Shown here piece by piece: positions 1 to 37,342 of a stretch of 37,342 nucleotides of DNA. Under the pieces are notes generated by a model. That model did not search any database. It saw nothing but the letters and a program-made list of their open reading frames with translations, and was not told the origin of the DNA. Source of the stretch: Nitrospirota bacterium (lineage in GTDB: Bacteria; Nitrospirota; Nitrospiria; SBBL01; JAADHI01); NCBI GenBank assembly GCA_029261215.1, contig JAJDBT010000038.1, positions 1 to 37,342 of the forward strand, given 5' to 3'. The position numbers and the translations under genes were made by a program. Positions within the stretch are counted from its first letter, which is position 1, and the number at the start of each line of letters is the position of its first letter.

Positions 1-289
1 GGACAGAAGAAAAGACGGAAAGGCCCCCCGGAGGGCGATCAAGAGGTGAAAGGCCCAAACAATTTGAAGGAGCAAACAGGAAAATCTTTTTATTAGAAAA
101 AAAGAAATGGAAACGATCCCTCCTCAAAAATAATCCACCAGTAGGAAGATCGATCTATAAAAACAGGGTTTTCCTACAAGCTCGTTACCGCTTCGGTCTC
201 ACTTAAATTGTTTGAGCAATAAAATCAAAGCGGAGCCCTTCAATCGTGGATCATCTCGGGTTTCATTCTAATCAAAAATCATAAATATA

Positions 290-369
290 GATAAGCGCCG
301 ATGATGATTCCTCTGGGTGCTTATTGAAATATCAGGCATTCATCTGATAATTGACTGATTAGATGAATG
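290..369 (+). other. Two adjacent hairpins
   Basis: First hairpin: ATAAGCGCC (291-299) pairs with GGTGCTTAT (316-324), nine pairs including one G-U. Second hairpin: CATTCATCT (337-345) pairs perfectly with AGATGAATG (361-369), and three more inner pairs (one G-U) are possible. Neither is followed by a clean T-run, so they are not typical intrinsic terminators. They may be terminators of a gene left of the window, a structured leader, or the second may be a dyad operator. The pairing is directly visible; the function is unknown. Confidence 0.4.
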
Positions 370-592
370 TAAATAATTTGGTTTCTTGTGGGGCTTTTTT
401 CTAAAAAAATGGGTTTTATTGGAGGGAGTCTCATTACTCTGAAAAAAATTGACAAGGTTTATTCGGTGTGTTATAACTCGAAAACTTTCGCTGGAGAAAG
501 TCGCTTACTTTTCGTAACTATTGGATTTATCAAGGATTTAGTAGAAATGATGCGATCAAAAGCTAGCACGGGAGAATATCTTAAATGATGGT

Positions 593-601
593 GGGGGGGG
601 G
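593..601. repeat. Nine-G homopolymer tract
   Basis: Nine consecutive G residues lie eight bases inside the start of the doubtful 585-791 reading frame. Tracts of this length are prone to slippage and are used for phase variation in some bacteria. Here the frame itself is not convincing, so this may simply be a mutable tract in non-coding DNA or a sequencing uncertainty. Confidence 0.45.
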
Positions 602-911
602 CTACTCTACTGTCGTTCTGATGTTCTCTGTTTCAATGATGGCTTCATTTGTTCTGTTGCAAGTTTCCCGAACAAAATATCCTTTAACTGAATTGTTTCA
701 ACTAATTTTCCCTGCGAGCGGTGTGGATGTGATTGCTCGTACTCGTAGAAGGGATGTGGCTTCTCCTCGGAGATCGATTTATTTTAAATAGTGGCTAAAA
801 TGGTGGTCATTTTAGGGGGATGAGCCTCCCTATAAAGAGTTTCTTTGCCGTATTAGAGCATCGTTATTAAAGGTAAAGTAAAGACCCCAAGCGATCACAT
901 ATGGAGAGGTT

Positions 912-2057
912 TTGAATTTGAGAGAAAGAAAAAGAGCTGCTTTCAATTCAGTATATGCTGTTTTACTGTCCTTCTTGCTTCTTTTTATTATTAATCCACT
1001 GTCTGCGTTCGCCCAAGAAGATGAAGCCAGCCCAAAAGCTGGGAAACATCTCTATAAGCACTACTGCGCTGTTTGTCATGGTTTTACCGGGAAAGGAAAT
1101 GGGCCCAATGCCGACAACCTTGGGGATGTTCATCCTACAGACTTGACCAGCGAAGCGGTCGACAAACTCGAAGATGAAGAAATTTACGAGGTGATTGAAG
1201 GCGGGGGGGCTGCCATTGATATTTCCTATTACATGCCGCCTTGGGGGTCGATTCTTTCTTCAGAGCAAATCAACGATATCGTTGCCTATATCCGGACCTT
1301 ATCAGAGGCGAATGGCCGTGAAATTTCTGATGTAGTTCGTTTTGCAGATGTAAGAAGGGAAGGGGATGACAAGTGTTTGATGTGTCATTCTCAGGAACAA
1401 AACCTGCTTCGTCCGATTGCGCCAAATATTGGTCACGAAGGAAGTAAATTACGCAAAGAGTGGTTGAGGGGTTTTTTGAAGGAGCCTGAACTTTTGCGTC
1501 CTGTCGGATTCATGCCTTTTAGCAAATCAAAAATGCCGAACTTTTATTTTACAGATGCCGAAGTTGATGCCTTGGTCGCTTATTTGATGACCTTAAAGGA
1601 TGAAGGGATTGACCCTAATATTTTAGCCGGATGGGACGCGGGAGATCCTGCTGAAATAGAAAAAGGCAAAATTTATTTTGTGGAAGATTATGCCTGTGAT
1701 GGGTGTCACAAGCGCTCTTCTGATGGTGATGGAGGGACGGTGGGGCCTGAGCTTTCTTCTGCGGTAGAACGGATTCGTCCAGAATGGATGTTCTATTGGC
1801 TTAAAAATCCACAGCGAATGCGGCCTGATACTCCAATGCCCAATTTTGATATTCCGGATGAGAAGATCCGTTCTCTCTTGTCCTATCTCTATGGTTCTGG
1901 CGGAAATGCGGCTATGGCCAGGGCGGTTTCAATGGATGAGCCTCTGGATGAAAAACAGCTTGAAAAAGGTAAAAAGATTGTAGAGTCTAAAAATTGTCAA
2001 GGTTGTCATTTAATTGATTCATATAATAGTCAGTCAGGCCCTTTGAGGGATGAGTGA
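912..2057 (+). CDS. Exported tetraheme c-type cytochrome, last domain cut short
   Basis: A 381-residue periplasmic electron carrier with a signal peptide (basic n-region, hydrophobic 14-30, AFA cleavage near 34). Four CXXCH sites sit at residues 52-56, 155-159, 262-266 and 362-366. The first three lie in cytochrome c domains of ordinary size, with candidate axial methionines at MPPWG (108), the KMPN stretch (208) and PMPN (309). The fourth domain stops 15 residues after its CXXCH, so it has no room for the helix and methionine ligand expected of this fold. The start is a TTG with GGAGAGG about five bases upstream. It opens the 15-kb respiratory cluster; the next gene begins 53 bases later. 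It probably passes electrons between the bc-type complex or an external donor and the oxidase. The exact partner cannot be read from sequence. Confidence 0.85.
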   Translation: MNLRERKRAAFNSVYAVLLSFLLLFIINPLSAFAQEDEASPKAGKHLYKHYCAVCHGFTGKGNGPNADNLGDVHPTDLTSEAVDKLEDEEIYEVIEGGGAAIDISYYMPPWGSILSSEQINDIVAYIRTLSEANGREISDVVRFADVRREGDDKCLMCHSQEQNLLRPIAPNIGHEGSKLRKEWLRGFLKEPELLRPVGFMPFSKSKMPNFYFTDAEVDALVAYLMTLKDEGIDPNILAGWDAGDPAEIEKGKIYFVEDYACDGCHKRSSDGDGGTVGPELSSAVERIRPEWMFYWLKNPQRMRPDTPMPNFDIPDEKIRSLLSYLYGSGGNAAMARAVSMDEPLDEKQLEKGKKIVESKNCQGCHLIDSYNSQSGPLRDE

Positions 2058-2110
2058 GTTCCGTTTAAAATATAGAGAGCAAGAATAAACAATTAAGAAA
2101 GGGTATTCGC

Positions 2111-2635
2111 ATGCTTCGAAAATTTCCTCTTTTGATCTTGAGTTTAATGTTCATTTCTCTTTTAGCGTTTCCAAGCCTTGGGCTTGCGGCAGAGGATGAT
2201 GACAAGCCTTTAAAACCCGTCCCAAAGGCTTTTGCGGACAAGCATATGCCCAGTGGTTGGTGGACCGATGAGAAGGTGATCGCAGAAGGCAAGAAGATCT
2301 TTGAAACACGAAAACTGGAATATGAGTACAAAAGAAAAAAGAAGGTTGCAAAAGAGGGTTGCGCAACCTGTCACGGTATTAATGCCAAGAAGGATCGTCC
2401 GAAAAAGCGGGGCGCGAAGGATTTTCGCTCATCCAACAGAATGAACCGTCTTTCTGACAGTTATTGGTTTTGGCGAACTTCAGAGGGTGTGAAAAAAACA
2501 AGCATGCCAGCATGGGGAAAAGAGCTTTCTGAAGAGGAAATCTGGAAAGTAATCGCCTATGAACATACCTGGTCACACGGAAACAAGCCTGCGGTTCATG
2601 ATCATAAGGAAATTGAAAACACTGTCGAAAAGTAA
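2111..2635 (+). CDS. Exported monoheme c-type cytochrome
   Basis: A 174-residue protein with a signal peptide (MLRKF start, hydrophobic 6-24, likely cleavage after LGLAA) and a single CATCH heme site at residues 84-88. A likely axial methionine lies in SMPAWGKELS, typical of cytochrome c class I domains. The region 60-83 before the heme is unusually rich in lysine and arginine, and the C-terminus is rich in histidine and glutamate. It sits between the tetraheme cytochrome and the NuoL-like gene, so it is likely an accessory electron carrier of the same respiratory machine. I recognise the cytochrome c fold but no named family. Confidence 0.8.
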   Translation: MLRKFPLLILSLMFISLLAFPSLGLAAEDDDKPLKPVPKAFADKHMPSGWWTDEKVIAEGKKIFETRKLEYEYKRKKKVAKEGCATCHGINAKKDRPKKRGAKDFRSSNRMNRLSDSYWFWRTSEGVKKTSMPAWGKELSEEEIWKVIAYEHTWSHGNKPAVHDHKEIENTVEK

Positions 2636-2715
2636 TTAGTCCGTATGTGTCGCTTCGTATTGTTGCTTAAAAGCCTTTATCTTCATCGGTATTTGAAGGT
2701 GAAGATAGAAAGAGA

Positions 2716-4263
2716 GTGATGGAAGTAGAATCAATAAAACCCCTATTGGCGGTTTTCATTCCTTTGATCGGGTCAGCCTTTATTCTTTTTGCCCGAAAGA
2801 AGCCGAACATTAGGGAGCTGTGTACTCTCACTACGGCGTTTCTTATGTTTTTTGCCGTATTAAGTATGGTGCCGGATGTCCTTGCGGGGAAAACACTGAC
2901 GTACACTCTGCTCGCTTTCTGGCCCTCTGTGCCTATCGGGTTTCGTGTTGACGGTCTGGGTATGATTTTTGGAATCGTTGCTGCGTTTACCTGGATATTG
3001 ACTACCTTTTATTCGATCGGCTACATGCGGAGTTTGAATGAGCACGCGCAAACACGGTTTTATTTTTGTTTTGCCGTGACCTTGTTTGCGACCGAGGGAG
3101 CCGCTTTTTCAAATAACTGGTTTACGCTCTTTCTTTTTTACGAGCTTATTACTCTGTTTACCTACCCTCTCGTTGCACATCATGAGACACAAGAGGCTTG
3201 GGAAAAAGGAAATAAGTACTTGGCTTATCTGCTCGGTACTTCCAAGGTCTTTTTAATCCCTGCGGTGCTCGGAACCTATTTCTATGCGGGGTCTATTGAT
3301 TTTACGTCAAACGGGATTATGCCTCATGACATAGATAAAACTCTGCTGATTGGAATATATGTTTTTTATTTGGCCGGTATTGGTAAGGTGGCGTTCATGC
3401 CGCTTCATTCATGGTTACCGGCTTCCATGATTGCGCCTACCCCTGTGAGTGCGTTGTTACATGCTGTGGCTGTTGTGAATACTGGCGCATTTTGCGTTTT
3501 AAGGGTCATTGTTAATATCTATGGCATTGACTTGATGCAGAAGCTGGATTTAGGTGTTGTTACGGCGATCATTGCGTGTTTTACCATTATCACCGCTTCC
3601 ATTTATGCCATGAAAAGCAATAATCTGAAGGAACGAATTGCGTATTCCACTGTAAGTCAACTTTCTTACATGGTTTTAGGGGGTGCGCTCTTAACGCCGA
3701 CGGGTATTCGTGGTGGCATCATGCACATTGCGATGCATGCCTTTGCCAAGATCACACTTTTTTTCTGTGCGGGTTCGATCTATGTGGCTACGAGAAAATC
3801 AAACGTTTCAGAATTAAATGGCATTGGACGGAAAATGCCCTGGACAATGGCCGCCTTTGCGATCGCGACTTTGAGTATGGTGGGTATTCCTCCAGCGGGG
3901 GGATTCGTAAGTAAATGGTATCTCATGATTGGTTCTGCTGAAGCAGACGAATTTTGGACGCTGATCGTATTGGCAACAAGTGCCTTGTTGAATGCATTTT
4001 ATTTTGTCCCTATCGTGGTCAATGGTTTTTTTCGACCCTCTGATGACGAACCTGTATCAGAAGCGACAGCAGGTTCTGTTTTGATTCCGCAAAGCGTTGG
4101 CGCTGCCGCCGCGTCGAATGTGGCGAACGGTGGTGCCGCAGTTAGCATTCGGGAGCCGTCACTCTTTGTTGTTCTTCCATTGTGCATTACAGCCGTGGTT
4201 TCTATGGTGCTTGGGATGTATCCCAATTTGTTGTTGGAATTCATCGGGACGATGTTTCGATGA
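2716..4263 (+). CDS. NuoL/MrpA-type proton-translocating antiporter-like membrane subunit
   Basis: A 515-residue polytopic membrane protein of the Proton_antipo_M family (complex I NuoL/M/N and Mrp antiporter subunits). Residues used for proton transfer in this family are present: Glu143 in FYELITL (TM5), Lys224 in GIGKVAF (TM7) and Lys345 in HAFAKITLFF. The stretch LPASMIAPTPVSALLHA is closest to the NuoL/MrpA version of that loop. The C-terminal long amphipathic arm of NuoL is absent. The start is GTG at 2716 or the adjacent ATG at 2719; no strong Shine-Dalgarno decides it. It stands next to a second such subunit and an oxidase, with no hydrophilic complex I subunit (NuoB-I) anywhere in the window. 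That suggests an ion pump attached to the oxidase rather than to NADH dehydrogenase; this is inference. Confidence 0.87.
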   Translation: MMEVESIKPLLAVFIPLIGSAFILFARKKPNIRELCTLTTAFLMFFAVLSMVPDVLAGKTLTYTLLAFWPSVPIGFRVDGLGMIFGIVAAFTWILTTFYSIGYMRSLNEHAQTRFYFCFAVTLFATEGAAFSNNWFTLFLFYELITLFTYPLVAHHETQEAWEKGNKYLAYLLGTSKVFLIPAVLGTYFYAGSIDFTSNGIMPHDIDKTLLIGIYVFYLAGIGKVAFMPLHSWLPASMIAPTPVSALLHAVAVVNTGAFCVLRVIVNIYGIDLMQKLDLGVVTAIIACFTIITASIYAMKSNNLKERIAYSTVSQLSYMVLGGALLTPTGIRGGIMHIAMHAFAKITLFFCAGSIYVATRKSNVSELNGIGRKMPWTMAAFAIATLSMVGIPPAGGFVSKWYLMIGSAEADEFWTLIVLATSALLNAFYFVPIVVNGFFRPSDDEPVSEATAGSVLIPQSVGAAAASNVANGGAAVSIREPSLFVVLPLCITAVVSMVLGMYPNLLLEFIGTMFR

Positions 4264-4334
4264 AGCTGGCTGAAGGGGTGTTTATGTCTGTTGATCTCCA
4301 GATGATTGCAATGTTTATTACGAGGAGCGCATAA

Positions 4335-6137
4335 GTGGAGACTTCAATTCCCCTATGGGTAGTTTTGGTTCCTATCTTGGGGGCCTTTGCTTTACTGATT
4401 AAAAAAGAATCAGATCAATTTCGAAATGCCATTGTGATCGGAAGCAGCACGCTTTCTTTTATCCTTTTGCTGAGTCTGTACAGTTCGGTCATGAAAGGCA
4501 GTGCGCATTACGCCATTTCCTGGTTGCCAGGTTTTGAGATTACTTTTAATGTAGATGCTTCTGGCCTGCTAGTTGCTCTTGTGACAGCCTTCCTTTGGAT
4601 TCTTTGTTCAGTTTACAGCGTTACCTATATGACGCATGAAAAAAAACGACTTCGATATGATTTCTTTTCCCTGTTAACCTTGGCGACAAATCTGGGTGTC
4701 TTGGTCGCCGGTGATTTTTTTACGCTTTTCATCTTTTTTGAAGGCTTGCTGATTTTTCCTTACCCCTTAATTGCACATAAGGAAGATGCTCCAGCAGTAA
4801 AAGGTGCAAATCTCTATCTTTATGTGGGTGTTGCAACCAGTCTGCTGTTGTTATCAGGGATGGTACTCTTAAAATCGTATTCAGGGTCGCTCGCTATTCA
4901 ATCTATTTCTCCTGAAGTTGCAGCCTCTATGAGCACCGCGATTAAGTATCAAATCGCAATACTCATGATCGTCGGTTTTGGAGGGAAGGCTGGATTGTTT
5001 TTTGAACATTTCTGGTTGCCTGAAGCCCATCCCGTTGCCCCCACCCCAGCCTCTGCACTGCTTTCGGCCGCGATGATTAAAGCTGGAGCCTATGGGATTT
5101 TTAGAGTGGTCAATCTGTTGTTCGTCCCTCAGGGTGGATCCATGACGGGAGACTGGTTGACCTTGAGCAATATTGGTTATTGGACGATCATCATTGGAAG
5201 CATTACGATGTTTTTTGCGGTGATTTCGGCCTTGATTGCAACCAATTCAAAGCGGATGCTGGCTTTTCATAGCATCAGTCAAATGGGTTATATTGTCATG
5301 GGAATTGGATGTGCGGCTTATTTGGGGCAGCACGGGGCCGTAGGTGCTGCAGGCGCTCTATATCATATCGTTAATCACGCACTTTTTAAGGCCGCTCTCT
5401 TTTTGGGTGTCGGGGCTGTTTATTTTAGGACAAATGAGCTGGACATGTACAAGCTTGGTGGTCTAATGAAAAATATGCCTGTGACTGCGATTTGTCTGTT
5501 CATTGCAGTTTGTGGCATTTCCGGTGTCCCTTTTTTCAATGGCTTTGCCAGTAAAACGATTCTGCATCATGCCATCATTGAGTCCTATGAGCATGGCCAT
5601 GATATGACGCTGTGGGTTGTGGAGAAAATATTTATTGTCACGGCGGCGGGTACTTTTGCCTCTAACTTTAAGCTGTTCTATTTAATGTTTAGAGGGAATC
5701 GACCAAAACAATATGACGATGTGGCACCGGCACCGCTTCCCATGAAAATTGGAATGATTGGTTTCTCCGTTGCGATTCTCTTTCTGGGTTTATTTCCAAA
5801 CTGGCTGCTTGAAACTGCGATTGGTCCTGCATTGGCTCCTCTTGGTTTTGACTCTGGGGCAGATGGATACCGCCTTATCTATGATGTGCAAACACAAATT
5901 TCAGGTTTGGCGATTCTGTACCCGGGCACAGAAAGCTTTTCGATGGTCTTGCATAACCTCTTTTCCGGTGGGATCGCCTTGGTTCTCGGAGCGGGGCTTC
6001 TCTATGGTGGTTTGAAATATCATTGGTTTAACTTCAGGGTACCAACATTTTTTACATTTGATTTTTATGCGACTAAAATACTCAGACGATTATTGAATCC
6101 TTGGTTCCTTGCTGATGGTAGTCGTAAGCGCGTATGA
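4335..6137 (+). CDS. NuoM/MrpD-type proton-translocating antiporter-like membrane subunit
   Basis: A 600-residue polytopic protein of the same Proton_antipo_M family as its upstream neighbour but a different subtype. Glu136 (IFFEGLL), Lys218 (FGGKAGLFF), Lys249 (AMIKAGAYG) and the lysine of HALFKAALF mark the usual proton path. The Lys249 motif is found in NuoM/MrpD-like members and is replaced by VVNTGAF in the neighbour, so the two are not recent duplicates. A C-terminal extension beyond residue 500 adds at least one further membrane span (around 545-567). The start is GTG with GGAG eight bases before it. A 71-base gap separates it from the upstream gene. It probably couples electron flow through the adjacent bd-like oxidase to proton or sodium movement. 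Confidence 0.87.
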   Translation: METSIPLWVVLVPILGAFALLIKKESDQFRNAIVIGSSTLSFILLLSLYSSVMKGSAHYAISWLPGFEITFNVDASGLLVALVTAFLWILCSVYSVTYMTHEKKRLRYDFFSLLTLATNLGVLVAGDFFTLFIFFEGLLIFPYPLIAHKEDAPAVKGANLYLYVGVATSLLLLSGMVLLKSYSGSLAIQSISPEVAASMSTAIKYQIAILMIVGFGGKAGLFFEHFWLPEAHPVAPTPASALLSAAMIKAGAYGIFRVVNLLFVPQGGSMTGDWLTLSNIGYWTIIIGSITMFFAVISALIATNSKRMLAFHSISQMGYIVMGIGCAAYLGQHGAVGAAGALYHIVNHALFKAALFLGVGAVYFRTNELDMYKLGGLMKNMPVTAICLFIAVCGISGVPFFNGFASKTILHHAIIESYEHGHDMTLWVVEKIFIVTAAGTFASNFKLFYLMFRGNRPKQYDDVAPAPLPMKIGMIGFSVAILFLGLFPNWLLETAIGPALAPLGFDSGADGYRLIYDVQTQISGLAILYPGTESFSMVLHNLFSGGIALVLGAGLLYGGLKYHWFNFRVPTFFTFDFYATKILRRLLNPWFLADGSRKRV

Positions 6138-6171
6138 GATTTATAGGTGTAGTCATGAAAGGGGGAATAAA

Positions 6172-8571
6172 ATGACTTTAAAGAAAATAACAACACATCC
6201 CAGGGCCTGGGGCGTATTCCTCTTCGCATTGCTCGTGTTCCTTTCTTCTCCTTCTGTTTATGCTGAAGTTTCCGAGGCGATCAGTTATCGTGATATGAGC
6301 AGTATGAGTAGCCGGAACCTTGTCTGGTTGCTCGCTCAGGTACACATTTTGTTCGGCGCGTTTTTGTTGGGTGTGCCGATGTTTATTATCGCCATTGAGA
6401 TTATGGGGGTTAAAACCGGGGAAGTTCGTTATGACAAATTAGCCCACGAATTTACAGATTTGATTGTCGCGGTTTTTGCGACAACGGCTCTGCTCGGTAT
6501 TTTCTTCTTGTTCTCTCTCCTGGTTTTTTATCCTGAATTAATGCGGGTTATGGCGGATATTTTCAATCCGACTTACTACATCTATCTATCCCTATTCCTG
6601 GCAGAGACGGGTTGTGTCTACATTTATTGGTCTAAATGGGAGGAGTGGCAGAACAGAAAAGCGCTGCACATATTCTGGGGCATGATGCTGAATATTGCTG
6701 GCCTGGCCCTCGTCTTTTTACCCAGTGCCTATCTCGCTTTTCAGGCCAGTCCTGTGGTTTTGAGTCCTGATTTGGGTCCATGGGAAAAGGCCTGGACGGC
6801 GATTAATAACCCTACGTGGATTCCGGTTGTCATCCATCGCGTCGTTGGAAATCTGATTCTCGGTGGTTTTGTGTGTGGGGCCTATGCGGGCGTCGCCTAT
6901 CTTGGTGCGAAAACACAAGAGGAAAAGGAACATTACGACTGGATGGGCTATGTCGGTAATTTTATCGGCGTTTTTGGTCTACTCCCGATGCCTTTTGCGG
7001 GTTATTACCTTATGCGGGAAGTCTATCAGTATAACCAGCAGATGGGAATTACCTTAATGGGGGGTATTCTCTCATGGTTATTTATTCTTCAAGCGGTTCT
7101 TATTGGTGTCCTTTTTGTGGGGTCCAATTATTATTTCTGGCAGGGGATTGCCTATAGAACAGGTTCTGGACCCAAATATAAAAAACCAATTATTTTTATG
7201 TTGATTGCCTTGGTCGGTGCTTTTTCTGTCTGGCTGACTCCTCATTCTCTTGTGGCCAGTGTTTCTGAAGCCAGAGCAATGGGTGGTTCTCATCATCCAC
7301 TGCTAGGTGTTTTTGGGGTGATGTCGGCTAAGTTGACTGTGGTCAACCTGATGATTGTGACCACATTTATCTGTTTCATTCTTTATTGGAGGGCAGATAA
7401 AGAGATTACAGTGAAGTGGGGAAAGGCTGCGAATATTTTTACCGTCGCACTGATTGTTGTGGCCGTTATTTTTATTATCTGGTTGGGTGTTTATGGGTAT
7501 TTTGTGCCTTCGGTTTATCGTGTAAATGTCCTTTCTGTGGTTCAAGTTTTGGCTGTACTTTTTGTGATGTTTACGATTACGCCTTTAACGGCACTTTCTC
7601 TTCGGTCTGCGAAACTCACCCATAAGATGAAGTGGGGCGTAATGCCTGCACGTTCACAGTATGCCCTCGTGATTAATGCGGTTTTTGTTGTGCTTACAAT
7701 GGCATTGATGGGTTACGCTCGTTCTGCTTCCCGGGTTCACTGGCATATCTATGGGGTTTTGGAAGATACGTCTACTCATGCGTATACCCCGACTTTGGGG
7801 GTTGCGTCCTTTCTGTTCGTATTAAGTACTGCAATTTTTTGTGTAATGGTAGGGATTGTTTTTTGGACCTCACATACAATTCGGCATAATCGTTTTTCCA
7901 CACGATATTTTTATCTTGCCCCTGTTTTTATGTGGTTTTGCGATCTTTTTGAAAAAGACGAAAAAAAACGTCTTCCAAAAGAGGTGGGTGGTCCCCGTTT
8001 TGTGATGTTGAAGGTAACGACCGTTGTGAGTGTCTTTTTGCTGACCTATACCTATGTCGGTTATCAGGTTCCCCAAAAAGTGGGTATGCCGCCAGAAAAA
8101 AAGGAATTGGATCTCACTATGGTCAAAACCCAGGACGATATGGTTCAAATGGGTCAGGACATTTTTTACAGTAAAGGGCAATGCGCACTTTGTCACAGTA
8201 TTGGAGAAGGGCATGGGCGTTGTCCTAATCTGGCTGGTGTAGGAGAGCGGCTTACACGAGAATTTATATACGAGGCCCTGACGAATCCCAAGGCGTATGT
8301 GAAAATGGATTACGATCCTGCGATGCCTGTGAACTATTCTGCTGAAATGCCAGCGATTGATAAACCTCCTATTGGTCTTTCTGAAGTGGAGTTAATGACA
8401 ATCATCGCTTTTGTCCAAAGTAATGGGGGAAAGGTGACTGTGACGCCGGATGAACTGAGGGCAATTTCTGAAAAATCGAAAGAAACTCCAGTGCCGGAAC
8501 CTGTTGAACACAATAACGAAGAAAAACCAAAGGCTCCCGAAGAAATCGCAATGAGTTTGAGCGGATCGTAG
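6172..8571 (+). CDS. Cytochrome bd-like oxidase subunit I fused to a C-terminal cytochrome c domain
   Basis: A 799-residue protein likely to be the terminal oxidase of the cluster. It has a cleavable-looking signal segment (to SVYA at 31), then a CydA-like membrane domain with about a dozen or more spans. His58 in AQVHILFG and His222 in VIHRVVGN align with the CydA heme ligands. The helix carrying the CydA GRQPW signature is recognisable (W524, then IYGVL), but the signature reads SRVHW, and the glutamate two residues before it in CydA is serine here. A cytochrome c domain follows (CALCH at 671-675, MPV or MPA as possible ligand), ending in a Pro/Glu-rich tail. No CydB gene is present. Loss of the quinol-site motif plus a fused cytochrome c suggests oxidation of cytochrome c rather than quinol; this is inference. 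The in-frame ATG at 6109 is rejected because the ATG at 6172 has a GGGGG ribosome site and gives a proper signal sequence. Confidence 0.85.
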   Translation: MTLKKITTHPRAWGVFLFALLVFLSSPSVYAEVSEAISYRDMSSMSSRNLVWLLAQVHILFGAFLLGVPMFIIAIEIMGVKTGEVRYDKLAHEFTDLIVAVFATTALLGIFFLFSLLVFYPELMRVMADIFNPTYYIYLSLFLAETGCVYIYWSKWEEWQNRKALHIFWGMMLNIAGLALVFLPSAYLAFQASPVVLSPDLGPWEKAWTAINNPTWIPVVIHRVVGNLILGGFVCGAYAGVAYLGAKTQEEKEHYDWMGYVGNFIGVFGLLPMPFAGYYLMREVYQYNQQMGITLMGGILSWLFILQAVLIGVLFVGSNYYFWQGIAYRTGSGPKYKKPIIFMLIALVGAFSVWLTPHSLVASVSEARAMGGSHHPLLGVFGVMSAKLTVVNLMIVTTFICFILYWRADKEITVKWGKAANIFTVALIVVAVIFIIWLGVYGYFVPSVYRVNVLSVVQVLAVLFVMFTITPLTALSLRSAKLTHKMKWGVMPARSQYALVINAVFVVLTMALMGYARSASRVHWHIYGVLEDTSTHAYTPTLGVASFLFVLSTAIFCVMVGIVFWTSHTIRHNRFSTRYFYLAPVFMWFCDLFEKDEKKRLPKEVGGPRFVMLKVTTVVSVFLLTYTYVGYQVPQKVGMPPEKKELDLTMVKTQDDMVQMGQDIFYSKGQCALCHSIGEGHGRCPNLAGVGERLTREFIYEALTNPKAYVKMDYDPAMPVNYSAEMPAIDKPPIGLSEVELMTIIAFVQSNGGKVTVTPDELRAISEKSKETPVPEPVEHNNEEKPKAPEEIAMSLSGS

Positions 8572-8683
8572 TTTGGTATTTTAGCGTGCAATCAAAAGGT
8601 ATTGATATTCCTGTCCTGGGTTTTTGAGATGGGCAGCAAATAATTGGACTTAATGTTTTAGTTATCGGTTTTCAGGGGAGTAG

Positions 8684-9535
8684 GTGAAAAAAAGATTTTT
8701 GATTGAAAAGTCAGTTGTGGTGAAAGCCATTCCGCTATTATTGCTCTTTGTATTCACATTAGCAGGATGTGAGAATGAACATGTTGCCAAAGGCCATAAG
8801 TTATTTAGTCGCTACTGTTCATCGTGTCATGGTGAGCAGGGCGATGGGAATGGATATAATGCGGGCAACCTAGACCCGCGGCCTCGTGATTTGACCGACA
8901 GCGAAGAAGAATACATGGCCAAATTGAGCAATGATGAAATATTTGAAGTTTTGAAAGTGGGAGGATATGGTGTAGATCTCGCTGGAACAATGCCTGTTTG
9001 GGGGAAAGTTTTTTCTGAGGAACAGCTTTGGTCCTTAGTCGCATACATCCGTACACTTCATCCCAATGAGGCAGAAGAAATTGTGTTTACGAAACCCGGA
9101 ACAAAGGATCCGGTATTCGATAAAACAAAACCTCAGTATTCCAGGGTGAGGGAAAAGGTATTTGATGATCTGATGGCCTCATTGGTTCCGGATGAAGACG
9201 CTTTTGATGAGCAAGTGGCAATTGGTGAAGAGGTATTTGAGGAAAGAGGATGCATTGGGTGTCATATTGTGAATGGCAAAGGCGGAACACTCGGTCCTGA
9301 TTTGTCCAAAGCGGGTTCGATGCTACAAACTCAGTTTATTTTTAGGTGGGTTGTCAATCCACAGGGGTTTAAGGTAAAAACGAGAATGCCTAATTTGGAT
9401 TTACCTAACGAGGACGCGCTGGCTGTTTCGTTGTATGTCAGCACGCTCAAGGGCGGGAGTTCTGTCATTCAGGGCAGTCAAGATTCATCCATGGATGAAG
9501 AAGAGGTGGATGCTGAAGATGAGGAGGAACTGTAG
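8684..9535 (+). CDS. Diheme c-type cytochrome lipoprotein
   Basis: A 283-residue lipoprotein: the hydrophobic segment 15-28 ends in LAGC, with Cys29 the likely acylation site. There are two cytochrome c domains: CSSCH at 45-49 with Met103 (GTMPVWG), and CIGCH at 190-194 with Met235 (TRMPNLD). The first domain closely resembles the first domain of the cytochrome at 912, and the second resembles that protein's third. The tail is very acidic (Asp/Glu-rich over the last 18 residues). GTG start with AGGGGAG upstream. It lies directly after the oxidase and only two bases before the next cytochrome gene, so it may be the electron-entry subunit of the oxidase. Confidence 0.85.
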   Translation: MKKRFLIEKSVVVKAIPLLLLFVFTLAGCENEHVAKGHKLFSRYCSSCHGEQGDGNGYNAGNLDPRPRDLTDSEEEYMAKLSNDEIFEVLKVGGYGVDLAGTMPVWGKVFSEEQLWSLVAYIRTLHPNEAEEIVFTKPGTKDPVFDKTKPQYSRVREKVFDDLMASLVPDEDAFDEQVAIGEEVFEERGCIGCHIVNGKGGTLGPDLSKAGSMLQTQFIFRWVVNPQGFKVKTRMPNLDLPNEDALAVSLYVSTLKGGSSVIQGSQDSSMDEEEVDAEDEEEL

Positions 9536-9537
9536 CC

Positions 9538-10287
9538 GTGAAGTTACCTTTGATTGCTAAGGCCTTTCTGCTGGAAATTGGATTCTATTTGTTTCTTAAG
9601 TTAGGTATGCCTCTTATTACGAGTCCACTGCCTTCTAGTGTCATTTTCATGTATATGGCCTTGGTGACCATTTCTATTCTGTTGTACGTTTCTATTTTTG
9701 AAGATGACTTTAATCAATTCTACGTTCCGATTGTTGATTTTATCAGAGGAGATGAGAATGAGGGGATTGGGAGAAAAATGAGTCGGACCGCTCTCTTTAT
9801 CTTGATTCCCCTCTTTGTCGGTTTTCGCTCTTATCAAAGTGTAAAACCCAACTTCAATCCGCCATTCCCAAACCGAGTGATTCATCCTGCGCCCCCTGGA
9901 TCTGCAGCCGGCTTTATGAATCCTTATGAGGGTGAGGTTGCACATCGGGAGGAGTACATACAGGAAGGGCGAGATATTTTTTACCAAAACTGTGTGTTCT
10001 GCCATGGGGATAAATTAGACGGAAACGGTCTTTTTGCGGATGCATTGAATGTTAAACCTGCGAACTTTGCCGATCCGACAACGATATCGATGTTGCAGGA
10101 ATCATTCGTTTTTTGGCGTGTAAAAACAGGAGGCATCGGTTTACCTGAAGAATCAACCCCATGGGATTCGGCAATGCCGAGGTGGGAGTTGATTTTGTCG
10201 GAAGAAGAGCGTTGGAAGGCGATCATGTTTTTATATGATTATACCGGCTATAAACCAAGGACTTGGGAATTAGATGCAGGTGAATAA
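9538..10287 (+). CDS. Membrane-anchored monoheme c-type cytochrome
   Basis: A 249-residue protein with hydrophobic spans near 7-26, 34-54 and 84-97 followed by a periplasmic cytochrome c domain (CVFCH at 152-156; methionine in the SAMPRWE stretch). The segment before the heme is proline-rich. GTG start with GAGGAGG ten bases upstream, inside the end of the preceding gene. Its 3' end overlaps the next gene by 14 bases, a sign of translational coupling. Role inferred from position: a membrane-bound electron carrier of the oxidase assembly. No specific named family recognised. Confidence 0.8.
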   Translation: MKLPLIAKAFLLEIGFYLFLKLGMPLITSPLPSSVIFMYMALVTISILLYVSIFEDDFNQFYVPIVDFIRGDENEGIGRKMSRTALFILIPLFVGFRSYQSVKPNFNPPFPNRVIHPAPPGSAAGFMNPYEGEVAHREEYIQEGRDIFYQNCVFCHGDKLDGNGLFADALNVKPANFADPTTISMLQESFVFWRVKTGGIGLPEESTPWDSAMPRWELILSEEERWKAIMFLYDYTGYKPRTWELDAGE

Positions 10288-11854
10288 ACTGGAAAACAAA
10301 AATACAAAAAAAATCATATTCGGATTGTTTGGCATATTCCTACTTATCTCTGGCTTAGGTCCAAATCTTTATGCAGATGAGACGGAAGAGGCTTCCCCTC
10401 AAAAACAGGAAGACAACCTTCCTTCGGATGATCTGGCTGCTGGAAAAATAATTTATGAAAAGCGATGTATCTCATGTCATGGGAATGAAGGCGATGGCGA
10501 TGGGCCAGCTGCAGATCGATTTGAGCCGAAACCACGTAGTTTTAAGAAGGCGGAGTTTAAATATCGCAGTACCCCGAGAAATGAATTGCCTACCGACGAA
10601 GATTTGTTCAGAGCCGTAACAAATGGACTTCCTGGAACCGGGATGCCTGATTGGGCCGATGTTTTAAACGAAAAGAAGCGTAGACAAGTCATAAAATACA
10701 TTAAAACATTTTCTGATAAATGGGAAAAACAAAAAGAAAAACCACAGGTGATCACAGTAGGGGAGCCTATCCCCACGAGTGCCGAAAGTATTGAGCGTGG
10801 CCAGAAGCAATTTACGGCCTTGGGTTGCACGCTGTGTCATGGCACCGAAGGCCGAGGGGATGGCCCAACTTCATTGGTCTTAAGAAATCACCGTGGAGAT
10901 CCCGTTTTTCCTAGAAACCTCAATAAGAATTGGCTTTTTCGAGGTGGCGGTGACGCAAAGGATATTTATAAAAGGGTGAACACGGGCTTAAACGGTACGC
11001 CAATGCCATCCTTTGCAGATAAACTTGATAATGAAAAAAGTTGGGATTTAGCCAACTATGTTCGTTCGCTCTCGCCCCCCGTAAAGCCTGAAAGAGGCTC
11101 TCTTATCAAACCTCTTAAGATTGAAGAGGCAGTGCCTACAGACCCTGAGGATCCTCTTTGGGCAGAAGCGGCTTCCAGCTGGTTCCCCATGATGGGACAG
11201 ATTTCATTTGAAGAACGCTTGTTCACGCCAACGGTAACTGATATCACGGTGCAATCTATTTATAACGAAAAAGAAATTGGGTTTAAGCTCATTTGGGATG
11301 ACCGCAGTCATAGCAAGGCCAGTAAACCCAGCGCCAAGATGAAAACATATACAGATCAGGTCGCGATACAATTTCCTGAAAAACTGCAACCCGGTGGAGT
11401 TAAGAAGCCCTATTTTATTATGGGCGACGAAAAGTTAGGTGTGAATCTATGGAATTGGCGCTCTGAAGACAAGCACGTATTTGAGACAAACGCCAATGGT
11501 ATTTTAAATGGAGAAATAGAACAGGAAAAAAGTGACCTGAGTGGAGAGGGTATTTTCAAGAATGGCCAGTATCAAGTTGTGATCAAACGGTCGTTGCAGA
11601 CTGCTGATAAGGAAAAAGATATTCAGTTTGAAGTGGGTGAATTTTATCCCATAGCATTTTTTGCCATGGATGGAACGAATGGAGAAGTGGGAACAAAGAG
11701 GTCAATTACACCCTGGTATTTTGTCTTAATGGAACCTGAAACACCGAAGAGTGTTTATATTTTTCCACCGATTGTTGTTCTTCTTGTCTTTGGAATGGAG
11801 TTTGTTTTAGTGAAAATTTTAAAAAAGAATAGAAAGGCATCAGGTTCATCTTGA
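10274..11854 (+). CDS. Diheme cytochrome c with an ethylbenzene-dehydrogenase-type heme-b domain
   Basis: A 526-residue membrane-anchored protein. After an N-terminal hydrophobic segment (13-29) come two cytochrome c domains (CISCH 65-69 with GMPDW; CTLCH 185-189 with PMPSF). Residues about 290-490 then look like the heme-b-binding domain of ethylbenzene dehydrogenase gamma subunit and related DMSO-reductase-family partners: DPLWAEA opening, IGFKLIWDD strand, and PYFIMGD with Met383 as a candidate heme ligand. A single membrane span (about 497-517) and a basic tail end the protein. In known enzymes this domain passes electrons to or from a molybdenum enzyme, yet no molybdenum subunit is present here. 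The start overlaps the previous gene by 14 bases; GTG at 10280 is an alternative start. Confidence 0.8.
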   Translation: MQVNKLENKNTKKIIFGLFGIFLLISGLGPNLYADETEEASPQKQEDNLPSDDLAAGKIIYEKRCISCHGNEGDGDGPAADRFEPKPRSFKKAEFKYRSTPRNELPTDEDLFRAVTNGLPGTGMPDWADVLNEKKRRQVIKYIKTFSDKWEKQKEKPQVITVGEPIPTSAESIERGQKQFTALGCTLCHGTEGRGDGPTSLVLRNHRGDPVFPRNLNKNWLFRGGGDAKDIYKRVNTGLNGTPMPSFADKLDNEKSWDLANYVRSLSPPVKPERGSLIKPLKIEEAVPTDPEDPLWAEAASSWFPMMGQISFEERLFTPTVTDITVQSIYNEKEIGFKLIWDDRSHSKASKPSAKMKTYTDQVAIQFPEKLQPGGVKKPYFIMGDEKLGVNLWNWRSEDKHVFETNANGILNGEIEQEKSDLSGEGIFKNGQYQVVIKRSLQTADKEKDIQFEVGEFYPIAFFAMDGTNGEVGTKRSITPWYFVLMEPETPKSVYIFPPIVVLLVFGMEFVLVKILKKNRKASGSS

Positions 11855-11966
11855 TTCTGGGGGTATATTCAGTTAGAATTTGCCACTTTATTCCTTAAAT
11901 TAAGTAAATGGTGAGGCGAGATAATCAAGTATTAATTATCTTTTAAAGTATATAAATAAAAGGCGA

Positions 11967-12461
11967 ATGATTCCCATTATCTTTATGCATGGGGTTATCG
12001 CACTTTACTCAAGCCCAGTTTTTGCGACTCATGAAGCTGATCACCGATATATCATTTCTGGTCAGGTAAGGGATGCTTCTGGAAACCCTCAGAAAGAAGT
12101 TCTGGTTTCATTAGAACATAAAGGAGGGGAAAAGAAGGACGTAAAAACTGACCATTTAGGTCGTTATGAAGTTCTATTTCACCTCCATAATGAAAATCTG
12201 GGTGAAAAAATAATTGTTTCATATGGAGATATTCAACGAAAAATAACAATTACGTTTGATCCGGAAGATAAATTCACTAATCGGGGAGATGTTGTAGATT
12301 TTGGTGCCCCAAGCAATGAGCCAACTCTCCCTTGGGGAATTGTCGGAATGGGCTCACTGCTGGGCAGCTTCGTCTTACTTTATTTTTTTAAAAAGAGTAA
12401 GAAATCAAAAGGACGCAGTAAAAAGCAGTCGTCTACTAAAAAGAAGAGGAAAAAGGTTTAG
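11967..12461 (+). CDS. Small exported, membrane-anchored protein with a carboxypeptidase-regulatory-like beta-sandwich
   Basis: A 164-residue protein with an N-terminal export signal (ending SSPVFA), a beta-sandwich region (ISGQVRDASGNPQKEVLVSL, then DHLGRYEV) of the carboxypeptidase D regulatory-domain type, a C-terminal membrane span (about 121-142) and a tail of almost only Lys, Arg and Ser. No heme or metal motif is seen. The ATG at 11967 gives a signal peptide without the usual positive n-region. The frame stays open upstream to an ATT at 11931 that would add YLLKYINKRR, so the true start may be upstream. It lies between the heme-b cytochrome and the Rieske gene and could be an assembly or scaffold subunit; function unknown. 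Confidence 0.65.
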   Translation: MIPIIFMHGVIALYSSPVFATHEADHRYIISGQVRDASGNPQKEVLVSLEHKGGEKKDVKTDHLGRYEVLFHLHNENLGEKIIVSYGDIQRKITITFDPEDKFTNRGDVVDFGAPSNEPTLPWGIVGMGSLLGSFVLLYFFKKSKKSKGRSKKQSSTKKKRKKV

Positions 12462-12499
12462 CATGTTGCCTATCAGGGACATTGGGGAGCGTTTAGGTC

Positions 12500-13057
12500 A
12501 TGGCAGATAATAAAGACAATAGTCTGGACGAGGATGTTAGTCGGAGACGGTTTTTTACACTCATGGGGCTTGGGGTCGGTTGGGGTGGACTTTTGACGGC
12601 CCTTGGTGGGGTTGGTGTTGGCGCTGCACGGTATATGTTGCCCTCTGTTCTTTATGAACCACCCACCGTTTTTAAAATTGGAAAACCTGCTGACTACGGA
12701 ATCGGCGTAGATACAAAATTAAAAAAAGAGCGGCAAATTTGGGTTGTTCGTAACGAACGTGGTCTATATGTCATGGTTGCTATTTGCCGCCATTTAGGCT
12801 GTACGCCAAATTTCTTTCAAGACCAGAGTCTCTTCCGATGTCCGTGTCATGGGAGCATTTATGATACGTATGGGAATGTTTTGGGTGGCCCAGCGCCCCG
12901 AACCTTATGGCGGGCTGCAGTGTCACTGGATCCCATTGATGGTCAGATTGTTGTGAGCTTTAATACAAGGCAGGATCCGGATCCGAAAGGGACACCAGAG
13001 GGCCTCATGGTGGATGAAATGGAACGAGAAGTTGAGCCTTACTTCTTAAAGGTCTAG
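12500..13057 (+). CDS. Rieske iron-sulfur protein of a cytochrome bc-type complex
   Basis: A 185-residue Rieske protein. The twin-arginine-like SRRRFF at residues 14-19 precedes one membrane anchor (about 20-43), as usual for Tat-dependent Rieske proteins. The [2Fe-2S] site is complete: CRHLGC at 96-101 and CPCHG at 114-118, with Cys96/His98/Cys114/His117 as ligands and Cys101/Cys116 for the disulfide. It takes one electron from quinol at the Qo site and delivers it to a cytochrome c. It is followed after 22 bases by cytochrome b, then subunit IV, the standard order for a split b6f-like complex. Confidence 0.93.
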
Positions 13058-13079
13058 ATGTGGAGGAGATAGAGCAAGT

Positions 13080-13850
13080 ATGTTGAAATTACTCCAGAAA
13101 ATTCGTTCGATTGTGAACAAAACCCAGGTTTTTAAGTCGATTTTCAGGCATGGGTATCCGGATACGGATGGCAATCGCGCCTTGGTGATGTTCAGTAACG
13201 TTATCCTTCATTTACACCCGGTTCGTGTTCGAAGGGGAGCGCTTAAAATAAAATACACGTGGTGTCTTGGTGGCTTAACTTTTTTGTTTTTTATTTTGCT
13301 TGCAATCACAGGTGTTATTTTAATGTTTTATTATGTGCCTGATACAAGACGTGCATACAATGATATTCGTGACTTGGGGACTGTAATCTACTTTGGAAGC
13401 CTTTTTAGGGCTGTTCATCGTTGGTCTGCCCACGCAATGGTTTTTTCGGTGTGGATGCATATGACACGTGTTTTTATGACCGGATCGTATAAACCGCCTA
13501 GGGAGTTTAACTGGGTTGTTGGTGTGATTTTATTGGTCACGACGCTTGTTTTGAGTTGGACCGGCTATTTGCTTCCTTGGGATCAGCTCGCTCTTTGGGC
13601 CGTAACAGTCGGAAGCAAAATGGCAGAAGCCACGCCATTTATTGGTGCCGCGGGGCCGTTTGGTCCAGAACTAGGTCGAAACTCCGGGAATGATATGGCT
13701 TTTGCGCTTTTAGGGGGAACTGTTGTTGGGCAAAGTGCTTTGCTCCGTTTTTATGTCCTTCATTGTCTTGCACTCCCTTTAATTACGGCCTTATTTATCG
13801 CGGTCCATTTTTGGAGAATTCGAAAAGATGGTTTTTCCGGACCACTTTAA
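13080..13850 (+). CDS. Cytochrome b6-type subunit with heme c-i cysteine
   Basis: A 256-residue diheme cytochrome b, the N-terminal half of a split cytochrome b. Heme ligands are His113/His127 and His228/His243; the HX13H and HX14H spacing is that of cytochrome b6. The sequence YTWCLGG puts Cys62 just ahead of the first core helix, matching the CLGG of cytochrome b6, where the cysteine covalently binds the extra heme c-i (c-n). The N-terminus has about 30 extra polar residues, and no SRP-type signal is needed. Start supported by GGAGGAG about twelve bases upstream. Works with the Rieske protein and subunit IV to oxidise quinol and pump protons by the Q cycle. Confidence 0.93.
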
Positions 13851-13875
13851 TCGCTTGTTTAAGTAGAGGAAACAT

Positions 13876-14730
13876 ATGTCAGAAAAAATCTCTGAAGATT
13901 CAAATGCTTTGTCCAAGCAGAGTAAGCTGGCCCAACTCATCAAGAAAACGGCCTCTGAAAAAATAGGCCCGGAAAACACCGTATTGGTTTGGCCGAACCT
14001 GGTTTACCTTGAATTGATCGCGATCATGGTTTCGGTTGCTGTCATCTTGTTTCTTTCGTTGGTTTCACCCGCCCCCCTGGAAGAATTGGCCAGTGCGGAC
14101 ACAACGCCAAACCCGACAAAGGCCCCGTGGTATTTTTTAGGATTGCAGGAATTATTGGTCTATTTTGATCCTTGGTTGGCTGGCATGGTTCTTCCGACGT
14201 TTATCATTATTGGGTTAGTGCTGATTCCTTACTTGGATCCCAGTCCGCTTGGAAAAGGATATTACACCTTTAAAGAACGGAAGTTTTCGATGTTGGGGTT
14301 TGGTTTTGGATTATCACTATGGTGGGTTCTAATCTTGATTGGTGTGTTTTTTAGAGGTTTAGATTGGTCTTGGTATTGGCCATGGGATGATCCTCATTTT
14401 CACCAACCTGCGGGTGCTGTAAAACTCATGGATTTAGAAATAATCCTTCAAAGCACCCTGGGCTTGAGTGAAGCGCCCTTGACGACACTGGGGAGATATG
14501 CGATTACCAAAGCAAATGTCTTAACTTGGGCCCTGTTCTTAGGGTTTTATGGTGTAGGTTTTACGGTTCCATTTTTATTTTTCAGGGATTTTTATCGGAA
14601 ACTCGGTTTTGTTCGTTATAACCTCACCATGTTCTTTTTCATTTCAATGATGGGTGTCCCGATGAAGATTTTTTTGAGATTGTTGGCTGATGTCAAGTAT
14701 GTCCTTGTGACGCCCTGGTTTAAATTCTAA
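13876..14730 (+). CDS. Cytochrome b subunit IV-like protein (C-terminal half of cytochrome b)
   Basis: A 284-residue membrane protein matching subunit IV of b6f-like complexes, but longer than the roughly 160 residues of the cyanobacterial form. The Qo-site motif normally written PEWY is APWY here (Ala83-Pro84-Trp85-Tyr86), in TKAPWYFLGLQELL; variants at this position are known from menaquinone- and low-potential-quinone organisms. After three core helices (about 44-64, 103-121 and 140-158), two further hydrophobic spans near 218-235 and 246-268 form an extra C-terminal module. A 35-residue polar N-terminus precedes the first helix. AGAGG lies before the ATG. It forms the Qo site together with the cytochrome b6 encoded 25 bases upstream. 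Confidence 0.88.
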   Translation: MSEKISEDSNALSKQSKLAQLIKKTASEKIGPENTVLVWPNLVYLELIAIMVSVAVILFLSLVSPAPLEELASADTTPNPTKAPWYFLGLQELLVYFDPWLAGMVLPTFIIIGLVLIPYLDPSPLGKGYYTFKERKFSMLGFGFGLSLWWVLILIGVFFRGLDWSWYWPWDDPHFHQPAGAVKLMDLEIILQSTLGLSEAPLTTLGRYAITKANVLTWALFLGFYGVGFTVPFLFFRDFYRKLGFVRYNLTMFFFISMMGVPMKIFLRLLADVKYVLVTPWFKF

Positions 14731-14753
14731 TCGTAACGAAAGAGGTGTTTTGA

Positions 14754-14894
14754 ATGGATGATATCTGGGCATATCCTTATCGGCTGGGAATTGGACTCTT
14801 TTTTCTTGTAGGAACGCTTGTATTTATGGGTGCGTTTATTGGGATCGCGGTTTGGCTCGAAAAAGCGCTGAAAGAAGACGACACTAAAAAGTAG
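14754..14894 (+). CDS. 46-residue single-span membrane protein
   Basis: A short gene: ATG at 14754, TAG at 14892-14894, preceded by AGAGGTG about eight bases before the start. The product begins MDDIWAYPYRLG, has one strongly hydrophobic span (about residues 11-34) and ends in a charged tail EDDTKK. It sits 23 bases after subunit IV and 60 bases before the tetraheme cytochrome, all on one strand. Size and position resemble the small single-helix subunits (PetG/L/M/N-like or CcoQ/CydX-like) that stabilise respiratory complexes; I see no sequence identity to any named one. The reading frame, ribosome site and membrane span are seen directly; the role is inferred. Confidence 0.7.
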   Translation: MDDIWAYPYRLGIGLFFLVGTLVFMGAFIGIAVWLEKALKEDDTKK

Positions 14895-14954
14895 CAGAAT
14901 TATTTTCGATGCGACAGCTGATGATGTTGTGGATATAGGGGGAAGAGTCACCGT

Positions 14955-15878
14955 ATGGTTAAGCATATAGTCTTTGGTATTTCAGGCTTTTTAATAGTTC
15001 TTCAACTTGGAATTTTTGTTTATCGTGAAGAAACAGCTGAATGGAAAGGGTACCAAGCAACCTATTATAAAAAGCTTGCTGAAATGACGGGTGACCCCAA
15101 TATTTTAAAAAACCCGATTAAAGTGACTCAGATTTGGGACAAAAATTTAAACCGGGCAGATCGATGTACAACCTGTCATGCGGGTATTGATAATCCTGCT
15201 TTTGAAAACGAACCACAACCTTATACGACCCACCCAAACTTTAAAGATGAGGGATATATTTCCAAGCATGCTTTTGAAAAGTTTGGCTGTACCATTTGTC
15301 ACGAAGGCAACGGTCAGGCGGTGACTGTTGCCGCAACGCACGGTGTGGTCAAACATCTCGATCATCAGCCTTTATCGACACCCTATGTTCAGGCGTCTTG
15401 CACCAAGTGTCACTACGAACTTCTTGTGAGGGAGGTTAACTGGCCTGAGGCAGATGTTTTAATGAAAGGAAAGCAGTTGGCTTTTGATCTGGGTTGTGGC
15501 GCTTGCCATGCCATTCGTCAATTTGGAACCAATTCTCCCTTGGCTCCGGAGCTTTCAAATATGGGCAGTAAGACTGAACTGGCGTTTACACTTGTCCATG
15601 ATTTTTCACATATAGAATCCGAGGACCACATTACCCGTGTCTGGGAATATGAACATTTTCTTGATCCTCAAAAGATTGTGCCTGGAAACCCGGATGCGGC
15701 CGATGAAAAAGAAAGAAATTCCCCCACGATTATGCCAAATTATGGTTTGACTGAAGAAGAGGCTGTGGCGCTTACTGTATTTGTGCTCTCTTTAAGGGAT
15801 CCTGAAATTGAAAAAATTCCTAAGCAATATTTCCCCAAAATAGCCAATCATGACGGGTTTCTTCAGTATCGAAAGTAA
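14955..15878 (+). CDS. Membrane-anchored tetraheme c-type cytochrome
   Basis: A 307-residue protein with an uncleaved-looking N-terminal anchor (residues 4-22) and four CXXCH sites: CTTCH 71-75, CTICH 112-116, CTKCH 149-153 and CGACH 181-185. The first three are closely spaced in a histidine-rich region, as in multiheme cytochromes with bis-histidine ligation, while the last begins a more ordinary cytochrome c domain with a likely methionine in IMPNYGL. It closes the respiratory cluster, just after the bc-type subunits. The likely role is the cytochrome c1/f replacement that takes electrons from the Rieske protein; that is inference from its place in the operon. Confidence 0.83.
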   Translation: MVKHIVFGISGFLIVLQLGIFVYREETAEWKGYQATYYKKLAEMTGDPNILKNPIKVTQIWDKNLNRADRCTTCHAGIDNPAFENEPQPYTTHPNFKDEGYISKHAFEKFGCTICHEGNGQAVTVAATHGVVKHLDHQPLSTPYVQASCTKCHYELLVREVNWPEADVLMKGKQLAFDLGCGACHAIRQFGTNSPLAPELSNMGSKTELAFTLVHDFSHIESEDHITRVWEYEHFLDPQKIVPGNPDAADEKERNSPTIMPNYGLTEEEAVALTVFVLSLRDPEIEKIPKQYFPKIANHDGFLQYRK

Positions 15879-16135
15879 AAAATAATAACGAGGCTGGAGT
15901 TCACCAAACTTTTTCCCTCTTATCCATTTTTTTATTTTTACCTGTTTTTCTGGAAAACAACATCGCCAGGTGAAGTTTAATGTTAAAAAAAGGGGCAATT
16001 CCCCTTGACAATTTGAAAGATTACTATATATTTACTTCCGTTTTTACATGCCACTTCAGACGGGAATTTATTCTAAAGGCATTGGGTTAATCCTTGGGTG
16101 GTTTTCGCCCTTATTTTAGTGATAGAGACAATATA
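15879..16135. other. Intergenic region between respiratory and polyamine clusters
   Basis: This gap is AT-rich and contains the only clear sigma-70-like promoter I see in the window (16005-16032). A 6-bp hairpin (AAGGGG 15990-15995, CCCCTT 16001-16006) overlaps its -35 box. Read on the minus strand this hairpin is followed by seven Ts, like a leftward terminator, although no minus-strand gene lies to the right. No convincing rightward terminator for the respiratory cluster was found. Confidence 0.5.
16005..16032 (+). promoter_or_regulatory. Sigma-70-like promoter for the polyamine genes
   Basis: TTGACA at 16005-16010 is a perfect -35 box. TATATT at 16027-16032 is a good -10 box, separated by 16 bases. 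Transcription would start near 16040, about 95 bases before the AdoMet decarboxylase start at 16136. The surrounding AT-rich sequence supports the call. Confidence 0.6.
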
Positions 16136-16552
16136 GTGGAGACATTAGGAACACATATTCTTCTTGAATTAGAAGATTGTAAGTATGAGATTTTGGACGA
16201 TTTAAAGGGGGTTGAGGAAGCTTTGCTTGAAGCGGCGAGGAGAGCAAAAGCGACGATCATTGAGAGCCGCTTTCACCAGTTTAGTCCTTTTGGAATAAGC
16301 GGTGTTGTTGTCATTGCAGAGTCTCATCTTACGATTCATACTTGGCCGGAACACGGTTATGCCGCAGTGGATATTTTTACCTGTGGAAATGTGTTGCAGC
16401 CAGGCGTGGCAACCGATTTTCTCATAAAGATATTTGAATCAAAAAATCCATCTATTGTCGAGTTAAAGAGAGGTCTCTTTTTGTCGCGAGAAAGAACGAC
16501 GACAGCAAATATTTCTAATGACGAGGGGCCTCTCGAACATGTCTTCGGATAA
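16136..16552 (+). CDS. speH: S-adenosylmethionine decarboxylase proenzyme (bacterial SpeH type)
   Basis: A 138-residue pyruvoyl enzyme that makes decarboxylated AdoMet, the aminopropyl donor for polyamine synthesis. The self-cleavage site AESHLTIHTWPE places the pyruvoyl-forming serine at residue 64 after Glu63, matching the short class found in Bacillus and Thermotoga. The motif AVDIFTCG is also conserved. I chose the GTG at 16136 because the protein then begins METLG-like, as in the family; a TTG at 16094 would add 14 unconserved residues. Its end overlaps the spermidine synthase start by 14 bases. Confidence 0.93.
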   Translation: METLGTHILLELEDCKYEILDDLKGVEEALLEAARRAKATIIESRFHQFSPFGISGVVVIAESHLTIHTWPEHGYAAVDIFTCGNVLQPGVATDFLIKIFESKNPSIVELKRGLFLSRERTTTANISNDEGPLEHVFG

Positions 16553-17459
16553 ATCCTACAAATGGTTTGTTGACCATCTCTCTCCCCACGAAACGCATGG
16601 ACACGGAATAGATGCGCTTGTTTTTTCAGGAAAATCTGATTTTCAAGAGATTGAAATTCTCGATTCCAAGAGTTATGGCCGATGTCTGGTGCTTGATGGA
16701 AAAATGCAATCCAGTGAGATCGATGAATATATCTATCATGAAGCCCTGGTTCACCCTGCGATGTTGAACCATCCAAACCCAAAGAATATATTTGTGGTTG
16801 GGGGAGGGGAAGGTGCGACCGTTCGAGAAATCTTGCGACATCCTTCTGTTGAGCATGTCCTGATGGTTGACATCGACCAAAAGGTGGTTGAAGCCTGTAA
16901 AGAGCATCTCCCTCAATGGCATATGGGGGCTTTTGATGATCCCAGGGTCGAGCTTAAATTTCTTGATGCGCGAAAATATTTGGAAGAAACGAAAACTAAA
17001 TATGATGTGATCATCATCGATATTTCCGAGCCTGTAGAAGAGGGGCCTGCCTACCTCTTGTATACCAAGGAATTTTATCATTTACTGATTGATCGACTCA
17101 GCGAAGCGGGGACGATTTCATTGCAAGCTGGAACCACTGCGCCGCCCTATCTCATTAATTTTAGAGCGGTTTGCCAAACACTACTGAATGTGTTTCCCAT
17201 CGTCTCTCCTTACCAGGTCTCAATGCCTTCATTTGGTTTGCCCTGGGCTTTTGCTTTGGCGTCAAAATTGACTGACCCCACATCTTTTTCACCCGATGAA
17301 ATTGATCGACATATTGCTGAACGTATAGAAGGGGAATTGAAATTTTACGACGGCATAACACATCTCGGTCAGTTTTCCCTGCCTAAATATCTGCGTCGTG
17401 AACTGCAAAAAAAGAAACGCATTATCGAAGACAACCAGCCACTTTATTTGTATGTCTAA
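16539..17459 (+). CDS. speE: Polyamine aminopropyltransferase (spermidine/thermospermine synthase family)
   Basis: A 306-residue enzyme that moves the aminopropyl group from decarboxylated AdoMet to an amine. The AdoMet-binding motif GGGEGA is at 88-93, the acidic VDID at 110-113, and the catalytic Asp161 in IIDISEP. The stretch EEGPAYLLYTKEFY resembles the thermospermine-synthase and Thermus-type enzymes more than classical spermidine synthases, which read closer to GPAEGLF. The acceptor could therefore be putrescine, agmatine or spermidine. Start set at ATG 16539 (GAGGGG ten bases upstream) instead of the in-frame ATG at 16518. Coupled to the decarboxylase gene by a 14-base overlap. Confidence 0.9.
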   Translation: MSSDKSYKWFVDHLSPHETHGHGIDALVFSGKSDFQEIEILDSKSYGRCLVLDGKMQSSEIDEYIYHEALVHPAMLNHPNPKNIFVVGGGEGATVREILRHPSVEHVLMVDIDQKVVEACKEHLPQWHMGAFDDPRVELKFLDARKYLEETKTKYDVIIIDISEPVEEGPAYLLYTKEFYHLLIDRLSEAGTISLQAGTTAPPYLINFRAVCQTLLNVFPIVSPYQVSMPSFGLPWAFALASKLTDPTSFSPDEIDRHIAERIEGELKFYDGITHLGQFSLPKYLRRELQKKKRIIEDNQPLYLYV

Positions 17460-17501
17460 TTTCACAATGATCTTTCCATTGTCTTCCCAGAACTTATATC
17501 C

Positions 17502-19001
17502 ATGAAGGATGATCCGCAATTCAAAACCCCGCTCTTTGACGCGATGGTTTCATTGGCGGAAAGTCGGAAAATCTCATTTCATACCCCAGGGCATAAGAGT
17601 GGAAAAGGGATCTCGACGCGTTTTCGTAAATTTGTTGGGCCGAAAATTTTTTCCATCGATTTAACTACTCTGGATGAAGTCGATTCTCTGCAACGCCCAA
17701 AAGGCGTGATTAAAGAAGCACAAGCTTTGGCTGCAAGCGCCTATGGTGCTGATCATTCTTTTTTTCTTGTGAATGGGACCACAGGCGGAAACCATGCAAT
17801 GATTTTTGCAACCTGTCCTCAGGGTGCAGAGGTTCTCGTTGCGCGAAATGCGCATCGTTCAATCATTGCCGGGTTTCTTTTTTCCGGCGCCCGGCCGGTC
17901 TTTTTTTCTCCGGAAGTCCGGCAAGACCTGAATATGCAGTTAAATGCCTCCTATCAGGGAACAAAGTCTGCGATTGATGCCCATCCGAATGCAAAAGCAC
18001 TTGTATTGACCAGTCCGAATTATTACGGGGTGACGGCAGATTTGCCAAAAATTATAAATTATGCCCACGAAAAGGGGATGATTGTGCTTGTGGATGAAGC
18101 CCACGGTCCTCATTTGCATTTTCATCCGGATCTCCCTGTTTCGGCGATGGCGGCTCATGCAGACCTTTGTGTTCAAAGCACACATAAAATCATTGGCGGC
18201 ATGACACAGGCCTCAATGTTACATGCGAATGCGGAGCGGATTGATATTGCGACATTGACCTCTGTCTTAAAATTGACCCAAAGTACAAGCCCTTCCTACA
18301 TTTTGATGGCCTCTCTGGATCTTGCGAGAATGCAGATGGCAACGGAAGGCAAAAAACTCCTGAAAAAGGCGATCCGTCTGGCCGAAGAAAGCCGTAAAAA
18401 AATCAATGCAATCCCGGGTTTTTTCTGTATGGGTCAGGAAACATTGGAAGAAGATTCAGAGCATACCTGGGGGCTGGACGTGACAAAACTCACCATCTCT
18501 GTTGAAAAACTGGGTTTGACCGGATTTCAGGTTTCCCATATGCTCAATTCGGAATATCAAATTCAGGTTGAAATGGCAGATCCTGTCCACGTGCTTGTGA
18601 TTGTGAGTATCGGGGATCGTCAGGAAGATCTGGATCAATTGCTGTATTCGCTTGAAAAAATTTCAAAAATCTATTTTGGTAAACCGGGTCAAATGTCCTC
18701 ACCCCACCCTTTTGATCTTCCGCCTTTGCCTGAAGAGTCCGCGTTGGAACCGAGGAAAGCATTTTTTCACAAGAAGGACTTTGTTGCTTTGGCCGATTCA
18801 GTAAAAAAGACGGCTTCTCAAGTTGTAACCGTTTACCCGCCGGGCATCCCCATTCTTGTGCCAGGAGAGGTGATTACAAAAGAGATTATCCAATATTTGG
18901 AAAACATGGTTTCAATCGGCGCAACCGTCGATGGTTTAGATGAAAGCGCACAGATTGCTGTTGTCAGAGAACCTGAGATTGGAAGAACGGACACTGATTA
19001 A
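17502..19001 (+). CDS. speA: PLP-dependent Orn/Lys/Arg decarboxylase, probably arginine decarboxylase
   Basis: A 499-residue fold-type I decarboxylase of the Bacillus SpeA/YaaO kind. It has HTPGHKSGKG near the N-terminus, VNGTTGGNHAM (90-100), VDEAHGPH (197-204, the PLP-ring aspartate) and STHKIIGG with Lys229 as the PLP lysine. The usual C-terminal domain follows (VYPPGIPILVPGE). Its place after speH and speE suggests it supplies agmatine or putrescine for the aminopropyltransferase. Family members differ in substrate, and ornithine or lysine cannot be excluded. No agmatinase (SpeB) gene is in the window. Weak ribosome site before the ATG. Confidence 0.87.
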   Translation: MKDDPQFKTPLFDAMVSLAESRKISFHTPGHKSGKGISTRFRKFVGPKIFSIDLTTLDEVDSLQRPKGVIKEAQALAASAYGADHSFFLVNGTTGGNHAMIFATCPQGAEVLVARNAHRSIIAGFLFSGARPVFFSPEVRQDLNMQLNASYQGTKSAIDAHPNAKALVLTSPNYYGVTADLPKIINYAHEKGMIVLVDEAHGPHLHFHPDLPVSAMAAHADLCVQSTHKIIGGMTQASMLHANAERIDIATLTSVLKLTQSTSPSYILMASLDLARMQMATEGKKLLKKAIRLAEESRKKINAIPGFFCMGQETLEEDSEHTWGLDVTKLTISVEKLGLTGFQVSHMLNSEYQIQVEMADPVHVLVIVSIGDRQEDLDQLLYSLEKISKIYFGKPGQMSSPHPFDLPPLPEESALEPRKAFFHKKDFVALADSVKKTASQVVTVYPPGIPILVPGEVITKEIIQYLENMVSIGATVDGLDESAQIAVVREPEIGRTDTD

Positions 19002-19590
19002 AGATATCGTGTTTGATGTGGGGCGTGTCCTCATCAACTTTAGTTACGATGACCTGTTTCTCTATTTTAAAGAAAACAACATCCATATCACCAGCGTCCA
19101 GGGTTTTGTAGAAAAAACCCATTTAAAAATCTATGAGTCGGGACACATTTCGAATGAAGCTTACCTCGACAATCTTACGGACCTTTTTAATATGCCGGTC
19201 AATCGAGATGAACTGAAGCAAAAATGGGTGGAAATTTTTGAACCTATTACTGAAATGCTTGAGTGGGCCGTGTCTCTTAAACGTGACTATGGCGTCTTTC
19301 TCATCAGCAATACCAGTCCTCTTCATTGGGACTACCTGAAGACTGAGTACCACCTCGATCAAGTGGCTTCAGGCCTGCTGACCTCTTTTGAAGTAGGGGT
19401 GCTGAAACCGGATGCGGCCATCTTTAAGGCGGCGGAGCAGCGGTTTCATCTGAACCCGCTTCAGACCCTGTTTATCGATGACCTTGAGGACAATGTGAAG
19501 GGTGCGATATCATGCGGCTGGCAAGGCATTCATCACCAAAGTACTGAAGAGACGCAACAGCGAGTGAGGCATTTGCTGGAAAAATCCTGA
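18940..19590 (+). CDS. HAD-superfamily hydrolase, YihX-like
   Basis: A HAD IA-type phosphatase of up to 216 residues. Motif I reads IVFDVGRVL with nucleophile Asp26 and glycine in place of the usual second aspartate, as in the glucose-1-phosphatase YihX group. Motif II is LISNTSP, motif III lies in GVLKPDAAIF, and motif IV is FIDDLEDN. The longest start overlaps the decarboxylase by 62 bases. Internal starts near 18961-18994 (TTG or CTG, just before IKDIVF) would give a more typical N-terminus, so the start is uncertain. Substrate unknown; a sugar phosphate would fit the nucleotide-sugar genes that follow. Confidence 0.82.
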   Translation: MKAHRLLLSENLRLEERTLIKDIVFDVGRVLINFSYDDLFLYFKENNIHITSVQGFVEKTHLKIYESGHISNEAYLDNLTDLFNMPVNRDELKQKWVEIFEPITEMLEWAVSLKRDYGVFLISNTSPLHWDYLKTEYHLDQVASGLLTSFEVGVLKPDAAIFKAAEQRFHLNPLQTLFIDDLEDNVKGAISCGWQGIHHQSTEETQQRVRHLLEKS

Positions 19591-19638
19591 TTTTCAATTC
19601 GATGTTATATTTGAATGAATATCCAGGGGAGTGATGAG

Positions 19639-21234
19639 ATGAAACAAGCCGTTCAAAAAAACAAAAAGACCTTACCGCGTGTGGCCGTTGTGGGAAGTGG
19701 CTATTGGGGAAAAAACCTTGTCCGTAATTTTAATGATCTGAATGCCCTGGAGGCCATTTGTGATCAGGATCAGGAACAGCTTGCGCGTTTAAGTGACCAA
19801 TATCCTGAAGCCAGGATGCTCTCTTTTCCGGAAATTCTGGCAGATCAAGGCATTACGGGAATTGCCATCGCAACCCCGGCAGAAACCCATCACGATCTGA
19901 TTCGTCAGGCCATACTGGCGGGCAAGGACGTATTTGTTGAAAAACCCCTCTGCCTTTCTGTGCAAACGGGGGAAATCCTTGTGGCCCTGGCAAAAGAGAA
20001 AGACCGTATTCTTATGGTCGGACATCTGCTTTGGTATCATCCCTCGATTCAAAAACTGAAATCACTGATCAATTCGGGTGAGCTGGGACGTATTCAGTAT
20101 ATTTATTCCAACCGCCTCAATCTCGGAAAAATCCGTCGCGAAGAAAACATTCTCTGGTCTTTTGCCCCGCATGATATTTCTGTGATCCTGGGTTTATTGG
20201 ATGAAGAGCCGGATAAAGTCGAGGCACAGGGCGGCAATTACCTGCATCCCCAAATTGCGGATGTGACCGTCAGTTTGCTTTCGTTTCCGAGTGGCGTCAA
20301 AGCGCATATCTTTGTTTCCTGGCTGCATCCCTTTAAAGAGCAAAAATTGATCGTGGTCGGCGACCGGAAAATGGCCGTTTTTGACGACATGGAGAAAAAA
20401 GAAAAATTACGGCTCTACCCTCACTCGATTGAATGGAAAAACCATATTCCGGTTCCCACCAAGGCCGAGGCTGAAACCGTGGAATGTGAGGCGGGTGAGC
20501 CGCTTCGTGCGGAGTGTTTGCATTTTTTAGAGTCCATTCAAAACCGCTCAAAACCCAGAACCGACGGGGAGGAAGGCCTGCGGGTTCTTAAAGTGCTTCA
20601 GGAATGCCAGAAATCCCTGAGCAAAAACATTTCTTTTAAGCGCACAGGCCTGTTTGAAAAATCGCCCGCCTACTTTGCGCATGATTCGGCCTTTGTTGAT
20701 GAGGGCGTGGACATTGGCGAAGGCTCTAAAATATGGCACGTTTCTCATATTCTTGAAGGATCGCGGATTGGGAAAAAATGTCAGATCGGCCAAAACTGTG
20801 TGGTCGGGCCCAATGTGCAAATCGGTGACGGCGTGAAAATTCAGAATAACGTCTCTGTCTACGAGGGTGTGACTTTAGAGGATCATGTCTTTTGCGGCCC
20901 TTCGATGGTCTTTACCAATGTCTTTAATCCACGCAGTGAAGTCCCGCGCATGAAAGAGCTGAAGCGAACCCTGGTGAAGCGGGGCGCAACCCTGGGCGCG
21001 AACTGCACCATCGTTTGCGGCGTGACCATCGGCGCTTATGCCTTTATTGGGGCAGGTGCGGTTGTGACAAAAGATGTCCCCGATTATGCCCTCATTACCG
21101 GCAACCCGGCCCGTTTGACCGGATGGTTTTGCCAATGCGGCGTGAAACTTTCCTTTAAAGAAGAAGATGCACATTGCCTTGAATGCAAACGGCATTATCG
21201 GCAGTATGAAAAGAGAATTGAACTGATTTCATAA
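19639..21234 (+). CDS. Gfo/Idh/MocA dehydrogenase fused to a left-handed beta-helix acetyltransferase (WbpB-WbpD-like)
   Basis: A 531-residue bifunctional enzyme. Residues 1-335 are an NAD-dependent oxidoreductase: nucleotide-binding VVGSGYWG at 17-24 and catalytic EKP at 101-103. Residues about 345-495 are hexapeptide repeats (for example [14 protein letters not shown]) of the WbpD acetyltransferase type. A short C-terminal cysteine pair set (CQC, then CLEC) looks like a zinc ribbon. In other bacteria the two activities are separate steps in making UDP-2,3-diacetamido-2,3-dideoxy-glucuronic acid for O-antigen or capsule. The next gene supplies the missing aminotransferase step. Start at ATG 19639, seven bases after AGGGGAG, rather than the upstream ATG at 19615. 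Confidence 0.88.
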
Positions 21235-21237
21235 AAT

Positions 21238-21274
21238 GATAAGGGTCTGTAACCCTTATCCGGTCACAGACCCT
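21238..21274 (+). promoter_or_regulatory. Two mutually exclusive hairpins ahead of the aminotransferase
   Basis: GATAAGGGT (21238-21246) pairs perfectly with ACCCTTATC (21252-21260). The overlapping AGGGTCTGT (21242-21250) pairs perfectly with ACAGACCCT (21266-21274). Both stems are nine pairs but they share bases 21242-21246, so only one can form at once. They sit between the stop codon of the fusion gene and the AAGGAG (21278-21283) of the next gene. They could control translation of the aminotransferase or be a small dispersed repeat. No T-run follows, so termination is less likely. Confidence 0.45.
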
Positions 21275-21289
21275 AAGAAGGAGATTAAG

Positions 21290-22429
21290 ATGAAAGTCCC
21301 GTTACTTGATTTAAAAGCGCACCACGAGCCGATTAAAGCCGAAATTTTCAAAGTGTTTGAAGACGTCTTTGAAAGCCAGTATTTCATTCTCGGACCACAA
21401 GTGAAGGATTTGGAAGAAAATATCGCCGCCTATTGCCAAAGCGATTTTGCCATTGGCGTTTCCTCCGGCACCGATGCACTTTTAATTGCCCTCATGGCGC
21501 TGGATATCGGGCCGGGCGATGAAGTCATCACCACGCCCTACACCTTTTTTGCGACGGCGGGCACGATTGCGCGCGTCGGGGCCAAACCTGTTTTTGTAGA
21601 CATTGATCCCGTCAGTTTTAACATCGATCCTAAAAAAATCGAAGCGGCCATCACCCCCAAGACCAAAGCCATCATGCCCGTGCATTTGTATGGACAAGTC
21701 GCAGCGATGACCGAAATCCTCACCATCGCCAGAAAACATGCTTTGAAGGTGATTGAAGATGCGGCGCAAGCCATCGGTGCGGAAGATGCGAGTGGCAAAC
21801 GGGCCGGGAGTTTTGGCGATATCGGGTGTTATTCGTTTTTTCCCAGCAAAAATCTGGGCGCGATGGGCGATGGCGGCATCGTCGTCACCAGTGATTCGGT
21901 CTTGGCCGACAAGCTTGAGAAAATGCGGGTACACGGCGGCCATCCCAAGTATTACCACAAAATGATCGGCGGCAACTTTCGAATCGACGCCATTCAAGCC
22001 GGTATCGTCAATGTAAAGCTCAAATATCTGGATGGATACACCGCACAGCGTCAACAAAATGCGGCCTGTTACACCGATCTCTTTCAAAAAAGCGGCTTGC
22101 TTGAAAAGGGGGCCGTTCGTCTTCCAGCTGCGATTTATGCCGATTCTGGCGCGAAACACAATCATATTTACAACCAGTTTATTCTGCGTGTGAAAGATCG
22201 TGATGCCTTGAGGGCCTTTCTTGGAAAAGCCGAAATTGGTTGCGAAGTCTACTACCCCGTTCCCGTTCATCTTCAGGAATGTTTCGCCTATCTCAACCAC
22301 AAAACAGGCGATTTTCCCGAATCAGAAAAAGCGGCCAACGAAACCCTGGCCTTGCCGATCTACCCGGAATTGACCCCTGTCATGCAGGGCATGGTTGTGG
22401 ATGCCATCAAAGCCTTTTATCAACTTTAA
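21290..22429 (+). CDS. DegT/DnrJ/EryC1/StrS-family sugar aminotransferase (WbpE-like)
   Basis: A 379-residue PLP enzyme that transfers an amino group to a keto-sugar nucleotide. It carries SSGTDALLIAL (58-68), YTFFATAGTI (84-93), the EDAAQAIGA motif (156-164) and the PLP lysine 187 in FFPSKNLGAMGDGG. Together with the preceding dehydrogenase-acetyltransferase it would convert UDP-GlcNAcA to the 3-acetamido sugar: oxidation, transamination, acetylation. Start at ATG 21290 with AAGGAG six bases upstream; an in-frame ATG at 21236 lies within the hairpin region and is rejected. Family assignment is firm; the exact sugar is inferred. Confidence 0.9.
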   Translation: MKVPLLDLKAHHEPIKAEIFKVFEDVFESQYFILGPQVKDLEENIAAYCQSDFAIGVSSGTDALLIALMALDIGPGDEVITTPYTFFATAGTIARVGAKPVFVDIDPVSFNIDPKKIEAAITPKTKAIMPVHLYGQVAAMTEILTIARKHALKVIEDAAQAIGAEDASGKRAGSFGDIGCYSFFPSKNLGAMGDGGIVVTSDSVLADKLEKMRVHGGHPKYYHKMIGGNFRIDAIQAGIVNVKLKYLDGYTAQRQQNAACYTDLFQKSGLLEKGAVRLPAAIYADSGAKHNHIYNQFILRVKDRDALRAFLGKAEIGCEVYYPVPVHLQECFAYLNHKTGDFPESEKAANETLALPIYPELTPVMQGMVVDAIKAFYQL

Positions 22430-22444
22430 AACGCTTGATTGATG

Positions 22445-22463
22445 ACCAAAGGTTTTTGGTTTT
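22445..22463 (+). terminator. Weak hairpin with short T-run
   Basis: ACCAAA (22445-22450) pairs with TTTGGT (22455-22460) and is followed by TTT. The stem is only six pairs and mostly A-T, so it is at best a weak intrinsic terminator after the aminotransferase gene. Confidence 0.25.
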
Positions 22464-22484
22464 AGATTTCATTCAGGGATGGAA

Positions 22485-22874
22485 ATGACTCAAGGCATTC
22501 ATCATATTGGTCTTACTGTCTCGAAGCTTGAGGAAAGCGCATCATTTTTTACTTCACTGCTTGGCTGGAAAGAAGTGAGACGAAATGATGCGTACCCTGC
22601 GATATTTGTCAGTGACGGTACAGTGATGGTGACACTCTGGAAAAACAAAGAGGCGCCGCCAAGCCCGTTTGACCGAAATCGTCATATCGGCTTGCACCAT
22701 GTTGCGTTTGCAGTCGAAAACGCATCTGACCTGAGCAGGATTTATGGCAAGCTGGTGGAAAATCATGTGGAAATAGAGTTCTCCCCTGAATTGTTAGGGG
22801 AAGGGCCAGCAAAACACATGATTTGTTACGAACCCAGTGGCATAAGAGTCGAATTGATATGGTCAGGCTCTTAA
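22485..22874 (+). CDS. VOC/glyoxalase-fold protein
   Basis: A 129-residue single-domain vicinal-oxygen-chelate protein. GIHHIGLTV at the N-terminus, GLHHVAFAV in the middle and IRVELIW at the end hold the histidine and glutamate positions that bind metal in glyoxalase I and related dioxygenases and isomerases. The family covers lyases, epimerases and resistance proteins, so the reaction cannot be named. I chose the ATG at 22485, six bases after AGGG, over the ATG at 22479. It stands alone, convergent with the addA gene that ends 100 bases further on. Confidence 0.75.
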   Translation: MTQGIHHIGLTVSKLEESASFFTSLLGWKEVRRNDAYPAIFVSDGTVMVTLWKNKEAPPSPFDRNRHIGLHHVAFAVENASDLSRIYGKLVENHVEIEFSPELLGEGPAKHMICYEPSGIRVELIWSGS

Positions 22875-22973
22875 TGAAAACATCGAAGAGAACGGACTTT
22901 CTGAATAAGCCGCATGTCCCCAATTTTTTAGGAAGAAGCGAGATAAAGAATATTTAAGTCGAGAAACCCAGTC

Positions 22974-25900
22974 CTAAGCATCACTTTCAAAAGATATTCC
23001 AAGTCTCAGGAAAATCAGTTTCATTCCCGCCACTTCTCTTTTTAAAGCGTGCTTGACGGCTTCGGGATAGATACGGAGCTGGTGCTGGTAGTTAAGGGCC
23101 GCGTCTTCGATGTCTTCTTTTTGTATGCGGTCCGTTTTGTAATCCGCGATATACAGTTGGCCCTCTTTTTCATACAGCAGGTCAATCGTCCCTTTCAGGA
23201 CTTGGCCTTTCCAGGGCATCAAAAAAGGAATTTCGCGTCCGAGAATGGTCGCTTGGGCCAGTTCAAGATAAGGTTTGGAATGAAAAAAAACCTGAAAGAT
23301 GATATCCATCTCTTCTAGGAGCATGTCCATCGTCAGGTCTGTTTCACGAAAGTCTTGCTGCTTTATAAAAGCTCGGAGCCTGACAGGAAAATCCTGAACA
23401 TCACCTGAAAAATCCCAGGTTTCCAGAAACTGATGGGCGAGCTGCCCAATGAATGTCCCATCTGTCAATGCGCCGCTTTGCCCGGTCGGTGCTTCGGTTT
23501 TTATGAAGGGGAGTTGGGTCTCGTTTTTCAGTTGTGTTGGCGAGGTAAAGACCGGCGTATTTTGAATCGTTTCACAGGTTTTAAAGCGTCCTTCCCACTC
23601 TTGGGCGATGGAGGTAAAGTCGCTGTGGACTTGCGGCGGGATTTCGATCTTCGGCGCAAGCGAGGTTCGATCAATCTCAGAAAACACGTGTTTTAAAATT
23701 GTTCCTTCCCCAAAAGCGAGCGGCCCTGAATGTTCATCCAGCAAGGTTTCTGATTCACCCATTGCCGTTTGTAAATGGGCCAGTATACTGCCTTTTTTTA
23801 GTCTCCCGTTGAAGGCGGCTGAAAAGATCAGGTGCTCGCGTGCACGGGTCATGGCGACATATAAAATACGCTTTTCTTCTTCGATTTCTCTCAGCCGGGT
23901 TTTTTCGGAAAGAAACACCGAAGCGAGATCACGACAGTCTCCGATACGAAGGCCAATCAGGTTTGTGGACCAATCATGGTGCATAATGGCGCGCTCGCGT
24001 TCTCCTTCCGCCGGGCCGGTCTGACAGCCCGCGAGAATGACTACGGGAAATTCAAGACCCTTGGCTTTATGAATACTGAAAATCTTGACGGCATCCACCC
24101 CTTCTTCAGCCAGCGGGCTTTCGGGTTCATCGATATCGTCCAGAACTGCGCGTTTGAATACCTCGACCACAGCACGAAAACTCATCTCATCCGCTTCCGC
24201 CAGCTGCGCGGCCTGACCTACGAGTTTGTTCAGGTTTGCAAGCGCCTGTTCCCCATCTGGTGTTGCGGCCGCGAGCAAGTGAAGCGGCGTTGCTTCAAAA
24301 ATATGGGCCACCGCATTTCCCGGCGGCAACTGTGCCACATCTTCATGCAGTTGTCGTAAAAGCGGATAGAGCGTTTGAACGACGGGAGGAAAAATGGCGT
24401 TTTCTGTCGAGTGGCTACGGTAATTCAGCTGCTTTTTGAGGTGCAGGGCATAAATGTCATCGTCGGTTAATCCACCCAAGGGTGAACGAAGCAGGCCCAC
24501 CAGCGCGATGCGGTCATTTGGATCGGCGACCGTACGCAAGAGGTTGATTGCGTCGTTCACCACGGAATTCCGGTAAAAATGTCGTTCGCCCTCGACCCGG
24601 TAGCGAATGCCTGCGCGTCGAAGCGGTTCGAGTATGTAATGAATGCCGGTGAGTGAGCGCATTAAAATCGCGACATCCCCTTTTTGGACACGCCGAATTG
24701 TGCCGTCGGCATCCACAATCTCTGCCCGGTCGAGCACGGAAGCACTCAGCCATTGTGTGATGGCCTCACCTTCTTGCTGTTTTGCCGTTTCGGCGTTTGC
24801 GGTATCCTCTCGAAAAGGTCGAAAAGACACGCCCCGAAAGGGGTTTTTGTCTGCCGCGCTTCCGCCGATGTCTGTTTTGGGAGGGGCGGGCACAATGGGG
24901 ATGTATTCGGGTTGAATGCCGGGTTTTTCGAGCATAAGGGGTTTGAGCACGCCATTGACCGCATCCAGTATTTTTTTGTGGCTTCGGAAGTTGGTTCGCA
25001 GCGTACAGTGAATGCCGTTTTGCCTGAGGATCATTTCACGCACGGCATGATAGGCTTCGATATCCGCTCGGCGAAACCCGTAAATCGATTGTTTGGGGTC
25101 GCCGACGACAAACAGTTTCCCCGGCACCAGCTCCACATCCTGCCAGCCATTGCTTTGGGTATTGGGCTGCTCCGCGAGATAGAGCAAAATTTCATATTGC
25201 ACCGGATCGGTATCCTGAAATTCGTCGATGAGGATGGCATGATAACGGAATTTGAGCGCCTCGCGGATGCCGGGGCGGTCTCTTAAGAGATTGCGCGCTT
25301 TGACAAGCAGGGCGTCAAAAGAAAGCCAGCCTTCCTGCCGGGTGTGTTCATGAAAAAGCGTGATAAAGGGGCTGAGCAGTGCAAGCAAGTGCGTGAGGGT
25401 TTTTGAATCAATTTGAAGACATTGTTTTGCGATTTTTATCAATTGCCCCGCTTCCTTAAATTCGTCTTCTTCCCAGCCTTTCACTTTTCCGGGAGCGCTT
25501 GAGGCGATGAGTTGTTGTTCCGCTTCAAGGGTGTTTTCTTCAATGTTTCCTTTTTCTCGAACGGCGCAAAACAAGGTTTTCGCTGCGGCAAGCATGTTTT
25601 CAATTTTTCGGTTTTCGGGATGGGCGTTTAAGAGGTCTTCCGCCGCCGTTTCAAGGGTTTTCAGCCACGCTTGTATGGGAAGCGGAACCTTGGGGGCCGA
25701 GGGATCATTTTTCAGTGAAGCCAGCGGGAGGGTTTCTGAAACGAGCATTTTGGCAAAGGCTTCGATTTCATAAAGCGCATGCCTGGCAAAAGCTTCCTGC
25801 CATGCTGTTTTTCGTGGGCTTTCTGTGCTCAGTTCCCTTTCGAGCCAGCCTTGCCAGACGGTTTTGAAGCGGCGCTCAAATTGCCGTCCGCCTTCGTCAA

Positions 25901-26336
25901 TTTGAAAGAGGGGATCGACCCCTGTTTCAATCGGGTAGAGCCGAAGCAGGGCGCCTGCGAAGTGATGGATGGTGCCAATGTCGCTGCGTTCTAAATCACG
26001 GATGGCCGCCACGGCCCGTTGATTAAGCTGGTCTTTGGAAAACCCGTATTGATTCATCAAGGCGGCGGTTTTTTCCGCATCCGCGTCTTCGTTGATCAGC
26101 TGTTCAAGGGCGGCCCTCAAACGGGTTTTCATTTCATTGGCGGATTTATTGGTAAAGGTAAGGGCGACGATTTGCGTGACCAGAATCGCCCCCGGCTCCC
26201 GCATCAGCAAATGCAGCAGGCGGTTTATTAAAAGGGTGGTTTTGCCTGTGCCGGCCCCGGCTGTGACGACGATGTTTTGATCGAAAGTCGTGATCGCGAG
26301 ATCGCGGTCTTTCTGATCCATCGGACGCAGGCTCAT
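22974..26336 (-). CDS. addA: ATP-dependent helicase/nuclease subunit A (AddA/RecB-like)
   Basis: A 1120-residue UvrD-type helicase with a nuclease end, working on double-strand breaks before RecA loading. Helicase motifs: Walker A AGAGTGKTT (26-34), LIDEFQDTDPVQ (motif II), VVGDPKQSIYGFRRAD (motif III), and the IHKAKGLEFPVV and LYVAMTRARE motifs further on. The C-terminal PD-(D/E)XK nuclease is intact: GTIDLLYE, then IADYKTD. The start is ATG at 26336, overlapping the stop of addB as ATGA, with AAAGGA eight bases upstream; the longer frame to 26489 is rejected because it runs back over addB. It acts as a heterodimer with AddB. Confidence 0.9.
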   Translation of the reverse strand: MSLRPMDQKDRDLAITTFDQNIVVTAGAGTGKTTLLINRLLHLLMREPGAILVTQIVALTFTNKSANEMKTRLRAALEQLINEDADAEKTAALMNQYGFSKDQLNQRAVAAIRDLERSDIGTIHHFAGALLRLYPIETGVDPLFQIDEGGRQFERRFKTVWQGWLERELSTESPRKTAWQEAFARHALYEIEAFAKMLVSETLPLASLKNDPSAPKVPLPIQAWLKTLETAAEDLLNAHPENRKIENMLAAAKTLFCAVREKGNIEENTLEAEQQLIASSAPGKVKGWEEDEFKEAGQLIKIAKQCLQIDSKTLTHLLALLSPFITLFHEHTRQEGWLSFDALLVKARNLLRDRPGIREALKFRYHAILIDEFQDTDPVQYEILLYLAEQPNTQSNGWQDVELVPGKLFVVGDPKQSIYGFRRADIEAYHAVREMILRQNGIHCTLRTNFRSHKKILDAVNGVLKPLMLEKPGIQPEYIPIVPAPPKTDIGGSAADKNPFRGVSFRPFREDTANAETAKQQEGEAITQWLSASVLDRAEIVDADGTIRRVQKGDVAILMRSLTGIHYILEPLRRAGIRYRVEGERHFYRNSVVNDAINLLRTVADPNDRIALVGLLRSPLGGLTDDDIYALHLKKQLNYRSHSTENAIFPPVVQTLYPLLRQLHEDVAQLPPGNAVAHIFEATPLHLLAAATPDGEQALANLNKLVGQAAQLAEADEMSFRAVVEVFKRAVLDDIDEPESPLAEEGVDAVKIFSIHKAKGLEFPVVILAGCQTGPAEGERERAIMHHDWSTNLIGLRIGDCRDLASVFLSEKTRLREIEEEKRILYVAMTRAREHLIFSAAFNGRLKKGSILAHLQTAMGESETLLDEHSGPLAFGEGTILKHVFSEIDRTSLAPKIEIPPQVHSDFTSIAQEWEGRFKTCETIQNTPVFTSPTQLKNETQLPFIKTEAPTGQSGALTDGTFIGQLAHQFLETWDFSGDVQDFPVRLRAFIKQQDFRETDLTMDMLLEEMDIIFQVFFHSKPYLELAQATILGREIPFLMPWKGQVLKGTIDLLYEKEGQLYIADYKTDRIQKEDIEDAALNYQHQLRIYPEAVKHALKREVAGMKLIFLRLGISFESDA

Positions 26337-29300
26337 TTGGAAGATCCTTTCTTGTTTGCTCCGCCCGTTTTCGGGGCCTGTATTTCCTGTAGCGATAGAT
26401 GCCTTTGCCAGGCCGCATCCTTTTCTATGCGTTGCCGAGAAGGCAAATGATGTTGTCGGCAGAGCGTGCGGACATCGCAAAAGCCGCAATAATCGCCCGG
26501 TTTCATAAAGAATTTTCCAGAGGACAGTCCCTCAAAAAGTGTAGAAATACTTGTTTTGAGCAAATCACCTGATTCGCCGTGCCAGCCCGCTTGGGAGAAT
26601 TCGGAAACAACGAGCGGGCCGTCCGGCCAATTCGGGGCGATGTGATAAAAAGCCGATGTGCATTGGTCTTCATCATCGTCATCCCATTCTTCCGCAAAGG
26701 CCTCGGCGAGCCGCAGGTAAATGGGCGCTTGCAGGCGTTCTCCGCGAAGGGCGGAAAGCAGCAGGTTTTTCTCGCGGGGTTTGGGGGATTTTCGGAAGGT
26801 GACTTTATAATCGACGACGCGTACCTTGCCTTCATCCGGCCTGGAATCAATCCGGTCGATGCGCCCGAAAAATTCAGGCCAATCGGCTTCGATTTTTTGA
26901 CGCGCTTCTACCTCAAAGGCGACGGGATGATACCCCGTTTTGGCGATGGCCTTGAAGTCTTCCTCAATCACTTTTTCTAAGATAAGGATAATTTGTGTTT
27001 TTGTTTCCTGCCAGTGCAAGGGGTATTGCGGCGGCATTTCAGATTCGTATTGTTCAAAATGGGTGGTGCTGATCTGTGTCAACAGCGTTCGTGGATTATT
27101 TTGTTTTGCTGTGTCCGTAAAGTAGCCCGCCTGATACAGGTTTTCATAAAGACTTTTTAAAATGCTGTGAAAGAGGGTGCCGATATCTGAGGGTGCGGCT
27201 TCCGTTTCGTCTTCAGGTGTTTCCGTTCGGGAAAGATCGAGCAGTTTTTCCGAGAAATATTGAAAGGGGCATTTTGCATAGGTTTCGAGCCGTGTGGGGG
27301 AAATGCCCTTGTTTTGAAGGTGGGCCCAATGTGTTTGATGTGAGGCAAGCAAGCCGTCAAAGGCGGTGAGTGCCCCGCAGTTTTCAATCTCCGCCAAAGC
27401 CTTTTTGCCCTGTAAATACAGTGCGGGTGAAAAGGGCAGATGGTCTAATACGGCATCACAGGATTGTCCGGTAAGACTGAGATAAATGGCCTGTTCATCG
27501 GGCAGGGAGAGGTTTTCCTGATTAAAGGGGGAAAAAGACCGGCGTTCGATGAGGCTCTGCGGCAAGGTGTGTTCCTTGTCGGAGTCTTTTTCCCAAAATG
27601 TTTTTTTGAGTTCATTGAGGTAGACGGAGGGATTTGCGGGATTTCCAAGGCCGTCTGCCCGGTGATAGAGGCCGTAAAGTTTTGTCTGGGCGCTTGTGAC
27701 CATGAGCGTGAAAAGCAGCTTTTCTTCATCGTAGCCCGCCAGCTTTTCGCCCACTTTGTATCCCAATACAGTTTCCAAAACACGGCGATGCGGATCTTGC
27801 AGTAGAGGGTCTTCCCGGATGGCGCGGGGAAAAACCCCTTCATTGAGGCCGAGCAAAAAGAGAACGCGGAAAGAAACTCCCCGCGCTTGCGAGACATCCA
27901 TGACCGAAACGCCGGGAATATTTTCTTTTGAAACGGGAAGAAGCGCCCGCTTGAGGCCACGCTGGAAGGCATGAATAAAGTCCTGCCGAGAAACGGACTG
28001 CGCCACCGGGTCGAGTTCGGCCAAAGCCTGCAAAATGTTCAGGATGCCCTCATTCAGTGCTTCTTCGTGCGTCAGTGCTTCGCTTTTTTTCTGTGTTTTA
28101 TTCAGGGTTTTGAACCCGAGTGTTTTGATGAGCAGCGCTTCCCATTGCGCGGCGTAATCGGAACAGGAGGATTGGAGGGGCAGGGCGTTTAAATCCTTGT
28201 GCAGCCTTGAGATGATGCGCCACAATAAATCGGCCTGTTTGGCAAGATGCGGATCTTTCGTTTGACCTTGATCTTTTAATCGCTCCCAGGACGTGATGCT
28301 TTTTTTGATGCCTGTTTTACGGCTGATCACATCCCAGGTATCGCGATCATCGGGGGGGCCGTCTTCGTTAAATAAATCCGTCCTGAAAAATGGCGTGTTG
28401 ATCAAGTCGATACAAAGCGCACGGGGAAAGTCTTCAGCGAGCAGACGTGAAAGCTGGAGCACGGCCATTGCCCTCGGGTACTGGATGAACGGCGCTTTGC
28501 ACGTACTGTTGAGAGGGATGGCGTGTTTTTGAAAACAGGAGGTGATTGACGAGAGATAGGGCGTCATCTCCCGCGCAACCACACCGATGTCATGAAAAGC
28601 GAATCCTTCTTCGCGGATGAGCCTTAAGATTTCTTTTGCAGTCGTCAAGACCTCGTCCTGCCGGTCAAAACAATTGATGATGCTGCAATGAGGCGCTGTC
28701 TCCGGTTTCGGGGAGAGATGCGGGCCTTCTTCATTAAAAAGCCCCAGGAAAGGCAAAAATGTTTCGGTCGTATTTTGCTCAGTCAGGTCGATGACTTGGT
28801 CTGCGCTAGTGGCCAGCCCTTCGATGTAGCGTTCAAAAAACCGTTCTGAAAAGACCCATCCGGGCTGGTTTTTCAGGGTAGGGAAAAAGAGGGTGGCCGG
28901 ATATTGTTTTACCAGTATGTGTAAAAAATCGATTAGAATTTGAGTCAGATCATAAAATCCGTAATAAAAAATGCCTGAAAACCGTTTGAGAAAACGCGAG
29001 TCGGAGACCCCCGCAGTGGCGCGAATGGCGAGATCGTTATAATCAAAAAAACGGTGCTGCTGCCAGGTCTTTTTAATGCATTCGTATTGTTTAAAGAGTC
29101 GGGGAAGATGTCCTCGCATCGCCCACGGCCCGAAGTGCCCTTCTTTTAAGGCCTGCGTGACGATTTCCGGAGAGACCAGGCCTACTTTTAAATCGCGAAT
29201 TGTTTGAGACAGCGCGCTGATTCCACCTTCCGAGCGATTCAGGCTGCTCAGGTCTGTATCGCCTGAATGGTCTGGATCCAAAGATCCTGTAAGGCTCAAG

Positions 29301-29590
29301 CTGCGGCGGAGGGTCTCTTCAAGAAACAGATCATCCTTAAGGGTGAGGTTGTGACTTTCAGGATCTTCTTTACAAATGCTTTGTGAGAGCTCACTGAAAT
29401 TTTGCAGGGTGACATCGATTAAATTCAGTTGATGGCCCAGGGTGAGCTGTTTCATGATGTGCCGCTTCAATGTGTCGGAAGGCACAATGATCAAGAGCGG
29501 TTTTAATGGATCAGCAGATTTGAACTGCTTAATCTCATCAACAAACGCGGTTTCCAGATGTGGATGAAAGGGGCCTCGAAAAATCTTCAT
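26333..29590 (-). CDS. addB: ATP-dependent nuclease subunit B (AddB-like) with iron-sulfur cysteines
   Basis: A 1085-residue partner of AddA. The N-terminal part is a degenerate helicase-like region; no clean Walker A is seen. The C-terminal half has a PD-(D/E)XK nuclease: FGRIDRID, then VVDYKV. Cysteines flank it as in iron-sulfur-stapled AddB proteins: one in AKCPFQYF and three in YCGFCDVRTLC. It overlaps addA by four bases (ATGA), so the two are translated together. It is divergent from the lipoprotein gene at 29769. The subunit name is by domain layout; closely related RecC/AddB-like families exist. Confidence 0.87.
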   Translation of the reverse strand: MKIFRGPFHPHLETAFVDEIKQFKSADPLKPLLIIVPSDTLKRHIMKQLTLGHQLNLIDVTLQNFSELSQSICKEDPESHNLTLKDDLFLEETLRRSLSLTGSLDPDHSGDTDLSSLNRSEGGISALSQTIRDLKVGLVSPEIVTQALKEGHFGPWAMRGHLPRLFKQYECIKKTWQQHRFFDYNDLAIRATAGVSDSRFLKRFSGIFYYGFYDLTQILIDFLHILVKQYPATLFFPTLKNQPGWVFSERFFERYIEGLATSADQVIDLTEQNTTETFLPFLGLFNEEGPHLSPKPETAPHCSIINCFDRQDEVLTTAKEILRLIREEGFAFHDIGVVAREMTPYLSSITSCFQKHAIPLNSTCKAPFIQYPRAMAVLQLSRLLAEDFPRALCIDLINTPFFRTDLFNEDGPPDDRDTWDVISRKTGIKKSITSWERLKDQGQTKDPHLAKQADLLWRIISRLHKDLNALPLQSSCSDYAAQWEALLIKTLGFKTLNKTQKKSEALTHEEALNEGILNILQALAELDPVAQSVSRQDFIHAFQRGLKRALLPVSKENIPGVSVMDVSQARGVSFRVLFLLGLNEGVFPRAIREDPLLQDPHRRVLETVLGYKVGEKLAGYDEEKLLFTLMVTSAQTKLYGLYHRADGLGNPANPSVYLNELKKTFWEKDSDKEHTLPQSLIERRSFSPFNQENLSLPDEQAIYLSLTGQSCDAVLDHLPFSPALYLQGKKALAEIENCGALTAFDGLLASHQTHWAHLQNKGISPTRLETYAKCPFQYFSEKLLDLSRTETPEDETEAAPSDIGTLFHSILKSLYENLYQAGYFTDTAKQNNPRTLLTQISTTHFEQYESEMPPQYPLHWQETKTQIILILEKVIEEDFKAIAKTGYHPVAFEVEARQKIEADWPEFFGRIDRIDSRPDEGKVRVVDYKVTFRKSPKPREKNLLLSALRGERLQAPIYLRLAEAFAEEWDDDDEDQCTSAFYHIAPNWPDGPLVVSEFSQAGWHGESGDLLKTSISTLFEGLSSGKFFMKPGDYCGFCDVRTLCRQHHLPSRQRIEKDAAWQRHLSLQEIQAPKTGGANKKGSSK

Positions 29591-29768
29591 GTGCTTCTTT
29601 ATACCGGAGTCTCTTTTGAGAAGAAACTATTCTTATTCTCAAGGACCTTCTTTTTGTATGTATCGCGCTGTCCTTGACTATTGGCGACCTGTTTAATAGA
29701 GTACTTTCACGAATCGCATACGATTCATTTTGTCCGAACGCATTTGTTGATGTTTTAAAAAGGGCGTT
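29591..29768. promoter_or_regulatory. Divergent intergenic region with a possible rightward promoter
   Basis: This gap lies between addB (minus) and a lipoprotein gene (plus) and must hold promoters for both. On the plus strand TTGACT (29674-29679) and TAGAGT (29697-29702) are 17 bases apart and could be -35 and -10 boxes, the second being poor. No clear ribosome site precedes the ATG at 29769. I did not find a convincing minus-strand promoter. Confidence 0.35.
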
Positions 29769-31475
29769 ATGAAAGTCGCAAAAAAAGGGATCTTCCCTGT
29801 TTTATATTGTTTTTTGTGTGTTGTTCTTATTTTGTGGCTCAAAGGCTGCGCCAATGAGCGGGTCCCCAATTCGGCGGGTGCGGCCCTGAATGCCGATCTG
29901 GGCGCACGCGCCCTGAATTCAAGTTTGAAAGCGGCGGAAGCGGGGACGGGACTTTCCAAGATGTTGTCTCCTCTGGGGAAAGGGGTGGCGAAGCAGGTTT
30001 TTGGGCTCGATCCTGCCTTTGTTCCCACTTTTTCAGGCTCACCAGCGGAGGTAAATTGCACGGACGGCGGAACAATGCTTCTCACGGGCTTTGATACGGC
30101 TCAAACAGACTTTAATTTTCAGATTGATTTTAGCAATTGCCGTGAAAACGGGATTCAGATTGATGGCGTGGCCTTGGCACAAGGTAGTTCAAACCTTTCT
30201 GTTTCGGCTAGTGGGCGTCTGGAGATGACCTTAACTTTGGGCGATGCAAAGAATAATCTCTTGATCCAAAACTTTCAAACCGTCAACAGCAAACGGTATG
30301 GCCACCTCAAAAGCCTTTTGAGCACAAAGCTAACCTTGCGCTATCAGGTCTCTGCGGATCGGATCAACGCGTTTAAAATGACTTTGAATGGCAGCGCAAG
30401 TTACGACGATTTTTTTGAAAAAACGGGGATTACCTTTCTGGACTTTTCCACTGACGGCATCCTTGAGACCCAAACCCTGTCATTCGGGGATATTGAAACC
30501 GCGTCTACGTTTGTTATGAATGGTGATATTCGTGAGTCGCAGTCAAAAAACGACGGCACACACCTTACGTTTTTAACCTATAAAAACCTGCTTTCTCAAA
30601 ACATTGTGACCGAAAGCACCTCGGGTCAGACAAAAGACCTTTCGTTCTCCGGTGATGTGACCGTCCTTTTTTCCTCGAATCGGGATTGCGGTTTTCAGGG
30701 CGCGTTTTCCATTGAGACCCTCACGCCGCTGCACTACCTTGAAGGCGAAACCTGCCCTGTTTCCGGGGCACTGCGTTTGAGCAGTGTTTCGGGGATTGCG
30801 AACCATAAGGTCAACGCGGATCAAAGCATGGAAATTGATGTCAACGGAGAGGTCCGTTCTTTTTCGGATTGCAGCGGGCTCTTTGGGCTTTGCGCCTTTG
30901 AAAATTTTCAGACCGGGTTTTTATCAAAAGAAGGGCTTCCCGGTACGCAGGCTTCGGGCGACAGGCAATTTATTACCCTGGTGTGGCGCGATTCCCCGTC
31001 CTTTCTTCAAGTAAGCGATATGGATCTGCATGTGGGATATTATAACAACCCCCGGCCCGCCACTGGCCCTGCAAATGCTCTTGTGTCCTGGCATTCGGGA
31101 GGAGGGGACGATTGCGGCGATACGCGTTTCCCCAGCCTTTTTAGTGGTGTTCCCGCAATACTGGATATTGACGATTGCAGTGGTTTTGGCCCGGAACATG
31201 TCAGCATCAGCGGCCTTCCTGCCGGGTATTATGTGATTGCTGTGAACAGTTTTGATATGAAGGGTGTGGGCAGTACAAGCGTGACGGTTACGGTCGAGAT
31301 AGGCAAGGAGGTCTTTACCTTTCCGGATAAAACCTTCCTGGTCGATGATCTGGACAAAACGGAGCCAAATGCCTGGTACAGAGTCACTGATTTGCAATGT
31401 TTGAGCCCTGGGGTGTGTACCTTGCTCGCCCCAAATCCGGCACTGCAAGTCCATGATGACCCAACACTTTTTTGA
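29769..31475 (+). CDS. Lipoprotein with a C-terminal YfaP/DUF2135-like domain
   Basis: A 568-residue lipoprotein: hydrophobic 7-24 ending LKGC (lipobox cysteine in LWLKGCANE). The middle is a long beta-rich region with paired cysteines and no recognised family. The last third contains MDLHVGYY, then SGGGDDCGDT, then LDIDDCSGFGPEHVSI and LPAGYYVIAVNSF, a pattern I associate with the YfaP-like DUF2135 domain seen in secreted proteins. Probably anchored in the outer membrane or periplasm. It is followed by the LuxR-type regulator after a short gap. Function unknown. Confidence 0.7.
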   Translation: MKVAKKGIFPVLYCFLCVVLILWLKGCANERVPNSAGAALNADLGARALNSSLKAAEAGTGLSKMLSPLGKGVAKQVFGLDPAFVPTFSGSPAEVNCTDGGTMLLTGFDTAQTDFNFQIDFSNCRENGIQIDGVALAQGSSNLSVSASGRLEMTLTLGDAKNNLLIQNFQTVNSKRYGHLKSLLSTKLTLRYQVSADRINAFKMTLNGSASYDDFFEKTGITFLDFSTDGILETQTLSFGDIETASTFVMNGDIRESQSKNDGTHLTFLTYKNLLSQNIVTESTSGQTKDLSFSGDVTVLFSSNRDCGFQGAFSIETLTPLHYLEGETCPVSGALRLSSVSGIANHKVNADQSMEIDVNGEVRSFSDCSGLFGLCAFENFQTGFLSKEGLPGTQASGDRQFITLVWRDSPSFLQVSDMDLHVGYYNNPRPATGPANALVSWHSGGGDDCGDTRFPSLFSGVPAILDIDDCSGFGPEHVSISGLPAGYYVIAVNSFDMKGVGSTSVTVTVEIGKEVFTFPDKTFLVDDLDKTEPNAWYRVTDLQCLSPGVCTLLAPNPALQVHDDPTLF

Positions 31476-31528
31476 AAAATCCCTTTTACCTTTAATTGAG
31501 GGGGTTGTATGGATTTTTGGAGCACTTT

Positions 31529-33436
31529 GTGACGGATCGGAATGATTCATACACCCTCCATCAAATGATCGATTTAATCTATGAAACAGCCATAGAACCC
31601 GGACAGTGGCCGGAACTGCTGTCTGTTTTGGCCGGATTCATTGAGCAACACACACCAAACACCTTTGAAGGCTCCAAAATATCAGAAGATCCGAGGCCCT
31701 GTTTTGCTGCAGATGCCTTGGCGGTTCCAAAGGTCTCCCTCTCGCAGGCCTTTGAAGAGATGTCCTCTTCAGAAGAAGTCAGGGAACAAAACCCTCACCC
31801 CTCAGCAATCGATCAAGACGCCATTAATCTGATTTTGCTCAGGCACTTCACGAAGGCCATTAAAATCGCAAAACGCCTGATTGATCTGGAAGAAAAACAT
31901 GAAGCCGTTGTTTCTTTACTGGATCATCTCCCCATCGCCTTGGTTGTCGTGGATGAAGAGGCCGCTGTCCTCGAAACAAACAACCGGGCAGACCAGATGC
32001 TTCTTGATCAAACACACCTGCGGACGATTGAAGGCCGTTTGCATGCCCGATTCCACGCACAGTCCAAAAGAATCCATCAGGCCATTAAAGCGGTGCTCCA
32101 ACAAGGGGCGACCTTAAATCCGGGGCAGGCTTTGACCCTGAGTGATGACAGCGACGCTCAGAATGACCTGATGTTGTTTATCACTCCGATTGGCCAAAAT
32201 GAAGCGCAGGCGATTCATCGGCTTGCAATTTTTGCCTCCACCCGCATTTCACAGCCGCTTGTTATTTCACGACAGGTCTCCAATTTTTATGGTTTGACGC
32301 CGAAAGAAATGGAGGTGACTGCCGCTTTGGTCCAGGGGCTGAGCATTAAAGAAATCTGTTCAAATACAGAGGTCTCTGAGCACACGGTGCGATCACAGGT
32401 GAAGGCCGTGTTGAGTAAAACAAACACGGGCCGTCAGGCGGAACTCGTGCGATTGATTTTAACGGGGCCGGGCTCAATGATTACGACGGGCTTGCAGAAA
32501 TATCAGGTGGATCAAAACACATCCAGGCTTATTTTTAAAGGACGGCCTTTACCCGACGTGCCCAAATTCATTTTCCTTTCGGATGGGCGGCGGATGTCGT
32601 ACCGGGAGTATGGAGACCCAAAGGGCCAAGCCCTGTTTTTTTGTCATAGTATTCTGGGTTCCCGATTGGAAACCGCTTTAAATGCAGAGGCCATCGTCCG
32701 TCAGCGCAAGGTGAGATTGATTGTGCCCGACAGGCCGGGGGTGGGTTGTTCCGACCCGAATGCGAAGCTTAGCTTTCTGCAATGGGCGGATGACCTGGAG
32801 TCTTTGGCCGATTTTTTAAGGATCAAGCGCTTTGATCTCTCAGGGTATGCGATGGGGGCACAATATGCTTTGGCGTGTGCTTATATTCTGCCTCAGCGTA
32901 TCAGGAAAGTCTTGCTGATTAGCGGAGGCTTCCCCCTGAAAACGCCGGAAGATTTTGAAAAAACGCTTCCCTTTTATCGCTTTAATTTAAAACTGGCGCT
33001 TCATGCGCCGCCGCTCCACCGTCTTTTAGTATCGATGATGCGTAAAGGATTTTACAGTAACCCCGAAAGTTTCTTTAAGCAATTGAGCGAAAAATTGGCC
33101 GAAGGCGATCGGCCTATTTTTGAAGCAAAAGACTTTCGGGAGAAGTTACAGGCCAATATTACCGAAGGCTGGCGTCAGAGCGCCTATGCCCAAACGCGGG
33201 ACGCAGAACAACTGATGCGGCCTTGGGGGTTTAAGGTTTCTGATATTCAAACCCCGGTGGATCTTTGGCATGGTGAAACCGATCATCATGTGCCCTGCAC
33301 AACAGGTATTCGGCTCGCAGAAGCCTTGCCCAATGTAAGAAGTTTTATTCGGCCCGCTCAGGGCCATTTGATGTTTTTCTCTCATTGGGCAGAGATGCTG
33401 GATGTGTTTTTTCAATTTTCATCTCCTTTGCTTTAA
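31529..33436 (+). CDS. LuxR-type regulator fused to an alpha/beta-hydrolase fold lacking the catalytic serine
   Basis: A 635-residue, apparently cytoplasmic, three-part protein. Residues 1-240 form a PAS-like sensory region (SLLDHLPIALVVVDEEAAVLETNNRA). A LuxR helix-turn-helix follows at about 250-312 (LTPKEMEVTAALVQGLSIKE, then VSEHTVRSQVKAVLSKT). Residues about 345-635 are an alpha/beta-hydrolase fold with FCHSILGSR and PDRPGVGCSDP. The nucleophile elbow reads GYAMG, with Ala441 where the Ser of GXSXG should be, while Asp585 (GETDHHVP) and His613 (GHLMF) are kept. The hydrolase part is therefore probably a ligand sensor. GTG start chosen for GGAG six bases upstream; the frame is open back to a TTG at 31496. 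Confidence 0.83.
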   Translation: MTDRNDSYTLHQMIDLIYETAIEPGQWPELLSVLAGFIEQHTPNTFEGSKISEDPRPCFAADALAVPKVSLSQAFEEMSSSEEVREQNPHPSAIDQDAINLILLRHFTKAIKIAKRLIDLEEKHEAVVSLLDHLPIALVVVDEEAAVLETNNRADQMLLDQTHLRTIEGRLHARFHAQSKRIHQAIKAVLQQGATLNPGQALTLSDDSDAQNDLMLFITPIGQNEAQAIHRLAIFASTRISQPLVISRQVSNFYGLTPKEMEVTAALVQGLSIKEICSNTEVSEHTVRSQVKAVLSKTNTGRQAELVRLILTGPGSMITTGLQKYQVDQNTSRLIFKGRPLPDVPKFIFLSDGRRMSYREYGDPKGQALFFCHSILGSRLETALNAEAIVRQRKVRLIVPDRPGVGCSDPNAKLSFLQWADDLESLADFLRIKRFDLSGYAMGAQYALACAYILPQRIRKVLLISGGFPLKTPEDFEKTLPFYRFNLKLALHAPPLHRLLVSMMRKGFYSNPESFFKQLSEKLAEGDRPIFEAKDFREKLQANITEGWRQSAYAQTRDAEQLMRPWGFKVSDIQTPVDLWHGETDHHVPCTTGIRLAEALPNVRSFIRPAQGHLMFFSHWAEMLDVFFQFSSPLL

Positions 33437-33724
33437 AAATTCATTATTTATTATATTTCTTGAATATTTATATATTTAAGTCTTTTTTTATGATATAAGG
33501 TGCTTGTTTTCTTAATTTTTCACCCATATGGGTGATGTGGCATCGAATTTTTCCGCTTAGAATGGGCCTCATCTCGTCATTCTTTGAAAGTCGTCCGCAA
33601 TTTTGTGAATAGTCTTCTCTTAAAAAAGAGAGCACCATTTTCCTGTTGGCGAGAGAGACGTGAAAAGAAGGCATTCGACCCTTTATTGAAACAAATGACA
33701 AATTAAACCCAAGAGGAGAAAATA
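33437..33724. promoter_or_regulatory. AT-rich intergenic region with a 16-bp perfect palindrome
   Basis: The region separates the LuxR-type regulator from a lipoprotein gene. It contains the perfect palindrome TCACCCATATGGGTGA (33520-33535), a good candidate operator for a dimeric regulator. It also has a short stem TCTCTT/AAGAGA (33616-33621, 33626-33631). The next gene has a strong AAGAGGAG ribosome site at about 33711-33718. The LuxR protein encoded just upstream could bind the palindrome; this is a guess from proximity. I see no intrinsic terminator. Confidence 0.45.
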
Positions 33725-35536
33725 GTGAGATATTTAAAAGGAAGTATCAAAAATGCGCTCGTTCTGGTTTTGAGTGCAGGACTCTTTGCCTGCGGCGGCA
33801 GTAGCGGCGGTGGCGGTCCAAAAGTTGAAAAGGGTGTTTTGCTTGATGCGCCGGTTTCAGGCGTTCATTTTAAAACAGCAACCCAGGAGAGCGATACAAA
33901 CAGCGCCGGGGAATATCAATTTACTGAAGGAGAAGACGTGACCTTTTCCATCGGCGATATTCAGTTCCCGACGGTCCGCGCTGCGGGCGTTGTCACCCCT
34001 CTGGATATGGCGGGCACAACAGACCTGAAGAACCCGACGGCCATCAACATCCTGCGTTTACTTCAAACCCTGGATAGCGACGGTAATCCGGATAATGGGA
34101 TTCAAATTTCGCCGGAGGTGGTTACTGCGGCGAAAGGGGCCTCAGTCAATTTTGCCCAGAGCGATGCGGATTTTGCTGCTTCGGTTGCGACATTTTTAAC
34201 CAAAGTCCCCGGCACCCCGGCCCTGGTTTCTTCGGTCAAAGCACAAGCGCATTTTGAAACATCCCTCCTTACTCAAATGTCCGGAAACTACAGCGGCACT
34301 TTTTCGGGGGATGATAGCGGGACCTGGCAGATTACCATCGACACATCCGGTAAAATCACGGGGACAGGAGAAAGTACACTTGAGCCGGGGAAATCCAGCC
34401 TTTCGGGTGAGGTTTTAGCGGACGGCAGCACAACCATTGGAGTGGTCGATAACGGCAGTGGGTCCTTTACGGGCACAATAAAGCTCACCGGTGAAATTTC
34501 CGGAACATGGTCTGATGCACCAGATTCTGGAACCTTTACGGGCAAGAAAGATAGCCCCTTACTGGCTTTCAACGCAGCAAGCATACCGGGAACCTATAAT
34601 GTGATTGATGATGATTTACCCGGCGTGACCCATGTGTATGTTTTTAATGCAGACGGCACCGGCGTGGCCGATTGGGGTGATGACCCGGATAATGATACAT
34701 TCACATGGTCGGTCGATGCAGCGGGGCGTTTGATTGTGAATCTTTCAAGTCTTTCGGGCTTGCCGGATGAGATGACTCTGATCAGCGGAACACCGGAGAA
34801 TGGCCGTATTAGCGCCAGGTTTGATGATGATGGTATCAGCGGTTATGAAGGAGGAGCATTGGCTTCTTTTGTGAAAGTGACCGGTGGCGGAAGCGGCGGA
34901 GGCACAACCGTTGCCCAAATGGCTGGGAACTACAGCGGCACTTTTTCGGGGGATGACAGCGGCACCTGGCAAATGACAATTAATGTGTCCGGAGATATCA
35001 CGGGTACTGTCAATAGTAATTCGGAGTCAGGAAGCTTTCCACTCTCGGGGACTGCCACGAGTGGTGGCAGCACGGCTTTTGGCATTGTTGACGGAGACGG
35101 ATCCTTTAGCGGGGCGATCACGCTCACTGGAGAAATTTCCGGAACCTGGAGTACTTCCGACGAATCCGGCGCATTCAGCGGCCAAAAAGACGGACCCTTA
35201 CTGGCCTTCAACGCAGTAAGCATACCGGGAACCTATAATGTGATTGATGATGATTTACCCGGCGTGACTCATGTGTATGTTTTTAATGCAGACGGCACCG
35301 GCGTGGCCGATTGGGGTGATGACCCCATTGACGAAGGGTTTACATGGTCTGTTGATGACCAAGGCCGCTTGATTGTGCATCTTTCAAATAATTCAGGCTT
35401 GCCGGATGAGTATACTCTGATCAGCGGAACACCGGAGAATGGACGTATTAGCGCTAGAATTGATGACGATGATATCAGCGGTTATGAAGGAGGAGCATTG
35501 GCTTCTTTTGTGAAGGTGAGCGGTGGCGTGAGCTAA
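33725..35536 (+). CDS. Lipoprotein with two near-identical tandem repeats
   Basis: A 603-residue lipoprotein (hydrophobic 9-20, Cys23 in LFACGG, then a Gly/Ser-rich linker). An N-terminal domain of about 180 residues contains GVLLDAPVSGV and GEYQFTEGEDVTFSIG, resembling the beta-sandwich start common in Gram-negative surface lipoproteins. Two repeats of about 213 residues follow (roughly 186-395 and 398-602), each with NYSGTFSGDDSGTWQ and later IPGTYNVIDDDLPGVTHVY, separated by a GGGSGGG linker. Much of the protein is Asp/Gly/Ser/Thr-rich and beta-type. GTG start with AAGAGGAG upstream. Function unknown; surface binding or adhesion is a guess. Confidence 0.78.
   Translation: MRYLKGSIKNALVLVLSAGLFACGGSSGGGGPKVEKGVLLDAPVSGVHFKTATQESDTNSAGEYQFTEGEDVTFSIGDIQFPTVRAAGVVTPLDMAGTTDLKNPTAINILRLLQTLDSDGNPDNGIQISPEVVTAAKGASVNFAQSDADFAASVATFLTKVPGTPALVSSVKAQAHFETSLLTQMSGNYSGTFSGDDSGTWQITIDTSGKITGTGESTLEPGKSSLSGEVLADGSTTIGVVDNGSGSFTGTIKLTGEISGTWSDAPDSGTFTGKKDSPLLAFNAASIPGTYNVIDDDLPGVTHVYVFNADGTGVADWGDDPDNDTFTWSVDAAGRLIVNLSSLSGLPDEMTLISGTPENGRISARFDDDGISGYEGGALASFVKVTGGGSGGGTTVAQMAGNYSGTFSGDDSGTWQMTINVSGDITGTVNSNSESGSFPLSGTATSGGSTAFGIVDGDGSFSGAITLTGEISGTWSTSDESGAFSGQKDGPLLAFNAVSIPGTYNVIDDDLPGVTHVYVFNADGTGVADWGDDPIDEGFTWSVDDQGRLIVHLSNNSGLPDEYTLISGTPENGRISARIDDDDISGYEGGALASFVKVSGGVS
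34286..35520 (+). repeat. Internal tandem duplication, about 640 bases per unit
   Basis: The lipoprotein gene contains two direct repeats about 640 bases apart. Conservation is patchy: 34580-34686 and 35219-35325 agree at 106 of 107 bases, the opening 40-odd bases of each unit are also nearly identical, while stretches between have diverged. The pattern suggests duplication followed by local gene conversion or selection on parts of the unit. Confidence 0.85.
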
Positions 35537-35568
35537 GGTATTCAGCATAGGTGGATGCCTCACAAAAT

Positions 35569-35615
35569 AAAAGGGGGAAGAAGATGTAATCATTGCATTT
35601 TCTTCCCCCTTTTTT
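35569..35615 (+). terminator. Strong intrinsic terminator
   Basis: An 18-pair stem (35569-35586 with 35596-35613, one G-U) with the core GGGGGAAGAA/TTCTTCCCCC, a nine-base loop and six Ts at the 3' side. It ends transcription of the repeat lipoprotein gene. A-runs on the left arm make it usable in both directions. Confidence 0.9.
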
Positions 35616-35664
35616 ATGACACGGCATATTTGTAAACGGGGAGATTTTCAATAAAGGAGATCGA

Positions 35665-36678
35665 ATGAAATATGGCTTGAGTGTGTTGATATTTGTACTG
35701 AGTTTCCACACCTTTTCAACAAAAGAAGCATTTTCATATTCGAAAAAAAACCACACCCTGATCACGGCGCTTGCAGTAGAGGCCTATAATCGCTGCGGAG
35801 AAAAAATGAATCCCAGGCCCGGATGGTTTAAAACAATAGACCCACTTCAAAAAAAGAGACTGCTTTTTGGGAGTATTGCGGATGATGAAGATTTATCCGG
35901 CAAGTTGAAGCGATGGCACTTTTATGATCGGGAAGGAACATTGGGGCGCCACTCCAGCATTGGTTTTCCAGGCCTGAATCTGCTCATCAAAGAAACGTCC
36001 TTGCATGCACGGTTTGATCAATTGGAAATCACAGCGGACAAACAAACGGATTTTGTCGGAGCAAAACGGGCCTGGCGGATATTTGATACGCTGGGAAAAA
36101 TCGTCCATTATATTCAGGATGTGACCGTGCCCGCTCATGTCATTCCCATTTTTCACCCCGGAAAAACCCTGCCGCTGGCAGATCAATTTGACAATTACCC
36201 GTTTCAAATAACATTTTATTCCGTTCAGGAGGGGAGTCCACCGAAGGCGACGGATGATTTTTTTAAAGATTTTGAAGATCGTGTAGGTTGTTCTGTATTG
36301 TTGAAGTCCTCAGATCATTCTTTTAATGCGATTTTGGACGATGCTGCGGGACGAACCTATCGTATGCTGGATCATAAAATACAGGGCACAGAAAGAACAT
36401 GGGCCGGAACTTTTTGGGAGACAACAGTGAATGAACGCGGGTTTGGAAATTATGGTTTGGCAGGAAATCATTTTGGGAAGAAAAAGAATTGTTTGAAATG
36501 GGAACACCATGAAAAAGGCGATGGAGGGTTTGGCAGCGCCAGATGTGACGACTGGCTGATCCTTGATCAATCTGTTTATGATCAATTTTCAAGCCGGCAG
36601 CACATGAGTGCGATTGAAGGTACGATGCGGGCCTTGAGATTATTACAGCAGAAAATGAGCCATAAGCCGCTTCAATAA
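35665..36678 (+). CDS. Exported zinc-dependent phospholipase C/P1-nuclease-like protein
   Basis: A 337-residue exported protein (signal peptide with hydrophobic 4-14, likely cleavage near FSYS at 25). Its metal-site pattern resembles the phospholipase C/P1 nuclease fold: His30 (NHTLITALAVEA), Asp73/Asp74 (SIADDED), His85 (RWHFYD) and HYIQDVTVPAH with His148, Asp152 and His158. The third-zinc part of the site is less clear: ADQFDNYPF stands where members often have a histidine and a glutamate. Start with AAAGGAG six bases upstream. Enzyme activity on phospholipids or nucleic acids is possible but unproven. Confidence 0.7.
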   Translation: MKYGLSVLIFVLSFHTFSTKEAFSYSKKNHTLITALAVEAYNRCGEKMNPRPGWFKTIDPLQKKRLLFGSIADDEDLSGKLKRWHFYDREGTLGRHSSIGFPGLNLLIKETSLHARFDQLEITADKQTDFVGAKRAWRIFDTLGKIVHYIQDVTVPAHVIPIFHPGKTLPLADQFDNYPFQITFYSVQEGSPPKATDDFFKDFEDRVGCSVLLKSSDHSFNAILDDAAGRTYRMLDHKIQGTERTWAGTFWETTVNERGFGNYGLAGNHFGKKKNCLKWEHHEKGDGGFGSARCDDWLILDQSVYDQFSSRQHMSAIEGTMRALRLLQQKMSHKPLQ

Positions 36679-36703
36679 AGGGGCTTATGGCTCATGGTTT
36701 TTT
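36655..36703 (+). terminator. Intrinsic terminator between convergent genes
   Basis: ATGAGCCATAAGCC (36655-36668) pairs perfectly over 14 bases with GGCTTATGGCTCAT (36682-36695), followed by GGTTTTTTC. The left arm lies inside the last codons of the phospholipase-like gene. On the minus strand four Ts follow the stem, so it may also end the methionine sulfoxide reductase transcript. Confidence 0.88.
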
Positions 36704-36708
36704 CAGCT

Positions 36709-37342
36709 TTATTCAAAATACTGCACATATTCTCCGTAACCTTCTTTTTCTAGGTTTTCTTTGGGGATAAAGTGAAGTGAGGCAGAATTAATACAATAAC
36801 GCAAGCCTGTCGGCGCGGGCCCGTCGTCGAAGACGTGGCCGAGGTGAGAGTCTCCGGCTTTGCTTCGGACTTCGGTTCTCACGGCAAAAAAAGACTGGTC
36901 TGTTTTTTCGATCAACTGCTCTTTTTCGATGGCTTGGGTAAAGCTTGGCCACCCGGTGCCGGAATCAAACTTGTCTGATGAGCTGAACAGGGGTTCTCCA
37001 GAGACAATATCGACATAAATGCCTTCGGCTTTATTGTTCCAGTAATCATTGGCAAAGGGCGGTTCTGTGCCGTCTTCCTGGGTGACTTTATATTGTAGCG
37101 GCGTCAGTTTTTCTTTGAGTACGGTTTTTGGTGCTTTGGGTGTTTGTTCTTTCATGGTCGTCTCTTTCTCCCCCCAGGTTTCTTTAATATAGCGCGCACG
37201 ACCTGAGCCTTCTTTGTAAAATGCGTATCGGGCGGCATTCTTTTTATAATAATCCTGATGATAGTCTTCTGCCCGGTAAAAAGGCATGGCCTCCCGAATT
37301 TCCGTCACGATGGGCTTGTCGTATCGACCTGAGGCGTCTCCC
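36709..37342 (-). CDS. msrAB: Methionine sulfoxide reductase A-B fusion (5' end outside the window)
   Basis: The reading frame stays open to the right edge, so the gene is partial. Its first visible residues ([13 protein letters not shown], then [12 protein letters not shown]) are the end of MsrA. A linker of about 25 residues leads into a complete MsrB domain with [17 protein letters not shown] and the catalytic cysteine in RYCINSASL. The enzyme repairs methionine sulfoxide in proteins. MsrB lacks the two CXXC zinc pairs, and threonine stands before GWPSF where many members have a resolving cysteine, so recycling may use a different cysteine or thioredoxin directly. No internal start is needed. 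Confidence 0.9.

Follow-up and report, generated by a model that had tools for sequence, protein, structure and literature searches.

Known bd oxidases (CydAB) conserve energy without pumping (PMC8951039). A different arrangement, TO_2, has been described in Ca. Manganitrophaceae, where a bd-like oxidase is combined with two MrpD-like ion-pumping subunits and with a periplasm-accessible and a membrane-embedded cytochrome b; the same study describes a complex I with five pump subunits as unique to this family (Yu et al., 2022; PMC9040806). In Nitrospira, a region designated CIII_1, bd-like_1, bd-like_2 and alt_NxrC_1 has been proposed to encode a supercomplex (PMC6606698). The green complex I of rhizobia carries the pump series MrpD1-MrpD2-NuoM-NuoN. 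The locus described below shares parts with all of these systems, and every described part of TO_2 is present in it.

The window, meaning the whole stretch of DNA that was analysed, is a contig of 37,342 nucleotides from a Nitrospirota bacterium. ORF inspection finds 13 ORFs of plausible length between positions 912 and 15878, all on the same strand, labelled A to M.

A, 912..2057, + strand: periplasmic c-type cytochrome with four CXXCH and a signal or anchor at the N-terminus
B, 2111..2635, + strand: monohaem cytochrome c, also present at one stand-alone C-D'-E locus of a relative (L070; see below)
C, 2716..4263, + strand: MrpD1-type pump subunit of 515 aa
D, 4335..6137, + strand: second pump subunit of 600 aa, outside the MrpD2 clade
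E, 6172..8571, + strand: bd-family O2 reductase subunit with a CydA fold in its model, a TM helix at the C-terminal end and a single cytochrome c domain (CXXCH)
F, 8684..9535, + strand: dihaem c-type cytochrome
G, 9538..10287, + strand: protein with two TM helices and one cytochrome c domain
H, 10274..11854, + strand: alt-NxrC-like protein with two cytochrome c domains, an EB_dh domain (NXR/EBDH gamma-type haem b) and a C-terminal TM helix
I, 11967..12461, + strand: small membrane protein with a carboxypeptidase-regulatory-like domain scoring below the Pfam cut-off
J, 12500..13057, + strand: Rieske 2Fe-2S protein with the motif CRHLGC...CPCHGS
K, 13080..13850, + strand: N-terminal half of a b6-type cytochrome b
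L, 13876..14730, + strand: subunit-IV-like C-terminal half of cytochrome b
M, 14955..15878, + strand: tetrahaem c-type cytochrome, equivalent to c1 by position

The original prediction had counted fourteen genes here; the common strand and the compact spacing (gaps of -29 to 224 bases across A-M) hold, and the count is reduced to 13. Its 15 CXXCH sites are reproduced, with four in A, one each in B, E and G, two each in F and H, and four in M. The longest ORF for E begins at TTG 6109, and ATG 6172 is preceded by a ribosome-binding site, AAAGGGGG; judging from these letters, ATG 6172 is probably the true start, in which case the overlap of D with E is only apparent and vanishes. Residue numbers of E given below count from the longer ORF (TTG 6109). 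A scan for promoters returned a chance-level number (29 seen against 26.3 expected), and terminator-like sites (28 against 18.2 expected) lie mostly within genes. Beyond the cluster, a strong promoter match occurs at 16005-16032, upstream of polyamine genes.

Searches against Pfam, NCBIfam and PDB sequences recognise a pair of Proton_antipo_M proteins, a protein of CydA type to which a cytochrome c domain is fused, an EB_dh dihaem protein, a Rieske protein and a split b6-type cytochrome b, which supports the predicted Rieske/cytochrome b (bc) module, pair of antiporter-type subunits and CydA-like oxidase. The features of a Rieske/cytochrome b complex are all present, namely the Rieske motif, two pairs of b-haem histidines and the subunit-IV-like C-terminal half. 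In the alignment of K, the four histidines for haem b are in register, as is the cysteine for haem c_n of b6. The Qo motif of L is APWY instead of PEWY, and a b6-type module with this motif could pass electrons in either direction. Within the cluster, neither the complex I Q-module (the redox and quinone subunits NuoB/C/D/H), nor a heme-copper oxidase, nor CydB is encoded, and the MrpA-G subunit set and the NuoH/J/K/A adaptors, which link pumps to redox modules in complex I, are likewise missing from it. The predicted lack of NADH dehydrogenase, heme-copper oxidase and CydB genes in the cluster is thus borne out, complex I being located on other contigs.

The host genome (3.37 Mb, 97% complete) belongs to an order represented by 18 genomes in the comparison set, which includes the host's own family (f1) and a second one (f2). 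This order is very probably Ca. Troglogloeales, with the host in a marine Manganitrophaceae-like clade related to manganese-oxidising bacteria. In the Oslofjord tunnel study, Manganitrophus-related MAGs constitute a marine clade without AMO and NXR; no NxrA-sized molybdopterin protein was found in the host genome, and a search of it for 16S returned none. The complex I of the host has five pump subunits (MrpD1, MrpD2, two NuoM and NuoN). COX1 of heme-copper oxidases was not found genome-wide in the host, the same as reported for the marine genus, and there was no genome-wide match to CydB (PF02322), for which the control was positive in 10 genomes. The f2 member tested, G181, has COX1, in agreement with the cbb3 oxidase reported for freshwater Ca. 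Manganitrophus. Since COX1 and CydB are both missing, no O2-reductase candidate is recognised in this genome other than E and two further bd-like proteins on host contig C106.

The correspondence with TO_2 is close. The cluster has the bd-like oxidase, the two MrpD-like subunits, a periplasmic cytochrome b (the EB_dh domain of H) and a membrane one (K/L), and the f2 genomes carry the same 13 genes with F alone displaced, in the order A-B-C-D'-E-G-H-F-I-J-K-L-M, where D' is the second pump of most relatives. The difference is that the second pump of the cluster is D rather than an MrpD2, and that its partner C has evolved at an accelerated rate. Because all described parts of TO_2 are present and D falls outside the MrpD2 clade, the cluster is classified as a variant of TO_2 whose basic combination is known; the suggestion that the full set and order might be unknown is superseded by the description in Ca. 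Manganitrophaceae (PMC9040806). A gene-order search among relatives shows the A-M set to be kept in several independent genomes, so that it is neither a chance arrangement nor an assembly artefact.

E resembles CydA in fold and haem ligands. Its predicted model has the CydA fold over residues 55-592, with a pLDDT of about 90 in most TM helices and poor values in the cytochrome c tail, and superposes on Geobacillus CydA with a Z of 33.7 and an rmsd of 3.2 over 354 residues; the Pfam match is to Cyt_bd_oxida_I (62.3 bits). Across 40 homologues, H79 and H243 (H19 and H186 in E. coli) do not vary, and E166, corresponding to proton-channel E107 in E. coli numbering, is nearly invariant. Unlike CydAB, E has no CydB, carries a fused cytochrome c domain and lies beside pump genes. 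No counterpart of the Q-loop with its conserved Lys and Glu was seen in E, in an alignment that is weak beyond helix 5, and over the second half of E the global alignment to E. coli CydA does not suffice to assign ligands. A PHROGs search gave no match for E. Nitrospirales proteins of the E type are 53-60% identical to it, which suggests that E may belong to the OR-N family (Murali et al., 2021).

The orthologues of C include MrpD1 of the green complex I of rhizobia (about 50% identity) and MrpD1 of the host's own five-pump complex I, and C matches NF006236 at 667.5 bits (cut-off 663). The conserved Glu and Lys residues of this protein family are kept in C (E143, K224, K345 and K400) and in D (E136, K218, K249, K352 and K407). 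Position 218 of D is Lys, where MrpD2-type proteins have Asn or Ser, and the best NCBIfam model for D, hydrogenase-4 HyfB, is matched far under its cut-off. A tree of 50 pump proteins places C from all TO_2 loci with MrpD1 of green complex I and of host complex I, and D' with MrpD2 (100/100); the D' of relatives is orthologous to the MrpD2 of green complex I. In contrast, D of the host, G253 and G291 is excluded from the MrpD2 clade and sits close to MrpD1 on a long branch (90/97). Identity values computed for D at MrpD2-type loci, which pair it with C and not with D', were set aside. G403 also has a D-type second pump (78% identity). The slot of the second pump is thus filled by a different antiporter-type protein in the host and these three genomes, apparently a new observation. 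At locus L039 of a relative in genus g1, D' groups with MrpD2 of complex I, which suggests from its position in the tree a further replacement of the second pump. D' of TO_2 loci is shorter (506-526 aa) than MrpD2 of complex I (586-622 aa), a difference in keeping with the loss of most of the C-terminal lateral helix, which in complex I extends across other pumps. As to the source of D, a homologue search of 396 Nitrospirota genomes yielded three matches (the host, G253 and G291), none was found at 1e-70 in 294 genomes from the phylum to which the Anammoxibacter record belongs, and plasmid matches reach only about 30%; this absence of a source is weak evidence, because the top few candidates per genome were scored and G403 lies outside the sampled genomes.

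The affinities of C and D bear on whether the pair is an ordinary cation/proton antiporter that is expressed alongside the oxidase to keep pH or Na+ in balance and has no mechanical coupling to it. Both proteins are within the Mrp/NuoL family, and the host clade is marine by the literature, as would suit such a role. However, the cluster encodes none of MrpA, B, C, E, F and G, a separate MrpA/MrpD-type pair is present on host contig C22, the orthologues of C belong to complex I and not to Mrp, and f2 genomes, which resemble freshwater Manganitrophus, also carry C-D'-E. We regard this explanation as quite improbable. The pump pair also differs from that of green complex I in that it stands beside an oxidase and not beside a quinone module, the cluster being devoid of NuoA-D, H, J and K.

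The histories of the genes divide the cluster. The tree of Rieske and cytochrome b follows genus, uniting the host with G403, G313 and G402 (98/97) and G139 with G253 (100/99). The tree of C follows the type of the second pump, uniting the host with G403, G253 and G291 (100/100), and so does that of E (100/99). Grouping of the bc tree by D type was rejected (p-AU 1.4e-11), as was grouping by genus of the C tree (2e-8) and of the E tree (1.2e-47), p-values that are only indicative because the clades were defined with earlier trees already in view. In the D-type clade the stem measures 0.47 for C but 0.11 for E, a difference to be expected from an adaptation of C to a new partner. In addition, G139 (contig C55) and G291 (contig C31) have second, stand-alone C-D'-E loci without bc, NxrC-like and most cytochrome genes; each of these genomes also holds one full cluster. 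From the trees and gene order, C-D-E appears to be one cassette inherited across genera separately from the bc genes, a finding that is apparently new. Differential loss of old paralogous loci explains the pattern as well as transfer does, and C-D-E is a unit under both. The linked inheritance of C and E could be due in part to neighbouring genes moving together.

The original prediction was of a single obligate supercomplex, with quinol oxidation by the bc module itself driving C and D. The adjacency and common orientation of all 13 genes agree with this, as do the retention of the full set in f1 and f2 and the bc-oxidase supercomplex also proposed for Nitrospira moscoviensis. Against these stand the conflict between the bc and C/E phylogenies, the occurrence of C-D'-E without bc, and the Nitrospira clusters, in which a distant bc accompanies E with no pumps. 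Given that bc trees sort by genus and those of C and E by the type of pump, and that two C-D'-E loci have no bc nearby, membership of bc in an obligate machine is not supported, and the obligate supercomplex is very unlikely. What survives of that prediction is the link of pumps to oxidase, backed by the gene order kept among relatives, by the C-D'-E loci that stand alone and by the phylogeny that the genes share.

E has a wider distribution than the cassette, E-type proteins being present in 84 of 198 sampled Nitrospirota. In four members of the order outside f1 and f2 (G183, G239, G409 and G410), E-type genes were found with no adjacent pumps detected, several of the contigs being short. Scattering of the genes, named beforehand as a sign against a supercomplex, is therefore seen in part, as relatives have E without adjoining pumps; because many of them run E in this way, pumping is not essential to E. 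The Nitrospira region resembles the cluster in that an E-type bd-like protein is encoded beside genes like G and H (alt-NxrC) and beside a pair of Rieske and cytochrome b genes, and differs in its second CydA-like protein, its distant bc pair (about 40%) and its lack of pumps except in G165. This second protein, CydA', is 74-75% identical among the Nitrospiraceae tested and is absent from the host and the tested order members, where the best matches (35-45%) are all E- or TO_1-type. Among the short loci read from Nitrospirales, pumps adjoin E only in G165, a Nitrospiraceae genome with the order B-CydA'-J-K-E-C-D'-G-H-F and an NxrA-sized protein. Its C-D'-E set means that a TO_2-like arrangement of pumps and oxidase is not confined to Manganitrophaceae, and its occurrence in one Nitrospiraceae genome appears to be new. 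The text of PMC9040806 mentions neither stand-alone C-D'-E loci nor an occurrence in Nitrospiraceae, and there is no mention of the exchanged pump, the bc-separable C-D-E or the Nitrospiraceae set in the literature searched, a scope outside which the 2020 Nature paper and Murali et al. (2021) fall.

As a bd-like oxidase is fixed to two intact pump subunits, the simplest account is a coupling of O2 reduction to ion movement. The cluster is accordingly read as a variant of TO_2 in which C-D-E would couple an oxidase of bd fold, fed by cytochrome c, to a pair of ion pumps, with bc separable; we give this reading an even chance. The lack of NuoH/J/K/A adaptors in the cluster and the many relatives that run E without adjoining pumps weigh against it. 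Electrons from a high-potential donor in the periplasm, possibly Mn(II) oxidation, would travel by way of the c-haem proteins A, B, F, G and H to the cytochrome c domain of E and on to its bd-type haems, where O2 would be reduced to water. The energy of this reaction would move ions through the antiporter-type subunits C and D, and an oxidase class that is normally non-pumping would thereby gain real pumping. The Rieske/cytochrome b module J-M would be a separable partner that trades electrons with the quinone pool, most likely in reverse, delivering electrons to quinone for CO2 fixation. For the cluster, we infer a physical complex, its coupling, its direction and its substrate. The broader proposition, that a bd-fold, cytochrome c-fed O2 reductase replaces the quinone module of complex I and drives MrpD-type subunits directly, the second pump being exchangeable, is held more tentatively, at somewhat less than an even chance.

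The pumps may instead work backwards, as proposed for TO_2 by Yu et al. (2022; PMC9040806). Electrons from the periplasm would then be split, some going to O2 at E and the rest to quinone via the membrane cytochrome b, at the expense of ion inflow through C/D. This published hypothesis suits a donor with a potential of about +466 mV and a metabolism that requires reduced quinone for CO2 fixation, and every complete cluster seen in f1 and f2 includes the bc genes. However, bc has a history different from that of C and E, and the stand-alone C-D'-E loci have no cytochrome b nearby, although bc could act remotely because both genomes also have a full cluster. We consider this reading unlikely, and forward pumping is our preference over a dissipation of ions that pushes electrons into quinone.

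In nature the second pump has been exchanged along with C and independently of bc, which offers a direct means of testing which subunits are in contact, and purification can concentrate on three genes instead of 13. Should C-D-E prove to be a single machine, it would amount to a bd-type oxidase that truly pumps ions and to a pump of antiporter type powered by O2 reduction and not by quinone or ferredoxin chemistry. Such a machine would help to explain how energy is saved for CO2 fixation on a poor donor such as Mn(II).

The bd-like oxidase cluster of the window (genes A-M), a variant of TO_2, the oxidase and two-pump cluster of Ca. Manganitrophaceae, is followed by polyamine genes, which adjoin the cluster also in L041 (the G253 genome, same family) and in L051.

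Features of the window and of other loci
Window 16094-19001: AdoMet decarboxylase, spermidine synthase and Orn/Lys/Arg decarboxylase genes, after the cluster
Window 22974-29590, minus strand: two large genes
L061 (window genome G000, contig C18) 7116-13826: four-pump complex I including an MrpD pair
L062 (G000, contig C22) 9948-14546: a separate MrpA/MrpD-type pair
L055 (G165, Nitrospiraceae) 1416-15883: second CydA-like protein and pump pair, both present
L052 14709-15862 and L070 8128-8586: CBS-domain protein upstream of C (MrpD1-type pump), each in a stand-alone C-D'-E locus

A strong sigma-70-like match (16005-16032) ahead of the polyamine genes suggests that they have a promoter of their own. 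One minus-strand gene encodes a UvrD-type helicase with a PD-(D/E)XK nuclease, the other a further PD-(D/E)XK protein; together they resemble an AddAB-type pair.

The pump pair of L055 sits between the oxidase gene E and the cytochrome c gene G, and G165 encodes an NxrA-sized protein. Contigs L049 and L050 of Ca. Anammoxibacter carry K-like (53-54%) and L-like (38-40%) bc genes, then two E-G-H sets without pumps. In both stand-alone loci (2/2) the CBS-domain protein lies 5' of C, and such proteins are possibly regulators of the pump-oxidase. The second pump in the TO_2 locus of a genus-g1 relative (L039:1601-3130) clusters at 100/100 with the MrpD2 that belongs to complex I in the window genome, a placement suggesting that this slot has undergone another replacement.

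Follow-up and report, generated by a model that had tools for sequence, protein, structure and literature searches.

The gene cluster around the oxidase

The window (the whole stretch of 37,342 nucleotides of a Nitrospirota contig that was analyzed) contains a same-strand run of genes from 912 to 15878, arranged around an open reading frame (6172-8571, forward strand) that begins with an ATG at 6172, has AAAGGGGGAAT ahead of its start, and encodes a protein of 799 amino acids. The features of this cluster are listed below, with the evidence for each in parentheses.

912-2057, +: multiheme c-type cytochrome (Pfam)
2111-2635, +: c-type cytochrome (Pfam)
2716-4263, +: antiporter-type pump subunit D, related to the D subunits of complex I (NF006236, 667.5 bits, cut-off 663; trees)
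4335-6137, +: second antiporter-type pump subunit, termed type A, no ortholog of the type B that usually stands here (PF00361, E 2e-51; tree, alignment)
6172-8571, +: bd-like (CydA-fold) oxidase with C-terminal cytochrome c domain, 799 amino acids (PF01654, E 4e-17; PF00034, E 4.7e-5; CydA structures, Z 31.3)
8101-8427, +: cytochrome c domain of the oxidase, heme motif CALCH at 8182-8196 (Pfam; placed in the periplasm by topology)
8684-9535, +: diheme c-type cytochrome (Pfam)
9538-10287, +: c-type cytochrome with N-terminal hydrophobic part (Pfam; sequence)
10274-11854, +: NxrC-like periplasmic heme-b protein (EB_dh) with two cytochrome c domains (PF09459, E 2.7e-16; TIGR03477, E 3.9e-26, below cut-off)
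11967-12461, +: carboxypeptidase-regulatory-like domain protein (Pfam, below curated cut-off)
12500-13057, +: Rieske iron-sulfur protein (Pfam)
13080-13850, +: cytochrome b, N-terminal half (Pfam)
13876-14730, +: putative cytochrome b C-terminal half (no Pfam match; position and conservation)
14955-15878, +: multiheme c-type cytochrome (Pfam)

The two antiporter genes directly upstream of the oxidase are the unusual part of this cluster, and were missed by an earlier note on this DNA. No NuoH/K/J-like coupling subunit was recognized by Pfam between 912 and 15878, and this run holds no second bd-like (CydA') gene. The oxidase itself has Pfam matches to Cyt_bd_oxida_I (PF01654, residues 48-289) and Cytochrom_C (PF00034, residues 660-750) and to nothing else, a COX1 domain being absent. 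The earlier note had described a fused C-terminal cytochrome c and no CydB, and both statements hold: there is one CxxCH domain (C671, C674, and H675), and CydB (PF02322) occurs in none of the eight genomes of the host family, the window genome included. As a main novelty, the fusion was rejected, since fused and split forms both occur among the relatives of the oxidase, the fused form frequently. These relatives comprise 98 sequences (the window included), retained from 188 phmmer matches after removal of frames shorter than 400 amino acids, frames with X, and duplicates.

Elsewhere in the window, a polyamine set (adjacent genes for S-adenosylmethionine decarboxylase, spermidine synthase, and an Orn/Lys/Arg decarboxylase) lies at 16094-19001, and two long overlapping frames on the reverse strand (22974-29590) encode a UvrD-type helicase with a PD-(D/E)XK nuclease and a partner nuclease, an AddAB-like pair. 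A secreted-looking protein at 33725-35536 has two halves that are near-identical repeats, and near the window end (36709-37308) is a SelR (MsrB) gene, of which the N-terminal stretch matches the end of a PMSR (MsrA) domain.

The host genome is 97% complete and has three bd-like genes, two of them on contig C106. It contains no heme-copper oxidase (PF00115); among the eight genomes of the host family (f1) none has one, vs five of the six genomes of a presumed freshwater family (f5). With heme-copper oxidase and CydB both missing from all eight family genomes, the oxygen reductases found from these protein families are all bd-like. The complex I loci of the host carry five (C32) and four (C18) antiporter-type genes in a row. 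A strict Cyc2-type motif, which we take to be a marker of Mn/Fe oxidation, has no matches in the host genome, a result that says little. Some of the named kin of the oxidase are Troglogloeales metagenome-assembled genomes, the heme-copper oxidase pattern of f1 and f5 matches the marine/freshwater split as outlined by Yu 2022 (PMC9040806), and the host is presumably a marine-type member of Ca. Manganitrophaceae. In a genome of another family (L155; G008:C158, f2), antiporter-type genes stand in a D-B-M-M row, within which the contig ends; complex I with extra pump genes may thus not be limited to Ca. Manganitrophaceae, contrary to the published view.

Fold, quinol site, and heme residues

The fold was examined with an AlphaFold2 model of moderate quality (mean pLDDT 66, with residues 50-270 mostly near 90). 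Ten solved CydA chains align with this model (Z 28.4-31.3, 337-355 residues, 3.4-4.1 Å), the top match at Z 31.3 over 349 residues (3.7 Å) delimiting a CydA-like core at residues 42-574, which bears out the bd-type fold proposed previously. Alternative complex III subunits are the second-best fold match (Z 18.2-20.3), and polysulfide reductase PsrC, which binds menaquinone, also aligns (Z 14.1). At the level of sequence, profile-profile alignment with CydA covers residues 53-288 and nothing past 288, and a search of PDB sequences matched only one canonical bd and diheme cytochromes, so that the protein has no solved close relative. The model contains 14 membrane helices, and Lys and Arg make up 26 of 127 residues in inside loops vs 6 of 155 in outside loops; by the positive-inside rule, His358 and His525 are predicted to face the periplasm, as is the cytochrome c domain, which shares a side with the conserved His.

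Residues were compared between E. coli CydA (from NC_000913) and the 98 relatives, the window included. The positions of H58, H222, S518, and W524 are as the earlier note had given them, and the features that bear on heme binding are:

6343-6345, +: His58, equivalent to E. coli CydA His19 (His in 96 of the 96 relatives with a letter there)
6835-6837, +: His222, equivalent to E. coli CydA His186 (His in 98 of 98)
7243-7245, +: His358, near-invariant, periplasmic side, candidate new heme ligand (97 of 98; topology)
7729-7746, +: SRVHWH (residues 520-525), at the place of GRQPW (Arg521 in 97 of 97, His525 in 97 of 97)

In CydA, we take His19 to be the active-site heme ligand and His186 the heme b558 ligand, and both positions are occupied by His here; E107 is likewise kept in 95 of the 98 relatives. 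The residues presumed to form the quinol loop of CydA, K252 and E257, are replaced by Leu295 and Leu300 in the window oxidase and by L/M/Q and L/F, respectively, among the relatives, the original residues occurring in 0 of 98 in each case. Together with M393 and E445, these residues are invariant across nine CydA (alignment A2). The replacements support loss of the quinol site, and the model shows helix in the Q-loop region. No clear equivalents of E99, M393, and E445 were seen in the alignment to E. coli CydA; Met occupies the M393 place in 2 of the 74 relatives with a letter there, and in ungapped register Ser518 falls at the E445 place (Ser in 94 of 97 relatives), in agreement with the glutamate-to-serine change noted before.

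The pairing of SRVHW with GRQPW, which the earlier note had read as an altered quinol motif, stands in part. It scores higher than any other place in the protein (12.4), but the sequence match is weak, with 93 of 500 shuffles scoring as high, and as an independent proof of homology it was rejected. The register is supported because the three-dimensional alignment spans residues 42-574 and residue 521 is Arg in 97 of 97 relatives. Quinol residues have indeed been lost; the GRQPW motif, however, presumably adjoins the heme-b595 ligand E445, whereas K252 and E257 lie elsewhere. The invariant His525 and the near-invariant His358 had been overlooked, and these, like Arg521 and His166 (98 of 98), are features of the family. 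Heme ligation in this oxidase may have changed, and His358 may be one of the ligands.

Known relatives and the antiporter pair

The oxidase is not new in kind but belongs, as an ordinary representative, to a known, uncharacterized family. Oxidases of bd-like type without the quinol site have already been published for Nitrospira, Nitrospina, and anammox bacteria (PMC3578206; PMC6606698), and that of Nitrospina is described as having 14 helices, a Q-loop replaced by helices, and missing quinol residues (PMC3578206). Such proteins belong, by the accounts in PMC10839748 and PMC12342949, to the OR-N family of Murali 2021, for which cytochrome c is named as the likely donor (PMC10839748). Judged by the described features, the window oxidase resembles OR-N in its CydA-like core with active-site His ligands and no quinol site, its probable cytochrome c donor, and its occurrence in Nitrospirota and Nitrospinota, but its cluster is without a CydA' gene, whereas many Nitrospirales clusters have a second bd-like gene. 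With the Nitrospira, Nitrospina, and Kuenenia proteins it shares approximately 14 membrane helices, the replacement of the Q-loop by helices, the missing quinol residues, and cytochromes c and an alternative NxrC as neighbors; the window differs in adding the antiporter pair, and in the fusion of a cytochrome c domain that is separate in many Nitrospirales. Compared with canonical CydAB, the fold and the His19/His186 positions are retained, whereas CydB, the quinol residues, and Met393/Glu445 are lacking and extra helices and a heme c domain are present.

The cluster at 912-15878 fits TO_2, which is described with two MrpD-like subunits, in that set confined to Ca. Manganitrophaceae, and is suggested to generate or dissipate a motive force (Yu 2022; PMC9040806). 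Common to both are a bd-like protein with two MrpD-like antiporter subunits, a periplasm-accessible cytochrome b (EB_dh, 10274-11854), a membrane cytochrome b (13080-13850), cytochromes c, and a Nitrospirota relative with five antiporter-type genes in one complex I locus. Two differences are that the second antiporter of the window is type A, and that the unit of D, B, and bd-like genes (D-B-bd) also occurs in three genomes outside the order. Besides Yu 2022, no paper tying MrpD to these oxidases was found in a search that was thin in subscription journals.

Of the 146 genomes from the class, 24 have a close D subunit (E up to 1e-120) and 133 have a close bd-like gene (E up to 1e-180). The two genes adjoin in 15 (all eight genomes of f1; G011, G013, G014, and G017 of f5; G031 and G036 of f10; and G076 of f6), three of which are outside the order; the contig of G015 ends at D. 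The 17 loci with adjoining D and bd-like genes have type A as the second antiporter in four (the window, G001, G006-C62, and G007) and type B in 13. Type A was found in 1 of 245 sampled genomes of the phylum, the window's own, in a thin sample that presumably is without the carriers G001, G006, and G007. Type A has the Glu and Lys that we take to be the proton carriers of antiporter subunits, and by alignment D has all of them but the TM8 Lys.

The surroundings of the pair vary. Two loci, L078 (G006) and L081 (G005), are second copies in which D-B-bd stands without Rieske, cytochrome b, or NxrC-like genes; of their neighbors, those recognized by Pfam are CBS-domain, CstA, and sigma-54-activator genes, with cytochrome c also in L078. 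The pump pair therefore accompanies the oxidase rather than the quinone-reactive part. G031, G036, and G076 carry the pair within a Nitrospirales-type cluster, immediately after the bd-like gene, and in L096 and L148 such a cluster has a second bd-like gene besides the D/B pair. At L148 (G076:C79), a single genome of the large f6 family has bd-like, D, and B genes inserted into its cluster; misbinning is possible there because this is one contig of 31.8 kb.

We analyzed phylogenies of the B, D, and bd-like proteins, read without a known direction. The label CI in the D and B trees denotes any D or B gene not adjoining a bd-like gene, and includes G019, G034, G128, and G130, which are without a demonstrated complex I partner. 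D and type B are related to their namesakes in the complex I of the host. The bd-linked sequences outside the order group, in the B tree, with bd-unlinked B subunits (100/99, 100/100) and apart from TO_2. Within TO_2, the L084 (G003) sequence branches as sister to the B subunit of the five-pump complex I (100/100), as a result of which the TO_2 sequences alone need two changes, forced by well-supported branches. Full-length bd-linked B are 506-553 amino acids long and other B 564-765 (lengths start at the first Met of each open frame and leave out the split type B frame of G017, 344 amino acids), and alignment to two complex I subunits of the host places this difference in a long C-terminal arm. 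By these trees and alignments, type B became linked to bd-like genes on more than one occasion, and in every case it lacks the C-terminal arm.

The oxidases of TO_2 form one clade in the bd tree (100/99). Independent origins of the pump-linked oxidases were considered and rejected, as a single clade that unites them is not rejected by the bd tree (AU p 0.30), and neither is one clade of the three oxidases outside the order (AU p 0.25). The D tree is unresolved, with all bd-linked D on one side of a branch with support 67/91. Since the B tree alone requires more than one switch, the second subunit is the sole one for which repeated exchange has been demonstrated.

Proposed function and alternatives

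We propose, with a probability of roughly 0.6, that the protein is a cytochrome-c-fed bd-type O2 reductase with which two antiporter-type subunits probably assemble to translocate ions. Periplasmic cytochromes c would pass electrons to the fused heme c, and from there they would reach b-type hemes in the CydA-like core on its periplasmic side (at His58, His222, and probably His358/His525), where O2 would be reduced. Oxidation of cytochrome c by this protein would be the entry step. The two upstream antiporter-type subunits, probably in complex with the oxidase, would move ions during electron flow. To our knowledge, bd enzymes are otherwise without a pump. The strongest argument for coupling comes from gene neighborhoods, in which the link to a two-subunit pump recurs, stands alone, and is exchangeable.

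An unlikely though reasonable alternative is that the protein is not an O2 reductase but a membrane electron-transfer part, i.e., a CydA/NrfD-like heme protein that links cytochromes c to another carrier and anchors the Rieske/cytochrome b and NxrC-like proteins. Homologs are present in two copies in 'Ca. Anammoxibacter' (L041), an anaerobic lineage, and not every relative need therefore reduce O2. Alternative complex III is the second-best match of the fold, and the Nitrospina paper of 2013, in which the function of the bd-like protein is called 'enigmatic,' suggests an alternative complex III-like role if quinone is reachable (PMC3578206). Against this, the equivalents of H19, H186, and E107 are kept, and the family genomes have no oxygen reductase of another family, although the two bd-like genes on C106 could serve instead. 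Somewhat less probable again is the reverse or bifurcating use proposed by Yu 2022 (PMC9040806), by which cytochrome c electrons derived from Mn(II) are split between O2 and quinone while ion inflow through the antiporter pair pushes electrons uphill; the Rieske and cytochrome b genes of the cluster and the host complex I locus with five antiporter-type genes in a row are compatible with it, but in L078 and L081 D-B-bd occurs with neither Rieske nor cytochrome b. A quinol oxidase that binds quinol at another site, for which the CydA fold and the alignment of PsrC could speak, is very improbable, as K252 and E257 are replaced in all 98 relatives and the model has helix where the Q-loop would be.

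If the cytochrome-c-fed, ion-translocating oxidase is the correct reading, it might, as a tentative suggestion that we hold with less than even confidence, constitute a third design of ion-pumping terminal oxidase: a cytochrome-c-fed bd-type reductase with a two-subunit pump of complex I type, the second subunit of which would have been swapped more than once, without the lateral arm. OR-N enzymes have been proposed as the main oxygen reductases of many nitrite oxidizers and presumed manganese oxidizers, in accounts that call their function unproven. The stand-alone D-B-bd unit offers a small, testable target for asking whether a bd-type oxidase can pump ions.
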